A stretch of DNA of 64,000 nucleotides, from the NCBI GenBank assembly GCA_037178675.1, contig JAYMGJ010000193.1, positions 1 through 64,000 on the forward strand. Direction: 5' to 3'. The number at the start of each line of letters is the position of its first letter. Positions within the stretch are counted from its first letter, which is position 1. Made by a program: the position numbers and the translations under genes. The notes beneath the pieces are model-generated. The model worked only from the letters and a program-made list of their open reading frames with translations, made no database searches and was not told the DNA's origin. The stretch comes from Scleroderma bovista (lineage: Eukaryota; Basidiomycota; Agaricomycetes; Boletales; Sclerodermataceae). Shown piece by piece: positions 1 through 64,000 of the stretch.

Positions 1-2
1 GG

Positions 3-185
3 TTTGCTACTAATGAGGTGATGGAATCTGTTGATCATCTTTCTGGTAATCAGTGGAAGAAGATTTTGACAGCTGCTGCAAAGTTCAGGGGGGCTTATCA
101 TCCTCAGCCTACTTTGGATGCTGTGGTGGCCCAGTTGAGGAGGCCATCTGGAAGGGCTAGATGCATTGAACAGGACTCTGAATAG
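3..185 (+). CDS. C-terminal tail of an unrecognised gene (cut by window start)
   Basis: An open frame enters from the left edge and ends at a TAG at 183-185, giving about 60 residues. They include the segments VDHLSGNQWKK and PSGRARCIEQDSE. I do not recognise the family. It could equally be the tail of a mobile-element protein, because everything downstream is repetitive. Confidence 0.4.
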   Translation, partial: FATNEVMESVDHLSGNQWKKILTAAAKFRGAYHPQPTLDAVVAQLRRPSGRARCIEQDSE

Positions 186-239
186 TGTTTAGTTGCTTAT
201 TGATTTGCATTGTTGATGGTGGTTTTTTACTGAGTTTGT

Positions 240-1130
240 GAAAATCTGGATAAATCAGAGAAATTGATGATCTGAGAGTCTGAGAAACTAGTAAGCTCAG
301 AACTACTGACAATCAGAGAAACTGGTAAGCTAAGCATTACTGATAGTCTGACAGTCTGAGAAACTAGTAAGCTCAGAACTACTGACAATCAGAGAAACTG
401 GTAAGCTAAGAATTACTGATAGTCTGACAGTCTGGAAAACTGGTAAGCTGAGAACTACTGACAATCTGACAATCTGAAAAACTGGTAAGTTGAGAATTAC
501 TAATAGTCTGATAGTCCTGGACAGCTATTAAACTGATAACTACTGATAGTCTGACAGTCTGGAAAACTAGTAAGCTAAAAACTACTGACAGTCTGAGAAA
601 CTATTAAACTGATAACTACTGACACTCTGAGAGTCTGAAGAAATGATGGGCTGAAAATAACTGATGGTCTGATCATTTGAGAGACTGAGGTACTGGAAAT
701 TACTGATACACTGAGAGGGTCTGATGTTCTATTAAACTGTTTGACTGCAAATAACTGACTATCTGATACTATCTGAGAATTACTGGCAATCTGATATGCT
801 GCCTTGCTGGACAACTGTTAGGCTGACATTATCTGATAAATTATGGTGTTCTGTGTAACTGCTAAACTGCTGAACTAAAAATAACTGTTGGGCTGACATT
901 ATCTGATAAATTCTTGTGTTCTCTGTGACTGCTGGACTGCTGAACTGAAAATAACTGACATATTCTGACAGTCTGAATATATGAAAAACTGCTGACCTGA
1001 AAATAACTGAAGGTCTGTGTAACTGCTGAACTGATATCAGAAGGGCAAATTCTGAATTACTGACTGACTGCTGGTCTGAAAATGTCTGAGAATGTCTGAT
1101 CTCAGATTTTCAGATTTTTTCAGTTCTTCA
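240..1130. repeat. Degenerate CTGA-type tandem repeat tract
   Basis: Variants of a roughly 10-base CTGA(N)6 module (for example CTGACAATCTGA, CTGATAGTCTGACAG) fill about 900 bases. A longer direct repeat of 76 bases is nearly perfect at 281-356 and 357-432 and differs at one base. Open frames across this tract are by-products of the repeat. The unit decays progressively towards 1130. Confidence 0.85.
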
Positions 1131-1784
1131 GAAAATTTGTCAAGTTGCTGATGCATATGAGACAAACTGCCAAAAAGTCTGCAGGTGGAACTGCAAATCA
1201 TATCTCCATCCCAGAGCTATGCAGAAATGCAAGAGCAGCAGTGAGACAACCCTAAGGGACAAGCCCAAAGAACTATCACACAAGCTCCGAGGAGGGATAG
1301 GAGTTGAGTCTTAGAGCATAAACCCAAAGAGAGCTCAAATGGAGAGCTCCAGGGTGCTGGATTCACCAGTACATATACTACAGAGCATGCACCAGGCATG
1401 AGGTATACATGAGACTACAGCATGTATGTAGGTAGTGGTATGACATCAAGGGTGTAGGTATGGCTACCAGAAGACATACATGAGGCAAGGGACTAGGCTA
1501 CATATAGCGTTCCAGGTTGTATACAGGCTGCTTACAGGTTGTAATCAGGTTGCATACAGGTCTGATAAGTTAGGATGTCATCTAATCACAGATTAGATAA
1601 GATAAAAAGTCATGGTCCGTTACAAGCAGGCGCTCCACCAGTAATGCCAATTATTTGTGTCCCTCCCCTCCGACGGTGTGCAGATAAGGTAACAGCTGGG
1701 AAGCCACCCAAGATACTGGTAAGTACATTTTTCTCTTGATTTCCCCCCAGGACTAAGATATACTAGTTTTGTTATCTGTGCCAG
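1131..1784. other. Non-coding stretch with a short CAGGTTG repeat
   Basis: No gene is supported here. Around 1515-1560 the sequence holds about four imperfect copies of a 12-14 base motif resembling CAGGTTGTATA. The region may be the upstream part of the broken zinc-finger gene that follows, since a plausible 3' splice site (CCAG) lies at 1781-1784. Confidence 0.4.
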
Positions 1785-2264
1785 GATGGCAGCTTCCTCT
1801 ACAAGTGCGATGACTGCCTGCACACTATGTGTTTGAAATGCATTCAGGTCCCTGCAGAGCATCGGGCCACCCTCGTAGAAGATGATGTATGCTTCCAGTG
1901 CGTTTCTTGCCACTGGCTCCTTATCCAGCAGCAAAAAGTATGCAGACCATACGCGGTGCGTGGCTTCATTTCTTGTCTAGTTATAAACCTCCTACAGGGA
2001 TTTACAAAGGATAATGTTCCAATACTCCCCACATTCCTTCCCATGTCTGGAAGGTTTGAGTTAGGGACTTGTGGCCACATCCTTTCACCCACTGTTCTTC
2101 TCATCCATTTCTATCTCTCATTGATCACCTCCACATTCCATGCCAGAATAATTCACCAGAGTCTTTCAGACTATTTCCCCCATGGTGGCCTTGACACGCT
2201 CAATGTACCATTCAACCTTGGTACAGATGAGGCAGCTGCAGAGTATACCCAGCCAAACAGGTGA
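1785..2264 (+). pseudogene. Fragment of a zinc-finger (PHD-like) fungal gene
   Basis: Two exons are visible. The first (1785-1955) encodes a cysteine-rich module with the order YKC-DDC, MCLKC, CFQC-VSCH, which looks like a PHD or RING-like zinc-binding cluster. A 42-base intron (GT at 1956, AG at 1997) joins it to a second exon from 1998 encoding GFTKDNVPILPTF and PHGGLDTLNV segments. The pattern resembles a family of agaricomycete zinc-finger proteins of unknown function that I recall but cannot name. No start codon or full body is present, so this is a remnant. The zinc cluster is seen directly; the family link is inference. Confidence 0.5.
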
Positions 2265-2486
2265 GGGAAATGGAGGCAACAACGCAGTGGACATGAGCAG
2301 ACCAGAGGGGCAGAATGAAGAAGTGGGGGAGCGGAACAAGGAGGTGGAGGAGTGGGACACACGAGAAGAAGAGTGAACTGCCCAGGTGGAGAAGCAGAAG
2401 GAGGAGGAGGAGAAAAGACAAAGAGAGGAGGCAAATGCTGAGAAGAGGAGGCAGGAGGAAAAGGGGGTGCCAAGGATGTGGGCATT
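2265..2486 (+). pseudogene. Purine-rich, charged coiled-coil remnant with an in-frame TGA
   Basis: One frame encodes a Glu/Lys/Arg-rich segment before and after a TGA near 2374-2376 (GERNKEVEEWDTREEE, stop, then AQVEKQKEEEEKRQREEA). The high charge and heptad-like spacing suggest a former coiled coil. A (GTAGTAT)n microsatellite follows at about 2489-2510. It probably belongs to the same decayed gene as the zinc-finger fragment, but this is not proven. Confidence 0.35.
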
Positions 2487-2724
2487 TGTAGTATGTAGTA
2501 TGTAGTATGTACTCAACAGAACAAGATCCAGCCTGGGCCCTGGGAACTGCTTATCAGCACTGTTCCAACTTCCAACTTCCAAATTCATATTTGGCTTTCA
2601 ACAGGTCGAATCAGCTCAATCCAACGTTAATGCATCATTCACACGGTGATATTCACAGATGGGCAGCACCAATTGTAGCATGGACATCTGCCCAGGTTCC
2701 ACTTCATCGTAGAAATCTACATGC

Positions 2725-3762
2725 CACTGCAAGCATTTGTGGATGTTTTGTGACAAAACATTGTAAAAAAATAGAAGAAAGAGATACTCTTTTATTTGCA
2801 ATTTTGTTTAACACAAAAGACAAATATTATACAGCATAATCTTTGTCATTTTTATCTCAAGACATGGTTTGAGACTATTTCTTATGTCAGGGCAGTAAAA
2901 AATTTAATCTTTTTCTTCTGCCTATCCTTTGCAAAACAAAATGGAGAAAACACAATATAACTTTCCTTGTATTTAGGGACTAAAAACCATAATGTTCTGT
3001 GAAAAAATATTGTGAATCACATACACTATATACTTAACAAAAAAAGCCTATAATCACAAGGTATATCCTAATAAATGCTACTCTAAATAAACATCCCTTG
3101 TTCTGGCCATAAACATTACATGCATAACATCATTTTATTGCACAAATCATCTTTAAAAAAACTCAACATGTTTATGGCCAAAACATGGAGAATGCATTTT
3201 CAATGTTTTTTGTTGAAAAATGATATGGATACCTGTGAGACCTGACTATCTAAACATGGACTGCCTCAAACATGGTGGTGAGGAAGACACCTAGGTAGCT
3301 AGTGGAATAGTGATTGTTGTTATGCTGGTGGGTGGGGCTGTTGACATTTGTCAATGGAGGTGGTGGCAGTGGTGGGGCTGGTGTCAGGTGTCATTGTTGT
3401 GCTAGTGCTGGAGGGACCATATGTCGGAAGTTTCAAACACCCCGTTGCAATCATACCATATTTAGACACCATTTAGACTCATTTATTTACATATTTTTTG
3501 CTTGGCACCTTACTATAATGGAAAAATTGGGCTGCAATTTCAGGCCCATTGCTTGGAACCAAATTCTAACCTGATTGCAACCTCATTTGGACTGGTATTC
3601 CAAGTTACTTACAGTAAATTTCGGGTAGTATTGCAAGGCACCTGTACATTTAGGAGTTGCAATTGCTTACAACTGGTAGCAACCCAAAAAAAATTTTTCC
3701 AACATAGTTGTCATGCTGGTGGTGGGTAGGGCTGTTAAGTTGTCATTGCCTGGCTGGTGGGG
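2725..3762 (+). repeat. Left inverted arm of the CACTA-like element
   Basis: This arm is the reverse complement of 5711-6533. Similarity runs from the CACTGC terminus to the GCCTGGCTGGTG segment near 3762. It is interrupted only by a 283-base MITE, which is missing from the other arm. Confidence 0.8.
3422..3704. mobile_element. 283 bp MITE nested in the left arm (TA target)
   Basis: The sequence between TA at 3420-3421 and TA at 3705-3706 is absent from the matching place in the right arm, where the uninterrupted CCATAGTTGTC reads through (complement at 5761-5771). Its ends are imperfect inverted repeats, TGTCGGAAGTTT and TGTTGGAAAAAT. A TA duplication with such ends fits a small Tc1/mariner-type MITE. 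No coding capacity is visible. Confidence 0.75.
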
Positions 3763-5710
3763 CCATCAACATCTTCATCATGTGGAGGGCACAAGGGATA
3801 TCAGATACATGGACAGACATGGTGTGAATCATGACAGCTGGCAAATAAGATTATGGAAGTTCACTGCAATGGTTGCTGCTGGAAGGCCAGTTGTTAGTTA
3901 ACTAAGAGCTGGTTGTCACGATCTTGGCCAAAAGGTCCTTGATGCCAGCTGGTGTGGGGGGGTGATGCAGATGAGGCAGGTGATGACATAGAGTATGTTG
4001 GCAAGGGAGTTTCTAGGGATGAACTGACTCAGTGAGGGCTGTGTTTTTTGGAGTATGACATGTTCACTGAGGTTCATCAACAGCAACACAAACATACATA
4101 TTTGTAGTACACCAGGCACATCCATCCATGCCCATGTACCTGGTACTACATCAATGATGATGGTGATGAGTCACAACATCACCAAAGCCCACACATGCCA
4201 GACAATGCTGTCAACAGCGATAACATGACTAATGGTCCTGTTTATGGCCAAAACATGGAGAATGCATTTTTCATGTTTTTGGTTTAAAAATCACATGTGT
4301 TGATATGGATATCTGTGAGACCTGACTTTCTAAAAATAGTGTGGAAAATATGTCTAATATCAGTCTCCCATAATGAGTATTACCAGACTTTTGTCTATGC
4401 TTGTCCTGTATCTGCTCAATCTGAAATACATCTGGAGTTATTTGAAAATTGTCTGGAGAAGGCTGTGGATGTGGATGTAACCTGTGATATTGGTGGTGTG
4501 GGCATGTAGCCATGATTGTGGATATAGATAACTGGCAACCTGGCCAGATCATGGGTTCTGTCAGGACTGGTGACACCCATGAGTTGACCTGTACCACTCC
4601 CTAACTGAGTGTGATTGTGAATACTATACTTCTCATCAGAGTTAGCAAGTTGTAGTCATTACTCATTACTTCACCATGAGGACAATGCCAATTATGGCTC
4701 CATGAAAAACTCCCACGTTATTAACTAGTTAGTATTAACATGTCAATAACTCAGGGCTGAAAGATGTCAATGGTCATCGTGGTGCTGAACTCTATTGATA
4801 GCTGGGGCAGTGGTGTCATCAGCAATAAGCTGTGGTGGCACTCATGCTTGGCATGCTCATGTGGTGGTCAGGCTGTCCACATCAATGGCCATGGACAGTA
4901 GTGGTGTTGTTTGTAGTGAGTAGTGTTGGCACTTGCCATCATGCTCACAGGTGGTTGAGCCATTGACATTAACACATAAGTTGGTTTTTGTCATAGCGGT
5001 GTTGGCTGGCCACTGCCATCATTGTTGTCATCATGTGGGTGGCCACAACATGCAGGATGAGAGATGCCACATGCCTTTGAAAGATCTCAGGACACCTCAG
5101 AGTTGCATCAATAACTCCCAGCTAGAGTTTTTCATGGAGCTTTAATGCCAATGGCTAAATCAATCTTGAGAACTCTTACCATATGCCTTTTCCCCTCACT
5201 GTGTCTGCACTCATACTAAGTCAGTCTTTGACCATACCCTTCAGTCTCATGCTTAAGTATTTGTTCAGCCTTTCTAATCTTTGGGAAGCACAACTATGCT
5301 ACATAGCACCTTGGCCTTAATGCTAGGCCAATGCCTGACCCCCAGATCTCTTGAGGAAAGATCAGTAACACACCAGTGGCATGGCACCACCCTTGGCAGC
5401 AGTTTGTTTGTGTTCCCATGGTCTTTAGATATAATAATTTTTGTGTACCTGACAATGTACCTAATATATGCCCTCTTCCAATGCCAATTCCTGAAATGGT
5501 TGAGAGCCCCTGACAGAAGTCTATTGGGCCCAATCAACATTGTGAGAAAGGTGCACTGAGGGTATCACATCCCTCCCACCAGTCTATTGGGTCTATCAAG
5601 TAAGATTGACAACATTGTGGGGAGATCCATCAGAGGTTCTTCAGAGGGTAAGCATCACCTCCATCTGCAACAATATTTGGTACAAATGATTGTATTGCAG
5701 CATATACAAG
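3763..5710. other. Interior of the CACTA-like element, no gene recognised
   Basis: Short frames occur but none shows a recognisable domain or splice structure. The stretch is rich in degenerate GTGGTGG/TGTCATCATG words related to the inner ends of the arms. It also holds a partial arm copy at about 4241-4336 (TTTATGGCCAAAACATGGAG followed by the GATATGGATATCTGTGAGAC word). Confidence 0.5.
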
Positions 5711-6533
5711 CCTCACCAGCCAGGCAATGACAACTTAACAGCCCTACCCACTACCAGCATGACAACTATGGTCCCTCCAGCACCAGCACAACAATGACAC
5801 CTGACACCAGCACCACCACTGCCACCACCCCTGTTGACAAATGTCAACAGCCCCACCCACCAGCATAACAACAATCACTATTCCACTAGCTACCTAGGTG
5901 TCTTCCTCACCACCATGTTTGAGGCAGTCCATGTTTAGATAGTCAGGTCTCACAGGTATCCATATCATTTTTCAACAAAAAACATTGAAAATGCATTCTC
6001 CATGTTTTGGCCATAAACATGTTGAGTTTTTTTAAAGATGATTTGTGCAATAAAATGATGTTATGCATGTAATGTTTTGGCCATAAACATGTTGAGTTTT
6101 TTTTAAAATGATTTGTGCAATAAAATGATGTTATGCATGTAATGTTTATGGCCAGAACAAGGGATGTTTATTTAGAGTAGCATTTATTAGGATATACCTT
6201 GTGATTATAGGCTTTTTTTGTTAAGTATATAGTGTATGTGATTCACAATATTTTTTCACAGAACATTATGGTTTTTAGTCCCTAAATACAAGGAAAGTTA
6301 TATTGTGTTTTCTCCATTTTGTTTTGCAAAGGATAGGCAGAAGAAAAAGATTAAATTTTTTACTGCCCTGACATAAGAAATAGTCTCAAACCATGTCTTG
6401 AGATAAAAATGACAAAGATTATGCTGTATAATATTTGTCTTTTGTGTTAAACAAAATTGCAAATAAAAGAGTATCTCTTTCTTCTATTTTTTTACAATGT
6501 TTTGTCACAAAACATCCACAAATGCTTGCAGTG
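5711..6533 (-). repeat. Right inverted arm with an internal 70 bp tandem duplication
   Basis: This is the reverse complement of the left arm. It keeps the empty MITE site near 5767-5768. A 70-base unit is duplicated in tandem at 6004-6073 and 6074-6143; the left arm has only one copy of it (about 3105-3175). Confidence 0.8.
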
Positions 6534-7736
6534 TGCATTCTACAGCTGTAGTCGATGGCACCTATTACAGCCATTCCCCACCAATGATGACCCGAAGCTA
6601 TACAAATGGGATCCAAAGTCGTGTTCAGCAGCCTCAACTTCGTGAGGCTCGGTCTTCACCATTCCAAAGGGCCAGAGGTACAACCCAGACGATATACAAC
6701 ACCATCAAGCCTGAGAGACCCAAAGCCATCCATTCAATCTCATCCCCCAACTCCTTATCTGTGCGAACCACTGAAGAATCTCCTTATCTGGTGTCCACAA
6801 CTCAATCTACGGGTTTGCATGGCGCTCAGGAAGCAGCTGGCACTCCTATTTCCCTCAAATGTCCCCACAACACTGCAAGCCAAACTGGAGAGAAGGTTGG
6901 CTTTGGTCAGTGGGATGCCCTTCTCAAGGAGGCCACTGGTCACGATACTTCCAAGAATCTCAACAAAGGTAATTCCCATTTTTCAAACTTCAGAAGTTTG
7001 TATCTTACTGTAGCTAAATCATGACCTGAAGATATCTGCAAGAGTATTCTAGGTTACATTGCCAAAGCTAACATAGAGGAAGTGTTGAAGGTCAGTCATT
7101 ATTTGGCAGACACCAAATAAGACTTCTATCAATCAGGAGGTGTTTCCAGATGTTGGGCCGGATGAATATGAAACAATTTCACATATCATTGAGGATATGT
7201 CGGCGATCTCCACAAATGCTTGGTGCAATGACCTGATTTGAATGAGTTAAAATGTTCGGTTCTAATGACATCACAGGTTGACGTACGACACAGATGTCCA
7301 CAGCATGATCATTGAATTAGTGTCCCCTGTACATGAAGCACTGTTTGATGACCTGAATCACACCCTTGCCAGGATGCTGGACGAAATTCCTTACGATCAA
7401 AATGTCGTCCGTGCTTGCATACACATGAATTACCATCTATTGGTCGGAAGGTCTTCGCTTACACCTGACATGGTGATATCATTGATGGACATCCAAGGCA
7501 CCACAGATGATGATCCTCAGTACGTTCTCATTGGAGAATGTGCTTTCTCTGAGCAGAAGATGCACCTTGTCGAGAAACTGAAGAAGTATATCCGGGGACT
7601 CCCCCACCTTGTAGTTATAATCATGGTGATCGTTGAGGAGGACAGTAGCTACAATGCACCCACAAAGAATTCAGATGCATGGACTTTCTTTCAGGGCCTT
7701 GAAAACATGCTTTCACAGAAGGACTTTCTGGCTTTA

Positions 7737-8549
7737 CAATGACTCCAAAAACCCTTTCCATAACTAACCCTAACAGCAGTGCGCGAAGCACACTGCCAAA
7801 CACATAGAAAATGACACTAAGCTTTGGTGGAGTTGTAAATAGTACATGCTCTTGGCTACAATATTGCTCCCTAAGTCATGTGATTTTGTTCACACAGTCC
7901 AGAGATATGGGCATTTTAAAACAGCAAGTCCATGGAAAGGGTTTTTTCACTTTTCAATTGGTAACTAGGATCTCATTCAAAACAGTCTATAATTGCTATT
8001 GTTTGTTGATACAAACAAAGATACACATGTAACCAATATGTCTGAGCTTAAAAAGGTTCACACACTTCTTTGTTTTCAACCACCATCATGGTCAGATCCC
8101 TCTCTCTTACTCAACAAAACACCATTCTCTCTTTGCTTGACTCTGGCAATTCTGGTGAAGCTATTGCCAAGCAAGTAGGTGTCAGCCCTTCTGCTGTATC
8201 TAAACCTTGCTCTAAGAAGTGTTCTACCCTTCCTAGATGGTGGTTGAAAACAAAGAAGTGTGTGAACCTTTTTAAGCTCAGACATATTGGTTACATGTGT
8301 ATCTTTGTTTGTATCAACAAACAATAGCAATTATAGACTGTTTTGAATGAGATCCTAGTTACCAATTTAAAATGCCCATATCTCTGGACTGTGTGAATGA
8401 AATCACATGACTTAGGGAGCAATATTGTAGCCAAGAGCATGTACTATTTACCACTCCACCAAAGCTTAGTGTCATTTTCTATGTGTTTGGCAGTGTGCTT
8501 CACACACTGCTGTTAGGGTTAGTTATGGAAAGGGTTTTTGGAGTCACTG
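7737..8549. mobile_element. 813 bp mariner-type foldback MITE
   Basis: The element is flanked by TA at 7735-7736 and 8550-8551. Its ends are CAATGACTCCAAAAACCC and, inverted, CAGTGACTCCAAAAACCC. The two arms (7737-8087 and 8236-8549) are near-identical inverted copies; the left arm has about 36 extra bases around 7921-7957. A 148-base loop separates them. The CAGTG terminus and TA duplication are those of Tc1/mariner elements. Confidence 0.9.
8088..8235 (+). pseudogene. N-terminal HTH fragment of a Tc1/mariner transposase
   Basis: The loop of the foldback MITE starts exactly at an ATG and encodes about 49 residues: MVRSLSLTQQNTILSLLDSG, then GEAIAKQVGVSPSAVSK. This is a helix-turn-helix of the kind that opens Tc1/mariner transposases and binds the terminal repeats. 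No DDE catalytic part follows. The frame then runs into the inverted arm, so only a DNA-binding fragment could be made, if anything. Confidence 0.75.
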
Positions 8550-9794
8550 TATGTCCAGACGCTGGACAGCCCCTTCGCCTTGGATCGCCGATTATGGTTG
8601 GAGGGCACACTTGGTGCCACATCAGTAGTGTAAACTACTATGTGTGGGTCAGACAGCCAGGGGATGGTCCAATTGATCTCGATAACACAGAGGAGGGGCA
8701 TATGGCACATGGAGTAAGTCCCAGTCAGTTTCATAAATATAGTTGCATTAATATGCAGACCCTTTTCCACGAGATCAGAATGGGCGATGTGGAGGCCATG
8801 CTAGGAATGGGCCTTTCGTTCATTAAACATAGCATCATCAATTACTTTGATGATCTGAACATCCCTCTTGATCCTGCCACCACCAATGCAATTCTCGGCA
8901 GTCAGACTCCTTTACCGATTCAATGGAAGAACTTCCGGGGTGGCCTCATCGCTGCAATGAGGGTTACCGCCCACCAGCGTTATCACTGGTGGCTGGAACA
9001 CGTCATCTTTCGTGGTCAGAAACATCCCTATGATACTGACTCTCCAACTGACTCCAATGTGGATGCACCATCCCCTCCCTCTAGTGACCCTCAGCAGCTA
9101 CTGTCTGAAATGCCAGAGGATGCTGGAGTGGAAGCCATCCACTCACAGACCCAATCTGATCTGTTGGGCTCACCTGTTCGTGCAGGTGATCGGACCCTCA
9201 GCCAGCCGATGGAGAGCATAGGCAGGGTCCTTTGGATGACAAAGAGGAGGGCTATTGGTAAGTAAGGCCCTGGATGCTGAATGTAACACATTATATTTTC
9301 AGGTGCCCATCTTCTGCATGCTCGCTGTTTCAAGTATGTACGTATGTGCTAAGTGATGACTCACCAGTGTTGTGTTAGTAGTCATGTGTTATTGATTCCG
9401 GTTGACAACCATCTCCTAGAGTTGAATGTAAGTCGCCAAAGCAGTTCCCTGGAGTCTGGAGTCTGGACTGCCAGGGCCCAGGTGGTTATGCACGGTTTGG
9501 ACATATATAAGAATGCCATTGACTCAGAACTTCTCTGTCACTGCCTACATTCTTACAGGTACCCAAATGGCTGTCAGAGGGAATCATCAAACAGGCCGCC
9601 CCCACGTAGTTGCACCTGCCAGTAGTACCACCATGCCTGTCAACTCAGACAGCCCTCCAGCTCCAGTTCCTCCCCCTCCAGTAACAGCAGTGAAAGTCCA
9701 CCGAAACCGACACCACCCAGCTTGGTACCATGATACAGAGGATAGTGAGTTTATTGACATAAACAACATCAGCAAGGAGAGTGGTGATAAAGAC

Positions 9795-10745
9795 AAGGAC
9801 ACTCAAGATGCTGGCCCACGGTGTCACACACCAAACAGGTTTGGTACAGTGAACATGGAAGATAACACCTATATCGAATGATCCTTATGCGAAGGATAAG
9901 CACGACGGACCCTCATCGTAGCCATCTATCGCACAAGACGACTATCCTGATGCGAGAGATGAATGCCAATGCAGACAGTCATCTATCGCATGAGAACCGC
10001 CAAGAAGCAGAAGAAACTGAAGGAATAACGTCAATTGTGGTATGAGAAAGGAATGCACACGTCTGCAGTCCAACTCCCATACCAGAACAATCAAAGAAGC
10101 CGAAGAATTGATGGAGAAACGAAGGAGAAAGAGAAGAAATGATTTTTAGCGCCCAAATGTCATTTTTAGGCGCCCAGTGCCGGCATTCCGATATTTTGAA
10201 TAGCTCCGTCATTTCTGAAGCTATCAGGCATGTGAATATACCATCAGAGAGCCTAGAACGTGGTCTATCTGCCTGTCAAGTTCCGACGCAAATCTGTTCA
10301 TTTCCCACGGAGATATTCCCCCCGCAATCCACACGTTCGCTTCATCGCTCACTATGGAGTCCGTATTTTCTCTGGATCATTTCTCCGCTATTGCTGCAGA
10401 TCTCCACTATGTCCTGCTCTTAGGACAGCCTCTCCCAGAGTTCCCGTGCACTGCCTGGCACATATCTTCCCGGCCTGCTCCCTCAGTCCCTCTCGTTCTC
10501 GGTCAGCGCGTTCTCCTCGTCAGTCCTGCGTCAAGGATGTACTTTGGTCATCTTAGGTCTATTGTCAAGCTTGAGAAGTCTTCTCTGGTTGTCTCTGTGT
10601 CCCCTGAGCCCTCAGCCTATGGTCCCTTCCTCCCAGATACTTGCCATGTCCATCTTCCTCTGTCATTCGTCTCACTTCCCTGGATGCGTCGAATTCAATA
10701 CTCTATCCGCTTCCCTACTTTCAGACGACGTCCCCCAGCACCATG
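9795..10745 (+). repeat. Left copy of a large inverted duplication
   Basis: This stretch matches the reverse complement of about 15840-16860. Matching landmarks include TCACACACCAAAC near 9825, ATCCTTATGCGAAGGAT near 9882, the ATCTATCGCA motifs and the GCGCCCAAATGTCA block near 10150. It also contains the MESVFSLDHF frame. By eye the copies agree at about three quarters or more of the bases and diverge at the outer ends. Confidence 0.8.
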
Positions 10746-10746
10746 A
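10354..10746 (+). CDS. Small conserved protein (MES-FSL family), left copy
   Basis: About 130 residues starting MESVFSLDHFSAIAADL. A second copy lies inverted at 15841-16194. The two proteins align without gaps over about 117 residues and differ at roughly 30, mostly by conservative changes (Lys/Arg, Ile/Val, Asp/Glu, Ser/Thr). This suggests the reading frame was under constraint after duplication. Shared blocks include YVLLLGQPLPE, PSVPLVLGQ and HLPLSF. I recognise no domain. It lies just upstream of an LTR, as the other copy does. Confidence 0.5.
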   Translation: MESVFSLDHFSAIAADLHYVLLLGQPLPEFPCTAWHISSRPAPSVPLVLGQRVLLVSPASRMYFGHLRSIVKLEKSSLVVSVSPEPSAYGPFLPDTCHVHLPLSFVSLPWMRRIQYSIRFPTFRRRPPAP

Positions 10747-10876
10747 CAGTTATTCCCCCCACTTTATAGTGCTATTAGGAAGAAGAACCCTCTCTCATTC
10801 TTTCCCAGAAGAGAGCTCGTCAAGGGAGCCCATGGTTGTGCTTCAGCGGCGCTAGAACACATGCACTATACCTTAG

Positions 10877-11921
10877 TGTATGCTGACCCCCCAAAAAGAC
10901 CTCTGGACCCCTGGTACCCTTCTTGTGGCTGTTTTGTCTCGGATCAATCCCCCTATTAATCCCAGATCTTCCCCATTGTTGTCCCATCAAATTCCTGATG
11001 GTACACAGCCCCCCATCAAACTTCTTAGGCTGTGCATCAATGACTCCTTCTGCTGTGCAGTGACTCATCCCTTGCTTACTGATGCTCTCTTGTCATCAGT
11101 ATTACTCTATCCCTTTCGCATTTTTGGTATATTACTCAGCTGATGACTCACTCCCTTACCAATCAATCTTGTCATGCAGCTTACTCATTCCTTTACTCAG
11201 CAGCTTATTCATGCTTCCTGTGCTTACTCGTTCCTGCTTATCCCTTGCTTACTGATCGCTTACAAACCCCTTACAAAGCTCTTACCAATCCCTTACCAGT
11301 CCTTGACAAATTCTGCTTACTCCCTTCTCTTTTTGTACTTTAATGCTGTGCCCCCCCATGTATTTAAACCCCTGGGCTCAGCCCAGTGAAGAAGACCCAA
11401 TTGCACGAAATTATCCCTCTCTCAGACTCTCTCAGTCAGTATCCCCTCAGCTCTTTGAGTCTTGTAGGCTTCAGTGAAGGTCTAAAGGCTCAATATTGTC
11501 AAGTTTATCCAAGTTATTCAAGATCTATTCTTTATACTAGGCTCAAGCGGAGTCTAGGCTTCATACCAGTCAATCTTCCTCACCTCTGGACATCAGAGGC
11601 ATCCCTGCCCCTTTGCTGCACCAATCTCTAGGTGTAGTATTGCTGTTTCAGTCTCAGTCTACCCAATCCCCGCTTTGACACTTCCTAGGCTTTAGGAAGA
11701 GTCCAGACCCCTATCCCCTTCGTCTTCTATTACTCCTGTACCCCAGGAGTATCCTGCATCATCGTCTGCATCACCCTGTTGGTGTAGATCCCCTTCCCCC
11801 CTCCTCAGCACATCCTCTCTGGACACCGCAGAGGTAAACCACCACTTGCACTTTTTCGTAGTCCTTTGTTGGTGTTGTGTTTGGGTTATTACTCCGACCC
11901 AAATCCACACTTTGACTCACA
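10877..11921 (+). repeat. Gypsy-type LTR in plus orientation
   Basis: The stretch starts TGTATGCTGACC and ends CTTTGACTCACA. It is colinear with, but clearly diverged from, the LTR at 14474-15639 read on the minus strand. Shared features are GTCTCGGATCAAT near 10935, several CTTACCAATC repeats, and a TATA-like TATTTAAA near 11363. Its 3' end abuts an internal position of the gag reading frame running the other way. No primer-binding site or polypurine tract could be assigned. Confidence 0.6.
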
Positions 11922-13091
11922 GCGGTTACCCAGCGGATCCCCGATCCATGGGTTATAACTTCGGGAGTCTTCTTCAGTACTGGTCTCATTGTCTGTTTCA
12001 CTCAAGGAGATGTCACTCTCCGTACCGAGATCATTGGTCGTGACTTCTGGTATGTTGTCAGGTTCACTGTCATCCTCAATCTCATCATCTTCGCTAAGGA
12101 CATTTATATTACTGACGGTGAGATCACCGTCCTGAGAGCGTGTTGATAATTCACGTTGTTTTTCTATGTCTCCAAAGTCAACACCAATCCCGAAGCTTGC
12201 AACACCAGGAGGTTTATCCGACGCTGACGGGACCTTGTTTCTGTCAGGACAATTTCGCGAGAAGTGTCCTGGCTTGTGGCACACAAAGCATAGCCCTTCG
12301 GCCTTATGCCGTTCTTGTTCCTCATTACTTAGCTTTGGCTTGGTGACTTTGCCAGCCTTCTGCTCGGTGCGCTTGTAATTGTCACGCCTTTCAGATTTGG
12401 GCTGACTTGGCCCTGGTTGTTGATACTGATGCTTTGGGGGCTCCTTTTGGTGCTCCTTCTTCTTTGAGCATCCACACTCCTGTCGCTTGTGCCGACGATC
12501 TCCGTCGGGAGTCATGGCCGCACTCCGGACAACTGGCTGAGTCTCCTTCTGCTTGTTCTTTTGCTCAGGTCCTCCTCCTGTCACAGATTGTGCAATTTCA
12601 ATGATTTCTGCACTTGCAATCACCGATCGTAGTGAGGATATTTCTGGATTCAGCCTGTCTCGCCAGAGGTCATGCTGTATCTCTTTCCTCAGGCCGAACC
12701 ATAGCTTATGAACCTTGGTGCGCTCGTCAGCTTCTCCAATCATATTCCATATCTCATTCAACTCGTATAGATAGTCGCGGACAGATTTATTCCCCTGATA
12801 GCAGGTGTGCAGTTTCTTCCGAAGTTTGATTCGGAAGTCAACCGGAAAGCAGTAGTTGAAGAGCTCACGGAAGAACGTCTCTAACCTCCAACGGTAAGGG
12901 TCTCCAGATACTTCTCGCATGTAGAATTCATGAGCTTTTCCCTTGAGGTAATGTGCCAATATAAATGCTCGCTTCTTTGATGGTACCTTTCCATCTTTTA
13001 CATATGCCGTTCCTTCTGTTATAAAGTGATGGAACGCCTTAGAATCCACGGACCCGTCGTATTCTACGGGGGGTATCGGTTTTAATTTCAT
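11889..13091 (-). CDS. gag: Ty3/gypsy Gag with CCHC zinc knuckle, 3' truncated
   Basis: The protein opens with a capsid-like domain (IPPVEYDGSVDSKAFHHF, then FILAHYLKGKAHEFYMREV). This corresponds to a retrotransposon Gag that packages the element RNA. Near residue 280 it has the zinc knuckle CFVCHKPGHFSRNC, a CX2CX4HX4C motif. Protease, reverse transcriptase and integrase should follow but are absent: from 11921 downwards the frame runs into an LTR in the opposite orientation, which supplies an accidental stop. The copy is therefore not autonomous. Confidence 0.85.
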   Translation of the reverse strand: MKLKPIPPVEYDGSVDSKAFHHFITEGTAYVKDGKVPSKKRAFILAHYLKGKAHEFYMREVSGDPYRWRLETFFRELFNYCFPVDFRIKLRKKLHTCYQGNKSVRDYLYELNEIWNMIGEADERTKVHKLWFGLRKEIQHDLWRDRLNPEISSLRSVIASAEIIEIAQSVTGGGPEQKNKQKETQPVVRSAAMTPDGDRRHKRQECGCSKKKEHQKEPPKHQYQQPGPSQPKSERRDNYKRTEQKAGKVTKPKLSNEEQERHKAEGLCFVCHKPGHFSRNCPDRNKVPSASDKPPGVASFGIGVDFGDIEKQRELSTRSQDGDLTVSNINVLSEDDEIEDDSEPDNIPEVTTNDLGTESDISLSETDNETSTEEDSRSYNPWIGDPLGNRCESKCGFGSE

Positions 13092-13118
13092 CTGTTGTCG
13101 GGACTTACGTCTTTTCGA

Positions 13119-14456
13119 TCAAGATTTCTTTGTCCTTTGGCTACCACGGCCTTGTGATCGGCTGTACTTGCTTCTATGTTTTCGCCGTCCACTTGAGTGG
13201 CTACTAGTAGCGCTGCTCGATGATCCCTCAGAGTCGTACGACTGATTGTCTGTCTCCCTGGAGGATTCTCCTGATTCAGAGCTACTGCTGGGGGAGTTGC
13301 TTGAGGAGTCCTGCCTCCTTCTTCTCCTTGGCCGCCTTCGCTCTGATGAATTTGAAGATTCATCGGATGAGCTAGGACTTGGTGGTCGGTAAGCCTTCTT
13401 TTCTCTTCCTCCAAGGCACTCGAATGCTAATCCAATGTAACTTTTTGGGTCAATTTGCTCCACGGGTTCCATTGCCCGTGGGGTTCTATACCGCTTATGT
13501 CGCGTCTTATCTTGTGCTATTGCTTTGTCTACTAGAGCACGGACGGGGTCCGGTGTCTTAGCGGTTCGTCTTCCCTTCTCCCTGTTTGGTTTTGGGACCG
13601 CTTGCCTACTGTCCCCAGCCTTGTTCCTAGCTTCTGGCAACAGTACCTTGACATGTCCTTTGAACGGCAAGACCTTTGTAGGGTCTTCTGGCGATGATGC
13701 TCTTGCGGTGCCTTCGGGCGATGGTGCTCGTGTGGCATGGGTTCTGCTTGAGTGTGAGTTCCTGCTGGGGATACTCCCACTTCTCAATTCTTGTTTAGCA
13801 AGTTCTTGTACTTTGTTCCAAGCAGCGATACTGGCTCGCTGGGCCTCGACATCAGGCTCCGTGCCTTCATGACTTTTGTCAGGCTTATCTTCTTGCTCGC
13901 TTCGGGCTAATTCTTGTGCTGCCTTCCAGGATGCTAACGCTTCTCGTTGTGCTTCTAAGTCCAACTCATCTTCACACGCGCTTAGGGCTCCCCAGTTGCG
14001 CGGGTCCGGTCCTTTCCCTTTCAGGTTGGACGGTCCTTCACCTCGGGATGAGCTACTCTTGGTCCCTGGTTTCTTTACTCCAGCAATACTAATCACACGT
14101 TGTCTCTCATGTATTTTTAGTCGCTGTTCTTTAGTCAACTGTTTTATTGCCTCTCGCACGGTATTTTCCTGCTCTAGGCCTAATCGGTTCCTCTTCGGGT
14201 TTTCCCTCTCTGGTGATCCACAATGGCTTCCCTTTGCTGGCGACCCATGACGGCTCTTCTTCGTCACGGTAGTCCATTCTCCCTGGTTGTCACCATCTTC
14301 ATTCAAGGCTGGGGTGGAATATACACTGGTTAGAGCACTACCAGGTAGGCCTTTCACAGTTGGAGTACCACTTTCACGGACGGCTGTTAATTCGCCAGCT
14401 ACAATAGCCTCCGAAGACCTTTGTCCATCGGGATACTCCGGTGAGGGCATCCTCAA
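13119..14456 (-). CDS. Gag-upstream ORF of the gypsy element
   Basis: A 445-residue frame lies between the LTR and the zinc-knuckle Gag and ends 27 bases before its start. It is highly charged, Ser/Arg/Lys-rich and probably disordered. Segments include EAIKQLTKEQRLKIHERQ and repeated paired blocks such as LEAQREALASWKAAQELA and VEAQRASIAAWNKVQELA. The C-terminus is an Arg/Ser-rich tail that could bind nucleic acid. No enzymatic motif is seen. It probably represents the N-terminal portion of a split Gag. Confidence 0.65.
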   Translation of the reverse strand: MRMPSPEYPDGQRSSEAIVAGELTAVRESGTPTVKGLPGSALTSVYSTPALNEDGDNQGEWTTVTKKSRHGSPAKGSHCGSPERENPKRNRLGLEQENTVREAIKQLTKEQRLKIHERQRVISIAGVKKPGTKSSSSRGEGPSNLKGKGPDPRNWGALSACEDELDLEAQREALASWKAAQELARSEQEDKPDKSHEGTEPDVEAQRASIAAWNKVQELAKQELRSGSIPSRNSHSSRTHATRAPSPEGTARASSPEDPTKVLPFKGHVKVLLPEARNKAGDSRQAVPKPNREKGRRTAKTPDPVRALVDKAIAQDKTRHKRYRTPRAMEPVEQIDPKSYIGLAFECLGGREKKAYRPPSPSSSDESSNSSERRRPRRRRRQDSSSNSPSSSSESGESSRETDNQSYDSEGSSSSATSSHSSGRRKHRSKYSRSQGRGSQRTKKS

Positions 14457-14473
14457 ACCGGGTGAGACGTCGG

Positions 14474-15639
14474 TGTGTGCCTAAGTGAGGGAAGAGGTCA
14501 GAACAACCAACAACCAACACCAAATGACAGCAATATGCGAGTGGTGGTCTTCCTTTGCGTTTCTGGTATTTAATCTCCTCAGGGGGATGTGCTGCACACC
14601 TTCAGGCAGGATGCAGGAGGGAAGGGAAGGGCTTCTGATGGGGATGGAATGCGACTGGGGATGGTATTGACTCCTCTTCAGCCTACCACAGTGGTTAGGA
14701 AGAGTCCTGGGATAGAAAAGCGATGATAGATTGATGACAGGGGTGTAACAGCAGTGATGGAGCAGAGGGGAAGCAAGGGGACAGTTCCTGCTTCAAGAAT
14801 GCGATGGACAGTGATGGGATAGAGTGGACAGTGATGCTAGACTGCGCTTCAGCCTAGAGAAATGATCAGATACAAGATATATCTGATAAACAACAATATA
14901 GGAGCTTTAGGCCAGCACTGAGTGACCTACAAGTCCAAAGACAGAGATAGAGCTTATAGACAGTGAGGGAGAGTGAATGTGGTCGCTTTATTGAGGGGGA
15001 AGCAGACACTTCCTTGCAGCCTTTGGCTGCTGGTTTATATACAGGAGGGGCTGTGGCCCTGTAAGCACAAATGACTAAGTGCTTGGTAAGAGATTGGTAA
15101 GAAATTGGTAAGTAATTGATAAGCAGTGTAATCAGGCTGAGTCATCGATGGGGAGAGCCTGAACAAGCTGCTGAGCCAAGGGAAAGAGAAAAAACATAGG
15201 TAAAAAGGGGTGTATAACCAAGAATATGGAAAAATCATTGCATGGGGCCCAAAAGAGAGGGGGAGAAAGCATGGGATGAGTAGATCGAAGCTAAATGAGC
15301 ATATGCGATGTCATAATGCATATGAATCATAGGGGCATGAGTCATGAATTGATAAGCAGCATGATAAGCATGATTTGAAGGATGATTGGTAAGTGATTGG
15401 TAAGGGGAGTAATGGGGATTAGTAATGCCAAGAGGGGATGAATAATGCGCAGCAGAGTGAGTCAGAGTGAGCCAGAGTGACTCTGTGTGACTCAGAAAGA
15501 AGGGAAGCACAACCTATGATTTATTGAACTTTAGATCTGGAGATGAGCTTCTGAAGCAGTGCCACTGATGGGAGTGGCTGGGGGATAATAAAAGAATTGA
15601 TCCGACCAGAAGAGCAGTGTCAGGGGGCCTGGAATGACA
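14474..15639 (-). repeat. LTR of the gypsy element (5' LTR, minus strand)
   Basis: On the minus strand this 1166-base repeat begins TGTCATTCCAGG and ends GGCACACA, with a TATATAAA box near 15043. It lies directly upstream of the minus-strand gag frames. A second copy of the same LTR, near-identical by eye, occurs at 61525-62687. No same-orientation partner LTR occurs on the other side of gag. Confidence 0.8.
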
Positions 15640-15839
15640 AGTAGAGTCACAGCTGGTCACAGAGTGTCACAAATCCCTTGGATTGAGCTTCTGTAGAGCA
15701 AAAACGCGAAATTTGGTGCTCCCGAAGTGCAGTCTTCCCTTGAGCAGTAAGGGGAAGGTTCTGTACTCTATTAGGGCTCCTAAGAAGGGTTCTAGAGCAC
15801 TGTTTCATTCGTGTTTGTTGCGGGATAGCAGGGAAGAGA

Positions 15840-16860
15840 ATCACAAGTAGCGGATTCGACGTGTCCAGGGAAGTGAGATGAATGATAGAGGGAGATGGAT
15901 GTGACAGGACTCTGGGATGAAAGGACCATATGCAGAGGACTCAGGAGACACAGAAATGACCAGGTATGAATTTTCAAGTCTAATGATAGACTTGAGACGA
16001 CCAAAGTATGTGCGCGACACAGGACTGACGAGGAGAACGCACTGACCGAGAACGAGAGGGACTGAGGGAGAAGGCTGGGAAGATATGTACCAGACAGTAC
16101 ACAGGAGCTCAGGGAGAGGCTGTCCCAAGAGCAGGACATAGTTGAGGTCTGCTGCAATAGCGGAGAAACGTTCCAGAGAAAATGTGGACTCCATAGTGAG
16201 TGATGAAGTGGGTGTCTGGATTGCGGGTGGAATATCTCCGTGGGAAATGAACGGATTTACGTCGGAACTTGACAGGCAGATAGACCACAGTCTAGGCTCC
16301 ATGATGGTATAGTCACATGATTGATAGCTTCAAAAATGGCGGAGCTATTCAAAATATTGGAATGCCGGCACTGGGCGCCTAAATTTGACATTTGGGCGCT
16401 AAAAATGATTCTTCCTTTTCTCCTTTGTTTCTCTATCATTTCTTCTGCTTCTTTGGTTGTTCTGGTATGGGAGTTGGACTGCAGTAGGTTGCATTCCTCT
16501 CTCATACTGAAATGATCATCAATCCTTGGATTCTTCTGCTTCTTGGCGGTTCTCGTGCGATAGATGACTGTCCATGTTGGCATTCATCTCTCGCATCAGG
16601 ATAGTCATTCTTGTGCGATAGATGGCTACAACGAGCTTGTATTCATTCTTCGCATAAGGATAGTCTTGACTTTGCGTGATATGGATAGCGAGGGCTGTCT
16701 GTATCCCTCAAGTTGGGACAATCTTTCAACAGATCTTGGGTGTGCGTTCTTCGCATTAGTTTCATCGGCTAACTTTCTCCATGTCCACAGTACCAAACAC
16801 GTTTGGTGTGTGACATCGGACGCACAACTGGGCGCCACGTCTTTTGCCTTGACGACTTCG
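15840..16860 (-). repeat. Right copy of the large inverted duplication
   Basis: Reverse complement of 9795-10745. It includes the MESTFSLERF frame and the same run of ATCTATCGCA/ATCCTTATGCGA motifs. It extends a little further than the left copy, through a segment encoding VTHQTCLVLWTW (about 16790). That segment matches nucleotides coding CHTPNRFGTV in the left copy in another frame, so the outer edge has diverged or is not coding. Confidence 0.8.
15841..16194 (-). CDS. Small conserved protein (MES-FSL family), right copy
   Basis: The partner of 10354-10746. It starts MESTFSLERFSAIAADL and stops after RRIRYL, giving 117 residues. The frame stays open upstream to 16302 without a clear reason to prefer an earlier start; the MES start is chosen because it is shared by both copies. 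Function is unknown. Confidence 0.5.
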   Translation of the reverse strand: MESTFSLERFSAIAADLNYVLLLGQPLPELLCTVWYISSQPSPSVPLVLGQCVLLVSPVSRTYFGRLKSIIRLENSYLVISVSPESSAYGPFIPESCHIHLPLSFISLPWTRRIRYL

Positions 16861-16989
16861 CTGTACAGACAAGTTGCTTCAGCAGGGGTATCTTTCCCAT
16901 TGGCCGCAGCCTCGGGACTGGATGGGGCTGACCTCACGTGCACATGGGCAGTGTGGCACAGGTTGTATCGGGTATTAATAATTCTTTCA

Positions 16990-17548
16990 GACATGGTATA
17001 GTGCTTACTCGAGTATCCTGGCAGTTGATCAATCTGTAGGTCGGCGAGTAGGCGTGGTTATAGAGAGTAGAGTGAGATAGAGAGTTCCCTGGGTAGGTGA
17101 AAAATATGTAACGACGAGAGAGGTAGCTAATCTCTAACGCAGTCACACTAGAATCTTTCTCAAGCTGATACAATCACCTAGCAATGGGGACTGTGATTCA
17201 GGAAAAAGACTGCCCTACGACGACAGAGGGTATCGACTTAAATATGGTGCGGGATAGGTACGGGTAACGAGAGCGGTCTGGTAACAGTACGGAACGAATG
17301 GACTAAAAGATAGACTAGAAGCGAGTAACGACAGGATAGAGTGAGTCCAGAACAATGATAGTATAATCAACATTAGTAACCGGAACTGGGTATCCACTGA
17401 GTAAGGACGAGATCCTTACAAACACGTGACGACACTCGAGCAACGGACTACATTCGTTTGGAATCATTAAGTACTCATTCATTTGATATTTTAACACTTC
17501 TTTGATTTCATTCCATTCATTCTTTCTACTGTCCCTACTAACACATAC
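16990..17548 (-). repeat. Possible degraded solo LTR
   Basis: On the minus strand the stretch could begin TGTTAGTAGGGACAG and end GTAAGCACTATACCA, with a TATTTAAG box near 17238. These features suggest an LTR, but I found neither a second copy nor a target duplication, so this is only a candidate. Confidence 0.3.
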
Positions 17549-17666
17549 TGTTTAAGGGAGCGTGTTGTAAATTAACCAGCACACGTTACTAGTATTTGGG
17601 GCGTGAGACCGTGCAGCTTACATAAGCCTTCCTAGCGCACATACACAGTAGTATTTTCCTATTAGT

Positions 17667-17790
17667 CCCTCAGTAGCTTGAACATCTACTGAGGGTAAGT
17701 AGTCCTTTACACACTCATTTCTACACATACTCACTTGTAGTAGTTACTACAGGTATTACTCTAATATAGTAGCTTGAACATCTACTGAGG
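17667..17790. repeat. Hairpin motif repeated twice
   Basis: CCCTCAGTAG (17667-17676) and CTACTGAGGG (17686-17695) form a perfect 10-bp stem around a 9-base loop. The 23-base core, beginning AGTAGCTTGAACATC, recurs 96 bases later at 17768-17790. It lies in the non-coding leader before the LINE fragment. Confidence 0.7.
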
Positions 17791-17881
17791 TTACTATAGG
17801 GTTACCAATTTCCTACCACAGCTTCTGTCCTCTAGGCCCACTGCAGCAACCCCCAACACACTTTTTCCAAGAAAAGGATGT

Positions 17882-19312
17882 GTGAACCCTCACAAGTGTG
17901 CACAAATGGCGAAGGCCCTACTAGAATGTCTAGCTCCCCTCTACAACCCATCCTCGAATGCCCCAAATGATGGCCTAACCCTTACACACCACCACATAGA
18001 GAAGAACCAACGTGCTATCATCCACCGTGGAGATGAAATCATCTTCAACCCCTCAGTTACCACACACTCACTATCTGACTGCTTCAGGATCTTTGCACCC
18101 CCCATGCCTGAGGCCCCCACACCCTTGCATCGACCAATACTCATGGCACCCCCACCCATCCAACTGACGACTTACATTGATGGCTCATGCCTTCAAAATG
18201 GCACTGACAATGCCAGAAGCAGAGGAGGAGTGTGGTTTGCCAATGACCACCCCCTAAACAGAGTGATACGAGTTCCAGGCCACACCCAATCTAACCAAGT
18301 CGGCGAGTTAGCAGCAGTGGTGGTTGCACTGAAATCCACACCCCGAAATGCAGACCTGACGATAGTAACAGACTCACAATATGTTATTACATGCCTTACT
18401 AAATCACTGCCCCAATGGGAAAATGCAGGATGGTCCAGGGTACCAAACGCACCTTGGATAAAAGTGGCAGCATATGCCATGAGATGCCAATCCGCCCCGA
18501 CTCGATTCAGATGGGTCAAAGGACACAATGCCAACAGAGGTAATGAATGTGCAGATGCACTTGCTGCAGAAGGTGCAGCAAAACCAATACTGGATGACAT
18601 CAATATCACCATCCCCCTACTATCAGAACCAGGAGGAATGAAGCTGAACAAACTGACCCAGGCATCTGCTTACAAGCTGATCTGTTCACTCAACAGCCCC
18701 CCTGAATCACACCGAGCTAAGATTCTACTGGACCGCACACAAAGTGCCTTGGAATCCCTGAACGATGGCCCACCGCAGGACGAAAACATCTGGAGGAATG
18801 TCAGGCACCCCGACATCAGGCGACCAGTCCGGACTTTCCTCCTCAGAGCTCTACACAGCTCCCTCAAAATTGGAGAATTTTGGGAGCGAATTCCAAACTA
18901 TGAGCAACGCGCACAATGCTCTGTCTGTAATGAGGCAACAGAATCACTGGAACACATCCTCCTTGAATGCCCATGGGGGCACGCCAACTTAATTTGGACA
19001 AATGCGAAATCATCTTGGCCAGCCTGCTTTGGGGCGTGGCCAGTCGTCCATTTAGGAACAATCCTGGGCTGTGGATCCCTGTCGCTACCTGCCCTCAACC
19101 CGAACAGCCATCCTAACCCTGGCCACTCCCGCATCCTCCGCCTCCTATCGGAAACTGCCCACCTCATCTGGGTGCTCCACTGCAAGCGTGTTATACAGGG
19201 AACGAACCACTCAGCCACTGCTGCCATAAACCACTGGACCAACAAGATAAACCACCATCTGACTTTGGACCAGTTCATTGCAACTAAGTGGAACCAAAAA
19301 CTGGTCACCTGA
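17882..19312 (+). CDS. LINE C-terminal part: RNase H and zinc-finger domain, 5' truncated
   Basis: This is the end of the polyprotein of a non-LTR retrotransposon. Near residues 95-235 is an RNase H domain with the acidic residues in YIDGSC, GELAAVVVAL, VTDSQYV and GNECADALAA, preceded by the RWVKGHN motif. It would degrade RNA in RNA:DNA hybrids. Near residue 345 a CCHC-like finger CSVCNEATESLEHILLEC matches the zinc-binding tail of such elements. The reverse transcriptase and endonuclease are missing upstream, so the copy is 5' truncated. The ATG/GTG start is not meaningful. It abuts the 3' end of the Plavaka relic, and no poly-A tail is visible. Confidence 0.85.
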   Translation: MNPHKCAQMAKALLECLAPLYNPSSNAPNDGLTLTHHHIEKNQRAIIHRGDEIIFNPSVTTHSLSDCFRIFAPPMPEAPTPLHRPILMAPPPIQLTTYIDGSCLQNGTDNARSRGGVWFANDHPLNRVIRVPGHTQSNQVGELAAVVVALKSTPRNADLTIVTDSQYVITCLTKSLPQWENAGWSRVPNAPWIKVAAYAMRCQSAPTRFRWVKGHNANRGNECADALAAEGAAKPILDDINITIPLLSEPGGMKLNKLTQASAYKLICSLNSPPESHRAKILLDRTQSALESLNDGPPQDENIWRNVRHPDIRRPVRTFLLRALHSSLKIGEFWERIPNYEQRAQCSVCNEATESLEHILLECPWGHANLIWTNAKSSWPACFGAWPVVHLGTILGCGSLSLPALNPNSHPNPGHSRILRLLSETAHLIWVLHCKRVIQGTNHSATAAINHWTNKINHHLTLDQFIATKWNQKLVT

Positions 19313-19363
19313 GAAACTGTTGAGAACACCTGGACCCCCTCACTCCTTCAAACCACCCCAGAC

Positions 19364-22300
19364 CTAGTACCGCACGACTGGATCTGGATCACCTTCTTCG
19401 ACAAAACCAATGTGGTGGAGGCAATGTGCTACAAAACCTGCTGGTGAGTTGATGCACCGACCAAACCATCGTACAAATAAAACATTCATTCGTTTGGCTT
19501 CGTGGCTTGTTGAACCCAGTCCGAAGTAGCGCACATTCACGTGGAAGATGCGCACAACACGGGCGTACCAATATGGGTGGCGGATTTCGTCCGTCTCATG
19601 GGATAGCACCATTATGTCCAATTGTGTGTGGGGATTGATAGAGTCTTGCTCACGGCGCAAGTCGTATGTAGTACAGTTGACCCATAGGACTTTGTGCTCG
19701 AATATGAGATTGTTGACCACAACAACATTATCTCTGTCTTCATCAGAGAAGTCATGCGGTTCGCCATCAAAGGGTTGTTCGAGGATACGTCCGAGTAGGT
19801 GGTCCTTGAGCCGTGGAAGAAAATTCTGCAAGCTCATGGGTCAGTGTGAATCTTAGCAGTGCGTAGACTGTCACTCACCTCTATTGCTGGATCCCCTACA
19901 AGATTGCTCAACCATGCAGTGATATCTTGAGACCGTCGAGACGACTCTGCAATGTGGTAGTGCTCGTATGGTGATGTTCATAACCGTCTGGGTCGAGTCT
20001 CTTCTTCACCTTGCTCCCCATTCCCAGAGATGTCAGCCTGCTCTCTAAACCGAGCATCCAGCACCCATTGCAGGTAGCGCTCCCGTGACTCCAGTAATGT
20101 CATCGACGCCACCATCGTGTCCTTCGTTTTTGATGTCTGTGGGTATCGTCGTTTGACTCATCGATGTTGTAACTCTCCCTGTGAAAAAGAGGGTTAAAAC
20201 TCTACAAGTAGTTGTGAATCAGACCTACTGTTTGCGTGGTGTAGTTGTCGGTTGTCCCAAAACGACGGATCATATTAGGGTAGTCTCCCAATGCATGGTA
20301 CTTGTATGTTTGAAGGTTTAACATCTTCCATTTGGCTGTGGAGCATGAAGCATTGGCCTGGTTGGCCTCTACACGACTGGTTTGTTGTGTTGCAAACGCC
20401 GGATTTCAACGGCCACGGGTAGTTGTCTCCTGTGGGAGTTCTCTGGTGTCGAAGCCCTCACACGTCACTTTGACAAACTGCTGCACAGAGTGGGCGAGGG
20501 TCAATGTGGCTGTGTCAAAGAATGCTAGCGTGTCGGATGTATGTAACCGCAGCTTTGCATACGCATGCCAGGCTGCTAAGTCAAAGAGTAAATTCAAAAT
20601 ACAATTGTTGTGTGGATCAGGGAGCAAATTCTCGAAGACAGGAATTGCACACTGTCAAGTTACTAAGTCATAGACTAAACCAGCCGAAATTCTAATGGAT
20701 ATACCTGAAGTAGGTCTTCAAAGTCACGTGCAGCAAGCCTTTTCATCGCAGACGCATTCCTGTTGAATTTGCAGATGGTACCCCTTCCGAAAGGGGGAAC
20801 AGCACGATAGCTCATGTACATACACCAGATTAGTACGAAATCTGAATTTCAGTATTGATAGACACACCTTTTATTTAGTTCCTGGATCCCTTGACCACCG
20901 GCTGCATAGAGAATGCGTAATAAGTGTGTAAATATTGCCTTCCAGATCCCCAGCTCGAACTCATGGAGTAAATCGATGAGCAGTAACCTGAAGAAGTTGA
21001 CACCGAACTGATGGAGACGATCTGAAAAAGCATTCTTTGATAGGTGTCAGTGGGACCAAGGACTTTTCTGTATACAAAATGTGGTCACTTACATATGTTG
21101 GCACATATGAGAACTCGTTCAACAATGCCTTGACATGGTCGCCACCAACAGAGACACCTTTCTCGAAAATCAAGCGGCGTGCAGCTGCAATGTGGTGGCG
21201 TCTGGTATCGTCATCTATTCGTGTCTTCCTGATATGATGCCTCATATCGCGTGCCATGCCCATCTTCGGTAAGTCTGTCTTTTGGATTAAGCACCGAGGG
21301 CACGGGCAGGCGCCTAGGAATTTAATCCCAGCAATGAGGACCCTACAGGTGTAAAATGTGTATCAGTACATCATGTACTATTTATTACTAAGATAGATTA
21401 CTTACTTCTCTGGGTAATCAGCCGAGTAGCTAAAGAAGCATGGAAAGACTCGCCGCTGAATTCCATCAGCACAACGCACCACAATTCCATACCGATATGC
21501 ATGCATAAATTTCTTGTCAAGGAGAAGGTCCCACACGCCCTGAAACAGTTCTCGCTTGCAATGAGTATATGTTTCACCAGTTGTGGGTTCGCCAAAATGG
21601 GACATATATATTTCTTGAAAGTTATCAGGTAGCTAGGATTATGTCAGGGCCTTAATTATTGTGTCATTGATGTGGATACTTACCGTCGGGATATATGCGA
21701 CATGATGGCATACCCGCGCTGAAGGTTTACATCGTGCATACTTGGACTGGTTAGCAAAGAATAAATAGAATGGCCACATGGATGCATCACCAAAGTTTGT
21801 AAGATGGGTGGAGTCCGACCAGACCATAAGACCAGCCACGATGCGCTCAAGATCATCTTCGGGTTCTCATGGCAAGGCATTGATCTCCTTGTAGGCGTCG
21901 ATCATCTCAGGTGATGCAAAGGACTCCGAGAAAATGTCTATGGTGCGATGGTCAGCAGTCTTCCAGTGTTGCGTGTAAGGAGTTGTGTGGAATGAGGCAC
22001 CGAGCTCAGGATCTTGGAATGCAGATGTAATTACATCAGTCAGATCGTGGTGATATATGCCGTCGACTGTGATGGTGGGAGCAGCATCCTCTGATGTGAA
22101 GCATCCCTTCTCTTTTGGGAGATGGAATGATACTGACAATCACTTCCACCCATGTTCTTCATGGAACGGATTATCCTTAGTCTGTAAAAATTTGTCGAGA
22201 AGTTTCATTTCCCGGGTATGCAAGAAACCAGCAAGATCCTTGGCATCGTAAAGTGGGTCCATCTGGATTTTTGTGAGTTGGTCGAGTTCCACTGCTGATT

Positions 22301-23207
22301 TCTGATTCGTGCCAGAGTACTGCCAGGCCATCAGGAGGCCACAGGTCGGGTTTGTAAAAGGCGCGAAGATATCGCCTGGCGTGCCTGCTTCCTCACCAGG
22401 GGCCATTGCCGATTCAGGTAGAGTGACCCCTTTGGACGTATTGTCAGTGGCAAGGGTCGGCGCGTCACAGGTGGTAAGCAAAGACTCAGGGGGAATGGAT
22501 GTTGGTGGATGCACATATGTGCGATAGACTCCAAAAGCATTTGGCTCCGAGATGAAGGGTTCTGGCCGCACATGGGCACCAGATCCACTTGACGAGTGAT
22601 CCGAGGTAGATGGTGAGGATGGGACTGGTACCTGGGGCACCTGCTGCAGACGGCCCTGCTGTTGACGAGCAGACAGCGGCATAAGGGCAAGGTGAGTGGA
22701 GCTTCCAGGAAGGAAGTCAACAAACCGTGCTGGCATACGAATGGGGCGACCCGAACGGTGTGAAATGATTGGTTTCTGTAATGAGGATGGCCCTGGTTCT
22801 GGACCAAGCTGCTGGAGTACAGACATCAGTGTAGTATTGTACATGAATTATCTCAATGAGTAACTCACTGCGAAATCTGGATGGTCATCAAAAGGGACTG
22901 CAGGCCCTGCGTCTTCAAACCCATCCGCTGCCTGATCAAATTCAATGGGATCCATCCGAGGGCTTGGGGAACGTCGACCAGCTGTCGACATTTGGCGTGG
23001 TCTCTTCTCATCTTGCGCATGTTTCAACTTGGATGATTTGTGTTTGCGCTCAAAAACTTGGTCAGTAAATTCACGGTAGTGAAGACACCGACTGGAATGT
23101 GCGGATAGTTGTTTCCGTGTGTTAAATGGAGTATCACACCCAAGGCAGGTGTGTGCTGAGGAGCTCATGAGGGGTGCGGTGCGGTGCGATGGAAGGATTC
23201 GATGCAT
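19364..23207 (-). pseudogene. Plavaka-type (CACTA superfamily) transposase relic
   Basis: Read on the minus strand, the first exon (22848-23207) holds a C2H2 finger (CLGCDTPFNTRKQLSAHSSRC). A Ser/Pro-rich linker follows (22140-22844). Next come the conserved transposase blocks: WSDSTHLTNFG (about 21800), then ACPCPRCLI (about 21310), then LLHEFELGIWKA (about 20960), and the C-terminal LPRLKDHLL...FSDEDRD and YWYARVVRIFHVNVR blocks (about 19500-19810). At least two in-frame TGA codons break it, at 22140-22142 and 21867-21869, both where the family has or tolerates Arg. The 3' end is cut off beside the LINE fragment. It would have cut and moved Plavaka elements in the nucleus. Confidence 0.85.
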
Positions 23208-23816
23208 TGACTTTGAAGGCTATATACTGTGTACAAATTTAGAACTGCATACTACCTACAGTGCATCAGTCCCTGTTTCAAGATAATAGATTGCCTGTAA
23301 CATACCTTATGTCCATCTACTGTGCATTGAAGCCCATACCCTATTACTCTGCAACCCACCCGATCCTGAGCGTGCGGTGTGGAGTGATTGTGATGCTTCT
23401 GCCGAGACATGATATCAACCTTCACGAACAGTAATTAACCAGTGATACTATATGGTAGTGCAAACTCACCATACAGACTCGGAACTTGGTAAAGATGCAG
23501 CCTTCCTGGCGAAGATTTCGTGATTGCACCATGTGCCAGAAGCACAACCTGCCACCTGTGGCCTCCCTGACAGGTTGCAGTGGGGAAGTTGGTTGGTGTC
23601 GCATCCTAAACATGTTTGTTCAGTATGTGTGGGCATCAGACAAAAGAAAACATACTATCTGACATTCGGTCAGCATTGAAGTCGGTGTGCACAATTTGGC
23701 ATAGGTGCTGGATTACATCAGCTGAGCCTGCTATAGGCTATAGTGGAGTCTCAAAGCCCCTTTCTTTTCTCTTCATCTCCCCTGAGTCGACCCTGAGCAC
23801 CCTGAGCATTGTCGTC
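23208..23816. promoter_or_regulatory. Divergent intergenic region between transposase relic and DUF6698-like gene
   Basis: About 600 bases separate the starts of two oppositely transcribed genes, so it would contain both promoters. I see no coding capacity and no convincing TATA box beyond short AT-rich words. Confidence 0.35.
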
Positions 23817-25891
23817 ATGTCCGACGCAGACACCAGTTCTGGCTCTTCTATTCCCTCTCGTCAGAAGGGTAGAAAAGGCGGAAAACGTGTGTGACGGGAA
23901 CGATCGTTATCGGGTGGGTCTGACACCCCACCACAGGCTACCAACAAGCCTAATAAGTACGTACTCAACTATAAAATCCACTGATCCATTTGAGCAGGCA
24001 TTAGAAAAGCCAGAAATGGCACTAACAATGAGGAAGAAGGCACAAACAGGTATGTGATTGGGGTCACATCGGTGATCAAGCGACTTACCTCAAGCAGCAC
24101 AAGGGCTCGCCAACTGAAGGTGTTATCTCCACACGACCAATGCCTCCACGCTGCAAGATGGATTCCACGTGGTCTCGACATGTTTTGCGATTTGGGAGAA
24201 GCGATAAAGGTCACGCTTCTTCTTGAACAGGAAGCGACTGAAGATGAAGGCGAGGGCGACTCCGAAGTGGCCAAAAGGCACAGAGCAATCCTTGAAAGAG
24301 TGTAAGTACACAGCAGATAGCATATATGTGTGCTAATGGTACTTCAGAGATGCCAGCACACAGGAACGGTATCAACGCGTGTACAATTATGTCCAAGATC
24401 ATGCGCCCTACCTCATCAAGCTGATGAATAGCAAGAAGGGACGCGGTGAATTCGATGCACTCATTTCTGAGGTACGTGCTCCATATATGCACTCTAATAT
24501 ATTATTGGCACTGCTTTAGATGGGGAAAACGATGCGACGGGTGCAGTCAGACGATGCAAGCCACCTCAAAAAGGCAATTGTGTTGTACGCCACGCCCTAC
24601 CCTGATAAAAAGGGCTTGGAGCCCCCTCTGGGTTCGGACGCAAGCTGCAGCCGAATGGGCTTCAACCACCCAGAACTTGCCCGCCTTCTCTGTCCAGTCA
24701 AGCATTTGTCCTTGTTTCTCAACGATCCAACAGAGTAATGAAGATGGTCATTGCTGTAATTTTACTAATGTACTCGATTGATGTCTAGGATGCAGAAGAA
24801 GCTTCAAGATGGGCGCGTGAATGCAACCGCTGCCAACTGGCCAGCATTCCTATATTACGGCGACATCCCAGGAGAAGACTTTGACCCTGCCCGATTCGAC
24901 AAAGGTTTCCTGCGTGGCTTTGTATTAGTACGAGTAAGTCTTGATTCTATCCATTATTCATTCAAGGTAATCACTTGGTCGAAAAGATCCTCAAGCACAT
25001 CTTCGTGTCTCCCTCCTCTGCATTGTCAAGCGGTGATTCAAAGTTGACTCGCCCTGGAAATGGCAAACTTCACGGCATGCGTGAAGTCACGGCTGAGCAT
25101 ATCGCTTACAGTGCAGTTCACGTAGGTTGTCACTTTACCATTATTATCAGGGCTTAACTTCGTTTCAGGCTCGTTACAGTCTCACGTCCTGCGAGAAATG
25201 GAAGCAACACAACGGTGTTTTCGACTATGCCGATTTCTATTACAGAATCCTCAATTTCCTGTCGTTCAAAGCCAACAAGAAGTGGTGCCAGTCGCTGTAC
25301 AGTTACTTGAACAAGTGAGCATTTCCCCATGTACTAGTATGTACATAACGTGTCACCAGGGAGCTTTTCGGCGATGAACGAGGCGTTGTCGTTGGACGCA
25401 CGAAGGAGATATGCAGTGAAGACGATGACCTTGCGATTATGGAGAAGCAGATTGCCGCTCGCTCAACCTCCGGTGATGAAGAGCAGTCCAGGGATGTAGC
25501 ACGTCAATCACCTATGCGTCTGGAAAATCCTGTCCACCCTCCGTCGTGGGAGTACAATGCTGAGTCCATCCCTCCTTCCCCCATGTTACCAGATCGCACC
25601 GCTTTCACCCCCCCTCCTCCTCATCATAGTAGTGAGACTCCAGAACCCCCACCACCACCACGATTGAGACGTGGTAGCAGACGCGACTATCAACTGACCC
25701 GCCACACTGCCAGAGATGCTGGCAGCCCACTAACGCAATTAGAGGATGACGAGGATGACGACGGCCACGCAGGTGCAGTTCCACCGGGTTCCCCTGCACA
25801 TACCCATAGGAAAGGCAAGATTCCCCGACGGGGCCCCACATCGTCCAACATGGAACCAGCAAAGAAGAAGGGCAAGCAGTCCCGAAAATAG
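23817..25891 (+). pseudogene. DUF6698-like gene with early stop
   Basis: The ATG at 23817 begins MSDADTSSGSSIPSRQKGRK. After 25 codons the frame meets a TGA (23892-23894) that reads on as RERSLSGGSDTPPQ, so it is probably a decayed CGA. Exons continue with short introns near 23963-23998, 24303-24346, 24471-24519, 24737-24788, 24937-24966, 25123-25168 and 25318-25359. The core resembles DUF6698 proteins: CLHAARWIPRGLDMFCDLG, then NWPAFLYYGD, GFLRGFVLVR, HIFVSPSSA and GNGKLHGMREVT with IAYSAVHARYSL. The tail is Pro-, Asp- and Lys-rich with a basic end (PAKKKGKQSRK). The family has no known function. DUF assignment is from memory of the motif order. The head-to-head position with a transposase suggests a mobile-element association. 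Confidence 0.65.
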
Positions 25892-26365
25892 TTCCAACCT
25901 GAAGGTATTACGGTGATATGAAGCCTGGATTGGCAACTGACTCTCAGCATAGTCCCATTTCCTGTACGGACGTGTATCGCACTGTTTATACCCATGGTCG
26001 TGGCATCGCTTCTTTGTTTCCTCACTGTTGTCTCACCTCTTGATGTCGTCTGTTGTCTGCTCATGTATTTGCTGTCGTGGACCAGCTCTTAATGTCATAT
26101 GTTGTCATATAATATCGAGTGATATATTGTGAGGTGTGAGTGATTAAACACAAGCATGTCAATAGTAGACCTTCGGGATGACCACACCTTACCGTGTCAT
26201 ATCGTCCTGGTATGGTGTCGAGCGACAAGTCAGTTTTTCTATATTGCACTACATCCATGGGTCCTGGATGATACTACAAGATATGATCTACAGTGCCAAC
26301 AGCTGCAATATTATAATATATTCACATATATAGTTTAAGCAATTTTGGTGATGGTGTATTATGTA
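25892..26365. other. Intergenic, nothing recognised
   Basis: AT-rich sequence with a TATAATATATTCACATATATAG stretch split near 26310. No gene, repeat or terminal inverted repeat is supported. Confidence 0.4.
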
Positions 26366-26492
26366 GAGCTCGAGGGCATATGGGAAATGGAAAGTCTGGC
26401 ACATTTTGTCCGGCGTCTTGTCCGGCGCTTATATAATACACATTAAGTAATCCACCTTTCCCCGCTAGCATGGCTAAGCAACTTAGGTCACC

Positions 26493-26761
26493 TGTAAGCC
26501 TGGCGTCTTACTAACGGCTTACTAATATGACGTCCGTGCGCGCTAGGTCCGTGCGCAGTGCTCTATTTCCTTTTCTGTCCTGTAGTCAGCGCCCTCATAT
26601 ATACCCGAGGTCCCCTCAGGCGGGACATCTCTTTCTTTCCCTCTCTCTCTCACTCTCGCTCTCACTACTGTTATCCTTTGTAATATCGTGAATCCCACGC
26701 GCTTGTCCACGTTCTCCCAAGCTACTATCATAAGTGTTACTCCCCTCGTGGTGAGTTTCCA
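26493..26761 (+). repeat. 5' LTR of the chromodomain gypsy element
   Basis: 269 bases, TGTAAGCCTGG...GAGTTTCCA, with a TATATA box near 26599 and a CT-rich block after it (26630-26665). The matching 3' LTR is split by a transposon. Confidence 0.92.
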
Positions 26762-27068
26762 CTTTTTTTTGAACGACGCACCGAGCGCGAGTCGACGCCC
26801 TATGCAAGGCGTCAAACTGTCACACCATCGCCGCCCCACCATCCCCTACCCCTTGATTACTCGAAGTCGGGGAACGGCAGTTGCGCCATCATCACCGTTA
26901 CCGCCGTTATCTCCGTCATCATCACCTCCTCTCTTACCGTCGTCATCATCACCTCCTCTCTTACCGTCGTCATCGCCACCTCCTCCTTCGTCGTTGTCTC
27001 CTGTCCCTTCCTCGTCTGACAGTTCAGACTATTCCTCTGTGAATCGTTGTCTCCAATTTCCCGCTACT

Positions 27069-30000
27069 ATGTTTGCAAAGCCAGGTCGCTGTGAACAGGC
27101 GGCACCAAATAAGGCGCCTCTTCTTACTGCTGGTGAAATCACTCCTGAGGCCCTCCGTGCCTGGGAGATGGGTTGTCTCCAGTTTTTCCGGCAGAAGGAG
27201 ATTGCAGCGAAGGACCAGGTTGGTAGGGTCGCCTGGAATCTCCAAGACCCCCGAGTACAGGACTGGTATGTCAACGACAGTGAATGCCTCAACGCGTTGA
27301 CCTTCGCCGCCTTCATGCTGGAAGTCCGCTCCTATTGGCTGCCCTCCGACTGGGCTACCATGGTTCGACAGAAGTTGTTGTCGTCTACCCAAGGCGATAA
27401 GGCCTTCCATGTATGGGCTGCTGAGGTACAGAGTCAGAATGTTCTCCTCCGTGGAAATGCCTCTCATCTCTCTGACGACAATCTCCGTTATCACCTCGAG
27501 AGTCACATGAACGTCGATCTCATTGCTGACTATCGTTCCGCTAACGTTGAAGCGGAGCAGGATCTTCGCAAGTGGATCGAGAAGGTTCGCCACCTCAATG
27601 AAAAACGTCTTCGTGATGTGGCCAGACAAAAAGAGGCTGTTGAAGCGGCACTTCGTGCTAACCGCCAACCACTTCAGACAAGTCGCTCGATGAATACGAA
27701 ATCCAAGGAGTCCAAGACGACCAGTGATAAGACCACCCTTACTCATCTTCCACGGCTCACCCCGGAGGAACGGAAGTTGTTGAATGATAATGAGGGTTGT
27801 TACAAGTGCCGCCGGTTTTTCCAGACTCACACTACGCCTACGTGCCTGAATGACTTTCCGGACGCTAAAGGGTATGCTACACTCACGGCTACCGATGTGG
27901 AGGCTGCCCACACCAAAAAGCGTACTAAGCCGATTGCGGCCGTCGTTGAGGATGAGCCAGTGGCCAAGAGAGTTTGTGCCGTGGACGAGGTTGCTGAGCC
28001 TATCGCCATTGTGATGCCATCAGCCGCCTTGGGCAGCGGCACGGATACTGGTGATGAGTGCGTAGCCCCCTTATCTGTTCCTCATTTCTATTGGTCGTGC
28101 TTGATCGATGGGCCTAACCTTGCCTCGTCTCTTCCTGTGGAAGCCTTGATTGACAATGGCTCACATTTAGTTCTGATTGACGCCGCCCTTGTCAAGAAGC
28201 TCAGCCTTCGTCTTTATACCCTGCCCAAACCACTTGACGTCTCGGTCGCCATGTCACCCAACGAGCGTGACACCTTTTCGTTGTCTCAGTATGTCCGACT
28301 GTCTTGCCTCTCATTGGACTGCCAGTTCCGTTCACGTTCAGTTCGCGCCATTGTAACACCACGTCTTTGCACGCCGCTTTTGTTGGGGGTTCCCTTCTTG
28401 TCGATCAACCGCATTGTGATCGATCATGAGTTACGCACTTGTACAAATAAGGACTCTGGTTATGACTTGTTGAATCCTTCATCGGATAGAAACGTAGTGA
28501 ATGAATTAAACTGTCGCCTGCCGATGTCTGAGGACTATGTAGCTGCGATCCAATGTCGTATTGAACAGCTTGCTTGCAGCGAAGACTTACATAGGTGGGA
28601 CACTTCCATGAAGGCAGAATTTGCGGACCGTTTTCCGGTAGACATTCCACCTATTGAACACCTACCTGATGATGTTCTTTTCCGTGTACAACCCAAAGAT
28701 GCGACTAAGATTATCCAACGTCGCTCATACGATTGTCCGAAGAAATATCGTGAGGCCTGGAAGACACTGTTACAACAGCACATTGATGCTGGCCGTTTAC
28801 GCCCTTCCAACAGCCCCCATTCTTCTCCAGCCTTTATCATTCCAAAGGCTGATCCGACTGCCTTGCCCCGCTGCGTGAATGACTTTCGCGAACTCAATCT
28901 CAACACAGTACCAGACAATCATCCCTTGCCGAAGATTGAGGAAATCCTGCGTGATTGTGCAAAGGGCAAGTTCTTTGCTAAGATAGACATGACCAATGCC
29001 TTCTTTCAGACGAAGGTACATCCTGACGATGTTAAATGGCTGGCCGTTCATACTCCTTGGGGACTTTATGAATGGCTTGTTATGCCTATGGGGGTGCGTA
29101 ATGCACCTGCCGTTCACCAGCGCCGCATGGCTTGCGCATTGAGACAGTTCATTGGTCGGATTTGCCACGTGTACCTTGACGATATAGTTATTTGGTCGCA
29201 GACCCTAGACGAACACATACGGAACGTCCGTACCATCCTAGAGGCTCTTCGTGCTGCCAAACTCTTCTGCTCTCTGAAGAAGACGCAGCTTTTTTGTACC
29301 GAAGTCTTGTTTTTGGGTCACAAAGTCTCCGCTCAAGGTATTGAAGCTGATCCGGACAAGATTTCACGCATTTTGGATTGGCCTGTACCTCGCTCCACAA
29401 ATGAGATGCGTTCCTTCCTTGGTTTGGTTCGCTACATTGCCGACCACATTCCTAATCTTGCAGAATACACCCGCATTTTGAACGCCTTGACCACCAAGGC
29501 TGCTAATCTCAAGTTTCCGAGTTGGTCGCCAGTACACCAAGACGCTTTTCAAGCCATCAAAGACCTCGTCGTCAGTCCCCAGTGTCTGACGACGATTGAC
29601 CATGATAATCCGGGTGACAATCAAATTTTCCTAACTTGCGATGCCTCGGACTATAGGACTGGTGCTGTCCTTTCCTGGGGTCCATCTTGGGAAGAAGCGC
29701 GCCCTGTCGCCTTCGATTCCACTCCCCTCCGTGACACCACTCTCAATTATCCTGTTCATGAGAAAGAACTGCTTGCGATTATTCGCGGATTACAGAAGTG
29801 GCGGATAGAACTGTTGGGAACTCCAGTCCACGTTTACACCGACCATCATACACTGGAAAATTTTGCAACACAATGCGACTTGTCACGTCGTCAAGCCCGC
29901 TGGCAGGAATATATGGCACAGTTTGACCTTACCATCCATTACATTAAGGGAGAACGCAACGTAGTAGCGGATGCGTTATCACGTCGAGGCGATCCTGTGG

Positions 30001-31496
30001 ACGGTGTAGTTGGTGCAGTATCCAATACTTCTCTTGATCGTTCACTGGTACTCGACATTCTGACAGGCTATATGGAAGATCCTTTCTGCCGCAAACTTTT
30101 TGAGTCGTTGGACTCCATTCCACGATTACAGGAGAAGGATGGTTTGTTATACCTAGCAGACCGCTTGGTTATACCGCGCGTACGTTCCTTACGAGAAAAG
30201 TTTTTCCATACAGCTCATGATGCGGCTGGCCATTTCGGAGCCGATAAAACATATGTGGCACTTCGTAAATCGTTTTATTGGCCAAACATGCGTCGTGACC
30301 TTGTGGAAGCGTACATCCCCGCTTGTGTAGCTTGCATGCGCAACAAGTCCGCTACGACAGCTCCGGCTGGGCCACTGCACCCTTTACCAGTTCCAGATGG
30401 TAGGGGAGAATCTATAGCAGTAGATTTTATTGGGCCCCTGCCTGAAGACCAGGGGTACAACATGCTTGTGACCATCACTGACCGTCTAGGTGCAGACATC
30501 CGTTTGATCCCTTGCTGTAACACGATTACTGCCCCTCAGTTCGCTGCCCTGTTTTTCGATCACTGGTACTGTGAAAACGGTCTCCCTCGTGAGATCGTCT
30601 CTGATCGTGATAAGCTGTTTCTATCACGCTTTTGGAAGACACTGCATGCCTTAACAGGTGTTAAGTTGAAGATGTCATCGGCATATCATCCTCAAACCGA
30701 CGGTGCAAGCGAACGGACGAACAAGACTGTTAACCAGTGCATCCGGTTTCATGTGGAACGTAATCAGAAAGGTTGGGTAAAAGCCTTACCCCGGGTGCGT
30801 TTCCACATCATGAACTCTGTAAATGCTAGCACGGGTTTCTCTCCCTTTCAGCTTCATTTGGGCCGTTCACCTCGCGTGTTACCCCCCTTATCGGAGACAC
30901 GGGTTGCCGACCTTGATTCCTTCGATGCTGCGTCATTCCTCTCACGACTCGAACTTGATGTACTAGAAGCACAAGACAATCTGCTTGCCGCCAAGGCACA
31001 ACAAGCCCAGGCTGCTAACCGCCATCGTCTCGCTGATCCTCATTTTGCTGTTGGTGATAAGGTTATGTTGTCTACTAAACATCGGCGACATGAATACATA
31101 ACGAGTGGGTCAGGCCGCATAGCTAAGTTCATGCCTCGTTATGATGGTCCTTATACGGTTTTATCCGCTGCACCAGAGACTTCTACTTATGTTTTAGACA
31201 TCCCGGGTTCTTCACATACATGCAACTCATTTCACGCGAGCCATTTACGCGCTTATGTGGTGAATGATCAGGAACTATTCCCATCACGGGAACTTCCTCG
31301 TCCGGGCCCTGTCGTGACTGCAGACGGACAACTGGAGAATTTCATTGAGAGGATTTTAGATGAGAAGAAGGTCGGACGCTCAAAGAGATATCTTGTGCGG
31401 TGGGTTGGTTATGGCCCGGAGGACGACGAGTGGCTGTCTCGGAAAGCCCTCGACAAATGCGAAGCCTTGGATAGATGGGAACAAGAACATGCATAG
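27069..31496 (+). CDS. gag-pol: Gag-Pol polyprotein of a chromodomain Ty3/gypsy retrotransposon
   Basis: The frame is open from within the LTR (26688); ATG 27069 (MFAKPGRCEQAAP) is the more natural start after the LTR. Domains in order: Gag with a degenerate zinc knuckle (CYKCRRFFQTHTTPTC, about 27798), aspartic protease (LIDNGSHLVLID, about 28145), reverse transcriptase (VNDFRELN; catalytic YLDD at about 29172), RNase H (LTCDASDYRTGAVLS, about 29632), integrase with an HHCC finger (HDAAGHFGADKTYVALRK to CVACM, about 30220-30340) and D, D, E at VDFIGPL, SDRDKLF and DGASERTN. A C-terminal chromodomain (YLVRWVGYGPEDDEWL, about 31390) probably guides insertion to heterochromatin. The frame is uninterrupted, so the copy may be active. 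Confidence 0.95.
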   Translation: MFAKPGRCEQAAPNKAPLLTAGEITPEALRAWEMGCLQFFRQKEIAAKDQVGRVAWNLQDPRVQDWYVNDSECLNALTFAAFMLEVRSYWLPSDWATMVRQKLLSSTQGDKAFHVWAAEVQSQNVLLRGNASHLSDDNLRYHLESHMNVDLIADYRSANVEAEQDLRKWIEKVRHLNEKRLRDVARQKEAVEAALRANRQPLQTSRSMNTKSKESKTTSDKTTLTHLPRLTPEERKLLNDNEGCYKCRRFFQTHTTPTCLNDFPDAKGYATLTATDVEAAHTKKRTKPIAAVVEDEPVAKRVCAVDEVAEPIAIVMPSAALGSGTDTGDECVAPLSVPHFYWSCLIDGPNLASSLPVEALIDNGSHLVLIDAALVKKLSLRLYTLPKPLDVSVAMSPNERDTFSLSQYVRLSCLSLDCQFRSRSVRAIVTPRLCTPLLLGVPFLSINRIVIDHELRTCTNKDSGYDLLNPSSDRNVVNELNCRLPMSEDYVAAIQCRIEQLACSEDLHRWDTSMKAEFADRFPVDIPPIEHLPDDVLFRVQPKDATKIIQRRSYDCPKKYREAWKTLLQQHIDAGRLRPSNSPHSSPAFIIPKADPTALPRCVNDFRELNLNTVPDNHPLPKIEEILRDCAKGKFFAKIDMTNAFFQTKVHPDDVKWLAVHTPWGLYEWLVMPMGVRNAPAVHQRRMACALRQFIGRICHVYLDDIVIWSQTLDEHIRNVRTILEALRAAKLFCSLKKTQLFCTEVLFLGHKVSAQGIEADPDKISRILDWPVPRSTNEMRSFLGLVRYIADHIPNLAEYTRILNALTTKAANLKFPSWSPVHQDAFQAIKDLVVSPQCLTTIDHDNPGDNQIFLTCDASDYRTGAVLSWGPSWEEARPVAFDSTPLRDTTLNYPVHEKELLAIIRGLQKWRIELLGTPVHVYTDHHTLENFATQCDLSRRQARWQEYMAQFDLTIHYIKGERNVVADALSRRGDPVDGVVGAVSNTSLDRSLVLDILTGYMEDPFCRKLFESLDSIPRLQEKDGLLYLADRLVIPRVRSLREKFFHTAHDAAGHFGADKTYVALRKSFYWPNMRRDLVEAYIPACVACMRNKSATTAPAGPLHPLPVPDGRGESIAVDFIGPLPEDQGYNMLVTITDRLGADIRLIPCCNTITAPQFAALFFDHWYCENGLPREIVSDRDKLFLSRFWKTLHALTGVKLKMSSAYHPQTDGASERTNKTVNQCIRFHVERNQKGWVKALPRVRFHIMNSVNASTGFSPFQLHLGRSPRVLPPLSETRVADLDSFDAASFLSRLELDVLEAQDNLLAAKAQQAQAANRHRLADPHFAVGDKVMLSTKHRRHEYITSGSGRIAKFMPRYDGPYTVLSAAPETSTYVLDIPGSSHTCNSFHASHLRAYVVNDQELFPSRELPRPGPVVTADGQLENFIERILDEKKVGRSKRYLVRWVGYGPEDDEWLSRKALDKCEALDRWEQEHA

Positions 31497-31666
31497 CACG
31501 GTAATCTTTATTTTGACGATGGATATATGCTAACACCTTTTGATAAGGACTGAGGGATAACATTGTGGAGGTTAGATTGGGGTGGAAGAGTAGATGAAGA
31601 CACAAGAATAATCGTCAAGAAGCAACACCAAAGATGGGTTGGCCTTTTTTTCATAGGGTGGAGGGG

Positions 31667-31784
31667 TGTAAGCCTGGCGTCTTACTAACGGCTTACTAAT
31701 ATGACGTCCGTGCGCGCTAGGTCCGTGCGCAGTGCTCTATTTCCTTTTCTGTCCTGTAGTCAGCGCCCTCATATATACCCGAGG
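31667..31784 (+). repeat. 3' LTR of the gypsy element, first part
   Basis: Identical to the start of the 5' LTR up to TATACCCGAGG, where the kinase-carrying transposon begins. The rest of the LTR resumes at 36659/36664. Confidence 0.92.
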
Positions 31785-32250
31785 TACGGTGGGCGAGAAG
31801 GATCAGGTTGCCATTTCAAGGTTTGCGGTTCCACGGTTTGTTTACAATCATGTAGCCGAGGCTCCACCCCACAAATTGGGGGTTATGTTATTTGCTCCGT
31901 TGGCTACCGGTTACGAAATCCATCAACGCACACCGCACAGACCGCCGACCGCATCATTTGTTTACAGTCCTTTTCCTGAGATGCAGTAGCAGTTACTATA
32001 ATATAAGCCCCCTTTATTTCTTTCAGTGTAATACACCAGTGACCTGTTGAAGGCCATTCTCCAACTCTGGTGCTAGCCTATCTGTGGTTTATAACAAAGC
32101 TAAACCAAATGGGGTATTTTGAGCACTTTTGCTCCGCTACTACGTTCCCCCAAAGTTCCTCTCACTCCTTCTATTCACGTTCAAATCAGCTGGGCTGTCC
32201 ACTCATTATACTAAGCTCAGTTTCACTGCTAACTGCTGTCACTCATTTAT

Positions 32251-34640
32251 ATGACACGTTGTGCTAGCTGCTCAAAATCATTCCCAAAACTTGATGTGGA
32301 TGAGTGTGCAAAGTGCCTGAAATGGCTGCTCAGTCCAAATGACGAGTCCATTAAAGTTGGTTGTTTGCTGGATACATCGAACACCATGGTAATAGTACTG
32401 ACTATTCATCTAAACAATAGGACATTCCACAGTGTGAAGTATGTGGGTGTGTCTTTCGGTTTTTGACAGGAAAGGTTTGTGCAAGTTGTGAGGAAGGTAC
32501 GAGGACATGAATGAGACGAGTGTGCATGTGCTGACACAAATACTCCAGCAGTGCGCCCAACTGAATTGTCTGATGGGACACTTCCCTTGCGAGGAGCTTC
32601 CATTTTGGAACGCATGGAAGCGCACTCTTCACGGGCATCGGAGCACCGGCTTAATCAGCGGCCCAAAAATGCTGGACTACAGAAGGCCTCACAGGTCAAC
32701 GAAGCAACAGCAGCTTTAAAGCGTCAGAACCGTGTTGAAACACTTAATATTTTTCTTAGTATCTTCTTGTGTCCACCTGATAAGTCTAAGGCAGCAAAGA
32801 AGGTACAGGCTCAAAATAAGCTGTCAACTTGGTTCAAATGCTGATGCTTGGACTGTACAGTATCATATTCCACTCATACCCATCAATGTTGATATACGAG
32901 AAAATGCAGAAAAGGTGCTGATGCAAATTCTCATGAAGGCATCCAGTGTTTACGAGGAGTCGTGCATGGGAAGCAATGCAATCATGCCATCATTTGACCG
33001 GTGGGTAGATAACTCTGCTGTCTATCCTTGTTAATGACGAGAATACTGTTTACTAGAATAAATGCAATTTTTGCTGTTACACAGTCCGCAACAGAATGCT
33101 TCCACCTGGAACAAAGCTATACATCAAGTGTCACTGTGGGACAAATGTACAATCGTATTAAGTCAATGGGTCAGCTGTCGGAAAAGGACAAAAAGCGGAA
33201 TGCTCTTTCACTTCGTCTCTTGCTGAATGAGCCAGTATGTCATGAAAATTTTAACATTGCCAGTGATATATTGAAGCATCCTATGGCTACTAGACTGATC
33301 ATGATGAAGATGGTCCTGATGACGAGTTCATCATGAAGTCTGCTAGGAAATCCCACGCACGTACCTCCAAAGTTCCAGCAAGTACTCGACGACTGAAACG
33401 AAGGCTTGAATCAGCTGGCCCATGCCCAGGTATGTAACCCTATCTGTTTCATTAAGCAGTCAAACCTAGCTGATTTCGCATACTTGTAGACACTGCTGGT
33501 AGTCCTGCAAAACGTTATAAAAGTGCTTACCGACCACGAATTTCATCAGCTCGGATTGAATATGAAGCATTTGAGTTCGTGCGGCAGGACTGTATGGTTG
33601 ATGGCGATGGTAACATTAGTCTCGTCAAACACAATGAGATGGAGACAATTCTTGTGGCAAAACACTGGCAAAAATATATCTCAGGAGGTATCCAACATGG
33701 AGGTTACATCTCCAAAGGTCTGAGCAAATTTGCATTCAAGGTAGCTTCGTTATATCATTGTTGTATCATGCCATTGAAGACTGACATTGATGGCACAATA
33801 GGGTTCATTTCGTCAGGCAGACTATGCCATTTTTCAGTGCAAACCAATTTCTTCGTGCGAGTCATCAAATGCAGAGGATCTTGTTCAGGAGCTTCATCTT
33901 CTTCACCTTGCGGATTACTTCCTTGCATCCTTCTATCAGCGTGCAAAAGTACACTGCGTGAACTTGCCTCGTAAGCATCTTTGTCAACAATAATTCGACT
34001 GAACTTATTTGCCTCTTAGGCATTGCATGGAATGTCAAAGGTGCCTTCGTTGGTACAGTTACTGCTCAAATTCCACCAAAGCCAATGGACAATGCTGACG
34101 ATCGAACTCTGTTGTTCAAGACATTCCTTGCAGCACCACTTTTATCATGTGATGGATTATATGTCGAGAGAAAATTCTGTGGTAATACTGATATTCCACA
34201 GAATGAAGATCGTTTGGGTCTCGTAATTGATGCATACATACACCATGCTCTACTTGATAGTGGTAAAACAGTCCTACTGTCTGATTTGCAAGGTATGACA
34301 ATGTCTTGATAGTGCACTTATGTACGACTAATGTTTCACAGGTGTTATTGCTCCAGATGCATCCGTTACCTTGTTTGATCCTCAGGCACATACGTATGTA
34401 GCAATACTCGAACTTTTTCAGTATAACTAACATTTTGTCAGCCATGACCAAATGTCGGGCCACTGGGATGAAGGTGAAAAACAAATATGCACGTACCTCA
34501 AAGCACACCAATGCAACAATATCTGTCATATGCTCAAGCTTCACCTAGACACTGATTCCGAAGAGGATGACAGTGCTGGTGGAGATGGCACTATTTCAGG
34601 GCGTGCTCATAACCATCCTTTGCGTGTTGGTTTTAACTGA
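32251..34640 (+). CDS. Alpha-type protein kinase with N-terminal zinc ribbons (transposon cargo)
   Basis: A multi-exon gene; short introns are apparent, for example GT 34293 to AG about 34341. The N-terminus has two cysteine modules (CASCSKSFPKLDVDECAKC and, about 32420-32495, CEVCGC...CASC). A Lys/Arg-rich linker follows (about 33330-33430), then the kinase core: ISKGLSKFAFK (about 33710-33740), GAFVGTVTAQIP, LYVERKFC (about 34160), VLLSDLQG (about 34271), VTLFDPQAHT, GHWDEGEKQI and HQCNNICHMLKL (about 34507). The last blocks match the alpha-kinase (eEF2K/MHCK) signature of DxQG, DPQ, the Gly-rich loop and zinc ligands of the HxCNxxC type. It would phosphorylate Ser/Thr of unknown targets. 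Exon borders between 33000 and 33250 are unsure and may hide damage. Confidence 0.8.
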
Positions 34641-34728
34641 AACACCCTCTTTTGAATCAAACTACATATCATTTGAGATAATGGACTCCATAGTATCACA
34701 TTGACAATGGACAATTCTACTCGTAAAG

Positions 34729-36224
34729 CTAAAGTAATGGTAGCATCTTCGTAAACACAAGCCAAACGTTATCTGATGTGATCCTGTCAATGCCCAAGGT
34801 ATTAAAGGCAGCCTCTGCAGAATGCGCAAACTCTACATCAACGAACCGAACTAGATCTTCACCTCCAATGTCATCCTTAAGGCGACGAATTACAGCAAGA
34901 TCAACAGGTAACAAACAGTTTTCCCCCCCATATTCGTCCGCCAAAGCAATGGCAATGTTGGGCGAAACTCCAGAAGGTAGCTTCTTAGTTGGATCGAAGC
35001 GGGTCGGATGGTTGTTCAACCGTTCCCTAAGATGATCAAGTTCACGCTGAATGAACGTTGGCCACAGCCATTGCACGAGTTCACTTCAACAGCTTATATT
35101 AGCATGTGCTAGTTATGACGAATTGGCACCTACTAATGCTTTGGATCCATCGGATTATAAATGCCCTCACCTGCCTCCCACCAGATCTTCGCATTCATGC
35201 CCCATTGCAGGCGCAAACGAAGCCACCCACGTTCAATAGTTATATTCCTGATGCTGCGAAGGAAACGATGAGGTGGGAGAGTATCACTTGCATACTCGGG
35301 TGCAAACTCTTCACTATGATTTGTCAGTCAATTTATTGTGTAAAATGCTAACACATACCGTAAAGCATTTGCAAGACCAAAGACTTGAGTAGTCTCACTG
35401 CCACAGTCAGTTGTCATCTGAAGAGGCATCCCACCTACACTTTCGATTGTACTGAGATAAAGGTATGCAATGGCTGTCTTCAACCGGTTGTTCGGAACAG
35501 CCCACAGACCAAGCCATTTCCCAGACCACTTGTCACGAACTCCCCAAATCGGAAACCCAATGCTGGAAAGTTTGTCATGACCATCTGCAGACCACTCATG
35601 ATGAGGGCCAAGGGCAACAAGTGGCTCACGAACAACCTTCTTAGCAGTTGGGTCACGTAGCTCAAATCCACCAGGATCCTGTCGGCGCATCTCAACAGTA
35701 ATGTAGTCACGGCTCAAATGGACACCTGTGTCAAAGGCAATGCCCTCTTTGATCAAATCAGGACCTTGACGTCGTGCAGGATCTTTAGCCATCTGATCTA
35801 GGACCAACTGGCGCTTGACAGTCTCAGGCAATACACACGATGTTGTGCGGCTACCATGAAGCTGGAGCTTTGATCGACGTCGCGTGACAGTGGCCTCACT
35901 GTGCTAGGTCAGCTATCAGCCACTTGCAGTGGAATACACACACCTCATCTTGATACCGTGCTCGACCCATAAGAGCTTGGCGATTGTCTTCTTGTTCGTG
36001 ATGTTTTTGCGGTGGTAATCTCGAAGCATCTCTGTCACATGCTCGTCGTCTGCAGGAGCTGTTGAAGTAAATCAAGCTGCGGAACCTTGAAAGGCTGTGA
36101 AGTACTCACGACAATGCATGTGTTGGTTTCTTCCTGTGGGATTTGGGATGAAACGGGTGATCGCACCATCACCTGGAGGTGCCACCAAGTCAACTGGGTC
36201 AGCGAGTTCCTCACTGTCAGACAT
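34729..36224 (-). CDS. Integrase-like DDE transposase of the kinase-carrying transposon
   Basis: The likely start is at 36224 (MSDSEELADPVDLVAPPGD). Exons then read through an HTH-like region (ITNKKTIAKLLWVEHGIKMS, about 35950) into the main exon (about 35370-35900). The catalytic core shows D in EWSADGHDKL, D in MTTDCGSETTQVFG and E in NITIERGWLRLR (about 35250), the pattern of an rve/retroviral-integrase fold. The C-terminal exon (34729-35076) reads PTFIQRELDHLRERLNNHPT and ends shortly after DNVWLVF. It would bind the 172-bp TIRs and join the element to a staggered 5-bp cut. The triad and overall length of about 450 residues look complete. Confidence 0.75.
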
Positions 36225-36663
36225 GAGAGGAAAAGTGACACGTCCTCAAGAAAGGTACCCTGCCCCCACAAAACTTTTAAATATTCAGTCCGTCTTTCAC
36301 GTACGAAAGCAAACACATCAATTACCTGTAAGTATGGCGTGCACCCCACATGGCAAAACCGATCGTTCGACTCATTCAACCAGGACCCTTGATAAAAAGA
36401 TGATAGCTGACGCGGAATGTCAGCCTGTAGTTCGCCATAATTAATGCTTGCCAAGTTGCAAGGATTGTAAACAAACGATATGGCGTTGATGCGGTCGGCG
36501 GTCTGTGCGGTGTGCGTTGATGGATTTCGTAACCGGTAGCCAACGGAGCAAATAACATAACCCCCAATTTGTGGGGTGGAGCCTCGGCTACATGATTGTA
36601 AACAAACCGTGGAACCGCAAACCTTGAAATGGCAACCTGATCCTTCTCGCCCACCGTACGAGG

Positions 36664-36814
36664 TCCCCTCAGGCGGGACATCTCTTTCTTTCCCTCTCTC
36701 TCTCACTCTCGCTCTCACTACTGTTATCCTTTGTAATATCGTGAATCCCACGCGCTTGTCCACGTTCTCCCGAGCTACTATCATAAGTGTTACTCCCCTC
36801 GTGGTGAGTTTCCA
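36664..36814 (+). repeat. 3' LTR of the gypsy element, second part
   Basis: Continues the 5' LTR sequence from TCCCCTCAGGCGGG to GAGTTTCCA after the transposon. It is followed at once by the TCACC target duplication. Confidence 0.92.
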
Positions 36815-36819
36815 TCACC

Positions 36820-37880
36820 CTCCCGCCTTCAATCGTGAGTCGTGACGTTCCTGGCCAAGGAAACATCAATATGGTCTTCGGAGAGTTTGGCTTCTGGTCA
36901 ATGCCGTCGTGTGGGAGACAACGACCACTCCAGCTGCTGCACCCACGTAATCCGACGACCACCCAAGCACCTGCATGACAACGACGACAACTACCCAGCG
37001 ATGACGACTCCAGTACTTGAAGCATCCGCACGACCACGACCACGACCATCCCATCTCCAGTACCACGACCATCACCCACATGACGACGATCCAGCACCAA
37101 CGTCATCACCCACACGATGACGGCACCAGCACCAGTTCCAACACCTGCACGACAACTATCACAGCACCAGCACCAGACCATCACCTAAACAGCAATGACG
37201 ACTGCACCTGCACCTGCACGACGACGACGACGATGACGACGACAGCAGTAGCACATCCACTCCAGCAAGACGAAGACGACGACGACGTGATGCAAACGGC
37301 CAGTGCCATGCCAACACGACGACGACGACGAGGTGACGCAGATGGCCAGTGCCACAACGACACGACGCCGACGACACGACGCCGACGACACGACGCCGAC
37401 GACACGACGCCGACGACACGACGCCGACGACATAGGATGACAGTGGCAACGTACAGGAACGACAACGACAACAACGCAGCACCATCACTTGCACGACGAC
37501 GGCGACGGCGACAACACGAACAACCGCCCTGGCCCCCAACACCAGCACCAGCCCAGCATCCGCACGACGACGGCGACCAGGGCCAGCACCAGCGCCCCCA
37601 GCACCGTTACCCGCACTGCGACGGCGACGGCGACATGACGATGATCCCAGCCAGCACCAACACCAGCACTCGTACCATCACCCGCACAACGACGATGTCA
37701 ACTTGCTGGCTGTTACATTACACCTTGTATATTATGTATATAGTTCGTACAATATGATGCATCATGCGTGGCCAATAGTATAGATAAATTGTGTTCTAGA
37801 CACCGTGAACGCATAGAACTATTAGTGTACGGTATAGTAGGGAAGACGAGAATGAGACTCTAATTGAAAACCCCGCTAAG
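36820..37880 (+). repeat. Low-complexity ACGACG/CACCAGC tract
   Basis: Simple-sequence DNA dominated by ACGACGAC, CACCAGCACC and CGGCGACGG words. At about 37367-37435 a 14-base unit (GACGACACGACGCC) is repeated five times. A 246-codon frame across it (37017-37757) encodes only Thr/His/Asp/Arg repeats and is not supported as a gene. From 37700 to 37880 the DNA is ordinary AT-rich sequence without features. Confidence 0.75.
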
Positions 37881-38497
37881 GCGCCGGACAAGACGCCGGA
37901 CAAGTTTTGCCGGACATTCCAAAATCCGAATATTGTCTAGAGCTTGACTTGTCAGTGGCTACATAATGATATCACTTGTCCAAAAAAAAAAAGACGCATG
38001 GTTCCGTGCTTCGATGGTCTCAGACTTTCCTCTCAGATGCAGGTTACTTGTGCGCTGGAATCATTCAGAGGTCAAGCAGGAGTCAATGGGGGCTTGACAT
38101 CGTGGCTCAGTGGCCCACATACTTGCAGCTCAACGTCTTTGGCTACGATGGTGACGTCGACGGCGGGTATCCTGGACCGTCTTCCTCCAAACTCCATCGC
38201 AGCTACCTGAACATGTCCGCGCCCCCGTGACCGTTAATGACCAGACACTGGAGTGGTCGCTGGAGCCCCGTGGCCAGGCGTTCCTTGGTGCCCTTAGGGC
38301 GCTTGGGAGGTTGTCAACAAGGTCGACGGCGTATTACACTGAAATAGACGCTGTAGTTCAGGTACAGACGCCCACCATTCTGACCTGTTGACTTATTTAG
38401 ATGTCGCAGATCGATATTGTTCACTCGGCTCGGCTTTGAATCGATCGTCCTGATAATCGATGCAAGCGTCGAGTCTGCGCCCTTCCTCCCCGCCACC

Positions 38498-40181
38498 ATG
38501 TCTGACAACAGCTTCAACGCGGGACAGAGCCAATTCGGTTTTCCAGATGATGGTCATTATGGTACTTACATTTATCCTCACACTGACCACGACTAACCGA
38601 TGTCAGCACCATATGGTCTCGATATCGACACTGACCAGTTTGTCGATACTTTCAATGCTGATTTCTACGATCCATCGCCATGGGATTATATACCTCAGGC
38701 CGACTTCATTCCCATGGACGCAACGCCAACGCCTGCCCCATCAATGGGGGCCCCTGTTATTAGCTCGACTTCTCTAGCGATGCCAGCTCCAGGCACACTT
38801 TCACATACAACGAACCACGTCACCGGGGGGCATTATTTTCAGCCAGAAGCAACGACGGCCCCATCAACGAGCACTCCTACCGCCAGCTCGGTTTCTCTGG
38901 CGATGCCGGCTCTAGATGCAACTGCGCATACAACGGGTCACATCGCTAGCTCGATTCCCCTGCCGATGTCCGCTCCGGGCACGACAGCGCATACAGTGAA
39001 CGACATCGCCGGAGGACATCATTTTCAGCCGGAAGCAACGAATCAGGTGCAGACTATTGTATTACCGATGCCAGAGCCGGACGGCGCGGATCATCCACTG
39101 CATTTTTGCGCGTGTCGTGAGTTCTTTTTTCCCGCTCTTGTGTCGTCACGAGTTGAACTACTGTAAACTTAGCCGCACATATCGACCTGCAGGAGCAACA
39201 TTCAGAAGGTTGGGCTACGGTTCTCGGAGGCGCGTCAGAAATCCTGTGTAGCTTGCTCCAAGAAACGCTACCGCATACTATTCCACCCAAGGCCGTAGAG
39301 GCTGCACTTGCAAAAGGTATTTACGCCCATGTCAAGCAATGTCCGGGCTATATGTGGATTCCAGAGGACAGTAAGTAAACATATTTCTGCCGAATTAATT
39401 ATCTCACTTCTGATACTCAGTGTGGTTGGAGAATGGCACCCCAACCTCCAGCGGCGTTAATACGAATTTCACAAAAATAGTCCGACAGCAACTTAAAGAA
39501 GTCGCAGACCGATTCACGCATCATATGTGGCCACTCGCGATATTCGCCGTAAAAAACCAAAACGGCTTGCATGGATTACCCCGAAATACCAACGGTATCT
39601 TAGGACCTGGGCCGATCAATGCGAATTTATTGGAGTGGTGGTGCACATGGTCCGATGACTACGGTTACGGTATTTTTCACTCAGCGTATTTGGATCAAAC
39701 GACGAATGCATACCATTTGGTGCGTCGTGGAATAAATTTTAAATCTTGATTTTAGTGAATTTTGTTTTTAGGGCGTCCCATTCGGTCACAACGCATTCGC
39801 ACGGACATTTTGGGTGGCGACGTACGGAGTTGGTCACACAGGATGGTTCGGTTTGACGAGAAAATGCAACTCGTCGCCCCAGCCTCTTTCCGAGGTGTCA
39901 CTGCACATGGGGGCCACCATATGCAGCTGGGTAAGTCTGCCTCTACCTAATTATTATAAAATATCTAATCAGCAATACTTTCTGAGCTTATCGTCGCGGC
40001 TTCAAACTTCCAACAGCAAACTCGGGCCGTTTGGTGTTCCAACGATATGCGGAAGGATATCAAGAACACCACTGAGAAGCTGTATATGTTCTTTGTTAAA
40101 ATCATGGTCGGCTTGCCAGGGAAAACCACTGCCGTGCAAGCCCAGTGGCGTGCGGGGCTCGTGAAATTTTTACAGGCATAG
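38498..40181 (+). CDS. Multi-exon gene of unknown function (repeat-bearing N-terminus, conserved C-terminus)
   Basis: The start is ATG 38498 in a GCCACC context. Exon 1 (38498-38561, MSDNSFNAGQSQFGFPDDG) joins exon 2 at 38607 (intron GT 38562, AG 38606). Exon 2 encodes a Pro/Ser/Thr-rich region with repeats: GGHYFQPEAT and GGHHFQPEAT, and several SLAMPAPG-like segments. Later exons encode LQEQHSEGWATVLGG (about 39190), GYMWIPED, FTHHMWPLAIFAVKNQNG and FHSAYLDQTTN (39420-39720), then PFGHNAFARTFWVATYG (about 39778), QLVAPASFRGVTAHGGHH (about 39870-39930), and a C-terminal helix-rich exon (39974-40181, ending AGLVKFLQA). The two halves of the fourth exon lie in different frames, so there is a frameshift or a missed intron near 39845. 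I do not recognise the family. Confidence 0.55.
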
Positions 40182-41139
40182 TAGTATTGCATTGCCAATC
40201 CGCCTTTTTAACAATTCGCATCCGATCGTTGCTTGTACTAGTACGATAGTATCTTGTGTTTCAAAATGATGTCCGTAGTTCTAACGCTTTCTTGTTGACA
40301 CGCTACTTCAGTTGTACATAAGTTGGCAAAAATAATTCATGATTCATGCTCTCTCGAGGTTTCGGACTTCGTCCACAGGCTGGTGATGCAGGCATTAAAG
40401 TTCATGCATCTGACACGTGTTAAACGACATCTTTTCGCCTCCTCTTCTAGGTTCTTCCAGCACCGCTTCGATGTCTTGGCAGCACTCGTTCATCGTCTCA
40501 GCCCATCGGACAACGCCTAGTCGTCTGTGTTCCTGTCCAGCTCGTCTAGTAGAAATGTTCGATCCCCAGTCTCGTTTTATCATCGCACGCCCAGATGGCG
40601 GTGCCAGCGACCCCGTCAGGCCATCTGCGCGTACACCATCTTTCGCTTCGACAGGGAGGAATACCAGAATGTCATCTACTGGTGCATCTACAGCGGTCTC
40701 GGCGTACGGTATCTTCCGTGACCTCGTTGTGGGGTAAGTTATGAACTTCAGGTATCGAAACACGTCAGGCGGTACGGTCTTGAAAAGTGGCTGACCCTGA
40801 AACTTGCATTTTAGTGGAACGACTATCTTCCTCTAACTTAGAGTCTGGCTTTGGGAGACTAAGTTCACATGAAGGTTTCTAATTAGGGACTCCATGTTTG
40901 CTGTTACCATTTGGACATGCATCGCTCGAGTCCTTCGTGGATATGTGCTATCGTGGTACGTGTTCGCCTCTCCCTTTGTTACCTTGGCTTCGCTGCCGTG
41001 TGGTATGTACTGCGACGATGAGTAAGTTAGCTACGCTCAAACTTGGTCACCCGAATCTTTTTTAACTGAACAATCACCAGGCTAAGGTAACTGAATTTTA
41101 GGAAAAGACTAAAGGACAACGAGCGATGGGTATCTGAAG
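40182..41139. other. No gene supported
   Basis: Several frames of 60-120 codons overlap on both strands at 40320-40760, but none shows a domain, splice signals or repeats. I treat the stretch as intergenic or as decayed sequence. Confidence 0.35.
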
Positions 41140-41971
41140 TTATATACTGTATTGTCCAGGTACGACTAACGAGTCTTGCCCTTGTCCTCCACTGGCGTGT
41201 CTCTGGCTGGCTCGTCCGTCTGCCTTCGACTGGGCTCTCTTCAACCGCGTCTTCTGGTCGACAGGAGCTTCCTCTTCATCTTCATAAGCACCATCCTCGT
41301 TTCCATATAGGATCACGTCCTCGCTTTCGACAGGTGGGTGACTTAGTTCTGCGACCCCAATCAGTTTGTAATCGGCGGGAACGGCAGGTGTTGAGAAACG
41401 GATCTCATCGATAATGGAGGTGCGTGGTCGTTTTACCCCATGGTACTTGCGATTGGGACGGCTGTCGTCGAACGGCATATCAACGATCCCCTCTCCTTTC
41501 CCTGTGGGCTGAGTATCCCCTCTGTGCCGATTGACGCTGATGCTTGACTTTATCCACAGCGTCCCACAGCATGCCCTCCAGCGTCTCTGCTTCAGGGACG
41601 TTCAAGACCCGACCCCCTTTACTTTCCTCTCCGCTTCGGAGATCTGCATTGGGGCTCAAAACCTTGGCAGGAGTAGGTGAGTGCCCGTTGATTACGATAT
41701 CGGTATTCCCATCCTCATCCTGCTCGAGGGTTGCAAATCAGGACGAGGTAGTGGCTTCATGAGTGTAGGCTTCTCGGAATTGTGGATATCCGCAAGGGAC
41801 ATGGGGCGAACAGTCCTTCCCTCGACGAAGCGCAGCATCAAAGCGAAAGTAGGCGCGCACTTGCTCACAGTGCACCAGCATCTGACGGCTCTTGTCCCCT
41901 TCTAGGCTCCAGCGAACGGAGTAGAACTCCGGCCCTGATCGTTCAATATTTCTGTGAGGCTCGCGATCCAT
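41140..41971 (-). pseudogene. Unrecognised minus-strand gene, apparently frameshifted
   Basis: Read on the minus strand, coding-like segments follow in order but in different frames: PEFYSVRWSLEGDKSRQMLV (from the ATG at 41971), RPMSLADIHNSEKPTLMKPL (about 41800), ADLRSGEESKGGRVLNVPEA and EGMLWDAVDKVKHQ (about 41550-41640), and a charged C-terminus with EDEEEAPVDQKTRLKRAQ (41140-41478). The change of frame near 41825 needs a one-base shift or a very short intron. No known domain was recognised. The consistent strand and order argue for one former gene. Confidence 0.4.
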
Positions 41972-42436
41972 AGGGTAAGGGGTGCTCAGGCGGATACGGC
42001 GGTCAGGATGATGATGATGGACTCAGGGGTGACAGCCAGGTATTTAAGCTCTGGGCACACATCCACTTACTCGCACTCACTTCTCCGTCCATCCATGCTT
42101 TCCAAGGCCTTGTCCTTCCCCCGTCGTTCCAGGACCAGATCCGTGAGCTAGCAAAGGTGCTGCCACCTCCACGCAAACATAATACCACTTGCGATCCGTC
42201 GCCTTTCCCCCATATCCACACCGTACCCATAACCCCTCTTATCAAGGCACGCAAGGTCAAGTGCTACAGACTTCCCAGTCAGGACAAGGTATGTCCCGTT
42301 TCATGCCATTGCTTTTCTTTCCACTTCCACCCTGTCCAGTGTCAGGTCAGTCGCTTCCGTTTCATCCCGTCTCTTCGCCCCAATTCACCCCCCCTCCGTA
42401 ATCAGCAGCCAACCGATTCGCACCCGCCGTGAAACC

Positions 42437-42602
42437 CCACGAACACTTCACCCACACGCCTCGCAAGTCTTGCCCGTGCGGTGAGCTGTTCCAATCGTGA
42501 GACCACATCATTGCTACCTGCCCTACGTACTATGAAGACAAACGTCGAGCCATGAAGGATGCCTCAGAGGATCTCATCACATATGACATCCTCCTGTGTT
42601 AG
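42437..42602 (+). pseudogene. LINE C-terminal zinc-knuckle fragment with in-frame TGA
   Basis: The frame reads SCPCGELFQS, a stop, then DHIIATCPTYYEDKRRAM. This is the CCHC tail (CPCG...H...C) that ends many RNase H-type LINE polyproteins, where an Arg usually precedes the EHI/DHI motif. The TGA at 42498-42500 therefore probably replaces CGA. Nothing else of a LINE is clear upstream. Confidence 0.5.
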
Positions 42603-45600
42603 CTGTGAGAGATGGTCGGGTAGGAAAAGAGGTAAAGACAATGGAGTAGGTTGCAAGGGAGGGACAGCAGAAACCATAGACTGGTGGTGCGGTGGAAGGT
42701 GTTGTGTAGCAGGATGCCTGGGCTGTGATGGAACAGAGGGTGAACGAGAATGCGAATGGAGCATAGAAAATGTAGTCAGAATTGGAGCAGCGGACAGAGT
42801 TCTATGGACAGGTGGAGCTGGCAGTGCTCGAAATGCAGCTACAGATGAATAAGGGGTTTGCATAGAGGATGCGCCCAGAGAAGAAGTGAATTGATTGTCT
42901 GGGAATTGGAATTGTCCTCTTTGCATGGTCATTGAAGATGTCTCAGAGGTGACTGAAATATGTTGTGTGGAGGGAGCTACAGCTTGTACAGCTTGCCGCT
43001 TTGATCCTCTTCCCTTCTTCACTGGGAAACTTGTATCATTACTGGTAAACGCCGACTGCTGCCCACTAGAAGTAGACCCCTTACCAGAGGCTGCCAGTGG
43101 TGGGGTTGAGGATTCATCAGTTGCTAACGCCCCAGCCTTCCCCGCCCTTTTCTTCTGGAGTTGCTGGACTGCTGCCTTTCGAACATCTTGCACATTTGGG
43201 ACACGCAATGGAGCGACACAGAGGCTCTCTGGTAAAGTATCGAAGATATGCATATAATTGTGAATGGAGTAGACATTAAGGAAGAATTCCGGTGTTGGCT
43301 CGTGATTAACAACCGCCAAGCTTCGAGATGTTTGGATGCGCTCTTGACGGATGGGCTTTGTTGATAAGATTCTACACTTCGCATCAACACAATTATGCTG
43401 TAGATTGACGCTGCAAATGATATCCTAGGATTCAGATTTAGATCGTTCGTACACCAGATCAGGAGTGAAGTACCTTGAAACAAACAACTTCTTGGTCCGC
43501 AAGTTCTGTCAGGCATGGCAAACGGAGTTGCAGGTGAAGATTGGGAGCAAATGCAAACAGTTGAAGAACAATGGATTTGATTTTGCAGGAATGATCCGCC
43601 GACACCAAAATCTCCTTGACACGTCCAATGTGAGACTGTGTACTGATCAGACAACAGAGATCAGTGAAAATACTTAACTTGCCTTATCGCTGTCACCTGT
43701 GCGGAAGATTACATGTCCATCAACATGCACAACATCGCCACCGCTCATTCTCAGGGATGAACCTAAATAATAATAATGAGAACTACTTTTGTGGTGCATA
43801 AGTTTTGATGAACGCGTGTCCAGCCACGGAACCCGACGAGGAGGAGCTTTCTTATTTTTCGGGTCACCAACTAATGCCACTTTTTGGACACCTTGAAGAA
43901 TTTCCGTTAGTCGACAATCTGATGCAATACAACTTAACTCACCACTTTCTTCTGGGTTGGTAGGCAATCCAAAGAGTCGTGATTGCTGTGGATGCATAGG
44001 TAGATAGTTGATCACATCCATCCCACCACAAACCCATTGTCCACACTGTTGGTCGAACCAAAAGCCGCCGGTGGCAATATGTCTGATGATGTCATGGCGA
44101 GCAAACGTCTTGCAGGTATCCCGACTTGGCGCATGTCGATTACTGTAAATGCATGTCAATCGAAAGACATGGTTGAATGACTCGTATCATTCAGTGGAAA
44201 ATATGATGGCTGGCCCAAAGCGGCGGATATAGGTAGGTAGGTGAACGAGAAAATGGAACTTTGGCTTTGTGATAAGAATGCTCGGCGCGCATGTAGCAGT
44301 GACATTGAGAAAATCGTTGATCGTTCTTGTGAGTTGAGCCTGATGGACCATGAGAACTTTGGTGGTGTTGAAGAAGAAAAATGGTCAACATTTACCAAGT
44401 ACTTCTCTGTGTCATCTATTTGGGTATGCCAGATCAGGATCACCAGTTCGCCGATCAATGACCATGCATCCAACACAGTCTGTGGAACAATGTTGTAGAT
44501 TAGGAATGGCATCACTTGCGCTAAGCTCTTGAAGTGTTTCCCATTCAAACCACCCTTGTATTGACAAATATACCGAGCATTCAAAGGCGGCGCATTCAAT
44601 CCATCTTGGCCCACAGAATCAAGGCGGGCTTGAAGTAGGTCCAGCAGCTTCGCCTTTTCTAGCAAGAAAACAGTCTGCCCCCAGAAGTACTTGACCACAC
44701 CCAACAATATTGTATGGAGGACCTCCATTGGTGTATCTAAATGATATTCATCCCTGGAGGTACAGTTAGACGAAGTATACTCAATGATTGAAGAACCTGA
44801 GCACTCACCTTTCATTCCCAGGAGGGGATTGATCATATCTTTCATGTCGGTCCCTCCAAGGTAATCATTCAACTCTTGCTCTAACCTTGCCCGAATGTCT
44901 GCCTCAGGTATAGGCACCTTTCCGCTGCCACGCTTACGCAATTTCTTGCCCATGTCAACCAGTGTTTCAACAATGGATGTCGTTATACTGTCTCGCACAC
45001 CAGTCGAAGCGGTCACGGATTTCAGCTTTTCAGTTGCGCCGGAACCAAGCACCAAAGATATTTGCCGACAAATCTCAGTTGTGGTTCCCTCTGGGGTCCA
45101 AAGTTTGCCTGACTGGAAAGCGACTATTAGCACTTCATTATACACCCACCAAGATTTTATTCCCTACTTACTGAAAAAAGAGTGTTATAACCATCCTCCG
45201 AGTGTTTGTATTCTTGTGTCCCGCCAACATGGCACGTCCAACAGAAGTAATTACACCTTAGACTGGCGTGGCTGCACTCCTTGGCTTGCATAGGGTTATC
45301 ACCGCCGACAAATAACCCATATAAGTCAAGGAGTACTTCTTCATGACCCTTGCAATCCCATGCAATAATGCCTGCTTCTGAGGCTTTACTAGTCACATAA
45401 GTTAACTTTACTTCAGAAACTAAATAGATGGTGCACCTTATTGATTCCTTCATTGCTTTCATTAATTCCATCAGAGGGGCATGCGGTGATGCTGTCACAA
45501 ACCTTACACAAAACTCCTTCTCAATCATTGCACGTGGTAGATTCGCATTGGACATGTAGATCGCATGGTGTTTATTCCACTGTTTTGATATGTTCCCTGA

Positions 45601-46104
45601 CACATCGTCCATGAATATAATAATGGGAACAGAATAGACCATGCGACCATTTGCTTTGGCACAAAGGGGATGTGATACGAGCTTTGCCAACTGAGATGAC
45701 GTCTCTGTCATTTGCGAATGTCATCACTTTAAATTGTTCCCAGAAATATGTGACAGACCTGCAAGTCCGCATGAAAGCTCATTGGGATCAGCAGAAAGAT
45801 CCTCAAAGGTGTGCATGAATCCAGATATGCAAACAATTTCCTTCATGTCACTGACAATAAAACTGACCTGGCAGATTTGTCAGTACACCATCTCGTCACT
45901 TCGTCGTGACGCACATCTGTTCGTCCAACCTTACGACCTAAAGCACATAATTCTTTCGGATATGACGTCGGATCACTGACCGCCGATGGCGCATCCAAAG
46001 GATATGATCCATAAAAAAAAACGCTCTGGGATGAAATACATTCCCGAGCAGTCTTGTAGTAGTTTGTTTACAAAGAATATCTTGTCACAAACCCAGACAG
46101 CAGG
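42564..46104 (-). pseudogene. CACTA-superfamily transposase-like gene, main part (N-terminus at 61 kb)
   Basis: Minus-strand exons encode a large agaricomycete family that I recognise by its blocks: FFVNKLLQDCSGMYFIPERF (about 46050), PKELCALGRKVGRT, SVPIIIFMDDVSGNISKQWN (about 45630), CVRFVTASPHAPLMELM, AWDCKGHEEVLLDLY and GDNPMQAKECSHASLRCNYF (about 45240), then STGVRDSITTSIVETLVDMG, DTPMEVLHTILLGVVKYFWG (about 44710) and HFLVHLPTYIRRFGPAI (about 44230). A TGA at 44187-44189 interrupts the motif STE-YESFNHVFR, where the family has Arg. The C-terminal exon (42564-43319) is Ser/Pro-rich. The blocks with CX2C and the HTILLGVVKYFW helix resemble Plavaka transposases, so a transposase origin is inferred. 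The 5' end is cut off by the 15 kb transposon at 46107. Confidence 0.8.
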
Positions 46105-46118
46105 TGCATCAGGAATTT

Positions 46119-46345
46119 CACACATTGCTTATTTAATCCTTAGTCAACTTATATGCATCAAATAAGCTCAAATAAGTTGACTTCACGATAAGCGCAACAA
46201 GTCACAATCCAGACCACTCGTTTTCTTATCCAAGCTTATTTTGAACTTATTTCCATCTTTTTGTTCTTGTACCACTTTGTTACTATTTCATTCACCAGTC
46301 AAATAAGTCGGAAAAGTGATTTAATTGCAGACATCCAGACAATTA
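46119..46345. repeat. Left subterminal region of the 15 kb transposon
   Basis: AT-rich with repeated AAATAAG, CTTATTT and CAACTTAT words in both orientations. A CAAATAAGTCGGAAAAGTG segment (46300-46318) resembles GAATAAGCCGAAAAAGTTAG near the right end (about 61111). No coding sequence is supported. Confidence 0.6.
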
Positions 46346-47005
46346 AGTAAACAAAAAAGTCAACAGTAAGCTATATAAATGCTGGGAAAGCAAGTAACAA
46401 AGAGCGCAGAATAACAATCGGTGATGGTGTGTAGAGATGCAGAGTAAATGAGTGGGCAGTAGCGATTAGTGACGGCGGGTATAATGCTTGCAGAAAAGAC
46501 AGAGCGACGATTGTAGCATACTGGAGCGAGCGAGTGAGCGTGGAACACGATGAGAATGAGAGAAATCTGTTGTAAATGCATCAGTTTTAGTGCCATTACT
46601 ATTCGCAGGGACCCCACCACAGAACGACGGTCAGCAGGTGATAACAACAAGACACGGAGGGTATAATATTTGCAAAAAAAAAATCCTGGAAACAAAGCGT
46701 GTAAACTGGACGAACGACCGAAAACGAGCAACTTACAGAGGAAGTATCGAGGATTGACGGCCTCCACGGGATCATCTGTGACCGCACTGCTACTTGCTGC
46801 AACCTTGAGCTTATGGGCACATTGGGCAATCTTGACCGTATCACGAAGCCAAGCAGAACCTCGTTTGACGATCGAATCCCTGTATGCCAACGAGTCAACG
46901 CCCCAGTTTGGCCATGAAAAGTTGAAGGACGTGGAGGTGTTCTTCCCGGTTGCTTTATTGAGTACTTTAGGGAGCTTGAATCTGATCTTGCCATCCCCAG
47001 CTTCC

Positions 47006-47293
47006 TGTTGAAGCAATACCTATATACGTAGAGGAACTGCTACTCCAACTCACCTGTTGGGTGGAGTGCACAACCTGAAATGGTAGCGGTAGCTGGTCAA
47101 GAGCTGTTATATTATATAAGCGATTGACGCTGTTTATATACAACAAATAGTGTGACGCGTGACTGTGACACGTGACGTGTGATATGTAACATCTACTCTA
47201 AAGAGGACTATTACTAAGTCTACACTAATATGGCTCGCAGTCTTGTGCACACTTCGTCGACGGTTTATGCCGGGTGCACGTGCAACTTCAACA
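47006..47293 (-). repeat. 3' LTR of the copia element
   Basis: 288-base LTR, downstream of the coding frame when read on the minus strand. It is about 97-98% identical by eye to the copy at 52655-52942. Confidence 0.93.
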
Positions 47294-47339
47294 CTCCCCC
47301 TCGCTGTGCTGCACGTAGAGCACTTCAGTGAATAAGGCG

Positions 47340-50300
47340 CTAGATGCTGCCAGAGGGAAACTGTAAGCCTAGTTGAGCTCTGAACTTCGTGAATTTCTTG
47401 CGGGGCAAGTTCTTGGTGAGCAGATCAGCGGGATTTTCAGCACCATCAATGAAGAATAACTCCACATTACCTTTTGCGACTGACTTGCAGATTCCGTGGT
47501 AGCGGATGTCGATGTGCTTGGAGCGAGGCTCCGTTACAGGGTTGGATGCCATGAATATGGACCCCTGATTATCACCACAAATCGGGATAGCTTTCAGCTT
47601 ATAGCCGAGCTCACCGAGTAAACTCCGAATCCAGGTGACTTGGCGAGCACAATCGCTCAAAGCCATGTATTCAGCCTCAGTGGACGAGTACGCAATAGTC
47701 TTCTGCGCACGAGAAGTCCAACTGATCAAGGCATCTGCAAGTTTCAGGTAAAAACCTGTCTGCGAGAGGCGAGAGATAGGGTCTGATCCCCAATCTGAGT
47801 CTGTGCATGCAATCAGGCCAGCACCGGATCCACCATTGTACACTAGGGAGTAGTTAGGTGTACCAATCAAATAGCGACAGATATAAAGCACTTTGGACAG
47901 GTGGTCCTGGGATGGGTTCGCGGCATGGCACGAGAGATGGGTGACTGCAAAGGCAATGTCGGGCCTAGTGCCTAACATAAGGTACAGGAGGGACCCAATA
48001 ATCGTCTGGAAACGGGAGCGGAGTTCCGCATCAACAGGCTCTGTATTTTTGGCGGCATAGTAGCCAGCCGGCAGTGGGGTGCTTGCAGACTTTGCATTGA
48101 GCATACCGCAGCGTTCAATGACCTTTTGTAGGTACGCGCATTGATCCAGGTGGATAGCGCGACCTTTGCGAGTGATTCGCATGCGGAGGAACTCCTTAGG
48201 TTCTCCAAGGTCTCTGCACTCCCATTTGTGCATGAACTGCGCCTTAATGGCATCAACAACAGCCTTGTTAGGGCCGCAGAATAAAGTGTCGTCAACGTAG
48301 ATAATACCAATGACGATGTTGGTGCCTTTCTTCTTGTAGAAGAAGATGCCTGCTTCAGACTTAAGGTGCTCAAACCCGAGCTCTTTGAGAGACTCATCGA
48401 GTGTGCGCCACCAAGCTAGGCCGGCCTGTTTGAGGCCATAGAGGGCACGCCAGAGGTGGAGCACTTTGCACTCTTGCCCGGGAACTGCAAACCCTTCGGG
48501 TTGTTCCATGTAGATCTCTTCGTCGAGCTTGCCATACAAGTAGGCGCTCCGAACGTCGAGTCCAGTGATATACCAATTCTCAAGTGCGGCAAGCGCAAGC
48601 ATGAGGCGCACTGTTTCAAAGCGCACGACTGGTGAGAAGACCTGGTCAAAATCTAATCCCTCAACCTGGGAGAAGCCTTTCGCTACTAAGCGGGCTTTCT
48701 TGTGGCCATCCGACTTCACGTCGAAGACCCATCGATTCTTAATGACCTTCCGGTCTCGGGGACGGTCAACTAGCTCAAAGACTTTGCGCTTTCGCAGCAC
48801 GTCGAGCTCTTCTTGGCAAGCAAGTCGCCAGAGTTTCTGCTCAGCTTGGGGTAAGTGAGCAATGTCCTTGTAGGACCAGTTGCGGACACTCTCGTATTGA
48901 GGGTCGCGGGTTTCGAGGGCTTTGCCCATCAGATAACGGACTAGGTTTGCTCCCCCTTCCTCGCACATCTTTTGCACATCTTCCTCACTGGGTGTTGCAG
49001 AGGTGTCGGGGAAACCACCAGGAACATGGTCTGGTGTGTCCGGTTGTGGGGGTCTAGGGACCTCACCCACAGTTTCTCGCCATCGAGAGGCACTTTCGAT
49101 ATCCCGGAGTTGCTCAACAGGGTGTCGCCGCTCACCATACACGTTACCGGGGCACAATGGCGCTCTACGTTCACGTTGGGGGCGGGCAGGTATATTAACT
49201 GCAGGGGGTCGCGGCGCATTCTGGCAGCGTTCAGCTCGGCCAGGGCGCTGCGGTGCCAGAGGTGGCGGATTTCTCGCCGGTGAAGGCGTTCTCGGTGCCG
49301 GTGGAGGCACTGGAGATGGTGCACGGGGAGGATTTATTTGGTTAGGCTCTTCCTCAGGAGCCTCAGGTTCCTCGCGCTTTGGATCGTCATCCTGTGCTTG
49401 GGGATGTGGGTAGCCATGGTCGTGTTCCACATCGTCATCACTGTCGATATCATCAGGGGGATTCCCTGGTCGATCAGTGGCTGGTTTCAGATTTGCCCTT
49501 CCAAAAGGGTTCTCGAGAGGTTCGCGCCTGTTTTTGGGGCAGCGAGGGAAATGACGCTCGTCAAAGACGGTGTGAGCAGCGGTGAACACTGCATTGGTGG
49601 AGCGCATAAACAAAAAATTGCGCTCATTGCCAGGGGCAACACTGACATAGGTCATAAGCTCTGACTTGGGAGCCATCTTATTCGCTCTAGCTGAGGCTGG
49701 GAGGTAGACAAAAGCTCCACAGCCAAATACACGTAGGTGGTCGATGTTAGGCATCTCCCCCTTAAGCATTTCATGGGGGGTGCGCCATCGCAGGCGAGCT
49801 ACCGGAGTACGGTTGTAAATGTGGGTTGTGTGAGCGAACGCAAATTCCCACCAGGAGTCAGGAATGCAGGCTTGATGCCGCATAGACTCAGCTTTATCCA
49901 TGAGAGTGCGCCCTAAACGCTCGGCGCGGCCATTCTGCATGGGGGTTCTTGGAGCACTTTGATATATTTTTATTCCTTTTTCAAGGAGTGCTCGATCAAA
50001 TAGATCGGATTTATACTCTCCGCCGGCATCGGACATCCACCCAACGATGTGCGTATCATGTTGGACTCGCACCATTTCGAGGAAATCTTTGGCAGCTGTA
50101 ATCGCTGCAGCTTTGGAGCGAAGAGGCATAGTCCAGGCGTGAGAGGTATAGTCGTCGTAGAAGGTGATAACATATTTAAACTTCTGGTACGACGTAACTG
50201 GGAAGGATTTCAGGTCAGAGTGCACCAGCTCAAAGGGCTTGGAAGCACATCTTTCATTTTCTGGGAAAGCTCGATTGGGCATCTTGCCAAGAGCACATCC

Positions 50301-52319
50301 AGGGCAAACACAATCCTCAGTTGGAAAGTGAATCTCCGGGAAGCGCTGCATATGTTTTTGCGCACGTCGGAGTACTTCCTTCGAGGGGTGCCCAAATCTC
50401 CGGTGCATAATGTCATAATCGACTTTGCTCACGGAGGCGATGTAGTTAGATCTAATTATTGGGATAGATCTAATCCCGAAAATGACGTTGCAATCGTCTT
50501 CTGGGTCTGGCCCAAACCATAGGTGTTCAGCTTTATGAATGAGGCTAATGCCTCGCTTATCGCCAGTGACCTTGTAATTACGCTGGAGCATTTCGCCCAT
50601 AGAAATAAGGCGTGCAGTAGTGCCTGGCATATGGAGCACTTGGGTGAGTGTAATGACTTTCTCATCCCCAGAGTTGTGGTCTAGGCACCGGAGTAATACC
50701 GTGCCAATGCCAGCAATTAGTGCTACACCATTTGCGGTTTTGGCGTAGTGCGCTCGCTTTAGCGCGTTGTAGGAGGCGAAATTGCCTATGTCACCAGTGA
50801 AATGGTGTGATGCGCCAGAGTCTAGTAGCCAGAAGGCACCAGAGAGTTCACTATCATCAACCATTTTTCCCTTACAGCCAGCACAGCGTGCATCATTCAG
50901 ACACGAACAGATATATGCATTGCTCGAGGGGACACGACATGACATATTGTAGTTACTGCTTGCTATATACAGTGACGGCGTGAAGCGCACATGTAAAGGG
51001 AGCGTGTCAGTGTCGGTCAGCACGCGTGCAGAAGGTACTTGCCTGAAGAGGCTGGCCCCCGCACCCATCGCCATCGACGTCGTGTTGTAGCGGTTGAGGA
51101 CCATCGCGTCGATTTCGTCGAACTCGTCGTCGGCGAAGGGCTCGTGGGCGAATGGTTCATCATCCCCAAGGGAGATGGCATCCTCCTCATACATTGTGAT
51201 GCGCTCCTCAAGACGAGGGCGCTTCAGCGAGGAGGGACCGGCCTCGGGCTGGTCCAGGTTCGCACTCGCCATCGACACAACTTGGTCGAGGGTGCGGATA
51301 GTCTGGCAGGAGGGTTCTACCCCCAAGCGGTGTGCCAAGTCAAAGGCCTTAATAGTATTATCGAAAGCGGGGGGGCCGTAGTGGGCAGCACCGGGGGTGT
51401 GAGCCAGGGCACGAGGGTCGACGGTGGGCTCTGGTCCATCGTAGTGGACGTAAGTAGTGAAGGTGGCTTGTTGGGCGTTTTCGCGGTGAGCACGAGCCTT
51501 CTTGCCGCCACGTCGAGTGCGGCCTCCCTGTCCTTGGGCAGGAGCGTTTCTGCTCGCACCGCCGTTGGACCCGCCTTGCTGCTGCTGCTGCCTCTGGGGC
51601 TGCTGCTGCTGCTGGGCGAACTTGGGGTCAGCTGGCTTGCGCTTCACAGCGCTAAGCTTGTTGGCCTGGGGGCCCTTACCACCGGCGCGCGAAGAGGCGC
51701 CTTTCTGCTCGAATGAGAGCGTGGCAGCCTTGACAATCCCGTCGGGCTTCAGATTCTTGATCTCGTCCGGCGACGTCTGGCTAAGAATTTGAGCTACAAC
51801 CTCCATGGTGGGAGGGAGCTTGCACAGAATGATCATTGCCTGCACAGGGGCAGGGAACTCGAAGCCAGCGTCCTTCAGATAAGCGAAGTGACTGAGCACC
51901 TTGGTGATAGCCGGAGCGGGATGGGAGCCAGCGGGAATGGTAGTCGCCAGGAGCTTGCTAAGCTCGGCGTAGGCAGAGCCGATACTGGGGGCGCTGAAGT
52001 TCTTCTTGAGGTGGTCCCAGACGTCCTTGACGTTGTTGAGATTCGAGACCGCAACCTGGATAGAGGGGGCGAGGCGCAAGGTGATATTGCCAAGCGCTCT
52101 CTCGGTGTTGTCGTCCCACTCTTTTCGGTCGTCGTGACCGGCAGCGGGTTGCGTCGTCGAATAAATGTACCATTGGCCTTGTGCCCGAAGGTAGGCCTGC
52201 ATAGAGGTGTGCCACTGCTGCCAGTTGGAGCCAGTGAACACGGGGACCATCTTGTCGAGAGCACTGGACATGGTGATGTTCTGTTGGGAGTCAACGGAGT
52301 CAGCAAGTGAATGCGACAA
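47340..52319 (-). CDS. gag-pol: Gag-Pol polyprotein of a Ty1/copia retrotransposon
   Basis: A single intact frame of 1659 residues. Domains in order: Gag of the UBN2 type (VFTGSNWQQWHTSMQAYL; VKDVWDHLKKNF), a Gln-rich linker, protease (LLDSGASHHFTG, about 50820), GAG-pre-integrase finger (MHRRFGHPSKEV to CPGCALGKMP), integrase with D, D, E in VHSDLKS, MSDAGGEY and NGRAERLG (about 49930), then reverse transcriptase (RLVAKGFSQVEGLDFDQVFS; catalytic YVDD at about 48289-48300) and RNase H (CTDSDWGSDP, SSTEAEYMAL, about 47680-47800). The domain order, with integrase before reverse transcriptase, defines copia. It may be active. Confidence 0.96.
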   Translation of the reverse strand: MSHSLADSVDSQQNITMSSALDKMVPVFTGSNWQQWHTSMQAYLRAQGQWYIYSTTQPAAGHDDRKEWDDNTERALGNITLRLAPSIQVAVSNLNNVKDVWDHLKKNFSAPSIGSAYAELSKLLATTIPAGSHPAPAITKVLSHFAYLKDAGFEFPAPVQAMIILCKLPPTMEVVAQILSQTSPDEIKNLKPDGIVKAATLSFEQKGASSRAGGKGPQANKLSAVKRKPADPKFAQQQQQPQRQQQQQGGSNGGASRNAPAQGQGGRTRRGGKKARAHRENAQQATFTTYVHYDGPEPTVDPRALAHTPGAAHYGPPAFDNTIKAFDLAHRLGVEPSCQTIRTLDQVVSMASANLDQPEAGPSSLKRPRLEERITMYEEDAISLGDDEPFAHEPFADDEFDEIDAMVLNRYNTTSMAMGAGASLFRQVPSARVLTDTDTLPLHVRFTPSLYIASSNYNMSCRVPSSNAYICSCLNDARCAGCKGKMVDDSELSGAFWLLDSGASHHFTGDIGNFASYNALKRAHYAKTANGVALIAGIGTVLLRCLDHNSGDEKVITLTQVLHMPGTTARLISMGEMLQRNYKVTGDKRGISLIHKAEHLWFGPDPEDDCNVIFGIRSIPIIRSNYIASVSKVDYDIMHRRFGHPSKEVLRRAQKHMQRFPEIHFPTEDCVCPGCALGKMPNRAFPENERCASKPFELVHSDLKSFPVTSYQKFKYVITFYDDYTSHAWTMPLRSKAAAITAAKDFLEMVRVQHDTHIVGWMSDAGGEYKSDLFDRALLEKGIKIYQSAPRTPMQNGRAERLGRTLMDKAESMRHQACIPDSWWEFAFAHTTHIYNRTPVARLRWRTPHEMLKGEMPNIDHLRVFGCGAFVYLPASARANKMAPKSELMTYVSVAPGNERNFLFMRSTNAVFTAAHTVFDERHFPRCPKNRREPLENPFGRANLKPATDRPGNPPDDIDSDDDVEHDHGYPHPQAQDDDPKREEPEAPEEEPNQINPPRAPSPVPPPAPRTPSPARNPPPLAPQRPGRAERCQNAPRPPAVNIPARPQRERRAPLCPGNVYGERRHPVEQLRDIESASRWRETVGEVPRPPQPDTPDHVPGGFPDTSATPSEEDVQKMCEEGGANLVRYLMGKALETRDPQYESVRNWSYKDIAHLPQAEQKLWRLACQEELDVLRKRKVFELVDRPRDRKVIKNRWVFDVKSDGHKKARLVAKGFSQVEGLDFDQVFSPVVRFETVRLMLALAALENWYITGLDVRSAYLYGKLDEEIYMEQPEGFAVPGQECKVLHLWRALYGLKQAGLAWWRTLDESLKELGFEHLKSEAGIFFYKKKGTNIVIGIIYVDDTLFCGPNKAVVDAIKAQFMHKWECRDLGEPKEFLRMRITRKGRAIHLDQCAYLQKVIERCGMLNAKSASTPLPAGYYAAKNTEPVDAELRSRFQTIIGSLLYLMLGTRPDIAFAVTHLSCHAANPSQDHLSKVLYICRYLIGTPNYSLVYNGGSGAGLIACTDSDWGSDPISRLSQTGFYLKLADALISWTSRAQKTIAYSSTEAEYMALSDCARQVTWIRSLLGELGYKLKAIPICGDNQGSIFMASNPVTEPRSKHIDIRYHGICKSVAKGNVELFFIDGAENPADLLTKNLPRKKFTKFRAQLGLQFPSGSI

Positions 52320-52654
52320 TGGACAAGCAAGAAAAGAAGAAACACCTGAGTGCTAGTGAAAGCACTTCTGTCAGCAGCTAACTCAAGACTAGGTCATGCC
52401 AGCGCAAGTCGTCGTCGATGTTCGCCATGGTTGGCGCAAGTCATCGATGAACTTCGCCTGTGGCAGTACAGGTGCTCAACTAGGGGCTCACTGTCTGGCG
52501 CAAGTCGTCGACCGACTTTGCCTTGTGGCTGTGCAGGGGCTCAGCTAGGAGCTCACTGTGGTCCACAGCGTCAAGCTAGTTAAAGCGACGCTCAGGGAGC
52601 TGGAGCGCTGCCTGGTGCATTGCTGCACACAGTGCACTCACAGGGCTCATAACC

Positions 52655-52942
52655 TGTTGAAGCAATACCTATATACGTAGAGGAACTGCTACTCCAACTC
52701 ACCTGTTGGGTGGAGTGCACAACCTGAAATGGTAGCAGTAGCTGGTCAAGAGCTGTTATATTATATAAGCGATTGACGCTGTTTATATACAACAAATAGT
52801 GTGACACGTGACTGTGACACGTGATGTGTGATATGTAACATCTACTCTAAAGAGGACTGTTACTAAGTCTACACTAATATGGCTCGCAGTCTTGTGCGCA
52901 CTTCGTCGACGGTTTACGCCGGGTGCACGTGCGACTTCAACA
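52655..52942 (-). repeat. 5' LTR of the copia element
   Basis: 288 bases, upstream of the coding frame on the minus strand. The inner edge continues as GGTTATGAGCCC, a plausible primer-binding site. Between it and the frame (52320-52654) is a short leader without other genes. Confidence 0.93.
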
Positions 52943-55398
52943 CTTCCGCCATGGCAATAAGAACGTCGTCTACATCAATGGTTCCCTCCATGATGTACTT
53001 GACAGCGCGCTCCAACTTTTGAAACAAAGCAAATAAATGACGAGACCTAAGGGGAACAGTGCAGGGACTCACTGCTGCAGACGCCAAACCAAGAACGCCT
53101 GCCATGTCCTTTCCAGCTGCGAGATCCTTCGTACTCCATTGATGAATGTCGACATAGCCCACAATGTCGTTGAGATGGGTGGTACCAAGTAATTCAATAA
53201 GAAAAGGCGACCAGAACATTCCTTCAGAAGAGGGTTCATCAGCGGTTTCACAGAGGAATGCGAAGTCCTTGAATAGCTTTGTTGCCGTAGCGGTAACGTC
53301 CACGTCGTCATCTAACTTGGAAAAAAAATCTATCATGATGCAAATGGCGGTGGACCCAATTCCACTGCGCCACTCAGCAAGGCGCTGTTGGATCTTGGGG
53401 TACACAGTTAATGTTTTTCATAACCAGACATAAAATCTTGAACTTACAATTGCCATAACCAAGCCGTCTGCAGTGACCCTGTACTTGACATGGGGAAATA
53501 CAACGTCCCACACAACTTGCACTGCCGCGACAAGTGATTCTTCAGGTATCACCCAGACATTAGGTTGGGCACCGGCCCAGAGTGTGATCGTACCAACAAG
53601 CCCATGGGACCACCTACTATCATTGCACAGGACGGGAAGATCCTTGATGGTATATTTCTTCTTGATGGTTTCGATGATATAACCATCTGCGTCATACTGG
53701 AGCTCTGCGGTAGTATGAGTGACAGCCATCGAGGCGTTGGGAAGTACTGAACATACTAGTATCTGGAGGTGCTACCGTTGTGTGCCTGGTTTCCTCGACC
53801 TTGATTTTCTTTTGTAGCGGCTGAGGTTCACATATGACCCCGACTGTCGTCTGTATCAGTTCTCGTTAGTTAGTAGCTACAAACAGCATTCAAATAAATG
53901 GACTTATGGAGATGGTTGTTCGCAGCGTCCCACTCTCCTTGTGTAGCAGAGTGTGGGTCTCCTTTACAGCGTCAAGGTCCTCAGGCTCACTGTCAAATTC
54001 ATTGACTTTTCGCTTCCCCATGCTGGAGCCTGTGGCGCTGATGCTTTTAACACGTGGGCTGCAAAGGATCTCGCCATGCCATAATTCAATGTCGCTGTCT
54101 GCGGATGCAGAAGAAACCTGGGAACCAAGTAAGTGATATTATCGACGCACAAGTTCCACTTACCGCAACAATCTTCTTTCCATTTTTACCCGTTTCATTT
54201 TTGCCGATGGTATATGCACGCTCATCTTCATCGTCAACATCATCACTAAATCCCTCTGTCGGGACATTCAGTTCTGGGGCATCGAATGGGACTTGCAGCT
54301 TCCGGTAGTGGACACTCGCAGAAGTCACATTTGAGGAATGGGTGTTGAAAGTGAGCGTCGAGGGAGGGCGGTGCCAAGCAGAGGAGGTGGTGTCAGCTGC
54401 GGACATCGCAGGCGACTTCGCAGCGGTAACACCTGCTTTCCACTTCAGAACATGCCCATCGACGGCCATATCCTGAGCCCTGGTGTTCAGCACCAGGTCA
54501 CGGAAAAACAGTGTAGATTGAGTGAGTAACAACATGGCTAGATGTGAGAGTGAGCTTACCCAATTTGCAGTGCAGCTGCCATGTTCCATTCGGCCGCATC
54601 AGATTCTAGACGTGTACACTGGTCAAAACGTGACTCACCCGGACTCTGTTCCTTTGTTCCCTCCAGTTGACGCTGCACTTTCGCAGCGTTGATCTGCTCC
54701 TTCAGCGACCTATTCCTTGGAAGCTTTCTTGGAGCTGAGACACTATCATCATCAGCGTGTGAATGATCAGCAAAAGAGGTGAGTTTTCCAAACTTTATCA
54801 CGACCTAATCAATGACCCATCGATTGTAGTATAGAATAGCACATCACCTCAGTCTCCATGGTCCCATCCTTCGCAGATGCGACTTCCATTGACGTGGGTA
54901 TAGCTTTCTTGGGTTTTACTCATGGACGAGGATGGACAGGTGCTAAGTTTTTCACCACAGCTTGTCTTGCCTCCATTTCCATTTCCATGTCTGCCAGGCG
55001 GGCAATTCCCTCCTTCCTGGCCTGCTCCTCTTCTACTTGAGCATCTCTGAGCAGCTTGTCATCAGCCGCTTTTTCCACTTTGCTACGCCGCTTTCCCTGG
55101 GCTTGGAGAACAATGTCCCCAGGGTGAGTGGTTGCATTCTTGGCTTGTGTGTGGGGTCGAGAAGTCTCACTGACGTCCATGATCAGATGCTGGGTTTGGG
55201 GCAATGGTAGGGAATTCGAGAGAGTTTTTTGGAAGGGGGGGGGGTGAGAGAAGTTCAAGTTGTGAAGCGGGTTGTGGGCCCTGGCAATTTGTAAGTTTTT
55301 GCGCTCACCCCAAAAAAAATGGACTAACGACTTTGGCGGATTTCCGTAACCTGTCAGTCGTCGCCTCTCCGCAAAAAAACACCACCTCTCTCGCTGCT

Positions 55399-58300
55399 AT
55401 GTTTTTGGCTAACCAGAATGTTCGCCAGCAGAACACTGTACACCAGCTTCCATGTGGCCATCCTGGCTGCAATTGGTACTTCAAGACGTCTGCTGGGCGC
55501 ACCAAGCACAGGCATGCAAACCATCCTATTATTATGCCCTCTGACCCACCTCAGGCCCCAACTCCACCGCTACGCTCTCCAACCAGACCTGTTAGCCCTT
55601 CTTTCCAACCACAAAATGGTCAAGATCAGGGCGCTCCAGATTGGGAGGGGTCAAATCCTCTTAATGAGAATGACATGGAATCCGGCTCTGGGGGCCCTCC
55701 TACTCCCTTGCACCCCATGGAATCTCAATTCTACAGCTCTGGAGACAGGCTTTATAGAAATTATCACCCGAAACTCACTGGTAATGTGACTGATTTCAAT
55801 ATAAAATTTTCAGTTTACTAACGTCCGAAATCCAGCAAAGCCATGCGATGAGCATGGCGAATTCCTTGCCGCCGGGGTCCCTCCAACTCCAGTTGTTACT
55901 AACCCAAATGACTGGGCCCCTTTCAATGATCGCACCCAGTTTGAAACGGCTGACTTACTATACACCCGCATCCAAATGTCGGCGCCACAAATCAACGCCC
56001 TAATGGACCTTTGGGCAGCTACACTACTTGAACATGGTGCTGGGCCTCCCTTTGACAGTTGCCGTAGTCTATACAACACTATTGACAGCATCCCACTTGG
56101 TGATGTCAAGTGGCAACGGTTTAAGGTCCAGTACACTGGCGAGATACCAACAGTCAACCCTCCTTCTTGGATGCAGCAACCTTACGAAGTGTGGTATCGC
56201 GACATTCGGGAAGTTGTTCATCAAATACTTGGGAATCCGAGCTATGCGGATGAGATGGACCTGCGTCCATTTCGGGAATTTTCGTCTGAAGGCGACCAGC
56301 GCCAATATTGTGACTTCATGTCAGGCGATTGGGTCTGGGACCAGGCAGTAAGTATTTGGGATCTCCTTTCCCGTTACTTAACTAACTTTACTTCAATAGG
56401 ATATAATCTCGGAGGATGAAGCAACACTCGGAAGCACGTTCGTCCCAATCATCTTGGGCAGTGACAAAACAACTGTATCCGTTGCCACCGGCAATAACGA
56501 ATTCTATCCGCTTTACATATCTATTGGCAACGTCCGCAATAATGTCCGTCGTGCTCACCGACATGCCCTTGTTCTTCTGGGCTTCCTCGCAATTCCCAAA
56601 AGTAAGTGCCCAATATTTCACTGCATTTGCAATTTAGAACTCAAAATATCCTAGCAACAAAAGAACATTCATCAGACGCGGGATTTCGAAAGTTCCGGCG
56701 GCAGCTATTCCACCGCTCCCTCTCCATGATCCTTGATCCACTTAAGGCCGCAATGACATCGCCTGAAGTGGTCAGGTTCGGAGATGGATATTATCGCCGT
56801 GTTATATATGGCCTTGGCCCTTACATCGCTGATTACGAGGAGCAGGCACTCTTGGCCTGCATCGTCCGAGGATGGTGTGCAAGGTAACTACTTCTACAAC
56901 TCTTGATTCGTTATGCTAATTACAAGTTTTCAGATGCCAAGCAACGCGCAAGGATCTGGACGCCGATGCACTACTGCGTTGTCGCGAGTTCACCGAAGCT
57001 GTCAAGTCCGGGTCTACTCCGGTAGGAGGTCCGGTCAAGTCCGGACGAGCGCGGACGAAGGGAGGGGGCAGAGGGCTGGACGAGGGATTAGTCCGGCCGG
57101 AGTTGGTGACCGCTTGGATTCAACGACAAGGACGACGTGCGTTGATCCCTTGCGTAGGTTCCGGTCAAGGTGATAGGGACGGAGACGGAGACGGAGACAG
57201 ACAGAGACTGGAGTAGTGACTAAGTTGATTTCAGACTGAGGTATACAGGACGGAGTACAGGGTACTTATACTACGGAGAACTAGGGTCGAGTATTTACGG
57301 TGACAAGTAAACAGCCCAAAGGGCGGACAAGGGATAACCGGAGAAAGTACTAGGTCAGGTCCGATGAAAATAAAGTCAGGTCCGGGTAAAATAAATCAGG
57401 TCCGGTGAAAATAATACAAGTCAGGAGATATAACAAGTACACGGAGAACTCACGACCAAGCAGGGTTGACGGCGAGGTGTGGTAACGAACGAATAGAGCA
57501 TAGACCAAGGGTCGTGCTTAACGGAAGGTTATCTGCGTGAGCGCGACCGGAGTAACTGGTGGGCGACCGGAGTTGAGCTGTAAAGCTGCGAAGTGACCGG
57601 AGTGACCGGATAGGACCCGGAGTTGGACATGGTCGTAACAGAAGCTCTCTTTGAAGAAGCCCAGAATTCCCTTACTATTCTGTGGGACGAATATGGAATA
57701 GTTGGCGACCTCGTGGTGAGTTCACGCTCCTTGCCATGGTGTGACCATTAGGATATTCATATCATCTTCAAGCCTTTCACGAATGACTTCCCTCGGGCTG
57801 ATATCCATCGCCTCATCGCACCCGACATCCTCCACCAATTAATAAAAGGTTGCTTCAAAGATCACCTTGTGGACTGGGTCGAGGCATACCTCAGATTGCG
57901 GCATAGAACAAAAGAAGCAGAGCACATTTTGGATGATATTGATCGGAGGTATGTTCGGTCTGCTCTACATCGGCGTCACTGCTGTCCACTAACTACTATC
58001 TCAAAGGATTGCTGCTGTCGCGCCATTTGCCGGCTTGCGCCGCTTTCCACAAGGCCGAGGTTTCAAGCAATGGACCGGTGATGACTCCAAGGCTTTGATG
58101 AAAGTACGTATTCCATCCCTCGCGGTCTAACAAATGGTTTAACATTCAATGCAGGTATATTTACCAGCAATTGAAGGCTATGTTCCATCCGAGATTGTAC
58201 GCACATTTCGTTCATTCCTGGAGTTCTGTTACCTTGTCCGCCAGCATGTTATTACTGAACAGACTTTGAAGGATATTGAGGATGCACTGGCCCGTTTCCA

Positions 58301-59582
58301 TCATTATCGAGAAATTTTTAAAAGCAGCGAGATTACAGTAGTGGAAACCTTCTCTTTGCCTCGGCAGCACGCTGCCAAGCATTATCCAGAGCTTATTCGT
58401 CTTTTTGGTGCTCCCAATGGACTCTGTTCTTCGATCACCAAATGCAAACATATCAAAGCCGTTAAAGAGCCTTATCGATGATCCAACAGGTACAACGCGA
58501 TTGGTCAGATGCTTCTGACCAACCAACGCCTTGATAAACTAGCAAGTTGCCGTGCGGACTTTGCAAATCGCGGAATGTTAGAAGGAACTTGCCTTTCAGC
58601 CACGCTACAAAGTCTGCAGTGCCTTGGTAAGTAAAACTTCATTGGAGAAATTCCTTGATGTTGACTATGTCATTCTAGCCTCAGCCTTCGACATGCCAAA
58701 TGGAGGCAGAGCATCACAATGCGTCAATGAGGCCCCACCCCCTACTCCTTCCAACACCAACCCCAACCCACCAACGGCAAACACACACGACAGCGATGAT
58801 GCTGTACCAGATGACCTACCAACGAACCTGTCTGGGCATGTAGAACTTGCACGGACACCACATAAGTCCACATTTGTCCTTGCTTAAATTACTTTTAACT
58901 TGATGATCCAGAGCGAAAGCGTGCACTAACTGTGGAAGCATTGGCCATTGAAATTGAGGTGCCAAACTTGGCTGCCTTGCTACGCCGCTTTCTATTCGAC
59001 CAGCTCTACCCCGATGACCCACGCGATCCATCACAGATCCCTATTGCAGGCTGCCCCCGCTTCGAAGGATCAATATCTGTGTTCAACTCAGCATCTGCAC
59101 GGTTCTATGCGCCCAGTGACTTGAGCGGGCTTGGTGGCATGCAGACAGAATTTATCCGCTCAGCTCCCATGTGGAGAAACAAGGCACCACACTATGACTG
59201 TATTTTCGTTGGTACAAATGCAAGCGACCCTTCAGAAACTGGCATGCGCGCCTATGACATCGCACGGGTACTGGCTTTTTTTTCTTTCTCATACAGAAGT
59301 GTCCGTTACCCTTGTGCAGTAATCCATTGGTTCGACAAGATTGGCGATAGACCAGACGAAGACACAGGAATGTGGAAGGTTCGACCATCAACTCTACCAA
59401 ATCGTTTGCCGCATTTTGTGGTCATCCACATAGATGCCATTTATCGAGCCGCACACTTAATCCCCATCTACGGTAATCAAACTATATCTCGTGACATTTG
59501 GCCACATCACTCTTATGATGTGTTTCGTGCGTTCTACATCAATAAGTACGCTGACCACCATGCGTTTGAGACCGCGGGCTAG
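55399..59582 (+). pseudogene. C2H2 / Plavaka-like transposase gene of the 15 kb transposon
   Basis: ATG 55399 opens exon 1 (to 55790) with a C2H2 finger CGHPGCNWYFKTSAGRTKHR. Further exons: 55836-56347, 56400-56601, 56655-56883 and 56934-56999, the last continuing at 57646-57714 beyond a solo LTR, then several more to the stop at 59580-59582. Conserved blocks are DRTQFETADLLYTRIQMSA, FMSGDWVWDQ, VPIILGSDKTTVSV, AHRHALVLLGFLAIPK, VIYGLGPYIADYEEQALLAC, PFTNDFPRADIH, GRGFKQWTGDDSKALMK, FSLPRQHAAKHYPELIRLFG and ADHHAFETAG. This is the common agaricomycete C2H2/Plavaka-like transposase. A TGA at 58479-58481 replaces the second Arg of the EPWRRS-type motif (here PYR, stop, SNRY). LTR and stop make this copy inactive. 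Confidence 0.85.
57000..57640. repeat. 641 bp solo LTR inside a transposase exon
   Basis: Starts TGTCAAGTCCGG, ends GGTCGTAACA, flanked by GAAGC on both sides (56995-56999 and 57641-57645). It is rich in GACCGGAGT and GTCAGGTCCGG words, with three near-tandem GTCAGGTCCGGTGAAAATAA copies at about 57353-57425. Removal restores the reading frame (REFTEA to LFEEAQNS). Only one LTR remains, so the element was lost by LTR recombination. Confidence 0.9.
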
Positions 59583-59619
59583 GGCACCGTGGTCGGTCGT
59601 CGTGCAGGGGATGTTCCAG

Positions 59620-60715
59620 ATGGAGAGAGAAATGTGCTGGTCTCTGGTCCAACCAGCCCCCATCTCCACCCGCCCATCTGCGTCACCCCCCACCAGCTGG
59701 TGTCAAGCACCTTTTGGCCAGTCTTATCCCTCCCATTCACATCTCATGGCTTCGGTACTTGGGCCTGTCCAACTGCCCCCCACCTCCACCCGCCTCATCT
59801 GCATCACCCCCACACCAATTGGCGTCGACCTTTTGGACAGTCGCATCTCATGACTTCGGTACTTGGGCCTGTCCAACCAGCCTCCATCTCACTCGCCTCA
59901 TCTGCGTCACCTCCCACCAGCTGGCGTCAAGGACCTTTTGGCCAGTCTTATCCCTCCCATTCGCATCTCATGTCTTTGGTACTTGAGCCTGTCCAACCGG
60001 CCCACCTCCATCCGCCTCATCTGCGTCACCCCCACACCAGCTGGCGTCATCCTTTCGGACATCGCATCTCATGGCTTCGGTACTTGGGCCTGTCCAACCA
60101 GCCCCCCCTCCATCTCACCCCGCCTCATCTGCGTCACCCCCACACCAATTGGTGTTGACCTTTTGGACAGTCGCATCTCATGGCTTCGGTACTTGGGCCT
60201 GTCCAACCAGCCTCCATCTCACCCGCATCATCTGCGTCACCCCCCACCAGCTGGCGTCGAGGACCTTTTGGCCAGTCTTATCCCTCCCATTCGCATCTCA
60301 TGGCTTTGGTACTTGAGCCTGTCCAACCGGCCCACCTCCACCTGCCTCATCTGCGTCACCCCCACACCAGCTGGCGTTGACCTTTCGGACATCGCATCTC
60401 ATGGCTTCGGTACTTGGGCCTGTCCAACCAGCCCCCCCTCCATCTCACCCGCCTTATCTGCGTCACCCCCCACCAGCTGGCGTTAAGGACCTTCTGGCCA
60501 GTCTTATCCCTCCCATTCGCATCTCATGGCTTTGGTACTTAGGCCTATTCCAACCAGCCTCCCCCCATCTCCACCCGCCTCATCTGCGTCACTCCTACAC
60601 CAGCTGGCGTCGACCTTTCGGACAGTCACATCTCATGGCTTCGGTACTTGGGCCTGTCCAACCAACCAACCAACCCCCCCGTCTCCACCCACCTCATCTG
60701 CGTCACCCCCCCTGG
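59620..60715 (+). repeat. Minisatellite with two alternating unit types
   Basis: Nine copies of a 101-125 base unit lie just after the transposase stop, each with CATCTCATGGCTTCGGTACT-type sequence (positions 59741, 59845, 59965, 60066, 60175, 60295, 60396, 60521, 60630). Longer A units carry GGCCAGTCTTATCCCTCCCA; shorter B units carry GGACAGTCGC or GGACATCGC. The order is A B A B B A B A B. Frames across it are spurious. Confidence 0.9.
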
Positions 60716-61146
60716 TAAGCACTCCCAGTCTTTCAGTACTATCTTTTCTCCTTCCATTATTCAACAGAAACCCCAATCCATGTCCATTTCACAGCAACCT
60801 CACTCCTTCTACGGCCACAAGCACATATCACACCTATGCGCCAAATTTGTCGTACGATACGTGCATTCACTCCACAGTCAAACACCCTTAGTGCCAATCC
60901 GGAGAAGAGGACGGGCATCCTTTTTTGTTACTTTTTACTTTTTATTTTACTTTTTAACACTTGTAGTTACAAGCGCTACTTATTGGTTCCTATGTTTGAC
61001 TTAATTGACTGAATCGTACCTTGTTACGCTTTTTAGTGTTAATCTACTTGCTGTGCTTATGTGAGAAGTAGACTGCACTTACTTAAATGAGTCTTATTAA
61101 ACTTTTTGGGTGAATAAGCCGAAAAAGTTAGATTAAGTAATTGGTT
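60716..61146. other. Right subterminal region of the 15 kb transposon
   Basis: AT-rich, T-tract-bearing sequence (60920-60960) followed by CTTA/AATAAG words up to the terminal repeat. No coding sequence is supported. Confidence 0.55.
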
Positions 61147-61158
61147 AAATTCCTGATG

Positions 61159-61524
61159 TGGTGATGGCAATTCTAGCAACATCTTTTCACCATGGAACAC
61201 TTCCGACATGCCCAGGCCACCATCTTCAGGGTAATCTTGCATCTCAAAACGAGTGAGTGGATTGGAATAATCCTAGCAACAGGCGTAAATGGCTGGGGCT
61301 GAAAGAATCAATGGGGATGTACCATGGCAACCGCCTTCGCAACGTCATTAAGATAAAATATATTGCCGGTTTGTGACTTGAACATATGCGTTGGTGCTCC
61401 AAATGCACTCTCGATATGTTCTTGGCATTTCTTGACTGCGTAAAGCGAAGGAACATCTTTGGCACCAAGTTCTTTCACCCAGTTGAGAACAGCTTGCTTC
61501 TGAGCATCAGAAAATGGCAGGCGG
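61159..61524 (-). pseudogene. N-terminal part of the transposase-like gene continued at 46.1 kb
   Basis: Minus-strand coding reads LPFSDAQKQAVLNWVKELG, VPSLYAVKKCQEHIE, TGNIFYLNDVAKAV, then after a short intron QDYPEDGGLGMSEVFHGEKM and LLELPSP. That order is the N-terminus of the same agaricomycete family as 42564-46104. The break is at the 15 kb transposon; without it LLELPSP joins to AVWVCDKIFFVNKL in frame with one TG (CA) copy removed. Upstream it is interrupted by an LTR beginning at 61525. Confidence 0.8.
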
Positions 61525-62687
61525 TGTGCGCCTAAGTGAGGGAAGAGGTCAGAACAACCAACAACCAACACCAAATGACAGCAATATGCGAGTGGTGGTC
61601 TTCCTTTGCATATCTGGTATATGATCTCCTCAGGGGAAGGTGCTGCACGCCTTCAGGAAAGGTGCAGGAGGGAAGGGAAGGGCTTCTGATGGGGAATAGA
61701 TGCGACTGGGGATGGTATTGACTCCTCTTCAGCCTACCACAGTGGTTAGGAAGAGTCCTGGGATTGAGCAGTGGTGATGGAACAGCAATAGGGGGGTAAC
61801 AGCAGTGATGGGACAACAGGGAAGCAAGGGGACAGTTCCTGCTTCAAGAATGCAATGGACAGTGATGGGATAGAGTGGATGGATGAGCTAGACTGCGCTT
61901 GAGCCTAGAGAACTGATCAGATACAAGATATATCTGACAAACAACAATATAGGAGCTTTAGGCCAGCACTGAGTGACCTACAAGTCCAAAGACAGAGAGG
62001 GAGCTTATAGAGAGTGAGTGAGAGTGACTGTGGTCGCTTTATTGAGGGGGAAGCAGACACTTCCTTGCAGCCTTTGGCTGCTGGTTTATATACAGGAGGG
62101 GCTGTGGCCCTGTAAGCACAAATGACTAAGTGCTTGGTAAGAGATTGGTAAGAAATTGGTAAGCAATCAGTAAGCAGTGTAATCAGGCTGAGTCATTGAT
62201 GGGGAAAGCCTAAACAAGCTGCTGAGCCAAGGGAATGAGCAGAAACATAGGTAAAAAGGGGTGCACAACCAAGAATATGGAAAAATCATTGCATGGGGCC
62301 CAAAAGAGAGGGGGGGAAAGCATGGGATGAGTAGATTGAAGCTAAATGAGCATATGCGATGACATAATGCATATGAATCATAGGGGCATGAGTCATGAAT
62401 TGATAAGCAGCATAATAAGCATGATTTGAAGGATGATTGGTAAGTGATTGGTAAGGGGAGTAATGGGGATTAGTAATGCCAAGAGGGGATGAATAATGCG
62501 CAGCAGAGTGAGTCAGAGTGAGCCAGAGTGACTCTGTGTGACTCAGACAGAAGGGAAGCACAACCTGTGTTTAATTGCACTTTAGATCTGGAGATGAGCT
62601 TCTGAAGCAGTGCCACTGATGGGAGTGGCTGGGGGATAATAAGAGAATTGATCCGACCAGAAGAGCAGTGTCAGGGGGCCTGGAATG
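61525..62687 (-). repeat. Second copy of the 1.16 kb gypsy LTR
   Basis: Near-identical by eye to 14474-15639, same orientation, including the TATATAAA box near 62090 and the CTTACCAATC repeats. No gag or other internal sequence adjoins it. A target duplication was not found: the left flank ends GGCGG and the right flank reads AGAAG or TCTAG. So it is a solo LTR with altered ends, or one end of a rearranged element. Confidence 0.8.
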
Positions 62688-63719
62688 TCTAGAAGCACCT
62701 ACTACTCCCGATTTGCGAGCCTTATTAAGCATGTACCAAAACAATATCATAATGTAAAATTTGGCTCTGTTGCTGGTTTTTCCCAACACCAGCAATAAAT
62801 ATTGCACCAAATACTGTTCTCCCTTGTAAAAATCTAGTAGACCAGGTGGCGGGCCGCTGCGCTGAGTAGCCCAGCTTACTAATCCACTCCCTCCGTAATG
62901 CCGCCAACATTCCTGCCCTCTTCCCACGTCCGCTGCCGCCGCGCTGATTAGCTCAGCTTACTAATACACTGACTCGACACTGCGCCCGCCCTCTAAATCC
63001 CACGTCCGCTGCCGCCGCGCTGATTAGCTCAGCTTACTAATACACTAACTCGACCCTACGCCCACCCTCTTCCCACGTCCCTGTTCCCTCTGCCTCTTCG
63101 TTGTTGTTGTCATTGCTGCCGCTGTCTAAGGGTGCACGCCGCTGTCGTGCTCGCTGTTCTCCATTCTCCCGCGCATCCCCGAATGACGCTAGCCAACGGT
63201 ACACTATCGTCAACGTCTAATGCCGCCAACAATGTCCTCACCGCTCCATCACCTGGTGTTGCCGTCGCGCCCGCTGTTCTCCATGCCCCCGCCCCTTGTT
63301 TGAAATGCTAGCCCACAGGACGCTTCCCTCAATATTGCCAGTGCTGCTGAAGTCATTTTCACGGTTCTGTCACCATCAACAATGGCCTCGCTGCCCTCGC
63401 TGTGTACGTACTCTTTCGACATTGTTTTCCAATGTCATTAATGCTTTTCTCCTCGTTTTTCAATGTCTCTAGCGCTGCCAATGCCATTCCAGCAACTCTC
63501 CAGCAATCGACAATGCCACTGTCGCTCAACGGCCGTGTCACCTTCAACAACGACCTCGCTGGTCTCAATGCTTTGTACAACGTACATACCGCTTTCAATG
63601 TTGTTTTTCAATGCCATTAACCCGAGTTGGTACTTGGTCGAGCATGGCTAACAATACAAGACCACAAACATACGAGATACAACAAATGGTTAGTGTCACA
63701 TTAGTAATATATAAAATAC
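62688..63719. repeat. Short tandem repeat (about 76-82 bp, three copies) and featureless DNA
   Basis: Three imperfect copies of a unit with CGCTGATTAGCTCAGCTTAC and CACTCCCTCCG-like ends start near 62850, 62932 and 63008. The rest, up to 63719, is CT-rich with several CAATG.TGCCATT words and no supported gene. A minus-strand MLNKARKSGVVGAS frame at about 62690-62740 might be the true N-terminus of the transposase-like gene interrupted by the LTR. Confidence 0.45.
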
Positions 63720-63905
63720 CTCAAGCATCAACCTCCGAATTGAGGTCCGAAGCATCCATAGAGAAGTCTATCTCACTACCATCCAAGTCATCCGAATCCA
63801 CGTGTCCCCTCATCCTCTCCACTACAGTTCCCGCTAGACGTCGGAGGGCACGTGCAATCCCGAGATTGACATCAGCTTCGTGGAGTCTCTGCCCTGCTTC
63901 ATGAC
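63720..63905 (-). CDS. C-terminal exon of an unrecognised gene leaving the window
   Basis: On the minus strand the segment reads AGQRLHEADVNLGIARALRR, LAGTVVERMRGHV, then an acidic tail (DSDDLDGSEIDFSMDASD) and a stop near 63720. Upstream, RLEQRAEKYLIQRCQ (about 63960) may be the preceding exon. Helix followed by acidic tail suggests the end of a large protein, perhaps a KDZ-type or other transposase, but I cannot confirm that. Confidence 0.4.
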
Positions 63906-64000
63906 TTATGCTATCATAGAACTCTTTTTCAACCTTAATTCACCTTTGGCATCTCTGGATTAGGTACTTCTCCGCTCGCTGCTCCAGTCTTTGGGCCTTG

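Follow-up and report, generated by a model that had tools for sequence, protein, structure and literature searches.

The locus studied here, in a 64,000-nucleotide stretch of Scleroderma bovista DNA (contig JAYMGJ010000193.1, positions 1 to 64,000; hereafter the window), raises the question of why a DNA transposon encodes an alpha-kinase beside its transposase, and whether this kinase is a working part of the element or a chance passenger. A sequence-only reading had described a 4.87 kb unit with identical 172-bp terminal inverted repeats (TIRs) and an exact CGAGG duplication, and this was confirmed by alignment of the arms as well as by an empty LTR site. The inverted arms (31784-31956 and 36487-36659) showed 100% complementarity over 173 nt. 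Taken as TIRs from TACGG, they comprise 172 bp and are identical, the left TIR (31785..31956, + strand) starting with TACGG and the right TIR (36487..36658, - strand) having CCGTA at its end. CGAGG lies on either flank and represents the target site duplication (TSD; left 31780..31784, right 36659..36663) of an element of 4,874 bp (31785..36658). The target of the insertion was the right LTR of a Ty3/gypsy retrotransposon (26493..36814, + strand; own TSD TCACC), whose left LTR is located at 26493-26761 and whose right LTR is split by the transposon into 31667-31784 and 36664-36814. With one CGAGG removed, the two parts of the right LTR join to a sequence identical to the left LTR at 268/269 positions, which demonstrates the insertion and the 5-bp duplication against an empty site. 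Searched against the 51.8-Mb assembly, the TIR matched twice, each time inside the window element; the search passes over very common words, so that a single copy is indicated rather than proven. No Rfam match was found in the window, and the viral contigs scanned contained no relative of the transposase or of the kinase. By its sequence, the window element is a recently inserted, apparently intact cut-and-paste transposon of IS3EU-like type.

The two genes that had been recognized in the element, a DDE integrase-type transposase and a multi-exon zinc-ribbon alpha-kinase, were both recovered as intact models with Pfam matches. The kinase gene (32251-34640, + strand) has 11 exons and encodes 610 aa, and the transposase gene (36224-34729, - strand) has 5 exons and encodes 434 aa, both without in-frame stop. 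All introns (10/10 in the kinase and 4/4 in the transposase) have GT..AG borders, the splicing of both genes being predicted from sequence alone. Exons 1 and 2 of the kinase (32251..32496, + strand) encode an N-terminal zinc-ribbon-like region with four CxxC motifs at residues 4, 19, 40, and 55. Residues 400-573 match PF02816 (Alpha_kinase; E 3.3e-15) with a score of 57.1 bits against a curated cut-off of 21.3, and matches to solved alpha-kinases of the PDB were obtained at weak similarity (best E-value 1.1e-4). The three motifs compared, DxQG, DPQ, and HxCNxxC, are kept in the window kinase and in the related C770 kinases (see below) as in the aligned solved alpha-kinases, and we take them to have catalytic and zinc-binding meaning; a confident assignment of the nucleotide-binding lysine was not reached in the window protein. 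The window kinase shares PF02816 and these motifs with eEF2K, MHCK A, ALPK1, and PDB 4kuj (the latter with DPA where the others have DPQ), whereas it differs from the known enzymes by its weak similarity, its own N-terminal zinc-ribbon region and its location in a transposon. By profile and conserved motifs it is a member of the PF02816 alpha-kinase family, and its kinase activity is predicted. The transposase contains the Pfam rva_4 integrase core (E 4.4e-7) with a candidate catalytic triad D182, D241, and E284, which we assigned from the spacing.

According to the available parts of the IS3EU literature, these transposons have TA..TA ends (TAYGG..CCRTA in fungal families), TIRs of more than 30 bp and a TSD of usually 6 bp (PMC12730594, PMC10045372). 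The window element resembles them in its TACGG..CCGTA ends, its 172-bp TIRs and its integrase-type DDE transposase, in which CxxC is absent throughout and which accordingly has no upstream HHCC domain. It differs in having only two genes within 4.87 kb, in the convergent orientation of these genes, in the zinc-ribbon kinase and in the lack of TET/JBP; because its TSD has 5 bp where 6 bp is usual, it is named IS3EU-like and not a plain member, a label resting on the termini, Pfam rva_4 and comparison within its own genome. The TA..TA termini also set it apart from Ginger2, whose termini are TG..CA. Integrase-type transposases are otherwise common to the window element and Ginger2/TDD, for which a TSD of 4 or 5 bp is given in the part of the source available (PMC10045372), compared with 5 bp here.

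The proposal that kinases travel as standard cargo of such transposons was assessed by a pairing survey of this one genome. At least 19 alpha-kinase loci were obtained by our own grouping of matches, comprising 15 loci of the C770 type (grouped from 29 matches, a lower bound), the window locus, C403:47141, C695, and C144. An IS3EU-type transposase was located within 10 kb of 12 of these 19 loci, the window included. For the C770-type transposase, 84 matches were grouped by hand into 18 loci, excluding C288:1-211, C495:28289, C495:35216, the window match and the C403 match. Eleven of the 15 C770-type kinase loci were paired with such a transposase, in all 11 cases head to head, with 2.4-6.8 kb between the transposase and the kinase-domain match. 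By chance, 0.10 pairs would be expected for these 15 loci, with a maximum of 3 in 20,000 draws, when the assembly is simulated as one continuous 51.8-Mb line ignoring contig breaks. No C770-type transposase partner was detected for four of the 15 kinase loci (C267, C19, C545, and C483), the C19 match beginning 640 bases from a contig end, and no kinase was detected at seven of the 18 transposase loci (C770:20.4k, C459, C673, C201, C270, C132, and C560). One TET/JBP match is located 3.8 kb from the kinase-less locus on C673. On C403, a zinc-ribbon-like fragment adjoins a transposase that shows 38% identity over its best 104 residues.

A general link between rva_4 integrases and alpha-kinases was looked for and not seen: strong rva_4 matches (E below 1e-10) occurred on at least 20 contigs by our own count, with 150 of 340 candidates scored, and among the contigs so listed a kinase match was present only on C267. 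There, the two matches are about 7.3 kb apart, and this integrase and alpha-kinase may belong together. No inverted repeats were found at 19 strong rva_4 loci in stretches of 2.8-3.6 kb each, which may be too short.

Besides the window element, four TIR-bounded elements containing both transposase and alpha-kinase were found, located at C770:53854-61834 (TSD GACGAG, exact), C492:27009-36007 (TGAACC, exact), C177:6999-18579 (CTGAAG, exact), and C385:73448-83276 (CACAAG/CACAAC, 5/6). With termini TATGG..CCATA and 6-bp TSDs (one mismatch in C385), these C770-type elements have the characters of IS3EU. Pairs of TIR ends were searched for and not found at C30, C575, C495, C422, C73, and C288; C30, C422, C73, and C288 showed a single exact end only. 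The C770 kinase stretch scored 48.6 bits against PF02816, and no paired CxxC was noticed upstream of its kinase domain. The genes of the C770 type are divergent, whereas those of the window type are convergent. In the host assembly, further kinase-bearing elements were thus seen in the form of four relatives, whereas the TIR search gave no second copy of the window type itself. With both genes present in five bounded elements, a plain one-off capture of the kinase is rejected; the kinase frame, which might have been broken in every copy, is intact in the window. Within this genome, the view of the kinase as regular cargo is upheld.

As only one copy of the window family was seen, all figures on selection come from C770-type copies. 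Kinase and transposase distances in 11 pairs (C545, having no transposase, left out) were correlated (Mantel r 0.845; 0/10,000 permutations as high), C422 and C249 contributing no more than about 101 and 75 kinase residues, respectively. Alignment columns with poor local identity were masked, and for the trees a stop was read as X. In three distant comparisons, dN/dS was 0.088-0.103 for the kinase and 0.063-0.088 for the transposase, with dS saturated, and the less saturated C575-C545 kinase comparison gave 0.18 over 203 codons. Recent pairs had values of 0.25-0.69 for the kinase and 0.44-1.29 for the transposase, which mostly reflect decay; the highest value (C177-C492 transposase, 1.29) is possibly inflated by misread exon ends, and C770-C495 was left out of the ranges as dS was not computable. 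The other copies have partly decayed: stops were present in the transposases of C73, C249, C385, C288, C177, C492, and C495 and in the kinases of C73, C288, and C177, where the exon readings partly run into introns. The kinase matches of C249 and C288 are split.

Several explanations can be weighed against these observations. A kinase selected for host signalling, near which transposase fragments happened to land, might be seen in the four C770-type kinase loci without detected C770-type transposase, which could be domesticated or decayed. However, five elements enclose the kinase within TSD-flanked TIRs, and hardly any pairs were expected by chance, so that a host gene is unlikely for the five bounded elements and this explanation as a whole is very improbable. 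It is also rather improbable that the kinase was captured, once or repeatedly and recently, as host cargo without a role in unrelated elements. Such capture would be in line with the different layouts of the two types and their apparently different N-terminal parts, and with the alpha-kinase fragment described at the end of this paragraph; against it stand the 11 pairs with one divergent layout and correlated divergence, the dN/dS near 0.09 retained in distant copies and the occurrence of alpha-kinases beside IS3EU transposases in TET-bearing families, as given in the available part of Kojima 2025 (PMC12730594). This separate alpha-kinase fragment lies beside tubulin-like frames and is repeated in the genome.

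Two further explanations give the kinase a function, and each is possible but taken singly doubtful. The putative function could be phosphorylation of the element's own transposase, gating excision or target joining, for example by cell-cycle stage. The head-to-head genes of the C770 type could share control, and both genes diverged jointly; yet divergence in step with the element would likewise be expected if the substrate were a host factor. Alternatively, the kinase might lift silencing of the element by phosphorylating a factor of the host's heterochromatin or DNA methylation, by analogy with TET/JBP of other fungal transposons. The CpG observed/expected ratios of related copies (0.84 in C770, 0.58 in C73, and 0.35 in C288) are consistent with this, low values being as expected under methylation and decay. 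In the part of Kojima 2025 (PMC12730594) available, all TET-bearing IS3EU families (rusts, Tuber indicum) contain alpha-kinase and transposase in opposite orientations, as in the window element, with the TET/JBP gene between the two. In contrast, no TET/JBP lay in any of the 12 pairs here among the matches listed, of which the Tet_JBP search gave at least 151 genome-wide. TET/JBP is also the cargo of Kyakuja and other KDZ elements, which according to Kojima 2025 similarly have a chromatin-acting enzyme gene beside a fungal transposase, though the transposase family and the enzyme are different ones.

Overall, the best explanation, to which we assign a probability of about 0.72, is a recent, apparently intact IS3EU-like element whose alpha-kinase is a regular second gene with a helper role, maintained alongside the transposase by selection on the element. 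It joins what is present in the DNA, namely the insertion, the intact frames of the window, the repeated pairing, the matched divergence and the similar constraint in distant copies. As this gene pair recurs in related elements of the host genome, the kinase seems to be a functioning component of such elements rather than an accidental passenger. The kinase would act in the nucleus as a trans helper whose substrate is either the transposase or a host protein of chromatin, silencing or repair, and phosphorylation would allow the element to be expressed or to move. The zinc ribbons of the kinase would bring it to nucleic acid or to a partner protein. As substrate, a host silencing or chromatin factor is slightly favored over the transposase, given the CpG depletion in two of three close copies of a related family and the additional TET/JBP gene that rust IS3EU elements have between the two genes.

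The presence of alpha-kinase genes in TET-bearing IS3EU is already known, being stated in passing in the part of Kojima 2025 available (PMC12730594); new are a compact, TET-free variant in which the genes converge and the kinase has zinc ribbons, the survey of pairing, and the evidence for selection. Neither a consequence for kinase expansion nor a selection test appeared among the titles and abstract openings listed from open-access PubMed Central. The strong expansion of alpha-kinases that the sequence-only reading had attributed to Agaricomycetes is not supported by the published gene numbers, which average 5 over seven Agaricomycetes compared with 79 and 39 in two rusts, where the available part of the source describes the expansion as high and gives no cause (PMC4469406). 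Tentatively, and with somewhat less than even chances, the alpha-kinase might be an ancestral second core gene of one fungal IS3EU lineage, as necessary as the transposase, and the burst of kinases in rusts and some other basidiomycetes largely a matter of element copy number and not of host signalling. If most rust alpha-kinases are IS3EU second genes, their expansion would be a copy-number effect of transposons, and such kinases should leave comparisons of host kinomes and of pathogenicity. If a cut-and-paste transposon does maintain a protein kinase of its own, this would offer a new handle on the dealings between element and host.

The alpha-kinase and transposase genes of the window lie convergently in a TIR-bounded unit of 4,874 bp (31785-36658), which starts with TACGG, ends with CCGTA and is flanked on either side by CGAGG. 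Its TIRs are identical and 172 bp each. A Ty3/gypsy retrotransposon (26493-36814; 269-bp LTRs, own TSD TCACC, long ORF at 26586-31496) harbours the element within its right LTR. Comparison of the undisturbed left LTR (26493-26761) with the joined flanks of the right LTR, minus one CGAGG, revealed 268 of 269 identical positions. The insertion is shown unusually cleanly by this matching empty LTR, and since the LTR pair differs by one base, it is younger than that LTR pair. A search of the 51.8-Mb assembly (850 contigs) with the TIR returned matches in this element only. The style of the introns and the transposons present point to a fungal, probably basidiomycete, genome.

Gene models predicted from GT..AG introns and open frames comprised an alpha-kinase gene (32251-34640, plus strand; 11 exons, 610 residues) and a transposase gene (36224-34729, minus strand; 5 exons, 434 residues), both without a stop. 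Pfam analysis of the predicted proteins assigned Alpha_kinase (3.3e-15) and the rva_4 integrase core (4.4e-7), respectively. In an alignment the kinase retained the DxQG, DPQ and HxCNxxC motifs of solved alpha-kinases, and its N-terminus carries four CxxC motifs. An integrase-like triad was assigned by alignment to D182, D241 and E284 of the transposase; its first spacing is 58 residues both here and in the distant transposase of contig C770, and its second is 42 versus 40.

Four relatives of the C770 type, in which the two genes are divergent, could be bounded at both ends: C770:53854-61834 (7,981 bp, TSD GACGAG), C385:73448-83276 (9,829 bp, TSD CACAAG/CACAAC), C492:27009-36007 (8,999 bp, TSD TGAACC) and C177:6999-18579 (11,581 bp, TSD CTGAAG). 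All four start with TATGGAAAGCC, and match positions place both kinase and transposase inside the TIRs. IS3EU elements are described with 6-bp TSDs and ends TAYGG..CCRTA (Kojima, 2025; PMC12730594); for them, the 2023 paper on IS481EU lists termini of the form TA..TA and a TSD that is usually 6 bp long (PMC10045372). The four bounded elements agree with IS3EU in ends and TSD, apart from a single mismatch in the TSD of C385. The window element agrees except in TSD length and is therefore named IS3EU-like. The C770 transposase (499 aa, without stop) was the sole full transposase model among the four; some stops occurred in exon readings of the other three, part of them inside introns. The copies on C73 and C288 and a second C770 copy were about 94-97% identical to the C770 element over long stretches. 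Interruptions were seen in the C288 copy and in the second C770 copy; over the 2.9 kb compared, the match of the latter ends at position 57579 of C770, before the kinase domain is reached. The end search did not find the second end of the C73 element.

In a first assembly-wide search with Pfam families, alpha-kinase and rva_4 matches repeatedly fell on common contigs. The assembly was also queried with the C770 transposase model and a 319-residue stretch of the C770 kinase domain; the 84 transposase matches were assigned to 18 loci and the 29 kinase matches to 15. Both genes were present on 11 contigs, head to head in all 11, with 2.4-6.8 kb between transposase and kinase-domain match. Random placement yielded a mean of 0.10 pairs and a maximum of 3 in 20,000 draws, compared with the 11 observed. 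An IS3EU-type transposase was located within 10 kb of 12 of 19 alpha-kinase loci (the 15 of C770 type, the window, C403:47141, C695 and C144). The C770-query search detected no partner transposase for 4 of the 15 kinases and no partner kinase for 7 of the 18 transposases. Strong rva_4 matches occurred on at least 20 contigs; since, among the matches listed, only C267 also carried an alpha-kinase (about 7.3 kb off), the pairing does not appear general to integrase-like genes. At C403:272-2167 a window-type transposase (38% identical over the best 104 residues) is followed by a zinc-ribbon-like fragment resembling the N-terminus of the window kinase, the remainder of which was not seen there.

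Pairwise distances of transposases and kinases in the 11 pairs were correlated (r 0.845; as high in 0 of 10,000 permutations), C422 and C249 entering with short kinase stretches. The groups C770/C73/C288, C177/C492, C385/C249 and C30/C422 were common to both trees; C495 and C575 were placed differently, both trees being small. With dS saturated, three distant comparisons put dN/dS of the kinase at 0.088-0.103 and that of the transposase at 0.063-0.088; the fourth, C770-C495, gave no value. These similar values indicate that, over the longer history, constraint on the kinase was about equal to that on the transposase. Two less saturated comparisons gave kinase values of 0.18 (C575-C545, 203 codons) and 0.27 (C30-C422, 99 codons). 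Among recent pairs, values were 0.25-0.69 in the kinase and 0.44-1.29 in the transposase, consistent with copies decaying once inserted. As judged from sequence, the kinase is a gene kept for the element.

We favour a reading in which the kinase would be a nuclear helper, its substrate, as we infer, being the transposase or host silencing or chromatin proteins. The observed/expected CpG ratios of the related copies (C770 0.84, C73 0.58, C288 0.35) fit methylation and CpG decay of old copies; many Arg to Cys/His/Gln changes were seen by eye among these three. TET-bearing IS3EU elements differ in that a demethylation-type enzyme is added: according to Kojima (2025; PMC12730594), TET/JBP lies between the transposase and alpha-kinase genes, which have opposite orientations, in all TET-bearing families. 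At least 151 TET/JBP matches were obtained here, a very large set for 51.8 Mb; among the matches listed in this assembly-wide profile search, none lay inside the 12 pairs (11 of C770 type and the window element). On C673 a Tet_JBP match (35264-35650, plus strand) and a C770-type transposase (39418-40537, minus strand) for which no kinase was detected are 3.8 kb apart; C673:35264-40537 may represent either a relative that bears TET or a chance neighbourhood.

Other repeats were also observed. A Copia-like retrotransposon, recognized by eye (47004-52947), has 295-bp direct repeats (97% identical) and between them a minus-strand open frame of 1,670 aa (47340-52352). Inverted arms of 462 bp (2725-3186 and 6072-6533; 100% complementary, 2.9 kb apart) are possibly another TIR element. 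Long imperfect inverted arms (9940-10702 and 15846-16606; 82-93%, about 5 kb apart) enclose minus-strand frames that appear gag-like by eye. Elsewhere in the assembly, a different alpha-kinase fragment adjoins frames judged by eye to be beta-tubulin-like and recurs, 88-99% identical across parts of a 1,673-bp stretch (C403:47145-48817, C695:3260-4932, C144:68415-69147, two places on C216, and C178); a seventh match, on C253 (74% over about 84 bp), was left out.

The sequence-only reading had put forward a strong expansion of alpha-kinases in agaricomycetes. This was not borne out by the table of a published comparison, which reports an average of 5 genes in seven Agaricomycetes and none in three Microbotryomycetes, against 79 and 39 in two species of rusts, where the family is called "highly expanded" (PMC4469406). 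PF02816 is likewise named among the enriched families in a wheat-rust comparison (PMC5295586). A natural prediction is that the alpha-kinase genes of rusts would mostly be IS3EU copies.
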